Part shown: in pieces, positions 1 through 64,000 of the stretch
Position numbering within the stretch: the first letter of the stretch is position 1
Layout of the letters: the number at the start of each line of letters is the position of its first letter
From: Eubacteriales bacterium
Lineage (GTDB): Bacteria > Bacillota > Clostridia > Lachnospirales > Lachnospiraceae
Assembly: GCA_030524545.1 (NCBI GenBank)
Contig: JAUNGM010000003.1
Coordinates: 137,632-201,631, forward strand
Direction of reading: 5' to 3'
DNA length: 64,000 nucleotides
Notes under the pieces: generated by a model
What the model was told of the DNA's origin: nothing
The model's database searches: none
What the model saw: the letters and a program-made list of their open reading frames with translations, nothing else
Position numbers and translations under genes: made by a program

Positions 1-1
1 G

Positions 2-1036
2 CTGAATGCAAATTGCAGTGAGGGCCAGCAGGTATATTTTTATCTGAATGGCAGTGAGATATTCAGGGGGCTTCTCATGACGGATGGGAGGAGTAACAGC
101 CGGAAGTTGGCCCTTAAAGCATATGATAAATGTATTTATCTGTGCAACAATAAGGGGAGCTTTTCATACAAGAAGAAAACGGCCACTTATATTTTTAAAG
201 ATTGCCTGAAAAAACTTGGACTATCACTTGGTTCTGCGGTCAGTACGAATCACGTGATCGGCGAATTGGTTAAGAAGAATACGACATACTGGGATGTGAT
301 TCAGGATGCGTTGAGTCAGACGTATCAGGCTACAGGAATACGGTATTATGTGTATGCTGAAAAAGGAAAAATATATCTGAAAAAAAGGCAGGAACAAACC
401 TCCATGCCGATTTTGGATTTAAAGTCCAATATCCAAACCTATGATATGAGCCGTTCGATTTATAATACCCGGACGAGGCTCACGCTTGTTACCTCTAAGG
501 GGAAGAAAAAGGGGAGCAGCATCAACAGTTCTTTGGAAAAGAAGATCGGGAAATTCCGGGATATCCAGTCTGTAGACGAGGATATTACAAAAGCGGAAAT
601 CAATCAGCGGATACGGGCGTTTGAACTGGAAACAAGTATCGTAGACAGGGAACTGAAGATAAAGGCTGATGGAAATATAAAATGCGTGTCCGGTTCCTGT
701 GTGTATGTGGATATTTCCAATATTGATACGAAACGCATCATGTTCATAGAGGAGGACACACATACTTTTGAAAACGGGCATCACACGATGGAATTGAAGC
801 TGAGCTATGAGAAAACGGCGACAACGTCAACAAGAAATAACTCCGGTACAGTTAAGTATAGGGTTACTGCAAACAGCGGTCTGAATCTCCGGACAGGGCC
901 AAATGCCAGGATAATAGGAACCATGAAAAAAGGAACTGAGGTTACGTCCGATGGAAAGAAAAATGGAAACTGGATTCATGTAAAATGGAACGGGACATGG
1001 GGGTATGCTTATAATTCATGGCTGAAACAGATATAA
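2..1036 (+). CDS. Phage tail/baseplate hub protein, XkdQ/YqbQ-like, 5' end outside window
   Basis: The reading frame is open from the first bases, so the gene begins upstream and 344 residues are visible. The stretch around the in-frame Met at base 77 (FRGLLMTDGRSNSRKL) is typical of XkdQ/YqbQ hub proteins of PBSX-like contractile tails. The last 60 residues form a bacterial SH3 domain (NSGLNLRTGPN, then GTMKKGTEV, then GYAYNSWL), which suggests cell-wall binding at the tail tip. DUF2577, DUF2634 and baseplate J genes follow in the usual order. The Met at 77 is not the true start because family sequence continues upstream of it. Confidence 0.8.
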   Translation: MNANCSEGQQVYFYLNGSEIFRGLLMTDGRSNSRKLALKAYDKCIYLCNNKGSFSYKKKTATYIFKDCLKKLGLSLGSAVSTNHVIGELVKKNTTYWDVIQDALSQTYQATGIRYYVYAEKGKIYLKKRQEQTSMPILDLKSNIQTYDMSRSIYNTRTRLTLVTSKGKKKGSSINSSLEKKIGKFRDIQSVDEDITKAEINQRIRAFELETSIVDRELKIKADGNIKCVSGSCVYVDISNIDTKRIMFIEEDTHTFENGHHTMELKLSYEKTATTSTRNNSGTVKYRVTANSGLNLRTGPNARIIGTMKKGTEVTSDGKKNGNWIHVKWNGTWGYAYNSWLKQI

Positions 1037-1051
1037 GGGGGCGAAAGAGAA

Positions 1052-1294
1052 GTGGCAAAAAATATTACGGAAATCATCCGGGAGATATGCGAACGGAGTA
1101 TGCCAAATGTGGTGACTGGCGTGGTGACAGAAACTGAGCCGCTCCGTATTATGTTGGTGGATGATATGAGCATTTTGCTATCAGCACAATCGTTGATTGT
1201 ATCATCAGAAATGCTGCCGCTGAAAAAGGGTGAAGAACTTTATCTTTTAGCAACGAACAGGAATAAAATTTATTACGTTTTGAACAGGGTGTGA
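1052..1294 (+). CDS. DUF2577 (XkdR-like) baseplate protein
   Basis: An 80-residue protein starting at GTG, with AAGGGGGCGAAAGAG just upstream as ribosome site. Length, position between the hub protein and the DUF2634 protein, and content (a short OB-like beta domain with LPLKKGEELYLL) match the DUF2577/XkdR family of contractile-tail baseplates. No catalytic residues are expected. The role as a structural tail component is inferred from family and synteny. Confidence 0.7.
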   Translation: MAKNITEIIREICERSMPNVVTGVVTETEPLRIMLVDDMSILLSAQSLIVSSEMLPLKKGEELYLLATNRNKIYYVLNRV

Positions 1295-1298
1295 AAAT

Positions 1299-1724
1299 AT
1301 GGATGAAGAAGAAATTTTCGGTGTTTCTCTTGAGGAAGAAGAAGTCGAGGATGAAGTTGTCACGTACCGTACTTACCGTATGGATTTGAAGAATAAAAGG
1401 ATTATAGGCAAGGTTGATGGGATAGAGGCAGCGGCGCAGTCCATGTTTAAAGCCTTGCAGACGAGAAGGTTCGCATATCTGATTTACGATGACCAGTACG
1501 GATGTGATGTGTATAACAAGATAGGCAACCTTGATCTGTCGCAGAGCTATCTTGAAAATGATATTCCTGTGATGATCGAGGATGCTTTTTTAAATGATGA
1601 TATGATACTCGGAATTGATAACCTGACGTTTGATATGCAGGATATTGATTCCATTTTTATATCGTTTGAAGCATCAACGGTATTCGGGGATGCTGATTTC
1701 GAGGGGGTGATAAGCGATGGCTAA
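1299..1724 (+). CDS. DUF2634 (XkdS-like) baseplate wedge protein
   Basis: 141 residues with an acidic N-terminus, then a gp25-like core (FKALQTRRFAYLIYDDQYG), the hallmark of the DUF2634/XkdS family that forms part of the baseplate wedge. It starts 4 bases after the previous stop and overlaps the next gene by 8 bases, so it is translated within one late operon. Confidence 0.8.
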   Translation: MDEEEIFGVSLEEEEVEDEVVTYRTYRMDLKNKRIIGKVDGIEAAAQSMFKALQTRRFAYLIYDDQYGCDVYNKIGNLDLSQSYLENDIPVMIEDAFLNDDMILGIDNLTFDMQDIDSIFISFEASTVFGDADFEGVISDG

Positions 1725-2910
1725 ATATTCGGATGAAAAAATTGCAGAATACCGGGAGGCAATAGAGAGAATGCGCACCGCCGCCCCTTTGGATTTACAG
1801 CAGAATGAGCCGGTACGGAACATTGACGACCTTGGCCTTGAAGATATTACAGAAGATTTCCTTATCGAGCATTTCCTCGACATGGGAGACGAGTTGGAGG
1901 TCGATACAAGGCAGGGGAGTATATACTGGGATGCCTGTATGGGCAGTATCATCCGGACAGCCATGTTCCTAAACCAGCTTTCCCAGGTGGATGAGATCAT
2001 TTCATTGCAGACATGCACGGGGGATGTACTGGACGAGAAGCTGCGGGAAAGAGGGCTTTCAAGAAATCCGGCAGAGGCTACCCCGGCCATGTATTACGTG
2101 ACATTCGTTGGGGAAGTGCCTGAAATGGACTCCGTAATGACCTGTGAGGATTATTTCTTTACTTTGCAGGAATACGGGGACAAATATGTGATTGTGTCTG
2201 AGGACTTGGGTTCTGAAATGAATAATCTCGTACCCGGCACAGAAGTGATACCGGAGATTGATGTGGACGGTCTTATAAGCGCTACGCTCGGAGAACTTGT
2301 GATACCTGCCATTGACATAGAGGACGATGATTCGGCGAGAGAACGGCTGATAGACAGGATTTCCGGCCCGGATGAGAATGGGAACAAATCACAGATGAAA
2401 ACATGGTGTGAATCTGTGGAAGGTGTGGGAAGTGCCAGAATCATTTCCCTGTGGAATGGTCCGAATACAGTGCTTGGCGTGATCGTAGCGAAAAGCGGTG
2501 GTGTTCCGACAAGCAGTGTGGTGGAGGCAGTTCAGAAATACATAGACCCTGGAGCAGACGGAATGGGGGAAGGCGTTGCGAATATCGGGCAGATATTTAC
2601 CGCCGTTGCAGTGGAGGCAGTAAAGGTTGACATATCGGTGTCTGTATTGAAGAAAAATGAAGCCACCTATTCTGGAATACAGGAAGATTTCAGGCAGTTG
2701 TTGGAAAAGTATTTTACGGAAATGGCATTGGAGGATTATGCAGACGGGATGGCGATCCGGTATGTGCGTGTCGGGGCATTACTGGAAGGGCTGGAGGATG
2801 TGATTGATTATGACGGTCTGACACTGAATGGTGCGGCGGAGAATGTGACCTTTTCAATATTGCAGATCCCGGTACTTGGGGAGGTAATGGTCGATGGAAA
2901 TATTCAATAA
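1717..2910 (+). CDS. Baseplate J/gp47 family protein (XkdT-like)
   Basis: A 397-residue protein of the baseplate J family. The N-terminal part carries TRQGSIYWDA and ITEDFLIEHFLDM, and the middle contains SGPDENGNKSQMKTWCE and GVGSARIISLWNGPNT, typical of XkdT. It overlaps the genes on both sides (8 and 17 bases). In contractile tails this protein links the baseplate wedges to the tail fibres. It is full length for the family. Confidence 0.85.
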   Translation: MAKYSDEKIAEYREAIERMRTAAPLDLQQNEPVRNIDDLGLEDITEDFLIEHFLDMGDELEVDTRQGSIYWDACMGSIIRTAMFLNQLSQVDEIISLQTCTGDVLDEKLRERGLSRNPAEATPAMYYVTFVGEVPEMDSVMTCEDYFFTLQEYGDKYVIVSEDLGSEMNNLVPGTEVIPEIDVDGLISATLGELVIPAIDIEDDDSARERLIDRISGPDENGNKSQMKTWCESVEGVGSARIISLWNGPNTVLGVIVAKSGGVPTSSVVEAVQKYIDPGADGMGEGVANIGQIFTAVAVEAVKVDISVSVLKKNEATYSGIQEDFRQLLEKYFTEMALEDYADGMAIRYVRVGALLEGLEDVIDYDGLTLNGAAENVTFSILQIPVLGEVMVDGNIQ

Positions 2911-3790
2911 CAGCGGAAGATCAGGATATGAGGAAATAGTTGCCAGCGGCCCGAAGTGGTGGACGGAATACAGGGAGATGGATGCGGTTTATCGTTATGA
3001 AGGGTGGCTGCTTGACTTGATGGCACATTTTATGGAGCGGAAAGTCAAGAACCAGTTCCCTTCCCAGGCGGATGAGGCTGCGCTCTCCATGTATGAAAAG
3101 CTGCTCAGGATAGAGAGTGACGTTGAGTTATCCCTGGAGGAACGCAGGAGGATTGTATCGGCATATTATTCCGGCACCGGGCATCTGAGCCGGAGTGTGA
3201 TCTTGTCACTGGTGAAAGCCTATACAGGGCAGGATGGGGACGTGTACTGGAATGATGGGACGCTCTGTATTGAATTTAATAATAACGACGGGGCATTTAT
3301 ATCTATCGGGATTTTGCAGAAGGTTATTGACAGGAGGATGCCGGCACATATCCCTTTCCAAACAAGGTGTACGTGCAAGGTAAATCTAGCAATCAAAACA
3401 GACTTAGAAACGTGGGAGAAACGCTTTACGCTCGCAGGCACAAAGCCAAAAACAAATATTGGTTTATGTATTACCCCTGGGGATATCGTCCTTAAAACGG
3501 CGGCTGATGCGTTTGAAACACAATACGGCATGACTGGAAATAGTCTGGTGTCCGGAACGTATCCCGGAACGAGCAGAGGATTGAGGCTGTCCGGGAATGG
3601 CATCAGCATTGAGGCAGAAACAGAAGCGGCAGGAAACAGTTATCCGGTTGCGGGTGCATCCGGGGATACGGGAACTTATCCGAAAGAGAGTACCGGGCTG
3701 GAAAGCGCTTCAAATTCCGTGCTGCCGGAAGTAAGTACCGAAAACTGGTCCGTATCATATCCCATGTGCGGAGAAGGTTTTGAAATATAA
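2894..3790 (+). CDS. DUF2313 (XkdU/YmfQ-like) tail protein
   Basis: 298 residues. The N-terminal 190 residues fit the XkdU/YmfQ (DUF2313) family: the motif SLEERRRIVSAYYSGTGHLS is characteristic, and the gene directly follows baseplate J as expected. The C-terminal 100 residues are Gly/Ser/Thr-rich with short repeats (NSLVSGTYPGTSRG, NSYPVAGASGDTGTYP), an extension that may connect to the tail fibres. The start at 2894 lies inside the preceding gene. Confidence 0.75.
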   Translation: MEIFNNSGRSGYEEIVASGPKWWTEYREMDAVYRYEGWLLDLMAHFMERKVKNQFPSQADEAALSMYEKLLRIESDVELSLEERRRIVSAYYSGTGHLSRSVILSLVKAYTGQDGDVYWNDGTLCIEFNNNDGAFISIGILQKVIDRRMPAHIPFQTRCTCKVNLAIKTDLETWEKRFTLAGTKPKTNIGLCITPGDIVLKTAADAFETQYGMTGNSLVSGTYPGTSRGLRLSGNGISIEAETEAAGNSYPVAGASGDTGTYPKESTGLESASNSVLPEVSTENWSVSYPMCGEGFEI

Positions 3791-3809
3791 CGAAGGGAGG
3801 TTTTAAGAT

Positions 3810-4124
3810 ATGGCGTTACTGACAAAGGCGGCCATTCAGGGCTATCGGGACTACACGAAGCGGAGAATTGCATACGCAAGGTTCAAGGTCGGTTCCACCT
3901 ATTACAAATCGCTGATTGAATCGGTCGAGGTGACATCGGCAGGGGTTGTGGAGATATCCTTTAAAATTGAGTTATCATCCGGCTCCGGGGAGGTAACGGA
4001 AGTGCAACTGTATGATACTGATAACCAGTTATGGCTTTCCAAGACAGAAAGATTAAAAATGGATTCTGTTGCGGAGGGCTTTTTATATGTCGTACAGTTG
4101 ACGATTACAGAGATTACAGCGTGA
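3810..4124 (+). CDS. Small phage structural protein, unknown family
   Basis: 104 residues, preceded by a strong GGGAGG site. It is beta-rich (SLIESVEVTSAGVVEISFKI) with no signal peptide or membrane segment. Its place between the XkdU-like protein and the fibre-region genes suggests a tail fibre or baseplate accessory part. I do not recognise the family. Confidence 0.6.
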   Translation: MALLTKAAIQGYRDYTKRRIAYARFKVGSTYYKSLIESVEVTSAGVVEISFKIELSSGSGEVTEVQLYDTDNQLWLSKTERLKMDSVAEGFLYVVQLTITEITA

Positions 4125-4146
4125 GGAGAAAGGAGGTGAGCGACCT

Positions 4147-4635
4147 GTGCGAGAACTGATAGGATGGAAAGACCATACCGTGGAATTTCCAAACCGGTAC
4201 ACAAAAACTGAGGCAGACGGATATCTGACGCTGGAAAAGGCGCCCGGCACGGTAAAACAGCAGGGTACGCCGCAGAATGCCACAAACTTTAACACAATGG
4301 ACCTTGCGGCATTCGAGGCAATGCTTATGGCATCCGAGAACAGCAGGAAACTGATCCATATAGGACAGAGCATGGAAGGGCTGTCCGGGGAGGTGCTTGA
4401 GGCGGAACTGACCAACACACAACTTTATCCGCATAATAATTCCATCAAGACCTTACAGTTATCCACACCGAGAAATACGAAGGATTATACCGTCACGGTA
4501 GAGCCTGTAAGCATTACCGGTGGTGCTGTGGGAGATTTTGAGATCAGCGACAAGCTGCTGAATGGATTCAAGATAAAGTATACCGGATCAGCAACAAAGG
4601 TATATGTCAGGTGCTATGTGAGAGGAGGAATCTAA
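4147..4635 (+). CDS. Putative tail-fibre region protein
   Basis: 162 residues starting at GTG with a near-perfect ribosome site (AAGGAGGTGAGCGACCT). The N-terminal 50 residues (HTVEFPNRYTKTEADGYLTL, then GTPQNATNFNTMD) resemble the head of Firmicute phage fibre and adhesin-carrier proteins. The C-terminal part is beta-rich. Exact function unknown. The link to host binding rests on its position just before the DGR target gene. Confidence 0.55.
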   Translation: MRELIGWKDHTVEFPNRYTKTEADGYLTLEKAPGTVKQQGTPQNATNFNTMDLAAFEAMLMASENSRKLIHIGQSMEGLSGEVLEAELTNTQLYPHNNSIKTLQLSTPRNTKDYTVTVEPVSITGGAVGDFEISDKLLNGFKIKYTGSATKVYVRCYVRGGI

Positions 4636-4638
4636 GCC

Positions 4639-4809
4639 ATGGCAAACGTGATTATCAAGAATGAGAGTCGGAGGGAGGATGTCGAGTATATAGCAAAAAA
4701 ATATGGAATCGACACGAAAGACCCGGCAATGCGTGAGGCTGCGGAGATTGCGGCGGCACGGACAAATGAAGCGGTCAGGATGGCCGGGAACAGGAGGAAA
4801 TATTTCTGA
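4639..4809 (+). CDS. Small phage protein (56 aa)
   Basis: A short ORF that fills the gap between two tail genes, beginning MANVIIKNESRRED with a GGAGGAATC ribosome site and ending in a TGATG overlap with the next start. It is helical and charged, with no membrane segment. Function unknown. The spacing and the stop-start overlap are the main support. Confidence 0.6.
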   Translation: MANVIIKNESRREDVEYIAKKYGIDTKDPAMREAAEIAAARTNEAVRMAGNRRKYF

Positions 4810-5174
4810 TGAATGTGATTTATTCGCCGGAGAACGGCAAAAATTTTATCAGCTTTGAGGCGGAGGGCAAGACGATTGACTTTGCAGACGGAGAACTGGC
4901 CTTCCGTGTGGACAAGCGGGAGAGGGACGAGGAGGTCGTCATTGACATCTGCAAAGATTATACGGGCGGCCTTGTCATGGGGGCAGGCAACGGGGAATCA
5001 TACGTCGCACAGCTTACCATCCCGGCAAGGGAGTATGAAGAAACAGAAAAACCAAATCCGGGATATGACCCGGACAATGAGGAAGGAACCGAACAGCCGA
5101 CTATTACAGAGCGGAATCCGGTTCCTTTTTCTATGGACAAATGCACACTGACCCTGTGGGAAATGGAGGTTTAG
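4809..5174 (+). CDS. Phage structural-region protein, unknown (121 aa)
   Basis: It starts at an ATG overlapping the previous stop. The sequence is beta-rich (NGKNFISFEAEGKTIDFADG) with an acidic proline-containing linker near residue 80. It sits three bases before the DGR variable protein and may be a linker or chaperone for that adhesin, which is inference from context. I do not recognise the family. Confidence 0.6.
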   Translation: MNVIYSPENGKNFISFEAEGKTIDFADGELAFRVDKRERDEEVVIDICKDYTGGLVMGAGNGESYVAQLTIPAREYEETEKPNPGYDPDNEEGTEQPTITERNPVPFSMDKCTLTLWEMEV

Positions 5175-5177
5175 GAA

Positions 5178-6248
5178 ATGCCGAATTTTGATGATTTTAA
5201 ACTTGCGATTGAAGCAATGTCAGGCGGTAAGAATACGGTGCTGTTTGATGATTTGGAAATGCCTTCCGTTGTTGTTCCGTTTGTGAAGGCATTAAACTCC
5301 GATCTGATTGATGGAGGCAGCGCAAACGTGCATCCTGCGTTCAGCGTTGATGGAGTGGAGAAAAATGTCATGTACGTTTCTAAATTCCAGAATATTGTCC
5401 TGAATGACCGGGCGTATTCCCTGCCTATGAGGGACCCGAGAACATCCGTGAATTTTGACCAGGCTGTGACATACTGCCGGAACAAAGGAAAAGGCTGGGG
5501 TCTGATGCCGTATTCCCTGTGGTGTGCGATTGCCCTGTGGTGCAGGAAGAACGGCACAATGCCGAGGGGTAATAATAACTGGGGAAAAGACCATGCTTAT
5601 CCCCATGAAAAGGGCGTACCCTGCACTTTTGAAAGTGTAAATGCCGCATCCCATCCGGGAGAACCGGCACATTGCCTGACTGGTTCCGGACCGGCTACAT
5701 GGTATCACAACTGGATGCCGGATGGAATTGCAGACCTGAACGGTAATGTTTGGGAATGGTGCGCAGGAATGCGGTTGATGAATGGGGAGATTCAGATTAT
5801 CCCATATGCAAACTGCATGGCGCAGGATGCCAGTATGGGGGCGTCCTCTACTCTGTGGAAGGCAATCAAGGCAGACGGGACACTGGTTGAGCCTGGAACC
5901 GCCGGAACACTGAAATGGGATTGGATATCATCCAAACTCCAGCTTACAAACGGTTCAGTGACTTATACCACAGATCAGGGGAATGGATGTCAGTACAAAG
6001 ACATGACGCTTGCATCCGGCTTGACCGCCCCGGAGATTGCCAAAATACTGTTGCTGTATCCGGATGAACCTGGTGGAGATTATGGCGGTGATAACCATTA
6101 TGCAAACCTCACTGGTGAGCGTGTGCCGCTCTGTGGTGGCAGCTGGTACTACGCTTCCAATGCGGGCGTGTTCTGCGTGAACTTGTCCTGCACTCGCTCG
6201 TACTCCGACAGCCCCGTCGGCTTCCGCTCCGCTTTTTGCGAACTGTAA
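5178..6248 (+). CDS. DGR variable protein 1 (FGE-sulfatase/C-type-lectin fold)
   Basis: 356 residues. The core from about residue 70 to the end is a formylglycine-generating-enzyme-like C-type lectin fold: GSGPATWYHNWMPDGIADL, NGNVWEWC (residues 189-196) and C-terminal CGGSW then GFRSAF. This is the scaffold of many DGR targets. The last 40 residues are encoded by variable repeat 1, which differs from the template repeat only at template adenines. The gene lies at the end of the tail cluster, so it is most likely the receptor-binding tip protein (inference). There is no signal peptide. It is followed by avd, the template and the reverse transcriptase. Confidence 0.9.
   Translation: MPNFDDFKLAIEAMSGGKNTVLFDDLEMPSVVVPFVKALNSDLIDGGSANVHPAFSVDGVEKNVMYVSKFQNIVLNDRAYSLPMRDPRTSVNFDQAVTYCRNKGKGWGLMPYSLWCAIALWCRKNGTMPRGNNNWGKDHAYPHEKGVPCTFESVNAASHPGEPAHCLTGSGPATWYHNWMPDGIADLNGNVWEWCAGMRLMNGEIQIIPYANCMAQDASMGASSTLWKAIKADGTLVEPGTAGTLKWDWISSKLQLTNGSVTYTTDQGNGCQYKDMTLASGLTAPEIAKILLLYPDEPGGDYGGDNHYANLTGERVPLCGGSWYYASNAGVFCVNLSCTRSYSDSPVGFRSAFCEL
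6118..6233 (+). repeat. DGR variable repeat 1 (VR1)
   Basis: 116 bases aligned without gaps to the template repeat at 6792-6907. I count 16 differences, all at template adenines (A to T, G or C). Changed codons are mostly AAC in the template and become Ser, Tyr, Cys, Asp or Pro codons. The invariant 3' block (CGGCTTCCGCTCCGCT) is the likely initiation-of-mutagenic-homing segment. Confidence 0.95.
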
Positions 6249-6270
6249 TACTGACAACTGAAATACTGAC

Positions 6271-6290
6271 TGCCCTGCGGTAGCGGGGCA
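6271..6290 (+). promoter_or_regulatory. Hairpin/cruciform downstream of VR1
   Basis: An inverted repeat with an 8-base stem (TGCCCTGC / GCGGGGCA, one T-G wobble) and a GGTA loop, 38 bases past the VR1 end and after the stop codon. The same design follows VR2. Hairpins with short loops at this place are known target-recognition elements in DGRs of the BPP-1 type. Confidence 0.8.
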
Positions 6291-6314
6291 ATTAAAAATG
6301 GAGGCTGTGAAAAC

Positions 6315-6773
6315 ATGGCGGATGAAAACCACAATACCCCTGAGCCGAACGACACTGAATGTCTGCAAATCCTACAGAAAATTGAGGATATGATCGTATA
6401 TGCCTACCCGCTTATGGAGAAATGGTCCGTCCGTGATATGAGGGCGATAGGAAACAGGATATTCGACTGCATGAATGACATGACCGAACACGCAACCTCA
6501 ATCCGGTATGGATTTTACAAGAAAACGGACATTTCCGCACTGGATAAGAGAAACCATCAGCTTCAGACATATATCAAAGTGGCTTACAAGGTGAAAGCCC
6601 TGAAAGGGTTATCCAGTTACAAAGAGTGGACGAGGCGTTCCGAAGAAATAGGCAATATGATAGGTGGCTTTATAAAAGCTGTATATGAGGGGAATCCTGC
6701 ACCTGGGAATACGGCTAACCAGCGGCAGAAATCATCCAGCAATGGGTACAGCCGGTATAAAAGCAAGAGATAA
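6315..6773 (+). CDS. avd: DGR accessory variability determinant (Avd)
   Basis: 152 residues, mostly helical, between the variable protein and the template repeat. The segment ATSIRYGFYKKTDISALDKR followed by a Leu/Tyr-rich helix fits the four-helix-bundle Avd family, which forms a pentamer that binds the reverse transcriptase and template RNA. The C-terminal 25 residues are Ser/Arg/Lys-rich. Start at ATG 6315 with GGAGGCTGTGAAAAC upstream. Identification rests on position and fold-like pattern. Confidence 0.85.
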   Translation: MADENHNTPEPNDTECLQILQKIEDMIVYAYPLMEKWSVRDMRAIGNRIFDCMNDMTEHATSIRYGFYKKTDISALDKRNHQLQTYIKVAYKVKALKGLSSYKEWTRRSEEIGNMIGGFIKAVYEGNPAPGNTANQRQKSSSNGYSRYKSKR

Positions 6774-6791
6774 TCGTGGGGAGCAGGTTAT

Positions 6792-6907
6792 AGCGTGTGC
6801 CGATCTGTGGTGGCAACTGGAACAACACTTCCAATGCGGGCGTGTTCTACGTGAACTTGAACAACACTCGCACGAACTCCAACAGCAACATCGGCTTCCG
6901 CTCCGCT
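6792..6907 (+). repeat. DGR template repeat (TR)
   Basis: 116 bases between avd and the reverse transcriptase gene, matching VR1 and VR2. In the frame of the variable proteins it is rich in AAC codons (NNY-type positions), the usual design that lets adenine mutagenesis produce many residues but no stops. It contains 28 adenines. Both 3' ends match exactly through CTTCCGCTCCGCT. Confidence 0.95.
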
Positions 6908-7109
6908 CTACCCTCATATGCCAGAACCGGAATGTTTACGAACTACCGGCAGTGCGAGGGGATAAAGGAATCTGCTTCCGCTCCTGCGTTTGGACAGGAG
7001 AAAAACGGAACCATGCCGACTGTATAAACGGGCATGGGGACAGTTGTGGAAGCCATGAGTAATTATTTTGAAAATCGCTAAACACAACAAAATTGAAAAA
7101 GGTTAAGGA
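6908..7109 (+). ncRNA. DGR RNA spacer between TR and reverse transcriptase
   Basis: About 200 bases without a credible gene. Two stem-loops are visible: CTCCTG/CAGGAG at 6981-7000 and CCATGCC/GGCATGG at 7011-7037. The 11-mer GCTTCCGCTCC of the TR 3' end (6894-6904) is repeated exactly 80 bases later (6974-6984). In the Bordetella phage DGR the region downstream of TR is required for cDNA priming, so this is probably part of the functional template RNA. Boundaries are approximate. Confidence 0.6.
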
Positions 7110-8270
7110 ATGAAAATCAAGAATGTTTTTGATTTGATATTCTCGGACGAAAATCTGTATGGAGCGATACAGGATGCCTCAAGCGGCAGAAGGTATAACA
7201 AAGATGTGCTTTGTGTCCAGTATGATTGTTGGAATACGATTGCGCAGATACAGAAAGACGTCCGTTCCGGAAGATATGAGATCGACAGATATTATATTTT
7301 CTACGTGTATGAACCAAAGAAACGGATGATCATGTCCATTTCATTTTATCACCGGATTGTGCAGTGGGCGATATACCGTGTGATAAATCCGATTCTCGTA
7401 AAAGGATATATTAAGGATTCTTACGGATGTATTCCCGGTAGGGGTGCCTTATCCGCTATGGAGAGGCTGCACTATTGGGTGAAGTCTACGGAAAAGAAGC
7501 CCGGCACATGGTATTACCTGAAATTGGACATCAGCAAATATTTTTACCGGATTTCGCATGAAGTTCTGAAAAAGATACTGGCGAAGAAAATCAAAGATAA
7601 ACGGTTACTGGGCGTGCTTTATAACATCATTGACTGTAGGCATACGCCGTTTGGTTTGCCACCCGGGAAAGGACCTGGGGAGGTTCCGTTGGAGGAAAGG
7701 CTTTTCGATGTTGGGATGCCTGTGGGAAATTTGCTGTCACAAGTATTCGCCAATGTGTATTTGGATACGTTAGACCAGTTTTGTAAAAGGGTTCTGAAAA
7801 TCCATTACTACGTCCGGTATATGGATGATGTGATTATCCTGTCAGACAGTAAGGCTCAGTTGAATGCCTGGAAAGCACAGATAGAGGCATTCCTTGAAAG
7901 AGAGTTAAGGCTTGCCCTGAATAAGAAAACCTGCATACGTCCCATTTCACAGGGGATAGAATTTGTCGGTTACAGGATATGGCCGCATTATGTAACGATA
8001 CGGAAAAGTACAACTTTACAGATGAAACGTGCCATGAAGCTGAAAGCATACGAATACAGCATCGGGTTGGCATCTTTGGAGGATGTGACAACGACGCTGA
8101 CCTGTTACCTTGGTATGCTCGATCACTGCGACTGCGGCACATTCCGGGAGGAACTTGTGCGTTCCGTGGTTCTTCAAAGGGATTATGAAAAGATGGAAGG
8201 CGTAGACGATGAAACTGAAAATTATTGCGAAGCTCTGGGCAGCGATTTACGACCTGCTTTTCTATATTGA
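7110..8270 (+). CDS. DGR reverse transcriptase
   Basis: 386 residues, full length for DGR reverse transcriptases. The fingers-palm motifs are visible: KLDISKYF with catalytic D140, VGNLLSQ (205-211), the DGR/group-II-like form of motif 4, and YMDD at 237-240. FVGYRIWP follows in the thumb region. The enzyme copies the TR RNA with adenine-directed errors, and the cDNA replaces the variable repeats. No maturase, endonuclease or RNase H domain is present, which separates it from a group II intron. Its 3' end overlaps a small downstream ORF. Confidence 0.95.
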   Translation: MKIKNVFDLIFSDENLYGAIQDASSGRRYNKDVLCVQYDCWNTIAQIQKDVRSGRYEIDRYYIFYVYEPKKRMIMSISFYHRIVQWAIYRVINPILVKGYIKDSYGCIPGRGALSAMERLHYWVKSTEKKPGTWYYLKLDISKYFYRISHEVLKKILAKKIKDKRLLGVLYNIIDCRHTPFGLPPGKGPGEVPLEERLFDVGMPVGNLLSQVFANVYLDTLDQFCKRVLKIHYYVRYMDDVIILSDSKAQLNAWKAQIEAFLERELRLALNKKTCIRPISQGIEFVGYRIWPHYVTIRKSTTLQMKRAMKLKAYEYSIGLASLEDVTTTLTCYLGMLDHCDCGTFREELVRSVVLQRDYEKMEGVDDETENYCEALGSDLRPAFLY

Positions 8271-8376
8271 CGGAAAAGGAAATAAGAGCCTTGAGCAGAT
8301 CCATGATGAACTTGACATCATAGAGATGCTATGCCGTCCGTATGCAGATGCGGACGATATTGAGGAAATACCTTAA
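8209..8376 (+). CDS. Small phage protein overlapping the RT 3' end (55 aa)
   Basis: The ORF starts inside the reverse transcriptase gene in another frame (MKLKIIAKLWAAIYDLLFYI) and ends acidic. Its initial helix is hydrophobic and amphipathic, compatible with membrane association near the lysis genes. The start has only a modest ribosome site (GGAAGG). It may be real or chance. Confidence 0.45.
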   Translation: MKLKIIAKLWAAIYDLLFYIDGKGNKSLEQIHDELDIIEMLCRPYADADDIEEIP

Positions 8377-8395
8377 CAGGAGGGAGGTGAAAAGG

Positions 8396-8704
8396 ATGGA
8401 TACACCAATTACAAGAGCCGAACATGAGGAGTTCCGCCGGAGGATTGAGGAAGAAAACAGAAGGCAGGACAAACGGATTGAACTGCTGGAGGAAAGCAAT
8501 AAACAGCTTACGGTGCTTACCGGCTCTGTGGAAAAGTTGGCTGTCAACATGGAGAATATGTTGAAAGTGCAGAACCAGCAGGGAAATCGGCTGGAGGAGT
8601 TAGAGGGGCGGGACGGTGAGATGTGGCGCAAGGTCACTGGCTATATCGTCACAGCGGTAATCAGTATCGTAATCGGTTTCATTTTCGCCCAGATTGGAAT
8701 GTAA
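8396..8704 (+). CDS. XhlA-like haemolysin/holin-associated protein
   Basis: 102 residues: a charged coiled-coil region (residues 5-70, RRRIEEENRRQDKRIELLEE) followed by one C-terminal membrane helix (YIVTAVISIVIGFIFAQIGM). This is the XhlA architecture, a partner of holin and endolysin in PBSX-like phages. The ATG at 8396 was chosen for its AGGAGGGAGGTGAAAAGG site; upstream in-frame starts lack one. It opens the lysis module. Confidence 0.8.
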   Translation: MDTPITRAEHEEFRRRIEEENRRQDKRIELLEESNKQLTVLTGSVEKLAVNMENMLKVQNQQGNRLEELEGRDGEMWRKVTGYIVTAVISIVIGFIFAQIGM

Positions 8705-8753
8705 AACTCATAAGGGTGAGTTGGAACGCCTGAACGGCTCATAATTCGCCCTT
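8705..8753 (+). promoter_or_regulatory. Operator-like dyad and overlapping hairpin
   Basis: AACTCATAAGGGTGAGTT at 8705-8722 has 6-base arms identical to the early-region operators (see 13306, 15772, 18764). Its right half also pairs with 8743-8753 to form an 11-base stem (AAGGGTGAGTT with AATTCGCCCTT, using wobble pairs). It could be an operator, a weak terminator, or both. Bases 8754-8856 hold no gene that I can support. Confidence 0.4.
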
Positions 8754-8856
8754 TATATTCCAGGTGTAGATTTTATAGGCTTCACATTTAAAAACGGCGC
8801 ACGAGCCTGTCACGGGGTTCTGCGGCAGGATAAAGAGGCAGGAGGTATCAGGAAAA

Positions 8857-9237
8857 GTGAAAAGAAGAAAGACACGGAAGAATAAACATCCGACACGTCT
8901 TGAAAGAATCAAAAATTCTATTGGAAAAATCGGAACGCTGAACATTGTGCTGATCTGTGTATTTGTTTACATGATCTATATTAACTGGAAGATGCTGAAC
9001 ATATTCCTTTTGTGCGGCTCCGCACCGGAAACGGCATGGTGTTCGCTGATCGCCGCACTTCTTGGGGAATGCGGTATCTGTGGATGGATAAAGACCAGTA
9101 AGGAAAAGCATGGGAACCGTAGCATCAGGGATGAGCCTGAGAGTGCGGAGATCGGGGAAAGCGTTCCGGATGATTATACTACCGGCGATATGACGGATGC
9201 CGGAGAATATTGTGAAAACGAGGAGGACTTAGGATGA
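8857..9237 (+). CDS. Membrane protein of the lysis region, unknown
   Basis: 126 residues from a GTG start with GAGGCAGGAGGTATC upstream. There is a basic N-terminus, then two hydrophobic helices (residues 27-46 and 50-75), and an acidic soluble tail of 45 residues. Position between the XhlA-like protein and the holin-like protein suggests a lysis role (antiholin or second holin), which is inference. Confidence 0.6.
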   Translation: MKRRKTRKNKHPTRLERIKNSIGKIGTLNIVLICVFVYMIYINWKMLNIFLLCGSAPETAWCSLIAALLGECGICGWIKTSKEKHGNRSIRDEPESAEIGESVPDDYTTGDMTDAGEYCENEEDLG

Positions 9238-9539
9238 GTTTGGACATGTTTTTAGCAATGCTGCTTATTGTTTCCGTATTGACAGGATTGTTCACGGAGG
9301 CGATAAAGAAAACCTTGGATGATTTTGGAAAGGCATACTGCTCTAATATCCTGGCAGGGGCGGTAGCTGCGGTCTTGGCGGTTTTGGTTGATACGGGTTA
9401 TGTGATATTGGCTGAGGCTGCTATAAATTCCAAAATGGCGGTATATTTGATTGCCCTCGTATTGTTGTCGTGGCTGTGCGCCATGGTGGGGTATGATAAA
9501 GTAATTCAGGCAATTTCACAGATTAAAGTGCAGTCCTAA
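9234..9539 (+). CDS. Holin-like membrane protein
   Basis: 101 residues with three predicted membrane helices (about residues 3-22, 38-62 and 70-90) and a short loop carrying charged residues (EAIKKTLDDFGK). Small size, topology and position two genes before the endolysin fit a phage holin that forms lesions in the membrane. It overlaps the previous gene by 4 bases. An intrinsic terminator overlaps its stop codon. Confidence 0.7.
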   Translation: MSLDMFLAMLLIVSVLTGLFTEAIKKTLDDFGKAYCSNILAGAVAAVLAVLVDTGYVILAEAAINSKMAVYLIALVLLSWLCAMVGYDKVIQAISQIKVQS

Positions 9540-9558
9540 AAGCTGGGCTGCATTTTTT
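9529..9558 (+). terminator. Intrinsic terminator within the lysis module
   Basis: TGCAGTCC pairs with GGGCTGCA (one wobble) around an 8-base loop and is followed by six T. The stem overlaps the stop codon of the holin-like gene. It may lower endolysin transcription relative to upstream genes. Confidence 0.65.
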
Positions 9559-9574
9559 GTTGGGAGGTTTGGAG

Positions 9575-9733
9575 ATGGGAAAGGTTATTGCGTATATAGG
9601 TGCGGCGGTTGCAGTTGGGGCAGTCGGATTCGTAGTGCTTCTTTTCCGGGAGTTTAGTTCCTGGGTGGAAGATGTTTACTGCGAGGATTACAGCTGCGGT
9701 GATGAAAGCGAAACAGGAGGTGCGCAGAAATGA
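9575..9733 (+). CDS. Small single-span membrane protein (52 aa)
   Basis: A short ORF with a GGGAGG ribosome site: one N-terminal membrane helix (IAYIGAAVAVGAVGFVVLLF) and an acidic, Cys-containing tail. Its stop overlaps the endolysin start (ATGA). Position and topology suggest a lysis accessory such as a pinholin or spanin-like part, which cannot be proven from sequence. Confidence 0.6.
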   Translation: MGKVIAYIGAAVAVGAVGFVVLLFREFSSWVEDVYCEDYSCGDESETGGAQK

Positions 9734-11367
9734 AACAGGCCAATATTACAGTAATGAGAAAAATCCTTTATGCGGTAGAAAGCGGCGGACAGGTATACGG
9801 GAAACAGAACTATTCTGCATTTGCCGGAGTAGGGGCGAACACCCCGAATGAAAAGGCAATCACGATTGGAGCGGGACAATGGTATGCGAATGAGGCAAAA
9901 AGGCTTTTGACGCTGATAAAAACAAAATACCCATCCGATTTCAAAAAACTTGATACTGCCGGTATCTCCGCAGACCTGGAAAAAAGCTGGGCGTCATACG
10001 GAGTGACGAAAACATCCGCAAAAGGAAAGTGCATCATTGCAATTATTTCCAGTGCAAACGGAATTAAATGCCAGGACTCTCTTATGGACACACAGATCAA
10101 GGAATACGCAGCCAGTATTGAAGCAACCTACGGCAGTATGAGCGATTCCACCATGATGGAATGTATCAACATCATCCACCAGGGAGGAGTATCTGCACTG
10201 AAGCGTATCCTGGCAAAGACACAGAAGCCTTATACTACAAAGCGTATTTATGCAGCCTTGAACACGGATCCGGCTGATAAGTCGAACAATAATCAGGTCG
10301 GGGATTATGTGACAAGGCAGAAAAAGGTTTATGAGTTTATTACAAAATATGCCACAGAAGAAAGTGGGGCAAAGGAGGAGAATAAGGTGGCAAAGACAAG
10401 AGCAAAGGTTGTGGCACTGGCGCAGTCGTGGGTTGGAAAGAAGGAATCTGATGGAAGCCACAAGTCTATCATTGATATTTACAACTCGTTCACTCCCCAT
10501 CCGAGGGGATATAAATTGCAGTACACGGATGCGTGGTGCGCCGGAACGGTATCGGCGTTGGCAATTTACCTGGGGTATACAGATATTATGCCTGTGGAGT
10601 GTTCCTGCTATTACCTGATTGAGCAGGCAAAGAAAATGGGAATCTGGGAAGAGAATGATGCTTACACGCCGAAACCGGCAGATCTGGTTCTTTATGACTG
10701 GCAGGATTCCGGTTCCGGGGACAATACGGGCAGTCCGGATCATGTTGGAACGGTGGAGAAGGTTTCCGGTACGACAATCACAGTGATTGAGGGAAATTAT
10801 TCTGATGCTGTGAAGAGAAGGACAATTCAGGTCAATGGCAGGTATATCCGGGGATATATTTGTCCGAAATATGATGAGGATGGTACTTCCACCGGCGCAA
10901 CAACTGCGATCACAGGTAAAAAATCCGTGTCGGAGATTGCAAAAGAAGTCCTTGCCGGGAAATGGGGCAACGGGGATGAGCGGAAAAAGAAACTCCAGGC
11001 CGCAGGATATGATTACAATGCAGTCCAGGCAGAAGTGAATAAACAGATGAAAAGTTCCGGTTCCCCGTCTACAACTTCCGGAGGTGGAACAGGCGACACG
11101 TCCAAGCCGTCCTATAAAGTCGGTTCTACATATACCTTGAAGGTTGACGCTTTGAAGGTGAGGAGCGGAGCCGGAACGAAATATGCTGCTAAAAACTACA
11201 GCCAGCTTACGGCGAATGCCAAAAAGAATGCATATTCCAATGGATGCCTGAAAAAAGGCACGAAAGTTACCTGCCAGCAGGTGAAGAATGTCGGCAATGA
11301 TATTTGGATGAAAATTCCTTCCGGATGGATTGCGGCATACTACGGCGGTGATAAATACGTTGGATGA
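9730..11367 (+). CDS. Modular endolysin: N-terminal domain, CHAP, CW_7-like repeat, SH3-like domain
   Basis: 545 residues. Residues 1-210 form a helical domain with an ESGGQVYG motif typical of lysozyme-like or transglycosylase domains of Clostridial phages. Residues 225-390 form a CHAP amidase/peptidase domain with Cys in DAWCAGTV and His in SPDHVGTV. A CW_7-like wall-binding repeat (EIAKEVLAGKWGNGDERKKK) follows near 400-440. The C-terminus is an SH3-like domain (LKVRSGAGTKY). It degrades host peptidoglycan at lysis. There is no signal peptide, so holin-dependent release is expected. Confidence 0.9.
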   Translation: MKQANITVMRKILYAVESGGQVYGKQNYSAFAGVGANTPNEKAITIGAGQWYANEAKRLLTLIKTKYPSDFKKLDTAGISADLEKSWASYGVTKTSAKGKCIIAIISSANGIKCQDSLMDTQIKEYAASIEATYGSMSDSTMMECINIIHQGGVSALKRILAKTQKPYTTKRIYAALNTDPADKSNNNQVGDYVTRQKKVYEFITKYATEESGAKEENKVAKTRAKVVALAQSWVGKKESDGSHKSIIDIYNSFTPHPRGYKLQYTDAWCAGTVSALAIYLGYTDIMPVECSCYYLIEQAKKMGIWEENDAYTPKPADLVLYDWQDSGSGDNTGSPDHVGTVEKVSGTTITVIEGNYSDAVKRRTIQVNGRYIRGYICPKYDEDGTSTGATTAITGKKSVSEIAKEVLAGKWGNGDERKKKLQAAGYDYNAVQAEVNKQMKSSGSPSTTSGGGTGDTSKPSYKVGSTYTLKVDALKVRSGAGTKYAAKNYSQLTANAKKNAYSNGCLKKGTKVTCQQVKNVGNDIWMKIPSGWIAAYYGGDKYVG

Positions 11368-11390
11368 TCAGAATAAAATACGATAAAGAG

Positions 11391-11430
11391 ATACCCCTCT
11401 GCCGGATTGCCCGGTGGAGGGGATTTTTTT
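11391..11430 (+). terminator. Terminator of the late/lysis operon
   Basis: CCCCTCTGCCGG and CCCGGTGGAGGGG form a GC-rich stem around an ATTG loop, followed by seven T. It is the expected end of late transcription. Confidence 0.9.
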
Positions 11431-11443
11431 GTTGAGAAAACTA

Positions 11444-11472
11444 TGGAAAGCGCAAGGTGGCTATGCTATAAT
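11444..11472 (+). promoter_or_regulatory. Promoter of the 28-aa putative toxin
   Basis: TGGAAA, a 17-base spacer, then TATAAT preceded by TATGC. Transcription would start near 11479, at GTTACCG. That heptamer is complementary to CGGTAAC at 11608-11614 downstream of the ORF, so the RNA 5' end can fold back on its 3' part. Confidence 0.7.
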
Positions 11473-11511
11473 TTTCTTGTTACCGCCTCTATTCTGGTGA
11501 CAGAAGGGAGG

Positions 11512-11542
11512 TGTTCCCTATGCAAGAAGTATTGTCTTTTTT
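11512..11542 (+). repeat. Direct repeats a and b, toxin copy
   Basis: TGTTCCCTAT (11512-11521) and GTATTGTCTTTTT (11529-11541) overlap the start codon and codons 4-8 of the toxin. The same two blocks recur at 11695-11704 and 11709-11721. Their order and position match the DRa/DRb repeats through which par antitoxin RNA binds toxin mRNA. Confidence 0.75.
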
Positions 11543-11606
11543 AGTCGCTGTCGCGGCTGGTGTAGCTTGCCACTACATCATCAAATGGTTAGACGGCGAT
11601 GAATAG
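11520..11606 (+). CDS. Putative Fst-like type I toxin (28 aa)
   Basis: The peptide begins MQEVLSFLVAVAAGV and ends HYIIKWLDGDE: a short hydrophobic helix followed by a Trp-Leu-Asp charged tail, the topology of Fst/par toxins. The ribosome site is AGGGAGG. The gene has its own promoter and faces a convergent minus-strand promoter across a bidirectional hairpin. Two blocks around its start codon are repeated at the 5' end of the predicted antisense RNA. Family assignment is by architecture, not by close sequence identity. Confidence 0.7.
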   Translation: MQEVLSFLVAVAAGVACHYIIKWLDGDE

Positions 11607-11647
11607 TCGGTAACTAGCCTGTGGTTCTAAGCCCTGCCACTTAAAAT

Positions 11648-11701
11648 GGGAACAGAAAACCCCGAAGGTCTGGTACACCTCCGGGGTTTTCGTTTGTTCC
11701 C
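11648..11701 (+). terminator. Long bidirectional hairpin between convergent toxin and antitoxin transcripts
   Basis: GGGAACA...TGTTCCC enclose AAAACCCCGAAGGT and ACCTCCGGGGTTTT. Runs of T on one side and A on the other make it an intrinsic terminator on both strands, as in the shared terminator of par loci. Confidence 0.8.
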
Positions 11702-11725
11702 TATACGGGTATTGTCTTTTTGCCT
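11648..11725 (-). ncRNA. Predicted antitoxin antisense RNA (RNA II-like)
   Basis: A minus-strand promoter (TTGAAA on minus at 11760-11755, 17-base spacer, TATAAT at 11737-11732, preceded by TATGC) would start RNA near 11725. The RNA begins with complements of both direct repeats and then ends in the shared hairpin, giving about 75 nucleotides. It could base-pair with the toxin ribosome-binding region in trans and with the toxin 3' end. Confidence 0.65.
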
Positions 11726-12156
11726 ACCGGCATTATAGCATATGCAGATAAGGATTTCAATATGCTATCCGGTGCAAAATTGGTGTATTTTTTGTGAATG
11801 AGCCTGAAAAAGCCGGTGTAAATGAGCATATATATTACTAAATATTAATACTCTATTTCTATATCTCTATCTCGTAGAGCCGATGCAAAGCCGCTTGTAA
11901 GCCAATTTGTCCCGACTCAAATATGGATGAAGCTGGTGCAAATGAGCATATATTATTATCTAATACTTAATCTTATTCTAAACCTAAGTCTGAGTCAGCC
12001 AAAGGCTGAAAAGCGGCTTACAAATTAAAGCCAACAAATGTTGGGAAAATACACATGTCCACCAAAATAATACATAAGGCAAAAAACAATTTTGTTGATT
12101 ATGTATAAAAAGTGAAAAATGCTTTAGCGCATTAATGTCCTGCGGCGCAAATTTAA
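11702..12156. other. AT-rich noncoding region with spaced direct repeats
   Basis: Apart from the antitoxin promoter, no gene is seen. AAAGCCGGTGTAAATGAGCATATATATTA (11809) recurs as a near copy at 11929, exactly 120 bases later, with weaker similarity continuing for about 90 bases. AGCCGCTTGTAAG and CTTACAAATT form part of an imperfect inverted pair. CCAACAAATGTTGG at 12031-12044 is an inverted repeat. It may be a regulatory or recombination region, or a relic of a lost gene. Confidence 0.5.
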
Positions 12157-13164
12157 TTAGTTATTCACTATGCTCTCTAATCCTTTCTTAAAATCATCAT
12201 TAAAAGCGTTATAAAGAGTAACGGACCAAGAGCCGTTATCTGTTTCTGCAAGTTGATATTCTAAAAGTCTTGAATCAGAATCTCCATCAAAGCAAATAAT
12301 GAGAAAGTTGTCGAATGAGAGCAATTCTGGATTGTTATTAATGTATTTTACAAGGTTGTTAGCAGCATTATTGATGTCCTGTCCTACGGATTGACCATAA
12401 CCATATTTATCGTCCATGTCATATCTGTAATTTATCACGTATGAAGATCCTGAAAGTTTGTGCGGGAGAGCATCGTTAAATGAATGATAAAACCATAAGT
12501 CATCTTCCTTTTCTGGCTCTGCTGTCGCATCCCCTCCATTAACGCCGTATTTTTTCGCAATTTCACCTTGTGCAATTAATTGACGGTTTTCTATCGTATG
12601 GTTATAAAAAAGAGCCTCATAGAGTATTTGCATTGCAGTAATATGAGTTGATTTACCATCTAAGCAGATAAGGTTTGAGGCATAATCTGAGATATTTTTA
12701 TAATCAGTTATTGCTATTATGCAAGATAAATTTTCACCCATATATGAAAAAGATATTCCGGAATATTTTTCGTCGAATTTGCTAGTGCCTATGAGATAAG
12801 CGCAGTCATGAACCATTTTCTCAACATAGCTCACATTTGAAGAATCATAACAATCTGTAAGATCAACGGATAAAGAAGGATCTTCCTCGGAAACCGTTAT
12901 GAGGGCGGAAGGACATACGGACAAAATTCTTCCTTCAATATCCGAGTGGAGAGCAATATCTGTTTCTGCGCTTGTGTTTGCAGAATATTCAGTGCTTTTT
13001 TCAAGTTCAGAATTGGCAGATGTAGTTGAGCATGCCGTAAGGACAAGGCACACTGCGAGAGATGTGATGCATGCTGTTTTCCTTAAATTGCCCTGCAATT
13101 TGTGTGATAACACATTATACTGAGATTTTTTCGGGGGGTGGGTAAAAAGAATGAGTTTTTTCAT
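12157..13164 (-). CDS. Phage-encoded lipoprotein, unknown function
   Basis: 335 residues on the minus strand, opposite to all neighbours. An extended basic N-terminus leads to a lipoprotein signal with lipobox LTAC (Cys45), so the mature protein should be anchored outside the membrane. The rest is polar and soluble, with no family I recognise. The AGGAGG ribosome site supports this start. Lower GC, own promoter and orientation suggest a moron (lysogenic conversion gene). An operator-like half-site (AACTCAT on its strand) lies near its promoter region. Confidence 0.75.
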   Translation of the reverse strand: MKKLILFTHPPKKSQYNVLSHKLQGNLRKTACITSLAVCLVLTACSTTSANSELEKSTEYSANTSAETDIALHSDIEGRILSVCPSALITVSEEDPSLSVDLTDCYDSSNVSYVEKMVHDCAYLIGTSKFDEKYSGISFSYMGENLSCIIAITDYKNISDYASNLICLDGKSTHITAMQILYEALFYNHTIENRQLIAQGEIAKKYGVNGGDATAEPEKEDDLWFYHSFNDALPHKLSGSSYVINYRYDMDDKYGYGQSVGQDINNAANNLVKYINNNPELLSFDNFLIICFDGDSDSRLLEYQLAETDNGSWSVTLYNAFNDDFKKGLESIVNN

Positions 13165-13220
13165 GGATGATGCCTCCTATGTTTTTTCTAAAATCATATC
13201 ATAAATATTGAAAAACCGAT

Positions 13221-13323
13221 AGCGCAATATAATGAGTTGGAGATTGAAAAAAATTCAAAAAAAGTAAAAAAGGGTATTGACAGACTACCTACACGTGTTA
13301 TATTAAACTCAACAAAACGAGTT
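13221..13323 (+). promoter_or_regulatory. Early promoter-operator cassette 1
   Basis: The -35 TTGACA (13277-13282) and -10 TATATT (13299-13304) are separated by 16 bases. The dyad AACTCAACAAAACGAGTT (13306-13323) overlaps the transcription start. A weaker dyad AGCGCAATATAATGAGTT (13221-13238) lies 38 bases upstream of the -35. AAAAAAGGGTATTGACA and CTAC..ACGTGTTA are shared with cassettes 2 and 3. Confidence 0.75.
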
Positions 13324-13368
13324 AAATCAAAAAGAAAACACAGAAAAACGAGTTACGGAGAGGGTAAA

Positions 13369-13782
13369 ATGAAAACAAGAATTTTCAAAAGTTTTGATGA
13401 GTATGAGTCATGGACAGAGCGATTTAATAATGTTTCTGATTATCAAGAGATTCCATGCGCTATTGATGATGGCTGGAAGGTATCAGTCGATATGTTCACT
13501 GAATGCAAGAGTTGGAAAACAGCACTCAGGCGGTTTGGGAAAGCATTTGCTGAAATTAATAGTGAGATTATTGACTGGGTTGAATGCATCAAGGAAAGCT
13601 GTGAGAGTGGTTATTTTAAAGATACGACAGGTTGGAAGCCTGCATGGACAGACGATGTTGAAGAAGTAAAGGAGTTTGCAAAGAATGGAACATATTCTTA
13701 CGGCGTAGAGGAAACGATGGAAGGTTACTGGTATGTTTATTTGAATATTTCTGGTTGTTATGCAGGAAGAACAGCGAAATAA
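13369..13782 (+). CDS. Early phage protein, unknown (137 aa)
   Basis: The start is ATG 13369 with GGAGAGGG upstream. A longer frame back to 13237 runs through the promoter cassette and was rejected. The protein is soluble and rich in Trp/Lys/Glu (KSFDEYESWTERF, then WKPAWTDDVEEVKEF). No known motif. First gene behind cassette 1. Confidence 0.65.
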   Translation: MKTRIFKSFDEYESWTERFNNVSDYQEIPCAIDDGWKVSVDMFTECKSWKTALRRFGKAFAEINSEIIDWVECIKESCESGYFKDTTGWKPAWTDDVEEVKEFAKNGTYSYGVEETMEGYWYVYLNISGCYAGRTAK

Positions 13783-13828
13783 ATGAGCAGACCCGCCCCG
13801 GAGGAACGAAGGCAGAAAGGGATAAAAC

Positions 13829-14053
13829 ATGATTAAAAAGAACATTAGAAAATATAAGATCATGGAAAAACATATGGAATTGACGAAAACAGGAAAATAT
13901 GGAGAAGCAAGAAATCTCCTTATTCTCCTGAGAAAAGGTTATATAAAGCTTGGGCTTGGAGATGAGGATTGGGAAACCGAAAGATTTTTGGATGATATTG
14001 ACTGTCCTGCAAATTATAGCAGCAGAGGGTATGGTGTTACGTTTAGAATTTAA
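13829..14053 (+). CDS. Small early phage protein (74 aa)
   Basis: Basic N-terminus (MIKKNIRKYKIMEKHM), then an acidic segment (GDEDWETERFLDDID). The upstream GAAAGGG may serve as ribosome site. No family recognised. Confidence 0.5.
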   Translation: MIKKNIRKYKIMEKHMELTKTGKYGEARNLLILLRKGYIKLGLGDEDWETERFLDDIDCPANYSSRGYGVTFRI

Positions 14054-14202
14054 TGGATAATCTTCCGGATATTGAATATCCGGGCTTTAATGCAGGCAAA
14101 GGTGGTCGCAACCCCACAGAAATGCAGAGCGAAGCGGTTGGTATTGTTCAACAGGTTTTGCCGGGTTTTAATGTGAAAGCCGGAGGCGGTATGCAAGGAT
14201 GA
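14053..14202 (+). CDS. Doubtful short ORF, possible gene remnant (49 aa)
   Basis: It begins MDNLPDIEYPGFNAGKGG and carries a second PGFNVKAGGG block, so the DNA contains an imperfect internal repeat (CCGGGCTTTAATGC and CCGGGTTTTAATGT). It overlaps the preceding stop. It may be a real small gene or a fragment of a decayed one. Confidence 0.3.
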   Translation: MDNLPDIEYPGFNAGKGGRNPTEMQSEAVGIVQQVLPGFNVKAGGGMQG

Positions 14203-14446
14203 GTAGAGAACGCCTGAAAATGCTCAATGATGGATAACAGGTTTGCTGGTTTTAAGGTGAAATCAGATACGGGAGGAGAAGCACCGGAAATCACTGCATC
14301 GGCGGAATGTATGAGGCCGCTTTAAAATACATACCCAATCGCATATTTTTATGGCAGGAAAGAAGGTTCTTCACATGGCGGAAATGCCTGTGTCCTGGTC
14401 GGTACTGGAGATTGCCAGAGAAAAAACAAGAGGAGGAATTGGATAA
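14203..14446 (+). other. Degenerate stretch before the 14447 gene
   Basis: Only short frames are present. One of 31 codons (14351-14446, MAGKKVLHMAEMPVSW) abuts the next start in a TAA/ATG junction with a GGAGGAATT site that more likely serves the following gene. A third weak copy of the GGTTTTAA-GTGAAA repeat is at about 14250. I see no convincing gene. Confidence 0.35.
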
Positions 14447-14638
14447 ATGACAGTTGAGGATATGAGAAAAGACGGATGGCCGTTAAAAATCATAGGGAAT
14501 GGTGGCTACCCTGCAACACTTGTGGAATGTCAGCCTTTGTTCCATGGTGATTATATGGGCGTGTACAGATACCCTGGTGGTGATTGCTGTCACGATTTGG
14601 AAGAAATAAAGCGGTGTTTTGAGATTGTGGAGCAGTAG
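14447..14638 (+). CDS. Small early phage protein (63 aa)
   Basis: Starts with MTVEDMRKDGWPLKIIG after a GAGGAGG site and ends CHDLEEIKRCFEIVEQ. Compact alpha/beta composition. Similar small proteins are common in Lachnospiraceae prophages, but the function is unknown. Confidence 0.6.
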   Translation: MTVEDMRKDGWPLKIIGNGGYPATLVECQPLFHGDYMGVYRYPGGDCCHDLEEIKRCFEIVEQ

Positions 14639-14654
14639 AGCGGAGGGCGCGCTT

Positions 14655-15107
14655 ATGAACAAAGAATACAGGCAGAAATTATTTGACATCTTAAATCAGA
14701 TTGACGAGCTGGCAGAACCTACGGGAGAAAGCCAGGAGAAAACGCCGATCAAGGATGAAACAAAGTGCATGGATGGCGAGAAGGAAATCGAAAAATACCA
14801 AAACGGTATAAATCCTGAACGCATACAGTCCCGGAGGTACACTCCGGAGTTTAAAAAAATGATTGTCCGGATGCACAGGGATGAAGGCAGGACTTTTGAA
14901 AGCCTCACAGCGGCATACGGCGTATCAAAAGCGACCATTACAAAATGGTGTAGCGATGCCCGTTACGAGAACAGGGCGAAGCTGGACGAAACGACCAGGG
15001 AGCTTCAGAGCATCCGGCAGGACTATGAAAAGGTAAAAGAGGAGAATGCTTTCCTGAAAAAAATTGTGATTCTGATGTTCGGGAAAGAAATGGAGGTACG
15101 GTCATGA
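14655..15107 (+). CDS. IS3-OrfA-like helix-turn-helix protein, stand-alone
   Basis: 150 residues. Residues 55-100 (RRYTPEFKKMIVRMHRDEG, then YGVSKATITKWC) are a typical IS3/IS911 OrfA helix-turn-helix, and the C-terminus is a leucine-zipper-like coiled coil (EENAFLKKIVILMF). The N-terminal 50 residues are an acidic extension not seen in OrfA. No OrfB transposase, inverted repeats or target duplication are present, so it is probably a domesticated DNA-binding protein. It overlaps the next gene by 4 bases. Confidence 0.7.
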   Translation: MNKEYRQKLFDILNQIDELAEPTGESQEKTPIKDETKCMDGEKEIEKYQNGINPERIQSRRYTPEFKKMIVRMHRDEGRTFESLTAAYGVSKATITKWCSDARYENRAKLDETTRELQSIRQDYEKVKEENAFLKKIVILMFGKEMEVRS

Positions 15108-15403
15108 AGTTTTATCATGCGACTACGGCTGAGAATATGGAGAAAATACTGGAGGATGGGAAAATAAAGCATTCATTCGGTGGGGATGTTTTCCTGTGCA
15201 GAAATCCGTTGGATGCCTGCAAATTCCTGGTAATCCGGGGATATAGGAAGGTATCAGTGATAGAGGTTCATTTGAAAAAGAATGAGGTCAGGGAATCTAA
15301 CGATCATTCGGAAAGCTTTTTCCAGTGCAAGGCGTATACATATCATGGGGATATAGAACTTGATGGAACAGAAGATGTGAGGGAATACGAATTTGATATT
15401 TGA
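15104..15403 (+). CDS. Small protein with ADP-ribosyltransferase-like N-terminus (putative)
   Basis: 99 residues. FYHATTAENMEKILEDGKI resembles the first strand-helix of the ART / RNA 2'-phosphotransferase-like fold (Tyr-His followed by an ILEDGKI helix), and VFLCRNPLDACKFL fits the next segment. It is short for an active enzyme. Translationally coupled to the OrfA-like protein through an ATGA overlap. Enzyme activity is inference only. Confidence 0.5.
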   Translation: MKFYHATTAENMEKILEDGKIKHSFGGDVFLCRNPLDACKFLVIRGYRKVSVIEVHLKKNEVRESNDHSESFFQCKAYTYHGDIELDGTEDVREYEFDI

Positions 15404-15418
15404 TGGAGGCGAAGCACT

Positions 15419-15667
15419 ATGACGGCATTAGAGAAGATTTTCCAGGGGTATTATGAGGAACGGCTGGGCGGAGATGAACCGGATCCGGAAGATATGCAGG
15501 CGGCACAGATAAAAATACTGGAAGAAATGGAAGAACAGAAGGTAGAGGACTCAGTAAGCATAATGGAGGCGGTCAGCGAATATGGAATAGCAGCGGAAAA
15601 AAGCGGTTTCATGGCGGGTTTCCGGATGGCGTGGGAGTTGTTACGGAATATGCAGGAAAATGTCTGA
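15419..15667 (+). CDS. Small acidic early protein (82 aa)
   Basis: Helical and acidic, with a GGAGG ribosome site. The C-terminus (AEKSGFMAGFRMAWELL) resembles a segment found in many small Firmicute phage proteins of the DUF6809 type, a comparison I hold loosely. Last gene before a terminator. Confidence 0.55.
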   Translation: MTALEKIFQGYYEERLGGDEPDPEDMQAAQIKILEEMEEQKVEDSVSIMEAVSEYGIAAEKSGFMAGFRMAWELLRNMQENV

Positions 15668-15680
15668 AACGGTCTGAAAT

Positions 15681-15720
15681 GGAGGGTACTCATAAAAATG
15701 AGTTATCCTCCATATTTTTT
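15681..15720 (+). terminator. Terminator containing an operator-like dyad
   Basis: GGAGG...TCCTCC flank TACTCATAAAAATGAGTT, giving a stem with one bulge and a run of T. The loop-proximal part is the same dyad as the early operators, so DNA and RNA functions overlap here. Confidence 0.7.
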
Positions 15721-15789
15721 TCATTTTTAGTAAAAAAGGGTATTGACACTACCTACCTACGTGTTAATATAAACTCATAAAAACGAGTT
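15687..15789 (+). promoter_or_regulatory. Early promoter-operator cassette 2
   Basis: -35 TTGACA (15743-15748), 16-base spacer, -10 TAATAT (15765-15770). Downstream dyad AACTCATAAAAACGAGTT (15772-15789); upstream dyad TACTCATAAAAATGAGTT (15687-15704). The 38-base gap from upstream dyad to -35 and the 29-base step from -35 to downstream dyad equal those of cassette 1. Confidence 0.8.
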
Positions 15790-15840
15790 AATAAAAATAT
15801 AAAACACAATAAAGTGAGCTTTACGAAAGGAAGAAAAAAT

Positions 15841-16086
15841 ATGACAGTAGCAGAACTTATGGAAATTTTGGAGGAGTTGGACGTGGATATGGAAGTTAAT
15901 CTTGCATATCAGCCGCATTACCCAATGATGGTGAAGGCAAGCCATGTAAAGGTTTGCAATGGACAGGCGTTCATATGTCAAAGCGGTTACGGCGGAAATG
16001 ATTATGCACAGGATCATCTGTTTGATGATGATGAAAACTGCACAGAGGACATAAAGGATATGTGTTTTGATGAGGAGGACTACTGA
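15841..16086 (+). CDS. Small early phage protein (81 aa)
   Basis: First gene behind cassette 2, with GAAAGGAAG as ribosome site. MTVAELMEILEELDVDMEV is followed by an acidic C-terminus. It recalls short Firmicute phage proteins annotated only as hypothetical. Its stop overlaps the next start. Confidence 0.6.
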   Translation: MTVAELMEILEELDVDMEVNLAYQPHYPMMVKASHVKVCNGQAFICQSGYGGNDYAQDHLFDDDENCTEDIKDMCFDEEDY

Positions 16087-16226
16087 TGGAAAGGTACGAG
16101 CTGGCAAACGGTAAAGTTTATGACATCATCCGGTGGCCGGATGAATACACAGTCGTGAGCAATGGCAGCATAGTTTATTCCGGTACATATGCAGGATGCC
16201 GGAGATATATTGAGTCAATGAGATAA
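16086..16226 (+). CDS. Small early phage protein (46 aa)
   Basis: MERYELANGKVYDIIRWPDE followed by TVVSNGSIVYSGTYAGCRRY. A compact beta-hairpin-like protein coupled to the previous gene through a TGATG overlap. No function recognised. Confidence 0.55.
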   Translation: MERYELANGKVYDIIRWPDEYTVVSNGSIVYSGTYAGCRRYIESMR

Positions 16227-16241
16227 AGGGAGGACAAGGGC

Positions 16242-16409
16242 ATGATTAAAGTCGAAAAAAACAAAAGGAAGTTTGAACAGTGTGCTTCTTGTGGAACATC
16301 AAAAAATTTGTTTGATATAAGCATTAAACGTGGGCCGTATGTAAATTCGCTTTGTATTGTTTTGTGTAAAAAGTGTGCAAGGATGATTAACGATGGTATC
16401 GAGGAATAG
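16242..16409 (+). CDS. Small zinc-ribbon protein (55 aa)
   Basis: Two Cys pairs (CASC near residue 14 and CKKC near 43) form a likely zinc ribbon. Basic overall. The GGAGGACAAGGGC site supports the start. Function unknown; nucleic-acid or protein binding is a guess. Confidence 0.6.
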   Translation: MIKVEKNKRKFEQCASCGTSKNLFDISIKRGPYVNSLCIVLCKKCARMINDGIEE

Positions 16410-16421
16410 GAGGAAAAGGGC

Positions 16422-16943
16422 ATGACAGCAAAGATTATTCAGTTTCCGGTAAAACAGCAGGGCGTGAGCAATGGCTATGACAATCTTGCAAGGCTGATCG
16501 CAGTTGCGGCTACAACGGACGTTCTCAATTTTTATATGGAGAGCATAGAGGAATTTGAAAAGAACGGCGCCCTGATGGATGGCGAAGCAGAGAAGCTGGT
16601 AGAACAGGGGAGGGTAAAGCGGTTTGAGATTGCAGCACCGGAGCCGCAGGAGCCGGAAAGGGTGGAAGGGGCAGGCGTATATTCCTACACGCCGGAAATG
16701 GGAGAGCAGAAACCAGATTGTCAGATGGAGGCGCAGCTTTCATATTATGGCAAACACTATTTTGTAGATACGCCGCTTGGATTGAAAGGCAGGGGAATCA
16801 CCCTGATAAAGCAGTACGGGGAAAACGATTTTTCCCACCCGGGAGATTACCGGGTAGGCTGGTACGAATATCAGGTTACGAAACTGGCGTTTGAAAAGCT
16901 GAAAGAAAAGTATTCGATCAGTATGGAAAGATACCTGGATTAA
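16422..16943 (+). CDS. Early phage protein, unknown (173 aa)
   Basis: Begins MTAKIIQFPVKQQG, an N-terminal style common in Firmicute phage proteins. The C-terminal half (YYGKHYFVDTPLGLKGRGI, VGWYEYQVTKLAFEKLKEKY) looks like a folded domain and the middle is a Pro/Glu-rich linker. Good GGAGG site. Family not identified. Confidence 0.6.
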   Translation: MTAKIIQFPVKQQGVSNGYDNLARLIAVAATTDVLNFYMESIEEFEKNGALMDGEAEKLVEQGRVKRFEIAAPEPQEPERVEGAGVYSYTPEMGEQKPDCQMEAQLSYYGKHYFVDTPLGLKGRGITLIKQYGENDFSHPGDYRVGWYEYQVTKLAFEKLKEKYSISMERYLD

Positions 16944-17018
16944 CTATAATTTCTGAATAATTAACTATACCGTCCCGGTATGGTGAAAACCGGGGCGGAA
17001 CGAATGGAGGAAAAGGCG

Positions 17019-17462
17019 ATGAGATATAGATATTACAGCACACAGCGTCCGGTAATGCCGGGAGGATACCCAAAAACCAAATACAGCGAGGTTCTTGAAA
17101 TCCACAATTTCGACCACAAAGAATATGTCAAAGAAATTGATCGGCAGGCGTGGGGATGGATTGAGTACGACAAACCTTTAGGACATTTTGATGTCATAAA
17201 CTATGAGCTTACAGCGGTAAAGATAGCTACTTTACATCTCAAATATCTTGGACGGGATAGCTGGGGCCGTTATGTTTATGAGGATGAGAATGGGAAACTC
17301 TGGAAACATACAGACTGTTGTTCTCCGAGAGAGTGCTGCGAGGAACGGGGCGATACATTAAATTCTGCCTGTGGTAATGAGTTTGATGGGGAACCGGACT
17401 GTTTTATGGGAGCGCATATCCGTGCGGAGTATTTATCCGAGGAAGGTAAACAGGATGAATGA
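17019..17462 (+). CDS. Conserved mobile-element protein, unknown (147 aa)
   Basis: ATG 17019 was chosen because GGAGGAAAAGGC precedes it. The stretch YYSTQRPVMPGGYPK and DRQAWGWIEYDKPL is a pattern I associate with small proteins of Clostridial phages and conjugative elements. It has a Cys-rich part (DCCSPRECCEERG) that may bind metal. Function unknown. Confidence 0.6.
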   Translation: MRYRYYSTQRPVMPGGYPKTKYSEVLEIHNFDHKEYVKEIDRQAWGWIEYDKPLGHFDVINYELTAVKIATLHLKYLGRDSWGRYVYEDENGKLWKHTDCCSPRECCEERGDTLNSACGNEFDGEPDCFMGAHIRAEYLSEEGKQDE

Positions 17463-17649
17463 TACAGAAAGACAACCAAAAAGATTATACCGGAACAAGG
17501 AAACAGGGCAGATGTTTACATATCGTGAAATGCTGAAAGAATGGAGGGAACGTTACGAGGGCGTTAATCCGGAAACGGGATTGTATCAATACCATTGGCA
17601 CACAAGATACGATTATATATCTTCTGTCGGAGGAGAGGAGGCATCATAA
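17455..17649 (+). CDS. Small early protein (64 aa)
   Basis: Overlaps the preceding gene by 8 bases and the next by 1. Sequence such as RLYRNKETGQMFTYREMLKEW suggests a short DNA- or protein-binding helix pair. Not recognised. Confidence 0.55.
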   Translation: MNDTERQPKRLYRNKETGQMFTYREMLKEWRERYEGVNPETGLYQYHWHTRYDYISSVGGEEAS

Positions 17650-17948
17650 TGTGGGGTATTCCATTTGATGAAGATGTGTACTGGGAACGCAGGAGAGAAG
17701 AATGGGAAAATCCAAAGGCATTTTGCAGGCGGAAGCCATGGGACGAGGACGAGCCAGTATATGAATCTGGCACATTATATTTGGACGAAGAAATAGAGGA
17801 GATAGAGGCCAAGAGGGGCTATCCCATGTCAGAACTGTACGAAGGGGATCTACTGGAGATATTGGAGGAACTGAAGGGGATTGAGGCTGAATCGGCGGTG
17901 TGGGTGCCTGGATTTGACGCAATAGATTATAAAATCAAAATAGCATAG
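17649..17948 (+). CDS. Small acidic early protein (99 aa)
   Basis: Starts at the ATG overlapping the previous TAA. N-terminus WGIPFDEDVYWERRREEWE; the rest is Glu-rich. No motifs. Part of the cassette 2 operon. Confidence 0.55.
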   Translation: MWGIPFDEDVYWERRREEWENPKAFCRRKPWDEDEPVYESGTLYLDEEIEEIEAKRGYPMSELYEGDLLEILEELKGIEAESAVWVPGFDAIDYKIKIA

Positions 17949-17963
17949 TAGGGAGGCGAGAGG

Positions 17964-18155
17964 ATGGGAAAACAGACATTTAAAGCGCCGGATGGCTCTC
18001 ATATGTGCAGGATTTTTTACTGTGATATGCGGAGGGAACGGTATTGCTGTTATTTTTGCGAAAGGTATGAAAAATGCGGATTTCCATGCCTGAATGTTCC
18101 GGAGAAGTGCGGTGAGCATTTCATTCAGGAGGAGGCGAAAAAAGATGAGGTATGA
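17964..18155 (+). CDS. Cysteine-rich small protein (63 aa)
   Basis: Contains eight Cys (CRIFYCDMRRERYCCYFCE, then KCGFPCL and KCG), suggesting one or two zinc sites. GGGAGGCGAGAGG site. Overlaps the next gene by 11 bases. Confidence 0.6.
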   Translation: MGKQTFKAPDGSHMCRIFYCDMRRERYCCYFCERYEKCGFPCLNVPEKCGEHFIQEEAKKDEV

Positions 18156-18351
18156 GGATTGTGAAAAATGCCGGTACTGCCAAAAATGGTGGAACCGGGA
18201 CAAATACGGTAACTTCACAACGGGATATTACGGCTGTAATTTTCTCCCACACTGGGGAAAACCTATCGAAACCATTGACGTTTGTCCGAAGGTACTGACG
18301 GGAAGGGATAAAAGCAGCCTGCGGGATGTGTGCAGAGTAAATAAAAATTGA
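18145..18351 (+). CDS. Cysteine-rich small protein (68 aa)
   Basis: ATG 18145 was chosen after AGGAGGAGGCG. It carries CEKCRYCQKWW and further Cys (YGCNFL, DVCPKVL, DVCRV), probably zinc-binding. Typical accessory protein of Lachnospiraceae phages; role unknown. Confidence 0.6.
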   Translation: MRYEDCEKCRYCQKWWNRDKYGNFTTGYYGCNFLPHWGKPIETIDVCPKVLTGRDKSSLRDVCRVNKN

Positions 18352-18371
18352 GTGATGGAGGATATTAGGAA

Positions 18372-18740
18372 ATGCAAAATATTATTGAGTTTATCAAATC
18401 AGAGATGGCAGCAAGGGGCATGACGTATGATCAGTTGGCAACGTATACAGGTATGACGAAGCAAAATCTGTGGCTGAAAATGAACAAGAGCGTTGCCCCG
18501 AATTTTGAAACAATCAAGAAAATCCTTGAAGGGCTGGAATACGAGCTTGTGATCGAGAAAAAGCAGGCTGCCGGGGAAAGTGCAGAAAACGAGGATTTGA
18601 AGCGCTTTTTTGAGAGTGCGGAGGAGGAACAGGTCAGTTATGAGTGTGTGGAAAAACTTCTTTCTGCTGTAGGGTATGAACTGAAAATAAAAACTCATAA
18701 AAATGAGCAAAATGTAAAAAAGGGTATTGACATCTACTAA
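18372..18740 (+). CDS. XRE/Cro-type HTH regulator
   Basis: 122 residues. Residues 1-60 are a classic helix-turn-helix (EMAARGMTYDQLATYTGMTKQ, then NFETIKKILEGL). A second, similar short segment near the C-terminus (YECVEKLLSAVGYELKIK) echoes the first domain's last helices. The last codons contain an operator dyad and the -35 of cassette 3, so the protein may regulate its own downstream operon. It is a candidate binder of the AACTCA-type dyads. No peptidase (CI-type) domain. Confidence 0.75.
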   Translation: MQNIIEFIKSEMAARGMTYDQLATYTGMTKQNLWLKMNKSVAPNFETIKKILEGLEYELVIEKKQAAGESAENEDLKRFFESAEEEQVSYECVEKLLSAVGYELKIKTHKNEQNVKKGIDIY

Positions 18741-18781
18741 CTACGTGTTAAAGTATAATCATAAACTCAGTAAAATGAGTT
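18692..18781 (+). promoter_or_regulatory. Early promoter-operator cassette 3
   Basis: -35 TTGACA (18727-18732) is followed by CTAC..ACTACGTGTTA as in cassettes 1 and 2. The -10 is TAAAGT (16-base spacer) or TATAAT further on (18754-18759). Downstream dyad AACTCAGTAAAATGAGTT (18764-18781); upstream dyad AACTCATAAAAATGAGCA (18692-18709) inside the HTH gene. Spacing differs from cassettes 1 and 2. Confidence 0.7.
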
Positions 18782-18802
18782 TACAGAAAGGCGGGTGAGA
18801 AA

Positions 18803-18958
18803 ATGGAGGAACACGGAATGACAGCGAAGGAAGTGTGCAGATTGATCGACTGGATGATCGGGCATGGACACACAGAGAAAGAAGCAATTAATCTGGTAAA
18901 TTTTATTTCTGAGTACAGACCAGTAAATGAGGACAAGACCAAAGAAACCAAAGAATAA
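18803..18958 (+). CDS. Small early phage protein (51 aa)
   Basis: First gene behind cassette 3 with AAAGGCGGGTGAG as ribosome site. MTAKEVCRLIDWMIGHGH then EKEAINLVNFISEY; helical. Its stop codon is part of an 11-base hairpin stem. Function unknown. Confidence 0.55.
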   Translation: MEEHGMTAKEVCRLIDWMIGHGHTEKEAINLVNFISEYRPVNEDKTKETKE

Positions 18959-19042
18959 GGCTCCGGAGCCTACCTGAGAAATAGAGCCGGAGCCTTACAG
19001 CCAAAAGCCGGGGCGGTTTTCACCTGCCGCCGCCTTGGCTTT
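18956..19042 (+). other. Two strong consecutive hairpins
   Basis: TAAGGCTCCGG (18956-18966) pairs perfectly with CCGGAGCCTTA (18987-18997). Then AAAGCCGGGGCGG (19004-19016) pairs with CCGCCGCC..GGCTTT (19027-19042). No T-run follows either one. They could be an attenuator, a processing site or a small RNA. Bases 19043-19099 carry nothing else recognisable. Confidence 0.5.
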
Positions 19043-19099
19043 ATGTTAGCACAAGGGCAGATGGAAAGCAAGAAGAAAGTTAGGGACAGAGGGTAATAT

Positions 19100-19312
19100 A
19101 TGAATTTCAAAAAAATAGAAATTTGCAAATCGTGCGGCCGCCCGGAGTATTGGGGCGATATGCGGTGGCTGTCCGGCAGATGTGTTTGTAGAGATTGCTA
19201 CCGGGCGGATTATGAGAGCCAGACAGGGAAAATTTATGTATGGGATGACCTGGACGGGAAACGTCCGACACGGGAGGAATACGAGGAGCAGGAGGAAAAC
19301 AAAGATGCGTAA
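19100..19312 (+). CDS. Zinc-finger-like small protein (70 aa)
   Basis: CKSCGRPEYWG and CVCRDC form a four-Cys zinc ribbon in the first 35 residues, followed by an acidic tail. It overlaps the GHKL ATPase gene by 8 bases and is probably co-translated with it. Confidence 0.6.
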   Translation: MNFKKIEICKSCGRPEYWGDMRWLSGRCVCRDCYRADYESQTGKIYVWDDLDGKRPTREEYEEQEENKDA

Positions 19313-20423
19313 ATATGAGTTGAGCATTAGTTCAGATTATGTTCCGTCATGGGGGATTGTTGAGGCGGTCAGGGAGTTCTTTCAGAACGCCATTGATGAA
19401 GAAACCAGGGACAGTAGCAATAAAATGATGTTGTCCTATGACGAGGAAAAGGAAATGCTGACCATCGGGAATAAGCACAGCGAGCTGGATATCAAAACGC
19501 TGTTATTCGGAAATACAACGAAAAATACCGATGCGGAGATGATTGGCAATCATGGGGAAGGGTACAAGATTGCTACGGTGGTTCTTCTCAGGAATGGGAA
19601 AAATGTTGTGTTTTATAACTACTGCCGCCGGGAAGTGTGGAAACCAAGGCTTGTGAAATCCCGGAAATATGATGGGATGCTGGTCCCAACCTTTTTTGTG
19701 GAAACATCCGCCGTATGGGAAAAAGTACCGGAACACAGCCTGTTAATTACGATTGAAGGGATTACCCAGGAGGAGTACGAGGAGATAAAAGCAGCAAACC
19801 TCCATTTGCAGGAATATACCAAAGATCAGACCATGTACGGGGATGTTTTAAAGGATGAACGCCACATGGGGAAAGTATTTGTCGGAGGGTTGTACATATG
19901 TGATGAGCCGAGGCTGGAAATTGGTGTTGACTTCAAACCGTGTTATGTACGGTTGGAACGGGACCGCAGCATGGTAAATTCATTTGATGTGCAGTGGTAT
20001 GCTTCAAGGATGGTAGAGTCTGCCAATGATGCTGAATTGACCAAAAAATCCCTGGATTCCTACAGCGGTTACTACATCAATTCATATTTGCTTTCGGATG
20101 ATCTGAAAAATGAGATTGCCGAAGAATTTATTAATGAGTACGGCGCAAAAGCAGTTCCGATATCCAATCAGGAAGATATGGAAAGCATGAAAAAGAGAGG
20201 ATATAAGCCCGTAATCGTGTCTAAGGCAAAGAAAGATGTTATTTTGCAGTCGGAATATTTTGCGGATGTAGAGGAGGAAAACAGGCGCATCCGGGAGATG
20301 CAGAAACCTTTGTACGAAAGATTCTGTGAGTTTGCAGAGAAGATCGAGGGGAAACTTACAGAGGATGAGGTCACGGAGTTATACGGATTTTTGGATGAAT
20401 TGGAAGAACGAGAGGAGGACTAA
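19305..20423 (+). CDS. GHKL-fold ATPase (Hsp90/histidine-kinase-like ATP-binding domain)
   Basis: 372 residues from ATG 19305 (GGAGGAAAACAAAG upstream). VREFFQNAIDEE is the N-box with Glu24 and Asn28, and GNHGEGYKIA (residues 81-90) is the lid-region glycine motif, so an ATP-binding Bergerat fold is very likely. The C-terminal half (to residue 372) is unassigned, ending in a coiled coil. There is no HisKA or Hsp90 middle domain. Its role in the phage is unknown; remodelling of host proteins or defence-related functions are possible. Confidence 0.7.
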   Translation: MRKYELSISSDYVPSWGIVEAVREFFQNAIDEETRDSSNKMMLSYDEEKEMLTIGNKHSELDIKTLLFGNTTKNTDAEMIGNHGEGYKIATVVLLRNGKNVVFYNYCRREVWKPRLVKSRKYDGMLVPTFFVETSAVWEKVPEHSLLITIEGITQEEYEEIKAANLHLQEYTKDQTMYGDVLKDERHMGKVFVGGLYICDEPRLEIGVDFKPCYVRLERDRSMVNSFDVQWYASRMVESANDAELTKKSLDSYSGYYINSYLLSDDLKNEIAEEFINEYGAKAVPISNQEDMESMKKRGYKPVIVSKAKKDVILQSEYFADVEEENRRIREMQKPLYERFCEFAEKIEGKLTEDEVTELYGFLDELEEREED

Positions 20424-20426
20424 GAG

Positions 20427-21350
20427 TTGGAAAGAGTTTATTACACGATTAATGAGGAGTCAGCAAAAGCAGCGCACGAAATGATGTCATTTTCTGATTA
20501 TAAAGTGGGTTTGCTGACGGCGGAATACAAGGGGTATGTAGACAGGGCGTATGATCTTGCCGATGAAGTTGCAGAGATGAGGCCAGAGGAGGCAGAGCGG
20601 GTTTATGGGTTGGCGGCAAGGTATTCAAAGAAAATGGCTGACAATCTGAATGCCAAAAGCAGGATCGGGTGTATGTGTCCTTCCGTGATGATTTCCGGAA
20701 CCGGAAATTTCCCTGTGAGAAAGAAGGAAAAGCAGAACGCTGCTGCGGACAGAAATTATAAAGAGTTTCAGGATATTCAGAATATTCTTGATAAAATCCG
20801 GGGAATCGCAAACGGGAAGGAAATCATCAGATCAGGTGATGCGGATGCGCTGGAGAAACTGGAAAAGAAGCTGTCCGGATTAAAGGAAGAACAGGAACGG
20901 ATGAAAGCGACAAATAAAGCTATCCGGATGAAGGACGCAGCGAAGGGTGACAGGACTTTGCGTGATATGGGATATTCAGACGAACAGATTACCGAACTGC
21001 GGAAACCGGATTTCTGTGGACGGATAGGTTTTCCGGATTATGCCCTCAAAAATAATAATGCCAATATTCGCAGGATTGAAGGGCGTATCAAGAAGTTGAG
21101 AGAGGAGAAAGTACGGGAGAATCAGGAACAGGAAAACCAGTTTTTCCGAGTGGTGGAAAACACGGATATTATGCGGTTGCAGTTGTTCTTTAATGACAAG
21201 CCGGATGCCGGGACAAGGGATATTCTAAAAAAGAACGGTTTCCGGTGGAGTCCGAGAAATACTTGCTGGCAGAGGCAGTTGACAAATAACGCAAGATATT
21301 CCATGAAACGAGTGTTGAAAGAATTGGAGGATGCCGTTGATGGAAAATAA
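20427..21350 (+). CDS. DUF3560-like mobile-element protein
   Basis: 307 residues from a TTG start placed 8 bases after GAGGAGG. The C-terminal motif ILKKNGFRWSPRNTCWQRQL resembles the end of DUF3560-like proteins of phages and conjugative elements. The middle is coiled coil (ALEKLEKKLSGLKEEQERM). It follows the GHKL ATPase by 3 bases, so the two may work together. Function unknown. Confidence 0.6.
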   Translation: MERVYYTINEESAKAAHEMMSFSDYKVGLLTAEYKGYVDRAYDLADEVAEMRPEEAERVYGLAARYSKKMADNLNAKSRIGCMCPSVMISGTGNFPVRKKEKQNAAADRNYKEFQDIQNILDKIRGIANGKEIIRSGDADALEKLEKKLSGLKEEQERMKATNKAIRMKDAAKGDRTLRDMGYSDEQITELRKPDFCGRIGFPDYALKNNNANIRRIEGRIKKLREEKVRENQEQENQFFRVVENTDIMRLQLFFNDKPDAGTRDILKKNGFRWSPRNTCWQRQLTNNARYSMKRVLKELEDAVDGK

Positions 21351-21627
21351 CAAAAAGTATGTGACAACCAGGGCGGTCTATAAAGCGATCAAGAAATATG
21401 ATCATCAGCAATTTGATGAGTTCTGTAAAAGCGTGTATGTGGAGGGTTACAATGCTGGCTTAAAACAGCCTGCAGAAGAACCGGAGGCGAGTGTAAGCAT
21501 AGAGGAAGTGCTGAAGGTTATCGGAGAGGTAAAAGGTGTAGGACCTGCATTGACTGGCAAGATTAGAAATGCCGTGGACAATATGATTGCTGAGAGGAGG
21601 ATAAAGGGTGAAAAACAAATTAACTGA
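21340..21627 (+). CDS. Small protein with helix-hairpin-helix-like C-terminus
   Basis: ATG 21340 is preferred over the one 9 bases earlier because GGAGG would touch the latter. The segment VIGEVKGVGPALTGKIRNAV resembles a helix-hairpin-helix DNA-binding motif. 95 residues, overlapping genes on both sides. Confidence 0.55.
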   Translation: MENNKKYVTTRAVYKAIKKYDHQQFDEFCKSVYVEGYNAGLKQPAEEPEASVSIEEVLKVIGEVKGVGPALTGKIRNAVDNMIAERRIKGEKQIN

Positions 21628-21838
21628 CCTGAATGATCACCTGTTTGCAGAATTGGAAAGACTGTCAGATGAAGAATTACAGGGTGAGAAGTTAGACGAG
21701 GAAATCAGACGGGCGGAGGCGGTATGTGGAGTATCTACTCAGATTATTGCCAACGGCACATTGGCATTGAGAGCGGAAGAGTTTAAAGATAAAGCTATGT
21801 CTGCCAGTGCAACGGTTCCTAAGTTTTTGGAGGGGTAG
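21608..21838 (+). CDS. Small early phage protein (76 aa)
   Basis: GTG start 7 bases after GAGGAGG. A helical, acidic first half (HLFAELERLSDEELQGEKLD) resembles small phage regulators of the DUF6148/YonK kind only loosely. No firm family. Confidence 0.6.
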   Translation: MKNKLTDLNDHLFAELERLSDEELQGEKLDEEIRRAEAVCGVSTQIIANGTLALRAEEFKDKAMSASATVPKFLEG

Positions 21839-21840
21839 CA

Positions 21841-22494
21841 ATGGGGCAAATTCACACCTGGACTGATGAAGAAAAGGAGTTTCTACGTCGGTGTGTTAAA
21901 AATCATACCTGGAAAGAAGCAACAGAGATTTTTAATCTGAAATTCGGATGTTCTTTGACAAAAGAAGCTATAAAAGCGGCTGGAGACCGGTATGGAATAC
22001 GGACGGGTAGAACGGGATGTTTTGAAAAAGGCCATGTTCCTGCAAATAAAGGAAAGCATAATCCAACAGTAGGGAGGATGGCGGAAACGCAGTTCAAAAA
22101 AGGCAATATTCCGGCAAATCATAAGCCCGTGGGAACCGTGAGCATCCGGAATCATCATAAGCGCGGACAGAGATATGTTTATGAGAAAATTGCAGAGCCT
22201 AACGTATGGAGAATGAAACACATTCTTGAATGGGAACGGCATAATGGCCCGGTTCCGAAGGGCAAAGTAATTGTTTTCGCAGACGGAAACAGTCTGAATA
22301 CAGATATAGAAAATCTTGTTATGGTGGACCGTTCACAGCTTGCCGTGATGAACAGATGGAATATAAAGGGAGCCAATAAAGAACTAATGGAAACTGCGGT
22401 GAACACAGCAGCATTGAAAATATCCATATCAAAGGCAAAGAAAAGCGGAAAAGAGAGGAGGAAACGCAGAAATGATACAGGAGATAGAACTTAG
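21841..22494 (+). CDS. HNH endonuclease
   Basis: 217 residues. The N-terminal helix-turn-helix-like part (WTDEEKEFLRRCVKNHTWKE) is followed by Gly/Lys repeats (GCFEKGHVPANKGKHNP, QFKKGNIPANHKP) and an HNH core (WRMKHILEWERHNGPVPKG, FADGNSLNTDIENLVMV). This is the common free-standing phage HNH family. It may nick DNA in packaging or act as a homing nuclease. The basic C-terminus overlaps the ParB-like gene. Confidence 0.85.
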   Translation: MGQIHTWTDEEKEFLRRCVKNHTWKEATEIFNLKFGCSLTKEAIKAAGDRYGIRTGRTGCFEKGHVPANKGKHNPTVGRMAETQFKKGNIPANHKPVGTVSIRNHHKRGQRYVYEKIAEPNVWRMKHILEWERHNGPVPKGKVIVFADGNSLNTDIENLVMVDRSQLAVMNRWNIKGANKELMETAVNTAALKISISKAKKSGKERRKRRNDTGDRT

Positions 22495-23296
22495 CAAATT
22501 AAAGGTTCATCCAAAAAATGTGAGGAAAACGTATAGGGACATTGACGAACTGGCAGAGAGCATTAAGGCAAAAGGAATTTTGCAGAACCTTACGGTTGTT
22601 CCGGATCCCGACGAAGATGGTACATATTTTGTTGTTATCGGGAACCGGAGGCTTACGGCGGCAAGGCAGGCAGGGCTTGAAACGGCCCCGTGCTTCGTGA
22701 CTGAGATGAGCGAAAAAGACCAGGCGGCGACTATGCTGTTGGAAAATATGCAGAGGGATGATCTGACAATACATGAGCAGGCACAGGGATTTCAGATGGT
22801 ACTTGACCTGGGAGAAACAGAGGACGGGCTTGCGGAAAAGACGGGATTTTCCAAAACAACCATCCGGCGCAGGCTTAATATTGCGAAGCTTGACCAGGAG
22901 GAGCTTCAGAAGAAAGAAGCGGAGGACAGTTTTCAGCTTTCCCTTACTGACCTGTATGAGTTAGAAAAGATCAAGAGTGTGGAAAAGCGGAATAAAATAT
23001 TAAAAAATGCCAGCAATTCCCGGGATATTACGGCCAGTGTTAGGAGGGAAATTGCAGATGAAAAGAGGGAGGCAAATTCCAAAAAGCTGATTAAAATGCT
23101 GAAAAAGAATAGCATTGAAGCTGCGCCGGATTCCGTATCAATGGAGATATATACCGGGAAGTGGGAGACAGTAAAGACATACAGTCTGACTGAGGATGTG
23201 CCGAAATCGGTTGATGTAAAGCCTGACGGTAAGGAAAAATTATATTACTACAAGCAGTGGAACGAATTGAAAGTTATCCGTAGGGCAAAAAAGTAA
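22472..23296 (+). CDS. ParB/Spo0J-like nuclease-domain protein, zero-frame product
   Basis: 274 residues. ELSKLKVHPKNVRKTYRDID, VIGNRRLTAARQAGL and ENMQRDDLTIHEQA are the ParB N-terminal signature, followed by a helix-turn-helix (TGFSKTTIRRRLNIA). In phages such proteins act in DNA processing or partition. It ends at TAA 23294, directly after A_AAA_AAG. The -1 frame then continues with sequence that looks like the natural C-terminus, so the full protein may be about 445 residues. Confidence 0.85.
   Translation: MIQEIELSKLKVHPKNVRKTYRDIDELAESIKAKGILQNLTVVPDPDEDGTYFVVIGNRRLTAARQAGLETAPCFVTEMSEKDQAATMLLENMQRDDLTIHEQAQGFQMVLDLGETEDGLAEKTGFSKTTIRRRLNIAKLDQEELQKKEAEDSFQLSLTDLYELEKIKSVEKRNKILKNASNSRDITASVRREIADEKREANSKKLIKMLKKNSIEAAPDSVSMEIYTGKWETVKTYSLTEDVPKSVDVKPDGKEKLYYYKQWNELKVIRRAKK
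23287..23293 (+). promoter_or_regulatory. Slippery heptamer A AAA AAG
   Basis: In the ParB frame the heptamer reads A-AAA-AAG and is followed at once by TAA. A -1 slip leads into GTA AAA AGG GAG, the open frame of 23293-23808. This is the E. coli dnaX type of slippery site. No clear stimulatory hairpin is visible downstream. A one-base deletion in an A7 tract would give the same picture. Confidence 0.5.
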
Positions 23297-23808
23297 AAAG
23301 GGAGCTGACACCGGAAGAGAAGAAAAGAGCCGAGAAGGACAGCCGGAAAAAGAAGATCAAGGCGATTGCAAAAGATATGGCAGTACGGAGAAGAGAATTT
23401 ATTCTTGATATCATTTCCGGGAAAATAAAAGCTGTGGACGATGCCGAAAAACTTTGCGTGATGTTATGGCAGGTAATGCGGGACAGCAATGCCTATATTT
23501 CCAACAGCAGTTTCTTATCCTATATTGCTGGCAAAAGCTCTTATGACCTCCAGGATGATGAAAGGGCTGCAACACAGGAGAAAGTAGATAAACTGAATGT
23601 CGTTGAACAGACTTTGATATCTGCCGATAAGGGAATAGAAAGCCTGGAGTTTACAGAGTGGAACGGAGTTTTTCGGAAGAATACTGGCAGGATTATGAAA
23701 ATTTTTTATGAGGCACTCGGCATGTATGGCTTTTCGTATAGTTCCGATGATGAGGCGAAACTGGTTGAGGGTACGCATGATCTTTATATACAGGAAGAAA
23801 AGAAATAG
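23293..23808 (+). CDS. C-terminal part of the ParB-like protein in the -1 frame
   Basis: The frame is open from 23284 and lacks a plausible start codon with ribosome site until ATG 23377. Yet the upstream codons read as real protein (KRELTPEEKKRAEKDSRKKK), continuous in style with the ParB-like protein. After that come IAKDMAVRRREFILDIISGK and a helical domain. It is therefore probably made as a frameshift fusion, or the gene is a recent frameshift mutant. Independent translation from 23377 (143 aa) is the alternative. Confidence 0.6.
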   Translation, partial: VKRELTPEEKKRAEKDSRKKKIKAIAKDMAVRRREFILDIISGKIKAVDDAEKLCVMLWQVMRDSNAYISNSSFLSYIAGKSSYDLQDDERAATQEKVDKLNVVEQTLISADKGIESLEFTEWNGVFRKNTGRIMKIFYEALGMYGFSYSSDDEAKLVEGTHDLYIQEEKK

Positions 23809-23822
23809 AGGAGGACAAGAAG

Positions 23823-24989
23823 ATGGCGAAAATTATTATGACAAAGAGAGATAATTACGGAGATTATCAGAAAGAAATCACCTGCAAGGTGGAAGGGAAA
23901 GAAGCGTTTGCAAAGGAGATGTGCGAGCGTTTTATGGCGGACAATTACGGCAAGGGTAATATCACCATTCATGGAGCGACAGTCAAGATTGGCGATTTGC
24001 CGCAGGAAGAGAAGGAACTGAATGAGGAAGTGGTTGCGATTTATGATAATGCAGGCATTCCGTCATTCATGTATCGGATTACCAAAAAGAAAAATTCAGA
24101 CCTTTTTCCCGGAGGCAGTGAAAAGGTTCATCCGGCCTTTATTATCGGGGGTGAGGAATATGACGAGATTTACATTTCTGTATATCCGAACTGCAATATC
24201 AATGGGAAACCGTACAGCCTTCCACATGCAAAACCGTGGACAAACATCACGAATGATAAAGCGGCAAAGGCTTGTTTCTCAAAAGGCGAAGGCTGGCATC
24301 TCATGACAAGAGCTGAATGGGGACTTGTTGCAGACATCTGCGCCATGAATGGAACGTTCCCTCATGGAAATACAAACTGCGAAAAATACTATGGGGATGA
24401 AACAGAGAAGGGGGAATCTTCCGGGGATTATGGGATTACATTAACAGGTTCCGGACCGGCTACATGGACGCACAATCACCAGCCGGACGGCATTCATGAT
24501 CTTTGCGGTAATGTTTGGGAAATGGTTAGAGGATTCCGTATCAGAAACGGCTTTTTGGAAGCAGCAAAAAATAATGATGCGGCGACGGATATTGACCTGA
24601 CTGCGGAAGGGGACGACTGGTGTAGCGTGGTTGATGATGAAGGAAAGCCAATCAGGATATCTGTTAATGATGATGGTGATATTGTGATTACATCCAAAAA
24701 GGAAACGAAAGATACTGAGCGTAATTATGATGGCTGCGAATGGGGAAATGTCACAATGGACTGCGATGCCGAAGCGCTGAAAGAACTGGCATTGTTCCCT
24801 GGAGAGCCGAAAGCATATTTCTATGTTGACAGTACATATGGAGAATATCTGCCGCTCTGTGGTGGCAGCTGGCTCAGCACTTCCAATGCGGGCGTGTTCG
24901 ACGTGAGCTTGTCCTCCACTCGCGCGTACTCCAGCAGCGGCCTCGGCTTCCGCTCCGCTTTTTACCGCAAACAGGTTACTGAAAACTGA
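23823..24989 (+). CDS. DGR variable protein 2 (remote target)
   Basis: 388 residues. Residues 1-75 are a unique N-terminal domain (MAKIIMTKRDNYGDYQKEI). The rest is the same FGE-sulfatase/C-type-lectin fold as variable protein 1 (GSGPATWTHNHQPDGIHDL, CGNVWEMV, then LCGGSW and GFRSAF). The last 40 residues come from variable repeat 2, which matches the template 18 kb upstream. It sits among early genes after the ParB-like protein, not with tail genes, and has no signal peptide. Its ligand is unknown. Confidence 0.9.
   Translation: MAKIIMTKRDNYGDYQKEITCKVEGKEAFAKEMCERFMADNYGKGNITIHGATVKIGDLPQEEKELNEEVVAIYDNAGIPSFMYRITKKKNSDLFPGGSEKVHPAFIIGGEEYDEIYISVYPNCNINGKPYSLPHAKPWTNITNDKAAKACFSKGEGWHLMTRAEWGLVADICAMNGTFPHGNTNCEKYYGDETEKGESSGDYGITLTGSGPATWTHNHQPDGIHDLCGNVWEMVRGFRIRNGFLEAAKNNDAATDIDLTAEGDDWCSVVDDEGKPIRISVNDDGDIVITSKKETKDTERNYDGCEWGNVTMDCDAEALKELALFPGEPKAYFYVDSTYGEYLPLCGGSWLSTSNAGVFDVSLSSTRAYSSSGLGFRSAFYRKQVTEN
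24850..24959 (+). repeat. DGR variable repeat 2 (VR2)
   Basis: 110 bases aligned without gaps to TR 6798-6907. There are 16 differences at template adenines and one non-adenine change (T to G, giving Asp where TR reads Tyr). The pattern differs from VR1 at many sites, so the two repeats were diversified independently. Confidence 0.95.
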
Positions 24990-24998
24990 TAGACTGAT

Positions 24999-25018
24999 TG
25001 CCCCGTGGTAACGGGGCA
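24999..25018 (+). promoter_or_regulatory. Hairpin/cruciform downstream of VR2
   Basis: A perfect 8-base stem TGCCCCGT/ACGGGGCA with a GGTA loop, 40 bases past the VR2 end and 10 past the stop. The loop and nearly the whole stem match the VR1 hairpin although the surrounding DNA differs. Confidence 0.85.
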
Positions 25019-25039
25019 GTTATTGGAGGATGAAAGCAG

Positions 25040-25666
25040 ATGGAGGAATTAAAATACGTTACATATAAGCATTTGAAAAAAGGACAGGAGATTAACGGTA
25101 TTAAGAAAGAAAATGCAACATGCGGACTGACGGGATATGTAAAAGACGTAAATGTTGCCTATGTAACTATAGAAAAGTGGACGCGTGGAGGGAATGAAGA
25201 ACGCTATACTACAGATTGGATGTTCGGAATCAAATTAACAGATGAGGAAATCCGGCAGAAGTATAATGCAAAAGCGGGTGAAGTAGTAGCTGCGATACAG
25301 AATAGGCTTGAAACATATGAGATTGGCTATCATGAGATGTGGAACGGGTGGTTATCATCAGATCCGTGGGAATTGGCACAGGCATGTGTGAAGGAAAAAT
25401 TAAAGGTGCTGGGAAATTGCCTGGATATTGTGCCAAAACATGCTTACTTCTCTGGTGATGTTCTTGACACAGGCGTATGCGTAGAGGATGAGGACGGCGA
25501 TAGATTTTGGTGTCACTTCCGAAGCGATAGCATTGAAATTATGACAAGAAGATACGAAAGGTATCAGGAGTATATGAAGCGGGAAAAGACAGCAGAATAT
25601 GACAACTATTCAGTTGCATGGGAAACGGAAGAAGAAATAGCAAAGAGGAAGGAAGATCTTAAATAA
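25040..25666 (+). CDS. Early phage protein, unknown (208 aa)
   Basis: Soluble mixed alpha/beta protein. N-terminal KYVTYKHLKKGQEINGIKK, central GLTGYVKDVNVAYVTIEKWT and a C-terminal basic/acidic helix. Directly downstream of variable protein 2 with GGAGGATGAAAGC as ribosome site. I do not recognise it. A chaperone or partner of the variable protein is possible by position only. Confidence 0.6.
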   Translation: MEELKYVTYKHLKKGQEINGIKKENATCGLTGYVKDVNVAYVTIEKWTRGGNEERYTTDWMFGIKLTDEEIRQKYNAKAGEVVAAIQNRLETYEIGYHEMWNGWLSSDPWELAQACVKEKLKVLGNCLDIVPKHAYFSGDVLDTGVCVEDEDGDRFWCHFRSDSIEIMTRRYERYQEYMKREKTAEYDNYSVAWETEEEIAKRKEDLK

Positions 25667-25668
25667 TT

Positions 25669-26430
25669 ATGGAATTAAAAATTGTTACGCAGTTCGGAGA
25701 AAACATTTTTGATATGCCTGGCGAGAAAGTGATTGAGATTTTACATCACGCTATGCTGTATGCTGAGGAAAAAGAAAAGTCTGTCGGAGCATCTCGGCAG
25801 GAGCCAGCAGGAAGGCCGCTCATTGACGGAGGCGTCGTTGGGGCAGCAAAAGATGATGAGAAAATAGCCGAAAAGCAAAATAGCGGGGAAACGGCGATTA
25901 CGGAGCCTAAGAGGATGTCGGATAAAACGAAAGAACATACCCGGAACGACAGCCTATTTGGGACCGAGTGGAGAAACGCCACATCCGAAAGTAAAGTGCC
26001 GAGAGATTATGGAGGTCATGAGGAAGGTTACAGAGGATTTCTTTATATCAAATGCCCAGTTTGCGGGAAAACAAAAGGATTTTGTACGAAATCTAATATC
26101 ACGGATCATATCTGTGAATGCGGACATAAATTCCAACTGGAAGGATTGAAACCAATGTACGTCCATTGTGAGTGCGGGAGAGATTTCAAGTATTTTACCA
26201 ATATTGATGATGAGAGATTTGAATATCACTGTATGAGTTGTGGATCTCCGGTTGATATGCGGATTAATAAAAGGGGAACAGCATATGTTAATTTAGTCCA
26301 AAATCGCTCGGGGGGGGGGATTTCTGATACTGGAAATTTTGGTATAAAGGCAGGTGGAAGATATGACCGAAAATATAAAAAAGCAGGGACGGGCAGAATG
26401 CCCCTCCTGTGGCCAACTAATAGGGTTTGA
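25669..26430 (+). CDS. Zinc-ribbon phage protein with a poly-G tract near its end
   Basis: 253 residues as read. After a low-complexity N-terminal half come several Cys pairs (KCPVCGKTKGFC, CECGHKF, CECGRDF, CMSCGSPVD), a multi-zinc-ribbon region. At 26310-26319 a run of ten G sets the frame of the last 40 residues, which overlap the next gene by 68 bases. With nine G the protein would stop at TAA 26345 just before the next gene; with eleven it would stop at TGA almost at once. The annotated C-terminus is therefore uncertain. Confidence 0.6.
   Translation: MELKIVTQFGENIFDMPGEKVIEILHHAMLYAEEKEKSVGASRQEPAGRPLIDGGVVGAAKDDEKIAEKQNSGETAITEPKRMSDKTKEHTRNDSLFGTEWRNATSESKVPRDYGGHEEGYRGFLYIKCPVCGKTKGFCTKSNITDHICECGHKFQLEGLKPMYVHCECGRDFKYFTNIDDERFEYHCMSCGSPVDMRINKRGTAYVNLVQNRSGGGISDTGNFGIKAGGRYDRKYKKAGTGRMPLLWPTNRV
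26310..26319 (+). repeat. Homopolymer tract of ten G
   Basis: A G10 run inside the 3' part of the 25669 gene in DNA of moderate GC. Length changes would switch the C-terminus among three versions. It may be a phase-variation tract or a sequencing artefact. Confidence 0.7.
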
Positions 26431-26683
26431 TATAAAAAATCCATTAAGAAAAACGCAACTTATCAAATGTCCCGTATGCAAAAAGTTTAGTTGGACGGCA
26501 ACGGATACTATATCGGGATGCTTGTTACAGTTGGCGAAATATGAGGAAACAGGCTTTTCGCCTGTTCAGGTTATGGCTTTGCGGGCGTTGTGGAAGGAAT
26601 GCAGAAAATATCCGGAGATTAGAGCAAAATTGGATGAATGGGAGGCGAAACTTAGTGAGATTGGAACCGAGAAAAAAGAGTGA
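26363..26683 (+). CDS. Zinc-ribbon protein (106 aa)
   Basis: ATG 26363 follows AGGCAGGTGG. CPSCGQ and CPVCKK form a zinc ribbon in the first 45 residues, and the rest is helical (LAKYEETGFSPVQVMALRAL), a pattern common in Firmicute phage Lar-like or hypothetical proteins. Role unknown. Confidence 0.65.
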   Translation: MTENIKKQGRAECPSCGQLIGFDIKNPLRKTQLIKCPVCKKFSWTATDTISGCLLQLAKYEETGFSPVQVMALRALWKECRKYPEIRAKLDEWEAKLSEIGTEKKE

Positions 26684-26867
26684 TCGGGGCGGATATGCGT
26701 GTATGCCATTAAAGAAGAATATTCCGGAAGGGCAGCCGGGATGGGAACTGGTACAATGTCCGGAATGTAGAAACTGGTGCTGGCGGACGCCATTACTGAA
26801 AGCGGCAGAGAAAACAGGAGCGAAAGCATTGTGTACGGAATGCGCATTGCGGAAAGGATTGAAATGA
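26655..26867 (+). CDS. Small zinc-ribbon protein (70 aa)
   Basis: GTG 26655 has GGAGG at 9 bases distance and extends the protein upstream of ATG 26703. CPECRNWCW and CTECALRKG form a zinc site. It overlaps the preceding gene by 29 bases and the next by 4. Confidence 0.55.
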   Translation: MRLEPRKKSDRGGYACMPLKKNIPEGQPGWELVQCPECRNWCWRTPLLKAAEKTGAKALCTECALRKGLK

Positions 26868-27385
26868 CGAATAGGGAAAAAGCAATCATTATGGCCCATA
26901 CCGGAATTTGCATGTTGGAAGGTGAAAACTTTGATACTTACCATAGATACATACAAGAAATCATGGGGAGGCCGGTATATACACATGAGCTTGCTGAAAA
27001 AAGTGTGATGGATGAAATTGCGGAAAAGAGCAGAACGGACTTTCTCTCAATTTGCAAGAAACAAGAAGCGGACAGCCGTATGGAGGGAGTAACGCCTGTG
27101 TTTCGAGAGCGTGAAAGCGTCATGGCAGTTGATTACGCAGACGGAACCGGGGAGGCGAAGAAAATCAAATATGCGGACTGGTTATGCCCTTCCTGCGGAT
27201 GGTTTGTAGGCGAAAGGTATCTGCCGAGGATGCACAGTCAGCAAAAGTCCGATTATTGTTCCCGGTGCGGACAGGCTATTGATTGGACAAAGATCACCAA
27301 AGAGGAATGGGATACGGCAAAGAAGCGGATGGAGGAATTAAACGCTAAAAATTCTTTTCAACACAGAAATCAGAAAGGCGTGTGA
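26864..27385 (+). CDS. Early phage protein with C-terminal zinc ribbon (173 aa)
   Basis: ATG overlaps the previous stop (ATGA). The N-terminal 45 residues (EKAIIMAHTGICMLEGENFD) resemble a motif found in several Lachnospiraceae phage proteins. The C-terminus carries CPSCGWFVG and CSRCGQAID. Function unknown. Confidence 0.6.
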   Translation: MTNREKAIIMAHTGICMLEGENFDTYHRYIQEIMGRPVYTHELAEKSVMDEIAEKSRTDFLSICKKQEADSRMEGVTPVFRERESVMAVDYADGTGEAKKIKYADWLCPSCGWFVGERYLPRMHSQQKSDYCSRCGQAIDWTKITKEEWDTAKKRMEELNAKNSFQHRNQKGV

Positions 27386-27391
27386 AAAAAT

Positions 27392-27580
27392 ATGGGAAAA
27401 GGGAATGTTAAGAAAAAGAAACGGGCAAAAGGAACATGTGAAACCTGCGGCAATACTGTTTATTGTGGTGACGGATGCCATATCTGTCTGGAAAGCCAGG
27501 AGGGGCCTAAGTATGTAATAGACGACTGGGAACCGGCAGAGGATTATTTCTGGTGTGGTGGGAAAAAGTATGAGGAATAG
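27392..27580 (+). CDS. Small zinc-binding protein (62 aa)
   Basis: Basic start MGKGNVKKKKRAKG, then CETCGNTVYCGDGCHIC, a dense Cys/His cluster, then an acidic tail. Probably a one-zinc protein of unknown role. Confidence 0.6.
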   Translation: MGKGNVKKKKRAKGTCETCGNTVYCGDGCHICLESQEGPKYVIDDWEPAEDYFWCGGKKYEE

Positions 27581-27591
27581 GAGAGAAAAAG

Positions 27592-27873
27592 ATGGATTTT
27601 GAAACAAAGGTTGTTACATTTATGAGCGCATTATTTGATGTATATATGGATGAGGAAGAACGGCAAATGAACTTCCTGCCAAGGATTGAACTGAAAGAGG
27701 AAACACTGACAGAAGATTTTACCTGTATGATTTATGCTATTATGATGTTTTATAAGCAGGTGACAAATGATAACATTGACGCACTGGGGTTTTCACATAT
27801 ATGTAATAGGCTGGTGTTTCAACAGATATGCAAAGATCATGGCATCAAATTAGGGGAGGCGCCGCATGAATAA
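27592..27873 (+). CDS. Early phage protein, unknown (93 aa)
   Basis: Helical protein (KVVTFMSALFDVYMDEEERQ, then YAIMMFYKQVTNDNIDAL) just before ssb, overlapping it by 8 bases. No motif recognised. Coupling to SSB suggests a role in DNA replication. Confidence 0.6.
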   Translation: MDFETKVVTFMSALFDVYMDEEERQMNFLPRIELKEETLTEDFTCMIYAIMMFYKQVTNDNIDALGFSHICNRLVFQQICKDHGIKLGEAPHE

Positions 27874-28396
27874 GGTTATACTGATGGGAAGATTGACAAG
27901 GGATATTGAAATACGGTATTCAGCAGGGGACAGCGCTATGGCGATTGCCCGGTATACCCTGGCAGTACCGAGGAGATTTAAACGGGAAGGAGAGGCAGAT
28001 GTTGATTTTATATCCTGTGTCGCATTCGGAAAAGCTGCTGAATTTGCTGAGAAATATTTCCGGCAGGGAACAAAAATTGCGATTACCGGAAGAATACAGA
28101 CTGGCTCTTATACGAACCGTGACGGTCAGAAAGTATATACAACTGATGTCGTAATCGAAGATCAGGAATTTGCAGAGAGCAAGAGTGCAAACGAAGCAAA
28201 CGCCAATCGGCAGAGGAGTGAAGGAAACACAGGCGGTCAGAGCAGCGTCCGTCAAAATGGCGGAGGCTATAAAAACGGAAATAGTCAAGGCCAGCAGGGG
28301 AGAGGGCAGTCCTATCAGCAGCAGTCTTTTTCTACAGACAAAGACGGATTTATGAATATTCCGGATGGAATAGATGATGAACTGCCTTTCCATTAA
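27866..28396 (+). CDS. ssb: Single-stranded DNA-binding protein
   Basis: 176 residues. The OB-fold signature is clear: MNKVILMGRLTRDIEIRYS, FISCVAFGKAAEFAEKY and GRIQTGSYTNRDGQKVYT. A Gly/Gln/Asn-rich linker leads to the acidic tip DGIDDELPFH, close to the canonical DDDIPF-like end that recruits replication and repair proteins. Full length and probably functional. Confidence 0.95.
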   Translation: MNKVILMGRLTRDIEIRYSAGDSAMAIARYTLAVPRRFKREGEADVDFISCVAFGKAAEFAEKYFRQGTKIAITGRIQTGSYTNRDGQKVYTTDVVIEDQEFAESKSANEANANRQRSEGNTGGQSSVRQNGGGYKNGNSQGQQGRGQSYQQQSFSTDKDGFMNIPDGIDDELPFH

Positions 28397-28437
28397 ATGA
28401 GGTGAATGTTACGATAACGAAATTGTTAGAGGGTGAT

Positions 28438-28593
28438 ATGATGGAATGCGATAATAAGAAATGTGAATATATTTGTGATACATCGCTTGGTAGTTATTGT
28501 ACCCTTACGAATGAACCGGTAGAAACTACCAGGTGTCACTATGAAGAACAGAAAGATTTAGAAAACGATATTTTTACAGAGGTCAGTCGTTAA
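28438..28593 (+). CDS. Cysteine-containing small protein (51 aa)
   Basis: Tandem ATG codons at 28438/28441 follow GAGGGTG; a GTG at 28402 is an alternative. CDNKKCEYICDTSLGSYC suggests a metal or disulphide cluster. Function unknown. Confidence 0.5.
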   Translation: MMECDNKKCEYICDTSLGSYCTLTNEPVETTRCHYEEQKDLENDIFTEVSR

Positions 28594-28620
28594 ACTGGAA
28601 TTTAGGAGGTGAAAAACAGG

Positions 28621-28956
28621 ATGGCGGCAGGAAAATGTACGGCAGCATATTATACTGATGAATGGCACGGATATGGATGCAGTATAACGGAAGGGGCGTG
28701 TATGTTCCTTTTCCCGGATAGTAAAGCATGTGCTGAGAAGTATGGAGAAGGCCCGGATGCAGAATATTCAGAAGACGATCCGGATGAATGCGCGGATTTT
28801 GAATGTATTCATCAGCAATATGGAATTTGCAACTTTGATGATAAGGAGTGTGAGGGCTTGGAGTGTTCACTCTGGTGTGGGTGCGTTCATTGTATTCATG
28901 GAAGTGAGGGCGATAATACTTGCGAAAAACCTATTGCCACTGATAATGAAGAATGA
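28621..28956 (+). CDS. Cysteine-rich protein, last phage gene in the window (111 aa)
   Basis: AGGAGGTGAAAAACAGG precedes ATG 28621. The protein is acidic with about 13 Cys spread over its length (CTAAYYTDEWHGYGCSI, CSLWCGCVHCIHG). Metal binding is likely and the role unknown. It is the last gene before the chromosomal region. Confidence 0.6.
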   Translation: MAAGKCTAAYYTDEWHGYGCSITEGACMFLFPDSKACAEKYGEGPDAEYSEDDPDECADFECIHQQYGICNFDDKECEGLECSLWCGCVHCIHGSEGDNTCEKPIATDNEE

Positions 28957-29073
28957 TAAAATACTCAACAAATGTTGGATTTTGGTGACAACCCTTTAAC
29001 ATGAGGGATGCGATGCTGATAGAGTAATGGAATAAAATAATCGAACAAGATAATTGAACAGGCTAATCGGAAA
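28957..29073. other. Probable right boundary of the prophage
   Basis: No gene. CAACAAATGTTGG at 28966-28978 repeats the 13-mer at 12032-12044. Beyond about 29,065 the DNA belongs to a chromosomal gene and its terminator. The attachment site should lie in this stretch, but its core cannot be found without the left end. Confidence 0.45.
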
Positions 29074-29114
29074 ACAGCGCTATGCGGCAGGAAAATATCG
29101 CCGCATAGCGCTGT
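29074..29114 (-). terminator. Terminator of the CapA-like gene
   Basis: A perfect 15-base stem ACAGCGCTATGCGGC/GCCGCATAGCGCTGT around an 11-base loop. On the minus strand it is followed by TTTT. Confidence 0.8.
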
Positions 29115-29132
29115 GTTGTGTAAAAGGACTAT

Positions 29133-30650
29133 TTACGCAGTTTCACTTTCCGGATCATTATCCTGCTTCGGATTATTTTCCTGCTCCGATTCAGTATCAC
29201 TGCCGGTCTCCTGCGTGGTCTCCGCCGCAGGAATCCAGGAACTGCGTTCCTGAATCTTGTTCATGATCCTGGTAGCTTCCTCGCCTTCGGCGGGAGTTGG
29301 CTGATAATTATTGTAGCTGTAATCGGAGGAAACCGAACAGGGAATGATATTTGTCACATTGTCTGCTTTTACCCCATCTTTATCAATGGTAAAGGTCTGC
29401 TGGAAGATCATGGTGTCCATATCGCTCGGATAAGTATTGCCGCCAAAGCAGAAGTTGCCCAGGCTGTAGACGATATTTTTGCCCTTGTATTCTTCAATCC
29501 CCTGCAGGACATGTGGATGGTGGCCACAGACAAGGTCAGCGCCTTCGTCGATGGCAAGACGCCCAAGAGTCATCTGATTCGTATCCGGTACCGTTTCCTT
29601 TTCGTTGCCCCAATGGAAGATGACAATGATAAGCTGGGCACCGTCCGCCTTTACTTTTGCGATATTGGTCTTTAGCTGTTCCGTACGTTCCAGATGGTCA
29701 TTCAATTCATAAATTCCAACCAGTCCCACCTTGATTCCCTTTACATCCACCACTGCAGTTTCATCATAACCAAAATGGACAATTCCTTCCGCATCCAAAG
29801 CGGCCATCGTATCGGTAAAGCTCTGTTCGCCGTAATCGTGACTGTGATTATTGGCGGTATTGACCGTTTCAACAGAACTGCAGGAGAGGATTCCTGCAAA
29901 TTCGGCAGGGGCCTTAAAGGCAAACTGCTTGTCCTCCCGGGTATCCAGGTCTGTCAAAGTTCCTTCGAAGTTTGCTATGGTAAGATCATCTGCGCTGAAA
30001 ATGCTTTTTACGTTCTGCATAAAATACTCTTTGCCATAGCTGTAAAAATAAGCATTCAGGCTGCTGTCATAGTCAAAATATTCATCTGTGCCGAGAGTAC
30101 AGTCTCCTACGACACTGACTGTGAGAGAAACCGGTTCAGCAGGGAGGGCAGAAGTATCCTCGCTGTCTGCTATGCCGTCTCCGTCACTTCCTTCTCCGTC
30201 CTTTTGGGAAGAGCTTTTGCCGGATTTTGTATCTTCCATGGAAACAGAATCTGCATTACCGGAAGAAGCGGCGGTGGATTTGTCCTTTCCGCAGCCGGAG
30301 CATCCCCGGATAACGAATAGGAGAAGAACCAGAAGAAGCAGGGCCGCGGCACCTGTAATGATCCTGATTTTTAATTGTTGTTTTCTGTAATAGGCTGATC
30401 TGCGGTAAATTTTGCGTTTTCTGGAGTTGCGCTGCCCTGTGGAGGCGGATTTCTTATAGGGACTTGCATTACGCTTTTCGCCGGAACTGCGGGCTTTTCT
30501 CTGTTCTGCCGTCCTGTCCGACGCTGTGCGAATGTTCTGACGGGAAGCAGCCCTCTCAGCAGTATTGCGTCTGCTCTGACCGGAGTCTGTTCTGCCGGAA
30601 GCAGCCCTGCGGGGATTTGGGCCGGGTGTTTTATCTGTTGGATTGTTCAT
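29133..30650 (-). CDS. CapA-family (PGA_cap) metallophosphatase-like protein, membrane anchored
   Basis: 505 residues from ATG 30650 (AGGAG upstream); an upstream TTG lacks a ribosome site. A cytoplasmic Arg/Ser/Ala-rich tail of 85 residues precedes one membrane helix ([18 protein letters not shown]), then an acidic linker and a PGA_cap domain ([48 protein letters not shown]). The family is named for poly-gamma-glutamate capsule synthesis, but most Clostridial members are of unknown role. The domain faces outward. Confidence 0.85.
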
Positions 30651-30752
30651 ACATTTCTCCTTCTTCTTCCGTATTATCTTATCTACCAAAAGTATAGAAA
30701 CTTTTCACACTTTCGTCAATATCTATCTCTTTTCATCGTATCCTTTTTTTGA

Positions 30753-30758
30753 TATAAT
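30753..30758 (+). promoter_or_regulatory. -10 element of nfo
   Basis: TATAAT preceded by TTTTTTGA, 34 bases upstream of the nfo start. The -35 is not clear. Confidence 0.5.
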
Positions 30759-30792
30759 GGTTAAGATTTTATTACAGAGAAGAGGAAAGAAT

Positions 30793-31635
30793 ATGTTATA
30801 TATAGGCAATCATACCACATCTTCCAAGGGCTATGCCGCAATGGCGCGCCAGATGATTCAAAACGGCGGAAATACGTTCGCCTTCTTTACCAGAAATCCC
30901 CGGGGAGGAAAAGCGAAAGCCATTGACCCGAAGGATGTGGAAGCATATCGTGCACTTGCCGAAGAAAATCACTTTGGAAAAATTGTTGCACATGCACCCT
31001 ATACCATGAATGCATGTGCGGCGAAAGAGAATCTTCGCGTATTTGCGCGGGAAACTATGGCAGACGACCTTGCCCGAATGGAGATGACTCCGGGCAATTA
31101 TTATAATTTCCATCCCGGCAGCCATGTGGGACAGGGAGCAGAGGAAGGAATCCGCAAGATTGCAGAGATTCTGAATGCCGTACTTACAGAGGAGCAGACG
31201 ACAACCGTTCTTCTGGAGACCATGGCAGGCAAAGGCTCGGAAGTTGGCGGTACCTTTGAAGAAATCCGTGCTGTTATGGATCTGGTGGAAAAGAAAGAGA
31301 AGCTTGGTGTCTGCCTTGATACCTGCCATGTCTGGGATGGAGGATATGATATCGTTCATGACCTGGACGGCGTTTTGGGCGCGTTTGACAGCATCATCGG
31401 GCTGTCCAATCTGAAAGCAGTGCATCTGAACGACAGTCTGAATGGACTTGGGAGCCATAAGGACCGTCATGCAAAAATCGGGGAAGGACAGATTGGAATG
31501 GAAGCTCTTGTAAATGTGATCCGTCATCCGGCACTTCAGGGAATTCCTTTTATTCTGGAAACACCCAATGACGATGAAGGCTGGACAAAGGAAATCGCGT
31601 CCCTTCGAAAAGCACATGAGGAGACGAGAGAATGA
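30793..31635 (+). CDS. nfo: Endonuclease IV (AP endonuclease)
   Basis: 280 residues of an AP endonuclease 2 TIM barrel. Metal-binding signatures are present: [36 protein letters not shown], and [20 protein letters not shown]. The enzyme cleaves abasic sites in base-excision repair using zinc ions. ATG 30793 was chosen after GAAGAGGAAAG; a longer frame upstream has no family similarity. Overlaps the RNase gene by 4 bases. Confidence 0.95.
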
Positions 31636-32351
31636 AGAAATTAAAACTGTTCCTGACCACCTTTCTGTTAATTTTTGTCCTTGCGTATGCAGGCTGCGGC
31701 AGTGAAGGAGATACTGCGCAGGAAAGCACCATGCAGGAAGAAGACAATGCGGATACCCAGGATCCGGAAGAGATCGAAGCGGCTTTTGAGGATGAACTGA
31801 TTCCCCTGGAAGGGGACGAGCTGGCTTTGATGGAAGAGTCCACGGGAGAAGGCATCTCAGAGGATGATGAAATGGTACCTCTGGATGAGGACGAGATGGA
31901 GCAGGAGGATGCGGACAATGCGGTGATGGAGGATGATTCCTCAGACTCCGGGGCAGACAGTCCGGCAGATGAATCTTCAACAGAGGACGGTGCCTCCGGC
32001 GGTATTCAGGTGAAAGAGGACGGCACCTATACAGGCAAAGAGGAGGTTGCGGTCTACATTCATACCTATGGCCATCTGCCTTCAAACTATATAACGAAGA
32101 AGGAAGCACAGGAGCTTGGCTGGGTAAGCAGTAAAGGCAATCTGGATGAAGTCGCTCCGGGCAAAAGTATCGGAGGAGATAAATTCGGCAATTACGACAA
32201 GATGCTTCCGGAAGAAGACGGACGGACCTATCAGGAATGCGATATTGATTTTGACGGAGGATTCCGCAATGAGAAGAGAATCGTATATTCCAGCGACGGC
32301 CTGATCTTCTATACGGAAGACCATTATGAGACGTTTGAACAGCTCTACTAA
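31632..32351 (+). CDS. Lipoprotein-anchored barnase-like ribonuclease
   Basis: 239 residues. A lipoprotein signal ([10 protein letters not shown], Cys about 22) is followed by a 100-residue acidic, disordered linker. The C-terminal 110 residues match barnase: [20 protein letters not shown], then [14 protein letters not shown], then [20 protein letters not shown]. The catalytic Glu (YQECD), two Arg (FRNEKR) and His (EDHYETF) are all present, so it should be an active guanyl-preferring RNase held outside the cell. No barstar gene is nearby. Coupled to nfo by a 4-base overlap. Confidence 0.85.
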
Positions 32352-32368
32352 ATGCTTGTAATCTGCAA

Positions 32369-32400
32369 AAGAAGGGCGCCTGCATTGCCGGTGCCCTCTT
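32369..32400 (+). terminator. Probable terminator after the RNase gene
   Basis: GAAGGGCGCC and GGTGCCCTCTTT pair around a short loop and end in a T-rich stretch. Moderate strength. Confidence 0.55.
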
Positions 32401-32477
32401 TATATGCTAAAGACAAAAATGTTTCGCAGCGTAAATTCTTTGTCTGCGGGACAGAAATTATGGAAGGAAAATGGGAA

Positions 32478-33650
32478 ATGGAAAGAAGATACAAACGGAC
32501 ATTATATGCAAGTTATCTTGGGTATATCACCCAGGCAATCGTCAATAACCTGGCACCGCTTTTATTTGTCACATTTCAGAAGGAATACGGCATTTCTGTG
32601 GCGCAGATCGGATTCCTGGTAACTTACAATTTTGCAGTACAGATGCTGGTGGATATTCTGGCAGCCAGATATGTGGAACGAATCGGATATAAGCCATCGA
32701 TTCTTGCTGCTCATGTGTTTGCTGCGGCAGGTCTGATCGGAATGGGATTTCTGCCTGGAATGACAGATAATCCATATGCAGGACTTCTGGCAGCTATTAC
32801 GATTTATGCAGTGGGAGGCGGATTGATCGAGGTATTGGTAAGTCCCATTGTCCAGGCTCTTCCTATGGATGAAAAATCTGCAGCTATGAGCCTTCTTCAT
32901 GCATTTTACTGCTGGGGCCATGTGCTGGTAGTGGTGCTTTCCACTGTGTTTTTCCAGGTGATTGGAATTGAAAACTGGCGGATCCTGACAGTGCTCTGGG
33001 CAGTTGTCCCCATTTTTAATATCTTTTTGTACGCAGGGGCACCTATGAAGGTTCTTGTAGAGGAAGGAGAAGCTCTGTCTGCCGGAAAGCTGTTCAGTAT
33101 GAAGCTTTTTTGGTGTTTCTTCCTGCTGATGATCTGTTCCGGCGCTTCCGAGCAGGCCATGAGCCAGTGGGCATCTTACTTTGCGGAAAGCGGACTTAAG
33201 GTTTCCAAGACAATGGGAGATCTGCTGGGGCCATGTATGTTTGCGATACTGATGGGTGCGTCCAGAACCTTTTACGGTATAAAAGGCGACAGGATCCCTC
33301 TGAAACGGTTTATCTCTCTCAGCAGTGTGCTCTGCATTTTCAGCTATCTTCTGGCTATTTTTGCGCCAAATCCGGTGCTTTCTCTGGCAGGCTGCGGAAT
33401 CTGCGGGCTTTCTGTGGGAATTATGTGGCCGGGGGTCTTCAGCCTGGCAGCGGAGTACTGCCCACAGGGAGGTACGGCCATGTTTGCATTTCTTGCGCTT
33501 GCGGGAGATATTGGCTGCTCCGGAGGCCCAAGTGTGGTAGGAGGAATCTCGGGCGCCTTTGGAGGCGATTTAAAGACAGGGCTGATGGCTGCCATCGTGT
33601 TTCCTGTGATCCTGATCATAGGCGTTAATGCGCTGAAAAGAAGCAGATAG
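32478..33650 (+). CDS. MFS transporter
   Basis: 390 residues with about 12 membrane helices and the MFS gate between helices 2 and 3 (ARYVERIGYKPS). The start at 32478 (MERRYKRTLYASYL) follows AAGGAAAATGGG; an ATG 18 bases earlier is also possible. General pattern like fucose-permease/YfkF-type MFS proteins. Substrate unknown. Flanked by terminators, so it is monocistronic. Confidence 0.8.
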   Translation: MERRYKRTLYASYLGYITQAIVNNLAPLLFVTFQKEYGISVAQIGFLVTYNFAVQMLVDILAARYVERIGYKPSILAAHVFAAAGLIGMGFLPGMTDNPYAGLLAAITIYAVGGGLIEVLVSPIVQALPMDEKSAAMSLLHAFYCWGHVLVVVLSTVFFQVIGIENWRILTVLWAVVPIFNIFLYAGAPMKVLVEEGEALSAGKLFSMKLFWCFFLLMICSGASEQAMSQWASYFAESGLKVSKTMGDLLGPCMFAILMGASRTFYGIKGDRIPLKRFISLSSVLCIFSYLLAIFAPNPVLSLAGCGICGLSVGIMWPGVFSLAAEYCPQGGTAMFAFLALAGDIGCSGGPSVVGGISGAFGGDLKTGLMAAIVFPVILIIGVNALKRSR

Positions 33651-33668
33651 TTATATTAGGATATCTTA

Positions 33669-33696
33669 CAGCCGCTTTTTAGGCGGCTGTTTTTTT
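33669..33696 (+). terminator. Terminator of the MFS gene
   Basis: CAGCCGC/GCGGCTG stem with loop TTTTTAG and seven T. Confidence 0.9.
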
Positions 33697-33830
33697 GCCT
33701 TAGATTTGCATTCCATACGAACGAGGAGTGATAATTTTTTTCGAAGCCGATGCTGCGGATCATGTATAAATTACTGCTGGCCGGATAGAATAACTCCAAA
33801 ACACATTTTCGGACAGAAGTTCGGAGGAAT

Positions 33831-34085
33831 ATGGTCACTGAGAGGGAAAATCCCTATGCAGAAGTATTCTCTCCATCCAGAAATATGCTGAAACCGCAGC
33901 TTCTGGTCAATGGCTGGGAAGCAGTGACTAATCTCTTTACCAGGGCATCCAGGCGCTGTCCGCATCTTGGCTGTGCACTGAAATGGAATAGTGTGGAACA
34001 TACGTGGGATTGTCCCTGCCACGGCTCAAGGTTTGATGCAAAAGGCCGTCTGCTTGACAATCCGGCAAACGGGGATATAAGATAA
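33831..34085 (+). pseudogene. Remnant of a Rieske-type FAD-dependent oxidoreductase
   Basis: The frame contains ENPYAEVFSPSR, typical of the end of the oxidoreductase domain, and CPHLGCALKWN, HTWDCPCHGSRFD and DNPANGDI, a Rieske [2Fe-2S] motif. Together they match only the last fifth of YhfW-like enzymes, with the linker between them shortened. There is no FAD-binding part and no ribosome site. Bases 33697-33830 hold no other gene. Confidence 0.7.
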
Positions 34086-34172
34086 GGCCAGTAAAATGAG
34101 ATGATACAGGAAATGTCTGCCGGAGCCGGATAAGATCTGTTGCTGAAAATCCCTGTAATAGACAGAAACTGG

Positions 34173-34201
34173 TTGAACAATAAGAGCAATAGTAGTATAA
34201 T
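34173..34201 (+). promoter_or_regulatory. Promoter of the folate operon
   Basis: TTGAAC (34173-34178), 17-base spacer, TATAAT (34196-34201). The start of transcription would be near 34208, just before the riboswitch. Confidence 0.75.
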
Positions 34202-34224
34202 GACCCCAGATAAATAATATGCAA

Positions 34225-34320
34225 AATAGGATTCCATGCGTCAAGTGTTCAGTGGATGGGGAGTTGCCGCAGAAACGAAAAGTTCGTCTTACGATATGGA
34301 GTCCGCACCCGTTGCAACAC
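34225..34320 (+). promoter_or_regulatory. THF (tetrahydrofolate) riboswitch
   Basis: The sequence follows the THF aptamer consensus: GCGTCAAGTG, then GTGGATGGGGAGTTGCC, then ACGAAAAGTTCGT as internal hairpin, and GGAGTCCGCACCCGTTGCA as closing strand. It lies between the promoter and folE, so folate cofactor should repress the folate synthesis operon. The expression platform between 34321 and the folE ribosome site (34482) was not resolved. Confidence 0.85.
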
Positions 34321-34495
34321 ACAGATGACAGACATCTCGATTGTGAAGGGATATAAGAATTATTATTTATTCCAGATGCTCATTCACATCGGGATGTTTT
34401 TTGCGTACCTGAATTTATTTCCATGCATTTCTCCGCATGACATGAATTCCGTTCGAAATGCCGCATCCCGAAATAATATTAAGGAGGTATGGGGC

Positions 34496-35053
34496 ATGAT
34501 GGATCATGAAAAAATCAAACAGGGTGTCCGGCTGATGCTGGAGGGTATCGGAGAAGATATCGAACGGGAAGGCCTTTTGGAAACACCGGACCGGATTGCA
34601 CGTATGTGCGAGCAGATTTACGGAGGGCTTTATGAAGACCCGGCCACTCATCTGAACAAACAATTCCAGGCAACCAACAACAATATCGTAGTAGAAAAGG
34701 ACATTATCTTTTATTCCGTCTGCGAGCATCATTTGCTTCCGTTCTACGGAAAGGCCCATGTGGCTTATATTCCGGACGGCAAAGTGGCAGGACTCAGCAA
34801 GCTGGCACGTACGGTGGAGGTATATGCCAGAAGGCCGCAGATTCAGGAAAATATGACCGCACAGATCGCAGATGCACTGGAGAAATATCTGAATCCCAAA
34901 GGTGTCATGGTGATGATTGAGGCAGAACATATGTGCATGACCATGCGCGGGGTGCAGAAGCCCGGAAGTAAGACTGTGACAACCATTGTGCGGGGCGTGT
35001 TTGCGGATGATTATTCCCTGCAGCAGACATTTCTGCAGATGGTAAACCGCTGA
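34496..35053 (+). CDS. folE: GTP cyclohydrolase I
   Basis: 185 residues from ATG 34496, 8 bases after AGGAGG; the frame upstream is riboswitch RNA, not protein. [20 protein letters not shown] supplies zinc Cys and His ligands, and [19 protein letters not shown] completes the site. It makes dihydroneopterin triphosphate from GTP, the first step of folate synthesis, and heads the operon. Confidence 0.95.
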
Positions 35054-35092
35054 TCCTGCAGGAAATTGTAAAAAAGGAATAAGGTATGGTAT

Positions 35093-35623
35093 ATGGAAGC
35101 AATGGAGTATTCAAATGAGAATATGGAAATAAGAAATATGGAGCGTATCCGCCATATACAGAGGCATCCTTTGTTTCAGGAGCTTTGGAAGAAACTTCAG
35201 GATGCGGAAAAAGACCGGATTTTCTGCCGTCATACCATGGAGCATTTTCTGGACGTGGCAAGGCTGATGTATATTTACAGTCTGGAGGATGGTGAAAAGA
35301 TCAGAAAAGATGTGATCTATGCTGCCGCCCTTCTTCATGATATCGGGAGGTATGAGCAGATTGTCAGCGGAACCCCTCATGATATTGCCAGTGCGGGGAT
35401 TGCGGAAGGCATTATGAAAGACAGTGGTTTTACAGCGGATGAGATACATATTGTCCAAAATGCCATTTTAGGACATAGAAAGAAAGACAGTCTTACCAGT
35501 GAGGACAGGCTTACCGCATATCTTTATCGTGCGGACAAAAAGTCCAGGAACTGTTTTGCATGTCCGGCGGAGGCAGCGTGTGACTGGCCAAAAGAAAAAA
35601 AGAACCTGTGGATAGAATATTAA
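35093..35623 (+). CDS. HD-domain phosphohydrolase of the folate operon
   Basis: 176 residues with metal-binding HD signature: H in CRHTMEH, HD in ALLHDIGRYE, and further His in GTPHDIASAG and LGHRKK. HD proteins at this place (between folE and folP) are common in Clostridia. It may supply a phosphatase step for dihydroneopterin triphosphate, which is inference from context. A C-terminal CACP-type pair could bind metal. Confidence 0.8.
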   Translation: MEAMEYSNENMEIRNMERIRHIQRHPLFQELWKKLQDAEKDRIFCRHTMEHFLDVARLMYIYSLEDGEKIRKDVIYAAALLHDIGRYEQIVSGTPHDIASAGIAEGIMKDSGFTADEIHIVQNAILGHRKKDSLTSEDRLTAYLYRADKKSRNCFACPAEAACDWPKEKKNLWIEY

Positions 35624-35656
35624 CATGTAAGTGGATGGAAATATAAGGAGAAAAGC

Positions 35657-36463
35657 ATGAAAATCGGCGGAAAAGAATTTGATGTAAAGAATCGTACATA
35701 TATTATGGGAATCCTCAACGTAACCCCGGATTCCTTTTCAGACGGAGGGAAATATAACCGGATGGATACAGCACTTTGCCATGCGGAGGAAATGATCCGG
35801 GACGGTGCGGATCTTGTGGACATCGGCGGTGAATCCACCCGCCCGGGCCATACGGTGATCACGGACGAAGAGGAAATCGCCCGTGTGGTACCGGTGATCG
35901 AAGCGGTAAAGAGCCGTTTTGACATTCCCGTGTCCATTGATACATATAAAGGAAAGGTTGCAGAGGCGGCTCTGAAAGCAGGCGCAGACCTGGTAAACGA
36001 TATCTGGGGCTTTAAGCATGACCGCAGGGTGGCGGAACTGACCGCACAGTACGGCGCTGCCTGCTGTCTGATGCATAACCGCCATGAAGCTGTTTATGAG
36101 AATTTCCTGGAGGATATGGTTCAGGATATGGAAGAATGCGTGCGGATCGCAAGAGAAGCAGGGGTTGCAGATGACAAGATCATGCTGGATCCGGGTGTCG
36201 GATTCGGAAAAACTTATGAGATGAATCTGGAATCCATTCACCATGTGGATGTGCTGCACTCCTTAGGATTCCCTATTCTTTTGGGAACCTCCCGCAAGTC
36301 CGTCATCGGCCTGACTCTGGATCTTCCGGCAGACCAGCGTGTGGAAGGAACCCTTGCCACCACTGTCATCGGTGTGATGAAGGGATGTGCCTTTGTGCGT
36401 GTGCATGACGTAAAAGAAAACAAACGCGTCATTCAGATGACGGAAGCTATTTTAGGGCGATAG
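35657..36463 (+). CDS. folP: Dihydropteroate synthase
   Basis: 268-residue TIM barrel with MGILNVTPDSFSDGGKYN, DIGGESTRPGH, DLVNDIWGF and LGTSRKSVIG, the standard DHPS signatures. It joins p-aminobenzoate to the pterin and is the sulfonamide target. GGAGAAAAGC precedes ATG 35657. Nine bases separate it from the next gene. Confidence 0.97.
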   Translation: MKIGGKEFDVKNRTYIMGILNVTPDSFSDGGKYNRMDTALCHAEEMIRDGADLVDIGGESTRPGHTVITDEEEIARVVPVIEAVKSRFDIPVSIDTYKGKVAEAALKAGADLVNDIWGFKHDRRVAELTAQYGAACCLMHNRHEAVYENFLEDMVQDMEECVRIAREAGVADDKIMLDPGVGFGKTYEMNLESIHHVDVLHSLGFPILLGTSRKSVIGLTLDLPADQRVEGTLATTVIGVMKGCAFVRVHDVKENKRVIQMTEAILGR

Positions 36464-36471
36464 GAGACACA

Positions 36472-37281
36472 ATGGATAAGATCACGATACATCATCTTGA
36501 AATATTTGCTAATCACGGAGTTTATCCGGAGGAAAATGTCCTGGGGCAGAAATTTGTGATTTCAGCAGTTCTCCATACAAGTACCAGAAAAGCCGGGATT
36601 ACGGACAATCTGGAATATTCCGTAAATTATGGGGAGGTCAGCCATTTCATTCAGGAGTTTGTCACCGGGCATACCTGGAAGCTGCTGGAAAGTGTTGCAG
36701 AGCAGCTCGCCCAGGCTCTGCTTCTGAAGTTTCCGCTGGTGAAGCAGGCAGATTTGGAAATCGAGAAGCCCTGGGCCCCCATCGGACTTCCTCTTGACAC
36801 GGTTTCCGTAAAGATCAGCAGAGGATGGCATACGGCCTACATTGCCCTTGGTTCTAATATGGGTGATAAAAAAGGATACCTGGATATGGCAGTAAAACGA
36901 TTGGATGAAAGAAAAGACTGCCAGGTGAAAAAGGTTTCCAATTATCTGGTGACAGCGCCGTACGGCGGCGTGGAACAGGATGATTTTCTTAACGGAGCGC
37001 TGGAGCTTAAAACTCTGCTGGAACCGGAGGAACTTCTTACGGTTCTTCATGAAATTGAGCAGGAAGCGAACCGTGTAAGGGAAATCCACTGGGGGCCAAG
37101 GACACTGGATCTGGATATTCTTCTTTATGACGATCAGGTAATCGATACGCCGGAGCTTCACATTCCCCATATAGAGATGCATTTAAGGGATTTTGTCCTT
37201 ATTCCCATGGCACAGATTGCCCCGTGGAAGCGCCATCCCCTTACAGGAAAAACCATTGAGGAGATGCGGAAGAACGTATGA
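36472..37281 (+). CDS. folK: Fused dihydroneopterin aldolase - HPPK
   Basis: 269 residues. Residues 1-115 are FolB (ITIHHLEIFANHGVYPEEN, SVNYGEVSHFI). Residues 118-269 are FolK (YIALGSNMGDKKGYLDMAV, then HWGPRTLDLDILLYDD, LRDFVLIPMAQI). The fusion carries out two sequential steps before FolP, as in many Clostridia. It ends with a 4-base overlap into azlC. Confidence 0.95.
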   Translation: MDKITIHHLEIFANHGVYPEENVLGQKFVISAVLHTSTRKAGITDNLEYSVNYGEVSHFIQEFVTGHTWKLLESVAEQLAQALLLKFPLVKQADLEIEKPWAPIGLPLDTVSVKISRGWHTAYIALGSNMGDKKGYLDMAVKRLDERKDCQVKKVSNYLVTAPYGGVEQDDFLNGALELKTLLEPEELLTVLHEIEQEANRVREIHWGPRTLDLDILLYDDQVIDTPELHIPHIEMHLRDFVLIPMAQIAPWKRHPLTGKTIEEMRKNV

Positions 37282-37976
37282 ACAGACAAACTCTGAAATA
37301 TTCATTTTTATCTACCCTGCCTGTGATGGCAGGGTACCTTGTGCTGGGAATCGGATTCGGTATTCTGCTTCATGACAAAGGCTATTCTTTCTGGTGGGCA
37401 ATTTTAATGAGTGTGAGTATTTATGCAGGTTCCATGCAGTATGTGGGCGTGGAATTGCTTGCCACCGGGGCGTCCCCTCTTTCTGCTGCACTGATGACAT
37501 TGATGGTCAATGCCAGGCACCTTTTTTACGGGATTTCCATGGTGGAGAAATACCGGGATACCGGAAAGGCTAAGCCGTATCTGATTTTTTCTCTGACAGA
37601 CGAAACGTATTCCCTGGTATGTGCCCCGTACCTGCCGGATGGAATTGTGAAAAAGGATTATTATCTGCTGGTTTCTCTGCTGGATCAATGTTATTGGGTA
37701 TTGGGAAGCTTTCTGGGAAGCCTCCTGGGAAGTGCCCTGCCATTTCCAACCGAAGGAATTGATTTTGCGATGACAGCACTGTTTGTGGTAATTGTTGTGG
37801 ATCAGTGGGAAAAGACAAAGCAGCATATCCCTGCCATTCTCGGAATGGCAGTCTCCGTTGTCTGCCTGTTGATCTTTGGAGTGTCCAATTTTTTGATTCC
37901 TGCAATGCTGGGAATCTCCGCAGGTTTATTTTTCGTAAAAGGGGTCATCGAAAAGGGGGAAGAAGACCATGATTGA
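37278..37976 (+). CDS. azlC: Branched-chain amino acid exporter, large subunit AzlC
   Basis: 232 residues with multiple membrane helices and the AzlC signatures GIGFGILLHDKGYSFW, YAGSMQYVGVELLATG and NARHLFYGISMVEKY. Together with AzlD it exports branched-chain amino acids. Placed in the folate operon by overlap, probably by read-through. Confidence 0.9.
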   Translation: MNRQTLKYSFLSTLPVMAGYLVLGIGFGILLHDKGYSFWWAILMSVSIYAGSMQYVGVELLATGASPLSAALMTLMVNARHLFYGISMVEKYRDTGKAKPYLIFSLTDETYSLVCAPYLPDGIVKKDYYLLVSLLDQCYWVLGSFLGSLLGSALPFPTEGIDFAMTALFVVIVVDQWEKTKQHIPAILGMAVSVVCLLIFGVSNFLIPAMLGISAGLFFVKGVIEKGEEDHD

Positions 37977-38292
37977 TATTCCATATTCCTTACTGCTGAT
38001 TGCGATTATGGCATTGGTGACACAATTGATCCGTTTTCTTCCGTTTGCGGTTTTTGCAAAGGGAACACCGGCTCCGATCCTGTACCTTGGGAAGGTTCTT
38101 CCGCCGGCCATTATGGCCATGCTGGTGGTATATTGTTTGAGAAATATAAGCTTTACCGGGGCATCTCACGGAATCCCGGAGGTATGTGCCGTTGTTTTGG
38201 TGATTGTATTGCATAAATGGAGACACAGTACCCTTCTTTCGATTGTAGGCGGAACCGCATGCTATATGCTGCTGGTACAGGTATTTGGCTAA
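37969..38292 (+). CDS. azlD: Branched-chain amino acid exporter, small subunit AzlD
   Basis: 107 residues, four membrane helices, overlapping azlC by 8 bases. RFLPFAVFAKGTPAPILYLG and LPPAIMAMLVVYCL are typical of AzlD. Last gene of the folate/azl transcription unit. Confidence 0.9.
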   Translation: MIDIPYSLLLIAIMALVTQLIRFLPFAVFAKGTPAPILYLGKVLPPAIMAMLVVYCLRNISFTGASHGIPEVCAVVLVIVLHKWRHSTLLSIVGGTACYMLLVQVFG

Positions 38293-38412
38293 AATACCCT
38301 GCAGGTGCCGGGAAATGTCATAGAAACAGGAAAGAGGGTAATATAATACTAATATCCCTGTAAAATTATGGAAATGATATTTCAGTGAACGAAAGGGGAG
38401 TTGTGAAAGGGC

Positions 38413-39489
38413 ATGGGAACGAAAGAGAGGAAAAGAGCGTTTTTTCTGATACTGATCGCAGCGGCAGGGCTGATATTTCCTGGCGGAACTCCTTATGTGG
38501 AAGCAGGCAGCAGGAAACAGGCTTCTGTCCTGGAGAACACTGCATCAGTAAAGAATCAAAAGGAATCAGAAGCAAAGGGAAAGAAAAAATCAAGAGATAA
38601 AAAGCTTACGGCAGAAGGAACAGCATCAGAATCAATGGAAGCGGCAGAAACATCAGGCAAAGGGCTGACAGAGAAGCATGCACAGGAGACAGGCGCAAAT
38701 ACGATTATCTCAAAAATAGTAAAAGAGCCGACAAAAATCCCGGCGGAAAAGACGATAAAGGAGCCGACAAAAATCCCGGCGGAAAAGACGATAAAGGAGC
38801 CGGCAAAAGTCCCGGCGGAAAAGACAACAAAAGAGCCGGCCGGAAAAGAGTCGGATGCAGCAGCGGAACTTCCTGAAGCCTGGCAGATCGAGCAGTTCCC
38901 CATCATCCTGCAGAATCCGGAACTTCCCACTGGCTGTGAGATTACGGCTTTGGCGATGGTTCTGGACTATTATGGATTTGAGGTGGACAAGACTACACTC
39001 GCGGAGAAATACCTGCCAAAAACAACCGAAGATCTCTATCAGGGAGAGGATGGACGGTTATACGGGCCGGATTTAAATAAGTATTTTGTGGGAGATCCCT
39101 TTGATCACGGTTTAATATGCGGAACCGAGGCAATCGTGACTGCGGCTGATACTTATTTGCAGGAAGTTGACAGTAAGTTCAGAGGAAAGGATCTGACAGG
39201 AACTGCTCCTGAAGAGCTGTATCAGCTGATCTCGCAGAATATGCCTGCTGTAGTATGGGTAACGATTTATATGGAAGACAGGTGGGAGCCTGAGGAAGGC
39301 TGGTACACGGAAGAGGGAGAATATGTGGACTGGAGCACCAATGACCATGGTGCTGTCCTGGTAGGCTATACGGAAAAAACGGTTTCCATTGCTGATCCTA
39401 TCAGCGGTTTAGTGGAATACCCAAGAGAGCAATTCGAGTTAGTTTATGCCTCCCGGGGATGTAAAAGCGTGATCCTTCAGAAGCAGTGA
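38413..39489 (+). CDS. Secreted C39-like cysteine peptidase with Lys/Pro repeats
   Basis: 358 residues. An N-terminal hydrophobic segment (residues 9-25) looks like a signal peptide or anchor. Residues 105-143 contain three near-identical 12-residue repeats (KEPTKIPAEKTI; 36 bases each in the DNA). The C-terminal domain is C39_2: Cys in LPTGCEITALAMVLDYYG, His in NDHGAVLVGYT, and ADPISG. Probably exported and wall-associated. Substrate unknown. Confidence 0.75.
   Translation: MGTKERKRAFFLILIAAAGLIFPGGTPYVEAGSRKQASVLENTASVKNQKESEAKGKKKSRDKKLTAEGTASESMEAAETSGKGLTEKHAQETGANTIISKIVKEPTKIPAEKTIKEPTKIPAEKTIKEPAKVPAEKTTKEPAGKESDAAAELPEAWQIEQFPIILQNPELPTGCEITALAMVLDYYGFEVDKTTLAEKYLPKTTEDLYQGEDGRLYGPDLNKYFVGDPFDHGLICGTEAIVTAADTYLQEVDSKFRGKDLTGTAPEELYQLISQNMPAVVWVTIYMEDRWEPEEGWYTEEGEYVDWSTNDHGAVLVGYTEKTVSIADPISGLVEYPREQFELVYASRGCKSVILQKQ
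38727..38841 (+). repeat. Tandem 36-bp coding repeats
   Basis: Three copies of a unit starting GAGCCGACAAAAATCCCGG. The first two copies are identical and the third diverged. Encodes the Lys/Pro linker of the C39-like protein; copy number may vary between strains. Confidence 0.8.
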
Positions 39490-39510
39490 GAAAGAGGTAT
39501 CTAAAACAAG

Positions 39511-39539
39511 TTGCAATTAACCAACTTTTGCGGTATGCT
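39511..39539 (+). promoter_or_regulatory. Promoter of the ZIP transporter gene
   Basis: TTGCAA, 17-base spacer, TATGCT. Confidence 0.6.
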
Positions 39540-39607
39540 TGAGATGTTTTAAAGCATAGAAAACATGGAAATACTATCAGATAACAGAGAAGGAAGGAGA
39601 CAGGCTT

Positions 39608-40390
39608 ATGTCAGGAGAAGTGATGCAAGGTGTTTTGATTCCGTTTTGGGGGACAACATTGGGAGCTGCCTGCGTGCTGTTTATGCGGGACAAGCTGAAT
39701 ATGAGCATACAGAGGGCATTGTCCGGGTTTGCCGCCGGAGTTATGGTGGCAGCATCGATCTGGAGCCTGCTGATACCGGCAATGGATCAGTCCGCATCCA
39801 TGGGACGGATGGCTTTTATCCCGGCTGTTGCGGGATTCTGGCTGGGAATCCTGTTTTTGCTGTTCTTGGACTGTGTGATTCCGCATCTTCATCAGGGGAG
39901 TGAAGAGCCGGAAGGGCTGAAATCGACTTTGAAAAAGACTACCATGCTGGTGCTGGCGGTAACGCTTCATAACATCCCGGAGGGAATGGCTGTCGGCGTG
40001 GTGTTTGCCGGATGGGCAGCCGGAAATGGAACGATTACGAAGGCCAGTGCACTGGCACTGGCTCTTGGAATCGCGATTCAGAATTTTCCGGAGGGTGCTA
40101 TCATCTCCATGCCGCTTCAGGCAGAAGGAGTGAAAAAGCACCGGGCGTTTTTATATGGGATGCTGTCCGGTATTGTAGAGCCGATAGCAGCCCTGCTTAC
40201 GATACTGGCCTCCGGGTTTGTAATTCCGGTTTTGCCGTATCTTTTAAGTTTTGCTGCAGGAGCTATGGTCTATGTGGTTGTGGAAGAGCTGATCCCGGAG
40301 ATGTCCGCGGGCCATCATTCTAATATCGGCACCCTGTTTTTTGCCCTTGGCTTTACGGTGATGATGACGCTTGACGTGGCTCTTGGCTGA
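39608..40390 (+). CDS. ZIP-family metal transporter
   Basis: 260 residues with eight likely membrane helices. The metal-binding helices show HNIPEGMAVGV and IQNFPEGAIISMPL, the ZIP/GufA signature, and the loop before them is His-containing (DCVIPHLHQG). It imports zinc or another divalent metal. Own promoter. Ends convergently near the ferredoxin gene. Confidence 0.9.
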   Translation: MSGEVMQGVLIPFWGTTLGAACVLFMRDKLNMSIQRALSGFAAGVMVAASIWSLLIPAMDQSASMGRMAFIPAVAGFWLGILFLLFLDCVIPHLHQGSEEPEGLKSTLKKTTMLVLAVTLHNIPEGMAVGVVFAGWAAGNGTITKASALALALGIAIQNFPEGAIISMPLQAEGVKKHRAFLYGMLSGIVEPIAALLTILASGFVIPVLPYLLSFAAGAMVYVVVEELIPEMSAGHHSNIGTLFFALGFTVMMTLDVALG

Positions 40391-40418
40391 TCATGGAAAA
40401 ACGCCGTCACGGATGTTT

Positions 40419-41117
40419 TTAAGGCAGGATCTTTCCGTCAACGGAAATAACGGCTGCCTGCCATGGAATCATCTTTCCGCTTGCCTGCAGTGCTTTTTTT
40501 ACAGCCTGTTCCAGGCCGCTGCAGCACGGAACTTCCATACGTACAATGGTAACGCTTTTGATATCGTTTTCCCGGATAATGGATGCTAATTTTTCTGCAT
40601 AATCCACGCTGTCAAGTTTGGGACATCCTATCAGGGTCACATGGTTTTTGATAAAACGTTCATGGAAATTTCCATATGCGTATGCCGTGCAGTCCGCAGC
40701 GATCAGAAGATTGGCTCCGTCAAAATATGGCGCATGGACAGGTACCAGCCTGATCTGCACAGGCCATTGTGAAAGCATGCTTTCCATCATAGTTTCAGGG
40801 GATCTGCTTTCTGCTTCGCCGGCGCGGCAGATCTGTTTTGCATTTGTGCCGGGACAGCCGCAGGGTAAGGATCCGGCTTTTTTCTTCTGGGCGGCTTTTA
40901 CAGCCGCTTCATCATAGGCTGCAGCCTCCCGTTCCACAAAGGAAATGGCTCCTGTCGGGCAGGAGGGCAGACAGTCCCCCAGGCCATCGCAGTAGTCGTC
41001 ACGGAGCAGTCGGGCCTTATTGTTGACCATGCCGATGGCTCCTTCGTGGCAGGCCGCTGCACATGCACCGCAGCCGTTGCATTTTTCTTCATCTATCTGT
41101 ATGATTTTTCTGATCAT
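40419..41117 (-). CDS. 4Fe-4S ferredoxin-domain protein
   Basis: 232 residues. Two [4Fe-4S] motifs lie at the N-terminus (CNGCGACAAAC and CDGLGDCLPSC). A Cys-rich linker (CGCPG) precedes a C-terminal domain of about 110 residues (TLIGCPKLDSVDYAEKLASI, EVPCCSGLEQAV). This arrangement is common next to Crp/Fnr regulators in anaerobes. It is divergent from such a regulator here, which probably controls it. Confidence 0.85.
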   Translation of the reverse strand: MIRKIIQIDEEKCNGCGACAAACHEGAIGMVNNKARLLRDDYCDGLGDCLPSCPTGAISFVEREAAAYDEAAVKAAQKKKAGSLPCGCPGTNAKQICRAGEAESRSPETMMESMLSQWPVQIRLVPVHAPYFDGANLLIAADCTAYAYGNFHERFIKNHVTLIGCPKLDSVDYAEKLASIIRENDIKSVTIVRMEVPCCSGLEQAVKKALQASGKMIPWQAAVISVDGKILP

Positions 41118-41202
41118 TTGTGAAATCCTCCTTGATTTTATGGTGTAAGTATACTATCATAATCCGCATAAATCTGTTGGAAATACAACGAAGGTGACGA
41201 TT

Positions 41203-41865
41203 ATGAAAAAATATTTGCCTTTATTAAAGGAAACATCCCTGTTTTATGGTATTACGGAACAGGAGATGGAATCCATGCTGCATTGCCTGTCCGCTGCCAG
41301 GAGCAGCTATCAGAAAGGACAATCTGTTTTCCGCAGGGGAGATTATATTACGAGTGCAGCCCTGCTTTTGGAGGGCTGCATCCATATTCAGAAAGAGGAT
41401 TACTGGGGAAATCTCAGCATCCTTCGTGAAATCGCGGAAGGGGAAGTATTTGGAGAGGTCTATGCCTGCCTTGGAAAGGAAAAGATGCAAAACAATGCTG
41501 TGGCAGTGAAAGACAGCATGGTACTTTTTCTGGATATCAGCAAAGTTCTGGCTGTCTGTTCCTCTGCATGTCCGTTTCATCAGCGTCTGATCCGGAATCT
41601 GTTATCTGTCATGGCATTAAAAAACAGGGCGCTTACTCAGAAACTGGAACACATGTCCCAGAGGACAACCAGGGAGAAACTGCGGTCTTATTTGTCAGAA
41701 CAGTCGCTGAAGGCCGGATCCCCTTCTTTTTCTATCCCTTTTAACCGCCAGCAGCTTGCGGACTATCTCTCGGTTGACCGGAGCGCCATGTCCAATGAAC
41801 TGTGTAAAATGCGGGACGAAGGGATCCTGGCATTTGACAGAAACCATTTTGAATTAAAATCATAG
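41203..41865 (+). CDS. Crp/Fnr-family transcription regulator
   Basis: 220 residues: a cyclic-nucleotide-binding-like beta barrel (residues 20-120, RRGDYITSAALLLEGC, GEVFGEVYACLG) and a winged helix (FNRQQLADYLSVDRSAMSNEL). No N-terminal Fnr Cys cluster is seen. ATG 41203 follows AAGGTG. Divergent from the ferredoxin protein with an 85-base shared promoter region, so probably its regulator. Confidence 0.85.
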   Translation: MKKYLPLLKETSLFYGITEQEMESMLHCLSAARSSYQKGQSVFRRGDYITSAALLLEGCIHIQKEDYWGNLSILREIAEGEVFGEVYACLGKEKMQNNAVAVKDSMVLFLDISKVLAVCSSACPFHQRLIRNLLSVMALKNRALTQKLEHMSQRTTREKLRSYLSEQSLKAGSPSFSIPFNRQQLADYLSVDRSAMSNELCKMRDEGILAFDRNHFELKS

Positions 41866-41889
41866 GCAGATTCCATACTTTCGGGCCTG

Positions 41890-41918
41890 TGGCAATTGTT
41901 TTCCTGATATGCTATAAT
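41890..41918 (+). promoter_or_regulatory. Promoter of the mnmM-like gene
   Basis: TGGCAA, 17-base spacer, TATAAT with the extension TATGC. Confidence 0.6.
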
Positions 41919-41951
41919 AGGAATACTTGATTCCTGACGGGAGGTAAGAAC

Positions 41952-42515
41952 ATGAAACAGTCACAAATTACGTACTGGTGCCATGAGATCATCCGTTCTC
42001 AGGCGCCAAAAGGCGGTTTTTATATTGATGCGACCATGGGAAAGGGCAATGATACGCGGATGTTATGCGAATTATCCGGGGAAGAAGGACAGGTGCTGGC
42101 CTTTGATATTCAGGAAAAAGCGCTGCAGGCAACGGAAGAATTGCTGCGAAACAGCGGATTTTCAAAGCGGGCCCGGCTGATCCTGGATGGTCATGAACAT
42201 ATGGATCATTATGCAGAAGCAGGGACGGCTGACGTGATCTGCTTTAATTTTGGCTATCTTCCAGGGGGAGATCACCGCATTGCAACTGCTGCGGACACAA
42301 GCCTGACAGCGATTTCCAAAGGCCTGAAGATCCTGAAAAGCGGCGGGATGATGAGCCTCTGCATTTACAGCGGCGGTGATACGGGATTTGAAGAAAAAGA
42401 ACGGATATTAAACTATCTCAAGGAACTTCCGGCAAGGGAGTACACGGTAATTGCCAATGAATACTATAACCGCAGGAACAATCCGCCCATGCCGGTATTT
42501 ATATTCAAAAACTGA
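41952..42515 (+). CDS. mnmM: tRNA U34 methyltransferase, MnmM (YtqB) family
   Basis: 187 residues of a class I SAM methyltransferase. FYIDATMGKGNDT is motif I and FNFGYLPGGDH with a following AT..T is the YtqB/MnmM signature. The family completes the wobble-uridine modification mnm5s2U in Firmicutes that lack a bifunctional MnmC. GGGAGG site. Identification by motif; the tRNA role is family knowledge. Confidence 0.85.
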   Translation: MKQSQITYWCHEIIRSQAPKGGFYIDATMGKGNDTRMLCELSGEEGQVLAFDIQEKALQATEELLRNSGFSKRARLILDGHEHMDHYAEAGTADVICFNFGYLPGGDHRIATAADTSLTAISKGLKILKSGGMMSLCIYSGGDTGFEEKERILNYLKELPAREYTVIANEYYNRRNNPPMPVFIFKN

Positions 42516-42538
42516 TTGCACAGAAGGGAGAAGACGCT

Positions 42539-43096
42539 ATGCCGAACATGACAAAATACGCACTGGAAGCATCTCTGAAAAAGCTTTTGCTGCAAAAACC
42601 ATTGGATAAGATCACGATCAATGACCTGACAACGGACTGCGGCATCAGCCGTATGGCATTTTATTATCATTTTAAGGATATTTATGACCTGACGGAATGG
42701 GTATGTATGGAGGATGCCTCAAGGGCATTGCAGGGAAAGAAGACATACGATAGCTGGCAGGAAGGCCTTCTTCAGATCTTTGAGGCGGTTCTGGAAAATA
42801 AGCCGTTCATTATGAATGTCTATCATTCTGTCAGCAGGGAGCAGATTGAGAATTATCTGTTTCGGCTTACCTATGATCTGATCATGGGAGTTGTGGAAGA
42901 GAAATCTGAAGAAACGGAAATCTCCGATGATGAAAAGAAATTCATTGCAGATTTTTACAAATACAGTTTTGTGGGAATTATGCTGGACTGGATCAAACAG
43001 GGAATGAAAGAAAACTACCGGGAGCTTACCGAAAAAATGTGTACCACATTGAAAGGAAATATTGCAAATTCCATCCGGAATTTTGCAGATCGGTAA
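42539..43096 (+). CDS. TetR-family regulator (DhaS-like)
   Basis: 185 residues with N-terminal helix-turn-helix (ITINDLTTDCGISRMAFYYHF) and a TetR_C_8-like C-terminal domain. It sits 200 bases upstream of oleate hydratase, with a strong inverted repeat and promoter between them, so it probably senses fatty acids or acyl-CoA (inference). Confidence 0.85.
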   Translation: MPNMTKYALEASLKKLLLQKPLDKITINDLTTDCGISRMAFYYHFKDIYDLTEWVCMEDASRALQGKKTYDSWQEGLLQIFEAVLENKPFIMNVYHSVSREQIENYLFRLTYDLIMGVVEEKSEETEISDDEKKFIADFYKYSFVGIMLDWIKQGMKENYRELTEKMCTTLKGNIANSIRNFADR

Positions 43097-43125
43097 TGGT
43101 TTTTTATGAATAGTTTTTTTTATCA

Positions 43126-43167
43126 AAAATGGGCGGATGATAAGTTTTTTATCATTGCGCCCATTTT
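43126..43167 (+). terminator. Inverted repeat between tetR and ohyA
   Basis: AAAATGGGCG.ATGATAA pairs with TTATCAT.GCGCCCATTTT around a T-rich loop. It can terminate tetR transcripts and may also be an operator for the adjacent promoter. Confidence 0.65.
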
Positions 43168-43172
43168 GTAAA

Positions 43173-43201
43173 TTGAAGCAAAAAGAAAACCGCGCTAAGA
43201 T
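43173..43201 (+). promoter_or_regulatory. Promoter of oleate hydratase
   Basis: TTGAAG, 17-base spacer, TAAGAT, directly after the inverted repeat. Confidence 0.6.
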
Positions 43202-43292
43202 AGGCACATAAAAACAACAACATGATTTCAAAAAGGTGAAATAAGAAATACTATATTTAGATATTTCGATTATCAGAAAGGCGGTTATCTTT

Positions 43293-45263
43293 ATGGCAAA
43301 AAAAGGTATGAAATTAGGTATGACATCAGCTCTGATCGCAGGTGCCGGAGCAGCAGCCCTTATGGCAAAAAAATCAAAAGAAAATGAAAAACAGGCTCAG
43401 GAAAAAGCCAAAGCGGAAAAAAATGAATATCGAAATACGGAACGAGGCAAACATGCAAAGAACAGTAAAGGCATCTATTACACCAACGGAAACTACGAAG
43501 CATTTGCCAGACCGGAAAAGCCGGAAGGCGTAGATGAAAAAAATGCCTATATCGTAGGAAGCGGCCTGGCTTCCCTGGCAGCAGCCTGCTTCCTGGTACG
43601 TGACGGACAGATGCCGGGTTCCCATATCCATATTCTTGAAGCAATGGACATTGCAGGCGGTGCCTGTGACGGTATCTTTGATCCGACACGCGGATATGTG
43701 ATGCGCGGCGGAAGAGAAATGGAAAACCATTTTGAATGCCTGTGGGATCTTTTCCGCAGCATTCCGTCCATTGAAACGCCGGGGGTTTCCGTTCTGGATG
43801 AGTATTACTGGCTCAATAAGCATGACCCTAATTATTCTTTATGCCGTGCCACAGTCAACAGAGGCCAGGATGCCCATACGGACGGCAAATTCAATCTGAG
43901 CCAGAAGGGCTGCATGGAGATTATGAAGCTTTTCATGACAAAGGATGAAGATCTGTATGACAAAACGATTGAAGATGTTTTTGACGAGGAAGTATTTAAC
44001 TCTACCTTCTGGCTGTACTGGAGAACCATGTTCGCGTTTGAAAACTGGCACAGCGCTCTGGAAATGAAGCTGTACTTCCAGCGGTTTATCCATCATATAG
44101 CAGGACTTCCGGATTTCAGCGCCCTGAAATTTACCAAGTATAATCAGTATGAGTCCCTGATCCTGCCGATGCAGAAATATCTGGAGGCAGCAGGTGTTGA
44201 TTTCCAGTTTAACACGGAAGTGACGAATGTTATTTTTGAATTTAAGAACGATAAAAAGATTGCCACAGCTATCGAATGCAAGGTCAAAGGCGTAGAAAAA
44301 GGCATTCTCCTTACGGAAAATGACCTGGTATTTGTCACAAACGGAAGCTGTACGGAGGGAACCATCTACGGTGATCAGAACCACGCACCCAACGGAGATG
44401 CGGAAGTTCGCACAAGCGGATGCTGGAGTCTCTGGAAAAATATTGCGAAACAGGATCCGTCCTTCGGCCACCCGGAGAAATTCTGCTCCGATATTTCCAG
44501 GACCAACTGGGAATCTGCTACGGTAACCACGTTGGATGACAAGATCATCCCCTATATCACCAATATCTGTAAGCGTGATCCAAAGAGCGGCAAAGTGGTG
44601 ACAGGCGGTATTGTAAGCTGTCAGGATTCCAAGTGGCTTCTGAGCTGGACCATCAACCGGCAGGGGCAGTTTAAGGAGCAGGATCCGGATAAAGTCTGCG
44701 TATGGGTATATGGCTTATTTACCGATGTTCCCGGCGACTATGTAAAGAAGCCGATGAAGGACTGTACAGGAAAAGAGATCACGGAAGAATGGCTGTACCA
44801 TCTGGGCGTTCCGGCCGATCAGATTCCGGAACTGGCGGAACACAGTGCAGTGTGCGTTCCGACGATGATGCCGTATATCACAGCATTCTTTATGCCGAGA
44901 ACCAAAGGCGACCGCCCGGATGTCATTCCGGACGGATGTGTAAACTTTGCTTTCCTGGGACAGTTTGCCGAAACCCCGAGGGATACCGTATTTACAACGG
45001 AATATTCCGTTAGAACTGCAATGGAAGCAGTATACGGGCTTCTTGGCGTAGACAGAGGTGTACCGGAAGTTTGGGGAAGCGTTTATGATATCCGCGAGCT
45101 TCTTGACAGCAGCGTGAAGCTGATGGATGGAAAATCCCCGCTGGAGATTGAGCTGCCCGGACCGCTGAATGCACTGAAAAAACCTGTGATCCATGTGATC
45201 AAAGGAACGGTTGTGGAGAAATTATTAAGAGATCACGATGTTCTGAAAGATTATATGCTGTAA
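43293..45263 (+). CDS. ohyA: Oleate hydratase
   Basis: 656 residues of the fatty-acid double-bond hydratase family (FAD-dependent). AYIVGSGLASLAAACFLVRD is the Rossmann motif, and RGGREMENHFECLWDLF, PGVSVLDEYYWLN and FFMPRTKGDRPDVIPDG are family signatures. It hydrates oleate to 10-hydroxystearate, a detoxification of dietary unsaturated fatty acids. The N-terminal 60 residues form an extension with a hydrophobic Ala-rich helix (SALIAGAGAAALMA) that may attach it to the membrane. Monocistronic with terminator. Confidence 0.95.
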   Translation: MAKKGMKLGMTSALIAGAGAAALMAKKSKENEKQAQEKAKAEKNEYRNTERGKHAKNSKGIYYTNGNYEAFARPEKPEGVDEKNAYIVGSGLASLAAACFLVRDGQMPGSHIHILEAMDIAGGACDGIFDPTRGYVMRGGREMENHFECLWDLFRSIPSIETPGVSVLDEYYWLNKHDPNYSLCRATVNRGQDAHTDGKFNLSQKGCMEIMKLFMTKDEDLYDKTIEDVFDEEVFNSTFWLYWRTMFAFENWHSALEMKLYFQRFIHHIAGLPDFSALKFTKYNQYESLILPMQKYLEAAGVDFQFNTEVTNVIFEFKNDKKIATAIECKVKGVEKGILLTENDLVFVTNGSCTEGTIYGDQNHAPNGDAEVRTSGCWSLWKNIAKQDPSFGHPEKFCSDISRTNWESATVTTLDDKIIPYITNICKRDPKSGKVVTGGIVSCQDSKWLLSWTINRQGQFKEQDPDKVCVWVYGLFTDVPGDYVKKPMKDCTGKEITEEWLYHLGVPADQIPELAEHSAVCVPTMMPYITAFFMPRTKGDRPDVIPDGCVNFAFLGQFAETPRDTVFTTEYSVRTAMEAVYGLLGVDRGVPEVWGSVYDIRELLDSSVKLMDGKSPLEIELPGPLNALKKPVIHVIKGTVVEKLLRDHDVLKDYML

Positions 45264-45311
45264 ATAATAGGATTTCACTGATCTGCGGTAAGCGATATGC
45301 TGAAATTTATG

Positions 45312-45365
45312 GAGCTGGTGCAAAAGCAGCGTAGTAAGCTGTTTTTCACCAGCTCTGTTTTTTTG
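45312..45365 (+). terminator. Terminator of ohyA
   Basis: GAGCTGGTG/CACCAGCTC stem, 26-base loop with an inner AGC/GCT pairing, then TGTTTTTTT. Confidence 0.85.
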
Positions 45366-45526
45366 ATGCGCTATCAGAAATAAATAGAAAAATGTATAGC
45401 TGTGTGATAAAATAAAAAAGCAGACGGGAATTTATGATGCGGATAAGAAGGAAATTTTTGCAAAAGATAAAGGAAAGGCTGCACTGGTAAATTAGTATAT
45501 GGTTCATTTAGAGGAGGATTGTTGTA

Positions 45527-46003
45527 ATGTTCAGAGAGATGCGGAGATGCAGGCAGCAGATGACATCAGAGGAGTGTATTGACCTGCTGGAAAAAGGAAA
45601 GCGCGGTGTGCTGGCTGTTCTCGGAGATGAGGATTACCCTTATACGGTTCCTATGGACTATTTTTATGATAAAGCTGCCGGACAGCTCTATTTTCACAGT
45701 GCGAAGAAGGGGCATAAGCTGGATGCGGTTCAAAAACACGACAAAGTGAGCTTTTGTGTGCTGGATGAGGGATACCGGGAAAACGGCGATTGGGCATATC
45801 ATTTTCACAGTGTCGTTGTATTTGGCCGCCTTCATATTGCGGATACACCGGAAGAAAATGAAGCAATTCTGAGAAAGCTGGGACTCAAATACTTTCCGGA
45901 TGCGGAGTACGTGGAAAAGGAACTGCGCAAAAACGGGAAGAATGCACAGTGCCTGATTCTTTCGGCAGAGCATATTTCAGGAAAAGCGGTGTATGAGAAA
46001 TAG
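45527..46003 (+). CDS. Pyridoxamine 5'-phosphate oxidase-fold protein (Nim-like)
   Basis: 158 residues of a split-barrel flavoprotein. MFREMRRCRQQMTSEECIDLLEKG and YPYTVPMDYFYD with GHKLDAVQKHDKVSFCV are typical of the NimA-like group. Some members reduce nitroimidazoles, but most are unstudied, so resistance is not implied. AGGAGG site. Confidence 0.85.
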   Translation: MFREMRRCRQQMTSEECIDLLEKGKRGVLAVLGDEDYPYTVPMDYFYDKAAGQLYFHSAKKGHKLDAVQKHDKVSFCVLDEGYRENGDWAYHFHSVVVFGRLHIADTPEENEAILRKLGLKYFPDAEYVEKELRKNGKNAQCLILSAEHISGKAVYEK

Positions 46004-46039
46004 CTCTATAAGAGCAGGAATATCAGGAAAGACAGGGAT

Positions 46040-47008
46040 ATGAAAAATAAAAAAATAAAAATATCAGGCATTGCCGCTGCAGCGGGCAGTATCTTTATGG
46101 GATTTGGCTGGCCCTTTTTTGAAATGATGGTTCACTGTAAAAAGAAAAAGAATCTGACCAAAAAGAAATGGTTTGGATTGGCCCATATCAGGATGAATCA
46201 TCCAAGACATAAATTTGAAAAAGAATATGAAGACGGAAAGGCATGGTGCAGGGAGCAGGAGATGCAGGACTGGTACATCAGAAGTATGGATGGCCTGCTG
46301 CTGCACGCATACTATCTGCCAGCAGAGAATGCGGAGAGGTTTGTTCTGCTAAGCCATGGATATAAGGGCAGCGGATTCGGGGATTTTGCATATACAGCCA
46401 GGTTTCTCCATGAGCATCACTGCAGCCTTCTGTTCATTGATCAGAGATGCTGCGGAGAGAGCGAAGGAGAATACATTACCTTTGGCGCGAAGGAGCAGTA
46501 TGATGTTCAGAGATGGGCGTATCATATTGCGGAAAAAAATAAGGATAAGCTTCCCATATATCTTTATGGAGAATCCATGGGAGCAGCAGCGGTTCTGATG
46601 GCATCCGGGCATTCTCTGCCGCAGGAGGTGAGAGGACTCATTGCAGACTGCGGGTTCCGGTCCATGAAAGGGCAGCTTCAGGATATTGCTGCCAACTGGT
46701 TCCGCCTGAACTGGGTGGAGCTGCTGCTGTTTCGGGTTGATCTGTTCTGCAGGATCTGCGCCGGATTCCGCATGAAAGATGCGGACACGACGATAGCCAT
46801 GAAAACAAATAAAAGGCCGGTTTTGTTTTTCCATGGGATGAAGGATACTTATGTGGATCCCAGGAATTCGAGATATAACTATTCTGTGTGCAGGGCACCC
46901 AAAGAGCTTGTCATGATACCGGAGGCAAGGCATCTTTGCAGTGCATATGAAGATCCGGAACTGTACAGGGAAAAACTCTTAGGTTTCTTTAAAAAATATG
47001 ATGAATAA
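46040..47008 (+). CDS. Alpha/beta hydrolase, membrane anchored
   Basis: 322 residues. An N-terminal hydrophobic helix (SGIAAAAGSIFMGFGWPFFEM) anchors it. The catalytic domain shows LLSHGYKGSG (oxyanion loop), YGESMGAAAVL (nucleophile Ser in GESMG), and a C-terminal acid and His (KDTYVDP, EARHLCSAY). Similar to YqkD/S9-like esterases. Substrate unknown. Confidence 0.85.
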   Translation: MKNKKIKISGIAAAAGSIFMGFGWPFFEMMVHCKKKKNLTKKKWFGLAHIRMNHPRHKFEKEYEDGKAWCREQEMQDWYIRSMDGLLLHAYYLPAENAERFVLLSHGYKGSGFGDFAYTARFLHEHHCSLLFIDQRCCGESEGEYITFGAKEQYDVQRWAYHIAEKNKDKLPIYLYGESMGAAAVLMASGHSLPQEVRGLIADCGFRSMKGQLQDIAANWFRLNWVELLLFRVDLFCRICAGFRMKDADTTIAMKTNKRPVLFFHGMKDTYVDPRNSRYNYSVCRAPKELVMIPEARHLCSAYEDPELYREKLLGFFKKYDE

Positions 47009-47023
47009 GAAAAAATGATCTGA

Positions 47024-47052
47024 CGTCAGCTAAAAAAGGCTGGCGTTTTTTC
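47024..47052 (+). terminator. Terminator of the hydrolase gene
   Basis: CGTCAGC/GCTGGCG stem, loop TAAAAAAG, then six T. Confidence 0.8.
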
Positions 47053-47176
47053 TTTTCCACAATTTGTTATGTCCCGGTCAATTTCAGGTAAACTGTCTGT
47101 TAAGTCTTTGACAGGGTAGAAATCAAAAGGAAAATGTGTTAACGTCACAGGGAAGGAAGGAAACAGGAGGTTATCT

Positions 47177-48562
47177 ATGAAAGAATATTATCCTTTAACA
47201 GCAGCACAGAAAATGCATTACAACTGGATCCGCAGATACAACACACAGCAGGTGTCAGGAGTCAGTGTTGTGGCATCTCTGAAATCCGCCCTTGATTTTG
47301 GCCTTTTGAAAAAATGTATTCAGTTAGAATTTGAGCGATATGGATGTATGAGGATCCGTTTTACAAAACCTGACGAAAAAGGAGAAGTAAAGCAGTACAT
47401 AGTAGAAAAAGATACCAGAGATATTCCGCTTACCGATCTGTCCGGTATGAGCCTTGCCGAAGCTGATAATCTGATGCAGCAATGGGCTTATGAGACCTTT
47501 GACGGTGATGACATCCCGATGTGTGATGTGACCATGGTAAAGCTTCCGGAGGGATATAACGGATTTTTTATCCACATGGATCACAGGTTGATTGATTCCT
47601 GCGGTCTTGTGGTCATGATCAATGACCTGATGCAGCTTTATACGCATTATCGATTCCAATCTGCTTACCCGGAGGATCTGGCTGATTTTGAGACAGTTCT
47701 GGTCAAGGATCTGAAAAAAGCAAACAATGAGAAACGCTTTGCGAAAGACAAGAAGTTTTGGGACGACCAGCTTGATGCTCTGGGAGAGCCGCTTTATTCC
47801 GATATCCAGGGGCCTTCCGTTCTGGAAGAGGCGAGAAAGCTCCATGGCAATGCAGACTTAAGAGCCGCAGATATTGAGATGAAGAACTTATTTGTAGAAG
47901 TGAAGGATTATGAGCTGGAGCCTGAACCGACGAAAAATCTGATGGATTTTTGTATGAATCACCAGCTTTCCATGACAAATCTTCTGCTGCTGGGAATCCG
48001 GACATACCTGTCAAAGGTAAACCAGGGACAGGAAGACATTACGATCCAGAACTTTATTTCCAGACGGTCTACCCATGACGAGTGGACATCCGGCGGCAGC
48101 AGGACGATCATGTTCCCCTGCAGGACCGTGATTTCTCCGGAAACAGATTTTATGTCTGCAGCTTATGAGATCCAGAATGTGCAGAACCGGATTTATATGC
48201 ACAGCAATTATGACCCCGCATTGATTGAGGAAGAAATGAGAAGACGCTACCATACACCGGAACATACAACGTATGAAAGCTGCTATCTTACCTATCAGCC
48301 AATGCCGGTGAAGATGGATAATCCGCACCTGACCCATATTCCGCAGCATGCAAAATGGTTTGCCAATGGTGCGGCTACCAAGAAAATGTATTTAACCGTA
48401 TCCCATACTCCGAACGGAGGGATGAATTTCTCCTTCCACTACCAGACGGCGCATTTACAGGAACATGATATGGAACTTTTATATTACTATATGATGCGTA
48501 TTCTTTTTAAAGGAATCGCAGAGCCGGATATGAGTATCGGGGAAATTATGGAACTGGTGTAA
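47177..48562 (+). CDS. Stand-alone condensation-domain protein
   Basis: 461 residues of the NRPS condensation / acyltransferase superfamily. The N-terminus YPLTAAQKMHYNWIRRYN is typical, and the catalytic HxxxD motif is in HMDHRLIDSCG. It is followed by a free carrier protein and an acyl ligase, so it probably joins an acyl group from the carrier to an amine or alcohol. Start ATG 47177 follows AGGAGG. An imperfect repeat CTGTCTG...TTTGACAG upstream (47092-47113) could be an operator. Confidence 0.85.
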   Translation: MKEYYPLTAAQKMHYNWIRRYNTQQVSGVSVVASLKSALDFGLLKKCIQLEFERYGCMRIRFTKPDEKGEVKQYIVEKDTRDIPLTDLSGMSLAEADNLMQQWAYETFDGDDIPMCDVTMVKLPEGYNGFFIHMDHRLIDSCGLVVMINDLMQLYTHYRFQSAYPEDLADFETVLVKDLKKANNEKRFAKDKKFWDDQLDALGEPLYSDIQGPSVLEEARKLHGNADLRAADIEMKNLFVEVKDYELEPEPTKNLMDFCMNHQLSMTNLLLLGIRTYLSKVNQGQEDITIQNFISRRSTHDEWTSGGSRTIMFPCRTVISPETDFMSAAYEIQNVQNRIYMHSNYDPALIEEEMRRRYHTPEHTTYESCYLTYQPMPVKMDNPHLTHIPQHAKWFANGAATKKMYLTVSHTPNGGMNFSFHYQTAHLQEHDMELLYYYMMRILFKGIAEPDMSIGEIMELV

Positions 48563-48654
48563 AAGAGAATACGTTATGTTTCCGAGAAGGAACACATGGA
48601 GACAGAAAATCAGACAATAGTCAAAATAGTGAAAGATTTATGGAGGAAAAACAG

Positions 48655-48894
48655 ATGACACAGGAAATGCAGTTTAAAACAATCGTAGCACAGTATTGCA
48701 AAGTAAAGCCGGAAGATATGAAAGAGGATATGCGGTTCAGAGAAGACCTGGGATTTACATCTCTTGATTTTATGTCTTTTTTTGGAGAGTTAGAGGATAC
48801 CTTTGATGTAGAGCTTGAACAGGAGGATGCGGTAAATATCCTTACCATTGCAGAGGCTCTTGACTTACTGGAAAAACTGCAGCAGGAGGCGTAG
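48655..48894 (+). CDS. Acyl/peptidyl carrier protein
   Basis: 79 residues. DLGFTSLDFMSFFGELEDTF holds the Ser that carries phosphopantetheine. ATG 48655 was chosen because GGAGG lies 8 bases upstream of it; the earlier ATG overlaps that site. It is dedicated to this cluster, not the fatty-acid synthase AcpP. Confidence 0.9.
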   Translation: MTQEMQFKTIVAQYCKVKPEDMKEDMRFREDLGFTSLDFMSFFGELEDTFDVELEQEDAVNILTIAEALDLLEKLQQEA

Positions 48895-48901
48895 GAAAAA
48901 T

Positions 48902-50464
48902 ATGGAAGTGCTTATTCGTGATATTTTAGAGGAAAGCGAAAAGAGATATTCGGAAATTACGGCTGTAAAGTGGCTGAAAAAGAAGGAGATTCTTGAGAGA
49001 AGCTACCGTGAACTGATGGAAAATGTCAAATCTGTCAGAAAGGGACTGCGTGCAGAAGGTTTTGAAGGAAAACATATTGCCCTGATCGGAACCAGCTCCG
49101 TGGAGTGGATGGAGAGCTACCTGGGAATCATTACAGGAAATACGGTCGCTGTGCCGCTGGACGCAGGACTTCCGGGAGAGGATCTGATTGACCTCATCAA
49201 CCGTTCCGATGCTGAAGCGCTCTTTTTAAGCCCGAAGAACCAGGCGCTTTTGGATGGAATTTTGGAAGCCTGTCCAAAGCTTCGAAAAATCTGGATGCTT
49301 CAGGAGGAAGAACCGGAAACTTCAGAAGAAAGAGCAGCGTCTCTGGCAGACCTGAAAAATGCATCGAAAAACTGTCCGGCGGATTCCGGCAGACCATCCC
49401 CGGATGATGTGGCAACCATTATTTTTACCTCAGGAACAACCGGAAAAAGCAAGGGTGTTATGCTGACCCAGAACAATCTTGCATCCAATGTGAAAGCGGT
49501 TGATTTTACATTAGAGCCAGGAAGTATCGTGCTCAGTGTACTTCCCATTCATCATGCGTTCTGTCTGGTGATGGACTGGCTGAAAGGATTTTCCCTGGGA
49601 GCGACACTGTGTATCAATGATTCACTCCTGCATATGGTGAGAAATATGAGTGTATTCAAGCCGGATATCATGCTGATGGTTCCTCTGATGATCGAAACCA
49701 TTTATAAGAGACTTGCCGGCGCAGACCCTGCAATTCCGAAAAAAGCACTGGCAGCTCATGTATTTGGAGGAAATCTGAAGATCATCTTTACAGGCGGAGC
49801 CCATCTGGATCCCTATTATATCGATAAATTTGCGGAATACGGAGTGGATGTCCTGGAGGGATACGGCATGTCAGAGTGTTCTCCGGTGATCAGTTCCAAT
49901 ACGCCGGAAGATCATAAGGCAGGTTCCATCGGAAGACCTCTTTCCAATGTGGAAATTGCGTTTGAAAACGGAGAGATTCTGGTCAGAGGCAGCAGCGTGA
50001 TGAAAGGATATTACCATATGCCTGAGGAAACAGAAGAAACACTTCGCGGCGGATGGCTTCATACAGGCGACAAGGGATACCTGGATGAAGATGGATTCCT
50101 GTTTATCAACGGAAGGGTAAAGAATCTGATCATCCTTTCTAATGGAGAGAATATCTCACCTGAAGAAATTGAAAATAAACTGGCATTAGGCGCACTGGTA
50201 GGCGAAGTGATCGTTACAGGCGAGAATAACGGGCTTACTGCAAGAATTTATCCGGATCAGGATGTGGTTCAGGCAAAGGGCCTGTCCGAAGAAGAAATCC
50301 GGACAGCACTGCAGGCGTTTCTGGATCAATATAATAAGTCCCAGCCTACGTACCGTCAGATTACAGGGCTGGTAGTGCGGAAAAATCCGTTCATCAGAAA
50401 TTCCACAAAGAAGATTAAACGGCAGGACGCTTTGATTGATGAAGCTGTGCTCCCTACAGCATAA
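48902..50464 (+). CDS. AMP-forming acyl ligase (fatty acyl-ACP/CoA synthetase)
   Basis: 520 residues from ATG 48902 with AGGAGGCGTAGG upstream. P-loop IIFTSGTTGKSKGVMLTQNN, then EGYGMSECSP, GWLHTGDKGYLDEDGF and GRVKNLIILSNGENISPEEIE are the ANL-superfamily signatures. The closing Lys is in STKKIKRQ. It probably activates exogenous fatty acids and loads them on the adjacent carrier. The end overlaps the convergent tetR gene by 11 bases. Confidence 0.9.
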   Translation: MEVLIRDILEESEKRYSEITAVKWLKKKEILERSYRELMENVKSVRKGLRAEGFEGKHIALIGTSSVEWMESYLGIITGNTVAVPLDAGLPGEDLIDLINRSDAEALFLSPKNQALLDGILEACPKLRKIWMLQEEEPETSEERAASLADLKNASKNCPADSGRPSPDDVATIIFTSGTTGKSKGVMLTQNNLASNVKAVDFTLEPGSIVLSVLPIHHAFCLVMDWLKGFSLGATLCINDSLLHMVRNMSVFKPDIMLMVPLMIETIYKRLAGADPAIPKKALAAHVFGGNLKIIFTGGAHLDPYYIDKFAEYGVDVLEGYGMSECSPVISSNTPEDHKAGSIGRPLSNVEIAFENGEILVRGSSVMKGYYHMPEETEETLRGGWLHTGDKGYLDEDGFLFINGRVKNLIILSNGENISPEEIENKLALGALVGEVIVTGENNGLTARIYPDQDVVQAKGLSEEEIRTALQAFLDQYNKSQPTYRQITGLVVRKNPFIRNSTKKIKRQDALIDEAVLPTA

Positions 50465-51032
50465 AAGGGAGCACACCGGCGATAAAGGCCTGCGTCAGAA
50501 TGTCGGCAATGACTTCTGTGGGAACCTGGAAATTTTCCCGGGTCCATTTGTGCAGTACACCGATGGTGCTGCCGATCGTAGAGGCGATCATATAGGAAAA
50601 CTCCACTTTATTGGGATGGGAAGGTTCCGTATTGTGCGTAACCTTTGTTACATAGCGGTGGAGCATGGTGATTGTTTTCTCAAAAAATGCATCCCCTCTT
50701 GGATTGCTGAGAAGATTGGCTAAAAATGGATTCGTCCTGGTATAGTTACAGATCGCAAGAAAATAGGATCTGCACATATCCCGGTCATTTTTTGGATGGA
50801 AGGTCTCCATGAGGGAGAAGATATCATGAATGGTCTTGTCCTCAATAGCAGTGATAAGGGCTGGAATGTTTTCGTAGTGATTGTAAAATGTACTGCGTAC
50901 CACTCCGGCCTTTTTTATGACATCGGATACCGTTATTTTATCTAATTCTTTTTCTTTCAGGAGTAAAAAAAACGCATCATAGATGGCTTCATCGGCGATA
51001 TGATATCTCTCATCCTGTATTTCATGATTCAT
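50454..51032 (-). CDS. TetR-family regulator beside the ligase cluster
   Basis: 192 residues, helix-turn-helix ITVSDVIKKAGVVRSTFYNHY. It converges on the acyl ligase gene with overlapping 3' ends and is likely its regulator by proximity. C-terminal ligand-binding domain is helical. It shares a divergence-free tandem arrangement with the araC gene upstream of it. Confidence 0.8.
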   Translation of the reverse strand: MNHEIQDERYHIADEAIYDAFFLLLKEKELDKITVSDVIKKAGVVRSTFYNHYENIPALITAIEDKTIHDIFSLMETFHPKNDRDMCRSYFLAICNYTRTNPFLANLLSNPRGDAFFEKTITMLHRYVTKVTHNTEPSHPNKVEFSYMIASTIGSTIGVLHKWTRENFQVPTEVIADILTQAFIAGVLPFML

Positions 51033-51052
51033 ATGGGTCTCCTTATTTTTTC

Positions 51053-51922
51053 TTATTCATTCTTTTGCCCTTGCCGGATCCATTTCCGGTATTCAGAAGG
51101 CGACATTCCTTTCTGTTTCTTAAAAATCCTGCTGAAATACAGAGGATTATCATAACCTACAATGCTGCTGATCTCCGTTACATTATATTCGGTTACATCC
51201 AGAAGACTCTGTGCATTGGAAATCCTCAGGGAGAGAATATATTGCATGGGTGTGAATCCTGTATACTCCTTAAAGCCCCGTATGAACCAACTGGTACTCA
51301 TATGTCTGGAAGCAGCATATTGCTCGATGCTGATCTCTTTATTGTAATTCTCATTAAAAAATGTAACAGCACTGTCAATCTCATCTTTGAGATAAGAATT
51401 TTCTGTTTTCCGAATACTGCCCAACTGCCTGTGAATGAGAATCAGAATCTGGCGCAGGAGGAGAACAAGAAGCTCCTGATAATCTTCTCTGCACATCTGC
51501 AGCTCCCGTATCATCTGGCGGAACAGATTCCGGTATTCCAGAGAAGCACCGCTGTAAAACACGCGGGTGGAATCGGAAATGCCATATTGCCGTAAGATAT
51601 TTTTTACATTGCTTCCGGTAAAATGCACCCAGTAGACCTCTGTCTGATCCGTACCGTAATATACATATTTTTGAACTTCTTTTGGTCTGTAGATGACCAT
51701 ATATCCGGCAGGGACGATTTCTTCCCTGTCATTAAAAAAGAAGTGGGCTTTTCCTGCGGCAATATAAAGCAGCTGATAGTCAATTCTTCCATGAGGCCTG
51801 TAGGTGGGGAGTTTGGGACGGGTATACAACCGGTAAGTTCCGCAGCTTCCCACGATCAGAGGCTTGCTTTTGTCTTTAAAATCAATTTTTGAGTGATTCA
51901 GGTATGCTGAATTGATATACAT
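51053..51922 (-). CDS. AraC-family regulator of the lactose locus
   Basis: 289 residues: N-terminal cupin-like sensor (residues 30-110) and C-terminal double helix-turn-helix (ISIEQYAASRHMSTSWFIRGF, then EISSIVGYDNPLYFSRIFK). It is divergent from lacZ with a 190-base intergenic region and is therefore its likely activator. Only 20 bases separate it from tetR downstream. Confidence 0.9.
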   Translation of the reverse strand: MYINSAYLNHSKIDFKDKSKPLIVGSCGTYRLYTRPKLPTYRPHGRIDYQLLYIAAGKAHFFFNDREEIVPAGYMVIYRPKEVQKYVYYGTDQTEVYWVHFTGSNVKNILRQYGISDSTRVFYSGASLEYRNLFRQMIRELQMCREDYQELLVLLLRQILILIHRQLGSIRKTENSYLKDEIDSAVTFFNENYNKEISIEQYAASRHMSTSWFIRGFKEYTGFTPMQYILSLRISNAQSLLDVTEYNVTEISSIVGYDNPLYFSRIFKKQKGMSPSEYRKWIRQGQKNE

Positions 51923-52049
51923 GCATCATCCCTCCCCGCAGTTGTGCAATCCACGATTATTAAAAAGGTATTATATAAGATACACGGATTTCTTTTGAAT
52001 ATACAACAATATTCTATCATTTTGTGCATGTTTTGTCTAATGGAGTTTA

Positions 52050-52078
52050 TGGAAGTTCAGGGGCGGTTTGAGTATAAT
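52050..52078 (+). promoter_or_regulatory. lacZ promoter
   Basis: TGGAAG (weak -35), 17-base spacer, TATAAT. A weak -35 fits activation by the AraC-type protein. Confidence 0.6.
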
Positions 52079-52096
52079 CTTCTTATAAAAATGTAA

Positions 52097-55186
<3,090 letters not shown>

Positions 55187-55200
55187 AAGAAGGAGAAATA

Positions 55201-56562
55201 ATGGAAGAAAAAAAATATTTAAAGTGGTATAACAAAGTAGGGTATGGTTCCGGGGATATTGCAGGCAATGTAGTGTATGCGTTTTTGTCTTCCTTTGTTA
55301 TGATCTTCCTGACAGATACGGTAGGACTGAATGCCGGAGTTGTAGGAACGCTGATGATGTTTTCCAAGCTGTTTGACGGCGTTACGGATATCTTTTTCGG
55401 TTCCATGATCGATAAGACAAAGAGTAAGATGGGAAAAGCACGTCCGTGGATGCTTTGGGCTTACTTTGGATGTGCGGCAATGATCATAGCGATCTTTGCA
55501 ATCCCTGTGGATCTTGGAGAAACGGCAAAGTATGCCTGGTTTTTCATCGCCTATACAGCACTGAACGCTGTGTTCTATACGGCGAATAATATTGCATATT
55601 CTGCACTGACCTCCCTGATCACCAAAAACAGCAGTGAGCGTGTGCAGATGGGTTCTATCCGGTTTATGTTTGCGTTCGGCACGAGCCTGCTTATCCAGAC
55701 GATCACCGTAGATGCCGTAAAAATAATGGGCGGCGGTGCCAGAGGATGGAGAACTGTTGCGGTCATTTATGCTGTGATCGGCCTGATTGTCAATACAATC
55801 TCTGCTCTGTCCGTAAAAGAGCTTTCTTCTGCGGAACTGGAAGAGACAAATTCTTCCAAAGAGACCGAAGAGAAATACAGTTTAAAAGATGCGGTAAAAC
55901 TGCTTGCAGCAAATAAATATTATATGATGATCTGCGGTATCTACATTTTGATGCAGATTTTTACCGCAACATTAAATATGGGCATTTACTTCATGACCTA
56001 TATTCTGGGAAATGCTTCCCTGCTCGGCGTATTTTCCATGGCGGTCAATATTCCGCTGATCTGCGGACTGGTATTTACGCCTATGCTTGTGAAAAAATTT
56101 CGCGGTATGTATAAAATTAATCTGGCGGGATATGCATTGGCAACTGTGGCACGCGGACTTGTGATCGTCGCAGGATATATGGGGAATCTGCCGCTGATGC
56201 TGCTGTTTACCGGAGCTGCATCTATTGGCATGAGCCCGCTGCAGGGAGATCTGAACGCATTGATCGCGTCCTGCTCCGAGTATACTTTTCTTACAAAAAA
56301 GAAAAGAATTGACGGTACCATGTTTTCCTGTACCTCCCTCGGTGTGAAGATCGGCGGCGGTATTGGTACGGCACTGGCCGGATGGCTCCTGGCAGCCAGC
56401 GGATATGTGGCAAATGCTGCAGAGCAGGTGCCGTCCTGCATCAATATGCTCTATTTCATGTACCTGTGGATTCCAATGATCATTAACCTTATTATTACAG
56501 TAGTACTTTCCCGGCTGAAAGTAGAGCAGGCAAATGAAAGGATAGAAGGTAACCGCGTATAA
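55201..56562 (+). CDS. GPH-family sugar:cation symporter
   Basis: 453 residues with 12 membrane helices and the MelB/GPH signatures YGSGDIAGNVVYAF, FDGVTDIFFGSMIDKTKSKMGKARPW and VGTLMMFSKL. It likely imports the substrate of the adjacent beta-galactosidase. AGGAG site, same operon as lacZ. Confidence 0.9.
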   Translation: MEEKKYLKWYNKVGYGSGDIAGNVVYAFLSSFVMIFLTDTVGLNAGVVGTLMMFSKLFDGVTDIFFGSMIDKTKSKMGKARPWMLWAYFGCAAMIIAIFAIPVDLGETAKYAWFFIAYTALNAVFYTANNIAYSALTSLITKNSSERVQMGSIRFMFAFGTSLLIQTITVDAVKIMGGGARGWRTVAVIYAVIGLIVNTISALSVKELSSAELEETNSSKETEEKYSLKDAVKLLAANKYYMMICGIYILMQIFTATLNMGIYFMTYILGNASLLGVFSMAVNIPLICGLVFTPMLVKKFRGMYKINLAGYALATVARGLVIVAGYMGNLPLMLLFTGAASIGMSPLQGDLNALIASCSEYTFLTKKKRIDGTMFSCTSLGVKIGGGIGTALAGWLLAASGYVANAAEQVPSCINMLYFMYLWIPMIINLIITVVLSRLKVEQANERIEGNRV

Positions 56563-56678
56563 AAGAAACTCAAGAAACATTGTCAAATCGAAAAAATCAC
56601 ATAGACAGGTTTGATTCTATGAGGTATCCTATTATTTATGAAAGAGAACGGATTTATGCTGATATCAGGAGGAGCCAC

Positions 56679-57779
56679 ATGGAGAGAAATCAGATCTATA
56701 TCAAATGCGGAACCAATTATAAAGAAATGACAAAGGAACTTTTAGAGGAGTGCGGTCTGGCAGAGCTTATTGGCAGCCGCGGAAGACGGATCGGCATCAA
56801 GCCGAACCTCGTCTCCCCTACGGTGGCTTCTTACGGCGGCACCACCCATCCGGAAGTAGTGGCAGGTATCCTGGAATATCTTCAGGACTATGGATTTACG
56901 CATCTGACGATGATGGAAGGGTCCTGGGTGGGGGACAGAACCCCAGAGGCGTACGAGGTGTGCGGATACAGAGAATTGTCAGAAAAATACGGGGTTCCTT
57001 TTATTGATACTCAAAAGGAAAAGTCTGTTTCCAGAGACTGCGGCGGAATGAAACTGAACCTCTGTGCATGTGTGGAAGCCGTGGACTTTTTGATCAATGT
57101 TCCTGTGCTGAAAGGACACTGTCAGACGAAGATTACCTGCGCGCTGAAAAATATGAAGGGACTGATTCCAAATTCTGAGAAACGGCGTTTTCATTCTATG
57201 GGACTCCACAAACCGATTGCTCATCTGGGAACGGGTATCCGACAGGATTTCATTGTGGTGGATAATATCTGCGGGGATCTGGATTTTGAAGACGGTGGAC
57301 ACCCGGTGGTGATGAACCGGATTCTGGCCGGAAGGGATCCGGTGCTGATCGATGCCTATGTCTGCCACATGATGCACTATGATGTATCGGAAGTTGCTTA
57401 TGTAACAATGGCGGAAGCGCTTGGTGTGGGATGTGCGGATATTTCCTGTGCAGATATCCGTATCTGCGGCGGGGAAGGCGGGGCACAGATGCCAAAATCC
57501 CGCAAGATCGTGGAACTTCAGGATGCGGTAGAAGAGGTGGAGTCCTGCAGTGCATGTTACGGATACCTGATTCCTGCACTGGATATGCTGCGGGAAGAGG
57601 GACTTTTTGAAAAGCTTGGTGAGAAAATCTGCATTGGTCAGGGATGGCGGGAGAAAACAGGGGAACTTGGCGTTGGGCATTGTACCGGGAAATTTCGCTG
57701 CCATCTGGACGGGTGCCCGCCTACGGAAGAACAGATTTATGAATTCTTAAAAGAATATATAAAGGATCATCAGAATTAA
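56679..57779 (+). CDS. DUF362 domain protein
   Basis: 366 residues from ATG 56679 after AGGAGGAGCC; a TTG further upstream lacks a site. IGIKPNLVSPTVASYGGTTHP and INVPVLKGHCQTKITCALKNMKG are the DUF362 signatures. Six Cys near the C-terminus (SCSACYGY, GHCTGKFRCHLDGCP) could bind a metal cluster. Function is not established. It lies in the lacZ operon. Confidence 0.85.
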   Translation: MERNQIYIKCGTNYKEMTKELLEECGLAELIGSRGRRIGIKPNLVSPTVASYGGTTHPEVVAGILEYLQDYGFTHLTMMEGSWVGDRTPEAYEVCGYRELSEKYGVPFIDTQKEKSVSRDCGGMKLNLCACVEAVDFLINVPVLKGHCQTKITCALKNMKGLIPNSEKRRFHSMGLHKPIAHLGTGIRQDFIVVDNICGDLDFEDGGHPVVMNRILAGRDPVLIDAYVCHMMHYDVSEVAYVTMAEALGVGCADISCADIRICGGEGGAQMPKSRKIVELQDAVEEVESCSACYGYLIPALDMLREEGLFEKLGEKICIGQGWREKTGELGVGHCTGKFRCHLDGCPPTEEQIYEFLKEYIKDHQN

Positions 57780-57790
57780 AAGGGAAGAGA

Positions 57791-57843
57791 AAAACGCCCT
57801 CCTGTACAGGTGGCCTGACGGTGACTGTGCAGGAGGGCGTTTG
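57791..57843 (+). terminator. Bidirectional terminator
   Basis: AAACGCCCTCCTG and CAGGAGGGCGTTT pair; A and T runs on either side serve both the DUF362 gene and the convergent kinase gene. Confidence 0.85.
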
Positions 57844-57847
57844 TTGG

Positions 57848-58435
57848 TTACAGGCTGCATTTGATGATATTGATGATCTGTTCTTTGCTGAAGCGGCTGC
57901 TGTTCAGGCAGAGGTCATACTGATGCAGGTCTGTCCATTTGGTATCTGTGAAATATTCATAGTATGCACGGCGCTCTTTGTCCATGCGCTTTACCAGCTT
58001 GCGGGCACTTTTTTCTTCTCTGCCGGTACGTTCCATTACATTCTTTACCCGATCCTCAAAGGGAGCATAGATGAAAACACTCAGGGTTTTGTTTTTCAGA
58101 ATATGGTTGGCACAGCGGCCGACGATCACGCAGTCCTCTTTTTCAGAAAGGGAAAGAATGATTTTGCGCTGAAGCTCAAACAGGACATCATTCATAGGAA
58201 TAAAATGATATTCCGGATTCATCTGAGCCTCGTGGTCTACGGGGAAAAGCCACTGATTGGCTTTCTTTTCATCTACTTTGGCAAGTTCGCCAAAAGGAAT
58301 CTTTTTTTCTTTGCTTGCCAGCTCGATCAGTTCTTTGTCATAAAACTGAATTTCCAGTTCCTCAGCAAGCGATTTTCCGATAACACGTCCGCCGCTTCCG
58401 AACATCCGGTTAATGGTAATAATGCGTTTACTCAT
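57848..58435 (-). CDS. Cytidylate-kinase-like protein
   Basis: 195 residues from ATG 58435 (AGGAGG upstream). The P-loop-like MFGSGGRVIGKSLAEEL and CVIVGRCANHIL match the cytidylate kinase-like family found widely in Clostridia, distinct from housekeeping Cmk. The substrate is not known. Confidence 0.85.
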   Translation of the reverse strand: MSKRIITINRMFGSGGRVIGKSLAEELEIQFYDKELIELASKEKKIPFGELAKVDEKKANQWLFPVDHEAQMNPEYHFIPMNDVLFELQRKIILSLSEKEDCVIVGRCANHILKNKTLSVFIYAPFEDRVKNVMERTGREEKSARKLVKRMDKERRAYYEYFTDTKWTDLHQYDLCLNSSRFSKEQIINIIKCSL

Positions 58436-58477
58436 AATAGTTCCTCCTTTCCTGGACATCAGTTTTAGAATAAATGT

Positions 58478-58505
58478 ATAATACTATTATAACATAATTT
58501 TACAA
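58478..58505 (-). promoter_or_regulatory. Promoter of the kinase-like gene
   Basis: On the minus strand TTGTAA, 16-base spacer, TATTAT. The remaining bases to 58722 are AT-rich and hold no gene. Confidence 0.55.
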
Positions 58506-58722
58506 AAATGACATCTATAAAATCAAAAAGAATGTGCAAAATAACGAAGAAAGATGAATTGTATAGATTATTTTGAAGAATTCCTTTTTGGTTTTTACAA
58601 AATTTTGTAGTGTTCCTCTGGTATTTTACTGCGATTCCTGTTAAAATTAAGTGAATACTGCCCATTTGAGGGCAGAGATGAAGAGAAACAGAAGAAGATA
58701 TAATTCCAGAAAGGATAACGGA

Positions 58723-59541
58723 ATGCTGAAGATTAAAAACTACGTAAAAGTAAAAAGCGTTGCCGAAGCCTATGAACTGAATCAGAAGAGAACCGCATGT
58801 GTCCTGGGCGGTATGGTATGGCTGAAAATGGGAAACCGCAATGTTTCCACTGCCATTGACCTTTCCGGACTTGGCTTGGATGCAATCAAAGAAACGGAAG
58901 AGGAATTTGTCATCGGATGCATGACAACACTGCGGGATCTGGAAATGCACCCTGCATTAGATGCATTTTCCCACGGTGCCATCCGGGAGAGCCTGCGGCA
59001 TATTGTTGGAGTACAATTCCGCAACTGTGCAACTGTGGGCGGAAGTATTTATGGGAGATATGGATTTTCGGATGTGCTCACCATGTTTCTGGCAATGGAT
59101 ACCTGGGTGGAACTCTACCAGGGAGGCCGGATTTCACTTGCCGAATTTGCCGTGATGAAAAAAGACAATGATATTCTGGAACATATCATTGTAAAGAAAA
59201 CGCCCGTGTTCTGTGCTTACCTGAGTCAGAGGAATACGGAGACCGATTTTCCGGTATTGACCTGCGCAGCTTCCCTGGTGGGGGAGGAAGCCAGAACGGT
59301 GATCGGAGCCAGGCCGGGAAGAGCTGTGATCGTGGAGGATGCGAACGGCATTTTGCAGGGCTTTAAAGAAATGACAAACAAGCAGCGTGCTGCTGCCATA
59401 CAGTCATTTGCAGAATATGCTTCGCAGAATGTTCCTGTAGGCGGAAATATGCGTGCATCTGCACAGTACAGGGCACTTTTGGTGAAGATACTGACCAGAA
59501 GAGCCTGGGAAGCAGTGGGAGGAATGAAGAATGAATATTAG
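58723..59541 (+). CDS. Molybdenum hydroxylase FAD subunit (CoxM/XdhB-like)
   Basis: 272 residues from ATG 58723. FAD-binding part (ACVLGGMVWLKMG) and the family motif RNCATVGGSIYGRYGFSD are seen. It passes electrons between the iron-sulfur subunit and the final acceptor. Overlaps the next gene by 11 bases. Slightly short but complete. Confidence 0.85.
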   Translation: MLKIKNYVKVKSVAEAYELNQKRTACVLGGMVWLKMGNRNVSTAIDLSGLGLDAIKETEEEFVIGCMTTLRDLEMHPALDAFSHGAIRESLRHIVGVQFRNCATVGGSIYGRYGFSDVLTMFLAMDTWVELYQGGRISLAEFAVMKKDNDILEHIIVKKTPVFCAYLSQRNTETDFPVLTCAASLVGEEARTVIGARPGRAVIVEDANGILQGFKEMTNKQRAAAIQSFAEYASQNVPVGGNMRASAQYRALLVKILTRRAWEAVGGMKNEY

Positions 59542-60007
59542 TTTCTGGCTGAATGGTGTCTGTATCCGGGGCGAAGCAGAGCCGGATACTCTGCTTCTGG
59601 ATTTCCTTCGGGAAAAAGGCTGCTATAGTGTCAAAAGGGGATGTGAGACTGCCAACTGCGGTCTTTGCACCGTGCTTATGGACGGAAAACCCGTACTTTC
59701 CTGTAGCGTACTTGCTGTGCGTGCAGAAGGAAGAAGAATCATTACTCTGGAGGGAATGCAGAAGGAAGCGGAGGAGTTTGGAAGCTTTCTGGCAGACGAA
59801 GGGGCAGAGCAGTGCGGCTTCTGCAATCCGGGATTTATCATGAATGTGTTTGCCATGCTGAATGAAATGGACGAGCCTACAGAAGAACAGATCCGGGAAT
59901 ACCTGGCAGGAAATCTCTGCCGCTGTTCCGGTTTTGTGGGACAGACCAGGAGCATTCTGAAATTCCTTCAATATAAGAAAGCGCAGAAGGAGGCAGGACA
60001 GGTATGA
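59531..60007 (+). CDS. Molybdenum hydroxylase [2Fe-2S] subunit (CoxS/XdhC-like)
   Basis: 158 residues with both clusters: the plant-type GCETANCGLCTVLMDGKPVLSC and the helical CGFCNPGF with NLCRCSG. Electron relay from the molybdenum site. Overlaps its neighbours on both sides, so the three subunits are co-translated. Confidence 0.95.
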   Translation: MNISFWLNGVCIRGEAEPDTLLLDFLREKGCYSVKRGCETANCGLCTVLMDGKPVLSCSVLAVRAEGRRIITLEGMQKEAEEFGSFLADEGAEQCGFCNPGFIMNVFAMLNEMDEPTEEQIREYLAGNLCRCSGFVGQTRSILKFLQYKKAQKEAGQV

Positions 60008-62304
60008 AATACGTAAATCAGCCTATCAGAAAAAGCGATGCGATGGCACTTGTAACCGGTAAACCTGTTTATACGGATGATCTGGCACCTAAGGACTGCC
60101 TGATCGTAAAAATTCTGCGAAGTCCCCATGCGAATGCGTGGATTGAAGATATTAAGACAGGAACCGCAGCTTCCGTAGGCGGTGTTGCCTGTGTATTTAC
60201 TTATAAAGACGTTCCGCAGAAGCGCTTTACCCTGGCAGGGCAGACGTATCCGGAGTTAAGTCCCTATGACCGTCTGATCCTGGACCGTCATCTGCGCTTT
60301 GTGGGAGATGCGGTTGCAATCGTGGCTGGAGAGACTGAGGCAGCAGTGGACAAAGCCCTGAAGAGGATTAAGGTAAAGTACCGTGTGGAGGAACCGGTGC
60401 TCGATATCCATAAGGCTAAGGACAACGAGATTCTGGTACATCCGGAGGACAACTGGATCGCGAATGTTCCTGTAGGGGCAGACAATCATAGAAATCTCTG
60501 TGCTTCTCATTCGGAAGAACACGGAGATGTAGAGAAGCTGCTTTCAGAATGTAAGTATACGGTGGATCATGTTTATCATACAAAGGCAAACCAGCAGGCT
60601 ATGATGGAAACCTTCCGCAGCTATTGCTTTAAGGACCATTTCGGAAGGCTGAATGTGGTTTCTTCCACGCAGATTCCGTTCCATGTCCGAAGAATCCTGG
60701 GGAATGCCCTGGATATCCCCTCTTCCAGGATTCGTGTGATAAAGCCGAGGATCGGCGGAGGTTTTGGCGCTAAGCAGACAGCCGTGTCGGATGTTTATCC
60801 GGCATTTGTTACCTGGAAGACAGGCAGGCCGTCAAAACTGGTCTATTCACGATATGAGTCTCAGATTTGTTCCTCACCGCGTCACGAGATGGAGATCCGT
60901 GTGCGTGCAGGTGCTGACGAGAACGGAATCGTCCGTGTGCTGGATATGTATTCCCTGTCAAATACGGGGGCCTATGGAGAGCATGGACCGACGACCGTCG
61001 GTCTGAGCGGCCACAAATCCATTCCGCTGTATCGCCATCTGGAAGCCTATCGGTTCACCTATGATGTGGTTTATACTAACGTGCAGGCAGCAGGGGCATA
61101 CAGAGGCTACGGCGCTACCCAGGGAATCTTTGCGGTGGAATCGGCAGTCGATGAGCTGGCGGCAAAGATGGGCATGGATCCGGTGAAAATCCGGGAACTG
61201 AATCTTCCGTTGGAAGGCGGCCCCCTGCCAGGCTATCCGGACAGTCCTTATGCTACAAGCTGTGCTATTGATCAGTGCATGGCGAGGGCAAAGGAAATGA
61301 TGAACTGGGATGCCAAATATCCGTGCCGCGATATGGGCAATGGCAAAGTACGCGGTGTAGGTGCATCATTGGCTATGCAGGGTTCTTCCATTGCAGGAGT
61401 GGATGTAGGAGGAGCAGATCTGAAATTAAATGAAGATGGTTCCTATACGCTGGGACTCGGATGTACGGATATGGGAACCGGATGTGATACGATCATGGCC
61501 CAGATCGCAGCCGACTGTCTGGAAACACAAATGGATAATATTGTCGTGTTCGGCGTTGATACGGATATTTCCCCCTATGATTCTGGTTCGTATGCTTCCG
61601 CAACGACATATACCACGGGAATGGCTGTTGTACAGGCCTGTGAAGCTCTCCGGCAAAAAATCTGTGCGCTGGGTGCCAAGATGCTGGATACGGAGCCGGA
61701 AAAAGTTGATTTTGACGGAACGTATGTTTCTTCGGAAGACCGCAGGGTCTCCCTGAAAGAGATTGCAATTAAAGGAACCTGCGGCAATAATCAGGAGCTT
61801 CAGGTAACAAGGACACATTCCTCCCCGATTTCACCGCCGCCGTTTATGGTCGGTATGGCAGAAGTCGAGATTGACAAAGAAACAGGAAGTGTCAAAGTAA
61901 TTGATTATGTGGCAGTTGTAGACTGCGGTACCCCGATCAACCCGAATCTGGCCAGGGTCCAGACAGAGGGCGGCATTGTACAGGGAATCGGTATGGCTCT
62001 TTCGGAAGATATCCAGTATAGTGATAAGGGTGCCATTCGGAATAATTCCTTTATGCAGTATAAGATTCCGACAAGAATGGATATTGGAGATATCCGTGTG
62101 GATTTTCGATGCAGCTATGAACAGAGTGGTCCTTTTGGCGCAAAATCCGTCGGGGAACTGGTAATCGATACGCCTTGTCCGGCAATTGCAAATGCGGTTT
62201 ACAATGCAGTCGGGGTAAGAGTGAGGAAGCTTCCGATTACTCCGGAAAAGATCGCCATGGGTATTTTGGAAAAAGAAGCAGGAGAAGTTCCGGAAAGGAA
62301 TTGA
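60004..62304 (+). CDS. Molybdenum hydroxylase large subunit (XdhA-like)
   Basis: 766 residues of the aldehyde oxidase/xanthine dehydrogenase family. GGGFGAKQTAVSDVYPAF and GAYRGYGATQGIFAVE contact the molybdopterin, and the catalytic Glu is in GPFGAKSVGEL. The substrate (purine, aldehyde or N-heterocycle) cannot be told from motifs. In gut Clostridia such enzymes often act on purines, sometimes with selenium. Confidence 0.92.
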   Translation: MKYVNQPIRKSDAMALVTGKPVYTDDLAPKDCLIVKILRSPHANAWIEDIKTGTAASVGGVACVFTYKDVPQKRFTLAGQTYPELSPYDRLILDRHLRFVGDAVAIVAGETEAAVDKALKRIKVKYRVEEPVLDIHKAKDNEILVHPEDNWIANVPVGADNHRNLCASHSEEHGDVEKLLSECKYTVDHVYHTKANQQAMMETFRSYCFKDHFGRLNVVSSTQIPFHVRRILGNALDIPSSRIRVIKPRIGGGFGAKQTAVSDVYPAFVTWKTGRPSKLVYSRYESQICSSPRHEMEIRVRAGADENGIVRVLDMYSLSNTGAYGEHGPTTVGLSGHKSIPLYRHLEAYRFTYDVVYTNVQAAGAYRGYGATQGIFAVESAVDELAAKMGMDPVKIRELNLPLEGGPLPGYPDSPYATSCAIDQCMARAKEMMNWDAKYPCRDMGNGKVRGVGASLAMQGSSIAGVDVGGADLKLNEDGSYTLGLGCTDMGTGCDTIMAQIAADCLETQMDNIVVFGVDTDISPYDSGSYASATTYTTGMAVVQACEALRQKICALGAKMLDTEPEKVDFDGTYVSSEDRRVSLKEIAIKGTCGNNQELQVTRTHSSPISPPPFMVGMAEVEIDKETGSVKVIDYVAVVDCGTPINPNLARVQTEGGIVQGIGMALSEDIQYSDKGAIRNNSFMQYKIPTRMDIGDIRVDFRCSYEQSGPFGAKSVGELVIDTPCPAIANAVYNAVGVRVRKLPITPEKIAMGILEKEAGEVPERN

Positions 62305-62313
62305 AAAAATTGT

Positions 62314-63357
62314 ATGAATAATATGATATCAGGTACTTTACTTGCAGTAGGATATCCGGTACTGTACTGGATCCTGGGAGCCGTACTTCCGGACAAGTAT
62401 CAGGCAAGATCAATTCCCGTGATGTGTATGACTGGCTTTTTACTTTATTATTCTCTGCTCCAGATCATAGGTTTACCAATGAAACTTATTCAGCAGCCAC
62501 TTAGCCATCTGACGATTGTCTGGGCATGTGTTATGCTGATTCTGGTGGGTTATGCGATGCTGCGAAGAAGAAAAGTACTTGCTGACAGCATCCAGAATCT
62601 TTTTGGGAGCAGAGATAAGATGCTGCTTCTTGCGGTGCTTGCAGTGATGACTTTGGCAGTCGCATTGCTCCTGGGCTATAACACGGATACCATTTCTGAC
62701 TATGACGCTGCTTATTATATAGGTCTTCCATCTGCTTCGGCGTATAGTAATACGCTGGAGCTTGTGAATGCACTGACCGGAAAAGTACAGAAAGCACCGG
62801 ATCATTTTTATTTGATGAATACGGATACGCTTCATAGTGCAATGATATATCAGGCATTGGGCATTCATCCTTTGATTGAACGGAAGTGGAGTTTCACCAT
62901 AGCAATGGTGATTTTGTTTGAAATGGTGCTGTATCAGTGTGGTAAGGAATTTTTCCGAAAAGAATATGTCCGGACAGGTGTCTTTTGTGTGTTTGCAAAT
63001 CTGACGATGTTCTTTTCATATGGAATTGCAAATGTATCACATTATTTTGCATACAGAACTTATGAGGGAAAATCAATTGTATCTTATTTTTATATGAGCC
63101 TTATTTTCTGTTTTGGCCTTGCATTATATAAAAAGGAAAAGGGTAAATGGCCATGGGCCGGTCTTTTTCTGTGCTGCGTCAGCGGAATTTCTTTTTGCAA
63201 TACGGCTTTGTTTGTAGTTCCTGCAATGGCAGCCTTTACTTTGTTTCCCTATGTATTGTCTGATGGATTTTTCCGCAGGAAATGGAACATTCTTCTGCGT
63301 TATGTGATCATGCTGCTGCCTGGTTTGTTCTGGATCGTTCTGCATAAAGTATTGTGA
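62314..63357 (+). CDS. Multi-spanning membrane protein (DUF6077-like)
   Basis: 347 residues with about nine membrane helices and a luminal-type loop containing DTISDYDAAYYIGLP. The overall look is of a GT-C-like or DUF6077 protein. It begins 10 bases after the hydroxylase gene and is followed by another membrane gene. Function unknown. Confidence 0.6.
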   Translation: MNNMISGTLLAVGYPVLYWILGAVLPDKYQARSIPVMCMTGFLLYYSLLQIIGLPMKLIQQPLSHLTIVWACVMLILVGYAMLRRRKVLADSIQNLFGSRDKMLLLAVLAVMTLAVALLLGYNTDTISDYDAAYYIGLPSASAYSNTLELVNALTGKVQKAPDHFYLMNTDTLHSAMIYQALGIHPLIERKWSFTIAMVILFEMVLYQCGKEFFRKEYVRTGVFCVFANLTMFFSYGIANVSHYFAYRTYEGKSIVSYFYMSLIFCFGLALYKKEKGKWPWAGLFLCCVSGISFCNTALFVVPAMAAFTLFPYVLSDGFFRRKWNILLRYVIMLLPGLFWIVLHKVL

Positions 63358-63382
63358 GATGGCGGAAAGGAAACTATAGGAT

Positions 63383-64000
63383 ATGAAAGAAATGGTAACA
63401 GAAATGCTTCGGTTTCTTGCGGAATCATTTTATACGTATACAGGCGGAAACAAAATTTGGCTTTTGTATCCGGTGGCGCAGATTGTGATTTTTCTATTTG
63501 GAAAAAAAGAAGATAAAAAGCTTTTTGCCGGAGTATGGATACTGGAGGCCCTGACTATCTTTAACCCGCTTCTGATAAAACTCTTTCTGGAGCTGTTTGG
63601 ATTCGGTAACAGATATCTTCGGCTTTTTTGGATGGTTTTACTATTTGTGACGGTTGCGTACGCAGTAAATCTGGTAATTTTCCGATGGAAAAAACCCATC
63701 TGCCGTTTCGCTGCCGGAGCTGTTTGTGTGGCGCTGATCGTGGGGCTTGGAAATCCGGTATTCTGGGGGAAAGATGTATATCCGTATATTCCGGCAGAAA
63801 ATGAATATTTTACAGAAACTGATTTGCTGGGGCTTGCGAGTATTTTGCATAGTGAGGGAAAAGAAAAGCCCCGTGTGCTTTATGGGAGGATTATGCTGTC
63901 TTACTGCCAGTTTGATCCGGCAGTAAGATCTGTAATCTCGCGAAAGACTCTTTTGGATTTGGAAAGCCACACAATGGAGGATTTTCTGAACCTTGATGGT
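63383..64000 (+). CDS. Membrane protein, 3' end outside window
   Basis: The frame is open from ATG 63383 (GGCGGAAAGG upstream) to the last base, 206 codons. Four hydrophobic helices in the first 130 residues (YPVAQIVIFLFG, VLLFVTVAYAVNLVIF, AGAVCVALIVGLG) precede a soluble part. Related in style to the preceding gene. Family not identified. Confidence 0.6.
   Translation, partial: MKEMVTEMLRFLAESFYTYTGGNKIWLLYPVAQIVIFLFGKKEDKKLFAGVWILEALTIFNPLLIKLFLELFGFGNRYLRLFWMVLLFVTVAYAVNLVIFRWKKPICRFAAGAVCVALIVGLGNPVFWGKDVYPYIPAENEYFTETDLLGLASILHSEGKEKPRVLYGRIMLSYCQFDPAVRSVISRKTLLDLESHTMEDFLNLDG

Follow-up and report, generated by a model that had tools for sequence, protein, structure and literature searches.

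The stretch of DNA analysed here, referred to as the window, comprises 64,000 nucleotides, at C54:137632-201631 of a 4.34-Mb genome, and covers the tail end of a prophage, its diversity-generating retroelement (DGR), the lysis genes and an early region, while tail-sheath, weakly terminase-like and integrase-like (phrog_95) genes of the same prophage lie upstream of it. Features described below are on the plus strand unless stated otherwise. A late-type DGR target gene (5178..6248, 356 aa), classified by HMM and adjoining baseplate genes, is a candidate for a tail adhesin. It carries the first variable repeat, VR1 (6118..6233), in which 16 of the 28 template adenines and no other site are changed over 116 nt, and it is followed by a hairpin (6271..6290) with an 8-bp stem, including one G-T pair, and a GGTA loop (6279-6282). 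Behind these lie the gene for the accessory protein Avd (bAvd; 6315..6773; PF22296, E 2e-12; phrog_3206), the template repeat (TR; 6792..6907), recognised from the TR-VR alignment and common to VR1 and VR2, and the gene for the DGR reverse transcriptase (RT; 7110..8270; PF00078, E 7.8e-22; phrog_1423).

A strong terminator-like site is found at 11394 behind the endolysin gene, and three promoter-like repeats (13264, 15730 and 18714), which are 71-83% alike and each contain TTGACA, stand ahead of early gene groups; the last of these (18714..18765), to which the other two are related, precedes the operon that bears VR2. A stricter pattern recovers two of the three repeats, and three copies of their 13-base core are present in a relative (G402, locus L160) in which the genes flanking the early target are ordered as in the window. 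The repeats also share extra conserved bases, possibly a common repressor site. Between the lysis and the early genes, a gene on the minus strand (12157-13164) matched neither Pfam nor PHROG; judged by eye, it starts with what looks like a lipoprotein signal (LTAC), and it is a possible lysogenic conversion gene. In a search for attachment sites, no common repeat longer than 12 nt was found between the stretches compared.

The second target gene, of the early type (23823..24989, 388 aa, phrog_2889), has an FGE-type C-lectin domain as judged by sequence, begins with ATG and is preceded by GAGGAGG at 23808-23814. VR2 (24850..24959, as first reported) lies in its 3' part with 16 of 27 template adenines and one of 83 other sites changed, and behind it is a hairpin (24999..25018) with an 8-bp stem and a GGTA loop (25007-25010), whose final base coincides with the end of the originally noted stretch. 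Upstream (19182..23808) are genes for a phrog_6077 protein, a primase-like protein (phrog_19458), an HNH nuclease and a ParB-like protein, and downstream (25040..28396) further early genes recognised by profile matches, including SSB at 27866-28396. The target gene thus sits 18 kb downstream of VR1 within a plus-strand run of primase-like, HNH, ParB-like and SSB genes, and the placement in an early gene region given by the original prediction agrees with this replication operon. The ParB-like gene named there as its neighbour does directly adjoin it, but is split into two ORFs (22472-23296 and 23377-23808), where the relative G402 has one ORF of 445 aa (L160, 3284-4621). A run of ten G at 26310-26319, inside ORF 25669-26430 next to the early target, may indicate phase variation.

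One DGR template serves two targets here, and VR2 is a genuine DGR target. It aligns to TR without gaps over 110 nt, in an element where both RT (PF00078) and Avd (PF22296) are present. The differences from TR fall almost solely at adenines (16 adenines and no other site in VR1; 16 adenines and one other site in VR2), in agreement with the 16 adenine substitutions first reported. The probability that at least 16 of the 17 VR2 mismatches would hit the 27 template adenines by chance is 2.8e-11, and a chance repeat is ruled out by this bias. Among the 27 adenines common to VR1 and VR2, 16 are changed in each and 12 in both, only six of the latter to the same base; the two substitution patterns therefore differ, as had been claimed.

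The hairpins begin 37 nt (VR1) and 39 nt (VR2) after the end of the repeats, and DNA folding gave -8.2 kcal/mol (z -3.5) for the first and -10.4 kcal/mol (z -5.2 against shuffled sequences) for the second. Of 22 early targets, 15 have a hairpin with a 4-nt G..A loop behind them, and of 11 late targets, 8; the same holds for 3 of 722 control ORFs with a minimum length of 150 aa, some of which are not real genes. The scan required a stem of at least 6 for targets and 7 for controls, all target hairpins had stems of at least 7, and none was detected behind the remaining seven early and three late targets. An ordinary terminator was considered for the VR2 hairpin and rejected, since no T run follows, the position is not among the terminator-like sites and so few of the controls carry such a structure. 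The published account of the BPP-1 DGR, in which Mtd is the target, resembles the window in TR-VR adenine mutagenesis, Avd, RT and a GRNA-loop hairpin behind VR; the latter, with a stem of 7-10 bp, is described as needed for efficient homing and conserved in phage DGRs (PMC3240598). Two of the 15 early-target loops read GTTA, outside GRNA, and the spacings in the window exceed the 4-34 bp between VR and hairpin in the set reported by Guo et al. (PMC3240598).

A C-lectin fold of the VR2 protein is predicted by sequence comparison. Its match to the FGE-sulfatase profile (E 7.7e-4) is below the cut-off of that profile, and the one solved structure that it matches significantly in sequence is TaqVP (PDB 5VF4), the DGR variable protein of Thermus aquaticus, at E 3e-35 for the VR2 protein and 1.6e-62 for variable protein 1, the product of the late-type target. 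TaqVP aligns with the late-type N-terminus too, and is described as a monomer with a single C-lectin domain (PMC6328139). The different N-terminal domain first ascribed to the VR2 protein proved to be an extra stretch of about 70 aa, the other ~300 aa being homologous to variable protein 1. Early and late proteins have in common a segment around D-x-x-G-x-P-S as well as the FGE/C-lectin domain. The late N-terminus, M..[NG][FY][DNE], begins 48 of the 54 late proteins of full length and none of 45 early ones, and the VR2 protein does not have the N-terminus shared with the phage's own tail-adjacent target that would mark an Mtd-type adhesin.

At least three forms of N-terminus occur among the early proteins, namely a stretch of 50-80 aa with 'EG..F', which is the form of the VR2 protein, a Cys-rich stretch (L018, L019, L020, L187, L190) and a few residues only (e.g. 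L022, L023, L029). The Cys-rich form in these five proteins presumably resembles DUF1540; Pfam made no DUF1540 call on it. Of ten early N-terminal stretches searched against Pfam, one had weak matches below the cut-off, and a further nine early stretches had none. A tblastn search of a phage collection with three early N-termini returned nothing at E up to 1, and an HMM of the early N-terminus matched early targets alone, apart from one marginal match at E 0.8. The absence of a signal peptide, also part of the original prediction, finds agreement in a hydropathy scan, on which it is based here, with a membrane-like stretch in none of the 45 early proteins.

The two-target layout recurs. When the target ORFs of the collected loci were sorted by HMM, 45 distinct ones proved to be early-type and 59 late-type; 54 of the latter are 320-470 aa long, the other five being fragments or longer, and four (L027, L033, L122, L126) fit the late model weakly and may be of other kinds. 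A second prophage in the same genome (contig C2, ~69-99 kb; L049, L050) has the same two-target DGR layout, its early VR matching its TR over 67 nt only, and the layout is also present in Dulem virus 37 and FP_Lagaffe. In a first tree, 22 early and 11 late proteins split with support 100/100. A second tree, from which one long-branch early protein was left out and for which every second full-length, well-scoring late protein was taken, separated 44 early proteins from 26 late ones together with three outside phage targets (BalMu-1, a Klebsiella phage and VHML) with SH-aLRT 97. The early proteins are one old clade, separate from their late paralogues, and both trees rule out that the early target arose recently by duplication of the late one.

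In BalMu-1 and VHML the target comes after tail genes and has RT behind it, and that of the Klebsiella phage comes after structural genes, with no RT annotated nearby. From this, a place beside the tail genes is probably the ancestral state, from which the early clade would be derived. The early-type gene is an optional component of these phages, being present in three of nine records of at least 45 kb that were reached via the late target. In one genome (G076) an early target was found and RT was not matched.

Genomic surroundings of the targets were compared over 41 early loci in 39 records, a sample that includes one Fusobacterium naviforme prophage twice (G399, G442) and the near-copies G397/G398, G424/G425 and G428/G429, and in which SSB, ParB and baseplate matches far from the phage (e.g. 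G282, G381, G440) as well as farther second ParB copies are dropped. A phage-linked SSB gene occurs in 18 of the 41 early loci, in every case within 3.8 kb of the target and in its orientation, and ParB-like genes are linked to 28, in 20 of them within 6 kb. Fifteen loci have neither within 6 kb, partly through contig ends, and this counts against the early reading. Late targets have SSB or ParB within 6 kb in none of 24 cases. Baseplate_J is within 3.6 kb of the late target in all 19 contigs bearing it.

These surroundings bear on the weightiest rival explanation, that the virion carries the VR2 protein as a further receptor-binding protein whose gene lies in an unusual place, such that two adhesins would widen or double the choice of receptors. 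It draws on the C-lectin/FGE family and the TR common to both targets, on the common orientation of the two targets at each of the 20 early loci whose contig also bears a late one, and on the suggestion of a doubled effect by the authors who described Lagaffe_CP (PMC11792537). Yet three small genes of the tail cluster (phrogs 8734, 9010 and 7177) are found in the 1.5 kb ahead of the target at 35, 36 and 28 of 38 late loci, respectively, and at none of 31 early ones, and Baseplate_J, on the contig for 18 of the 41 early loci, never comes closer than 11.4 kb (median 27 kb). The unrelated early N-termini would likewise be unexpected if both proteins fitted a common baseplate socket, and the late N-terminus, as described above, does not occur among early proteins. 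The VR2 gene itself lies outside the tail/baseplate cluster in which an Mtd-type adhesin would be found, being distal to the structural genes and inside the replication operon. On this evidence we regard a second virion adhesin as unlikely.

Genes around the early target were also tallied by family, using same-strand ORFs of at least 70 aa, called with a crude gene caller, within six ORFs of the target at 21 early loci. Among these 147 neighbour proteins a DNA-methyltransferase profile comes first (8), before ParB-like proteins (7) and SSB (5); the methyltransferase profile is phrog_498, which matches the window's ParB-like protein too. At the head of the Pfam and PHROG tallies stand ParB, methyltransferase-profile, SSB, helicase-loader and PAPS-reductase families. 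Replication families dominate, and the 25 most frequent families listed include no tail or head family and, methyltransferases aside, none named for anti-defence. No neighbour gene is constant beside the early target across the 21 loci. One record (G410, L159), with an early target 3.5 kb from a late one, was examined as an early target inside a tail cluster and rejected, being a decayed prophage with fused ORFs. The fusions in this record join RT with a transposase and a methyltransferase with the tail sheath.

In 18 phages, which include the sibling pairs G397/G398 and G427/G439, one TR fits both VRs, with non-adenine mismatches totalling nine for the early and eight for the late repeats. 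The best match of the early VR is the TR of its own phage in 19 of 21 records, the exceptions being G397, where it is second to that of a sibling, and G399, which has no TR in its stretch; the VR is thus kept in step with TR while the bodies of the proteins have long been separate. Pooled over the early VRs, 267 of 495 adenines and 43 of 1771 other sites are changed relative to TR, the C2 prophage of the same genome (67 nt aligned) being excluded and G399 included, and by subtraction of G399 the counts become 260 of 486 and 14 of 1666.

Variation at VR2 is ongoing, as seen in relatives. The density of differences in the VR is at least 2.5 times that in the body in five of six close early pairs, and 1.3 times in L186/L182; for instance, L175 and L176 differ at 21 of 135 sites of the VR window and at one of 996 elsewhere. 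A VR2 that stays invariant where VR1 varies, named in the original prediction as an outcome that would speak against it, is therefore not what is seen, and both VRs are reported to vary among 18 genomes cognate to Lagaffe_CP (PMC11792537). dN/dS, computed on four of the six close early pairs, is 0.16, 0.09 and 0.13 for the bodies of three pairs and 5.8, 3.6 and 2.2 for the matching VRs; in the fourth (L175/L176) body dS is 0 and VR dN/dS 6.4. In the relatives, early bodies are under purifying selection and VRs under diversifying selection. Among eight close late pairs, one (L113/L112) has no VR difference; the two targets are identical over the 135-nt VR window while their bodies differ at 13 of 951 sites, and this DGR looks idle.

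Such a pattern has to be set against the explanation that VR2 is a passive landing site, a relic duplication which the DGR overwrites to no functional effect. The presence of an early target in G076, where RT is not matched, and in a minority of the long records reached via the late target would fit with it. Against it stand the purifying selection on the body, the hairpin retained behind most early targets, the maintenance of an old clade in many phages and signs of being inherited in part together with the late target, the body distances of the two types being correlated over 12 phages (Mantel r 0.49, with 7 of 5000 permutations as high). We consider a passive site very improbable, and the stricter case of a dead copy is ruled out by the VR-focused variation, the selection and the co-inheritance.

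Both VRs are written from one template and then mostly diverge separately, as follows from the few non-adenine mismatches and a small excess of shared bases. Adenines changed in both VRs carry the same base in 66 of 151 cases against 59.0 +/- 4.5 expected by permutation (p 0.08), and the 151 co-changed adenines compare with 138.7 expected (p 0.018). The two repeats are thus not fully independent, which counts against the early reading; the slight excess may reflect hot spots or shared constraint. It could also be taken in favour of an extracellular role, in which the protein, released by lysis or displayed by the lysogen, would coat receptors, debris or mucus and prevent loss or superinfection. 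The lectin-like binding face agrees with such a role, since a protein on the scaffold of the adhesin could bind the same class of receptor, but the shared-base excess is small and non-significant and no signal- or membrane-like stretch appeared by hydropathy in the 45 early proteins. An extracellular route accordingly seems to us improbable.

The reading we prefer, with about as much confidence as doubt, is that the VR2 protein is an early, non-virion, cytoplasmic ligand binder derived from a tail-adhesin family and probably aimed at a variable molecule of the host or of rival phages. A role other than that of a tail adhesin had been proposed in the original prediction, with cytoplasmic ligand binding among several options, and this option now appears the better one on the strength of the replication operon, the lack of a secretion or membrane signature by hydropathy, the distinct N-terminus, the clade and the neighbours. 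Expression in the lysogen, another of those options, finds no support in an operon of replication genes. A single DGR, comprising Avd, TR and RT, would diversify two old paralogues by copying TR with adenine errors into both VRs. The late-type product, encoded behind the baseplate genes, would most likely be the tail-tip adhesin, while the early product would be made alongside the replication proteins and remain in the cell, where its variable C-lectin face may bind a molecule that is not the same in every host or rival phage. As they are written from the same TR, the two proteins would have the same binding-site scaffold, with selection picking variants of each separately. Counter-defence or exclusion of competing phages in early infection would be the most likely use, as the best fit to the operon position; early expression, cytoplasmic location, absence from virions and the nature of the ligand are what we infer from the genomic data. 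Nevertheless, the VR2 protein is related to the Mtd adhesin group, and the one phage DGR target with a demonstrated role in the sources consulted is Mtd of BPP-1, a tail adhesin; both points count against the early reading, as do the early targets behind which no hairpin was detected, the short TR match of the C2 prophage's VR2, the inconstant neighbour genes with few families of anti-defence type, and the closeness of the two targets in the decayed record G410.

Remote second VRs in phage DGRs have already been published, including one in a member of the early clade. In the Faecalibacterium phage FP_Lagaffe (Lagaffe_CP), gp40 groups with the early side in both trees and is followed by exonuclease, Mu Gam, ERF and SSB genes. 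One TR matches the VR of gp40 over 105 nt, with 11 of 25 adenines and nothing else changed, the VR not being at the very C-terminus of the ORF. The second VR of Lagaffe_CP was read by its authors as that of a second Mtd-like target, possibly doubling the effect on host range, and the word 'early' does not occur in the main text on this phage (PMC11792537). The second target in Quimbyvirus, likened here by its description, is similar to VR2 in being distal to the structural module, judged non-structural, endowed with a C-lectin domain and served by the same DGR; it differs in that these are phages of Bacteroidota and in lying on the opposite strand, in a defence/counter-defence island with methyltransferases (PMC8008677). 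A distal second VR, close to genes of counter-defence, is likewise described for four species of inducible gut prophage (PMC12629997).

Two targets are stated to occur in about 13% of the DGR cassettes analysed (PMC10743442), and Roux et al. remark that their own survey would miss remote targets (PMC8144416). A table of a Clostridium clostridioforme prophage lists two phrog_2889 proteins with Avd and RT, where a second VR is not noted (PMC11318856). In the portions of the open-licence literature covered, we found no account of a clade-wide placement in the early operon, of the split into early and late paralogues or of the hairpin at both targets, and the early placement at the level of the clade seems to be unreported.

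Phage DGRs are best known as tropism switches. If the preferred reading of an intracellular binder is true, phages hypermutate something that acts inside the cell, with a whole diversified clade among replication genes and apart from the virion genes. More broadly, and with greater doubt, temperate phages of Bacillota may possibly maintain, for use inside the cell, a dedicated hypervariable binder that is produced early, alongside replication proteins, and varied by the retroelement of the tail adhesin, as an antibody-like repertoire against rival phages or the defence proteins of the host. Since the clade has cultured members, such as Lagaffe in Faecalibacterium, the ligands of non-structural DGR targets can be put to the test.

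The number of targets of one type also varies between loci. Tandem early-type targets, one of them very divergent, are found at 128-1117 and 1441-2430 of one locus (L065, G029:C88), and tandem late-type targets at 8502-9587 and 10001-11089 of another (L114).
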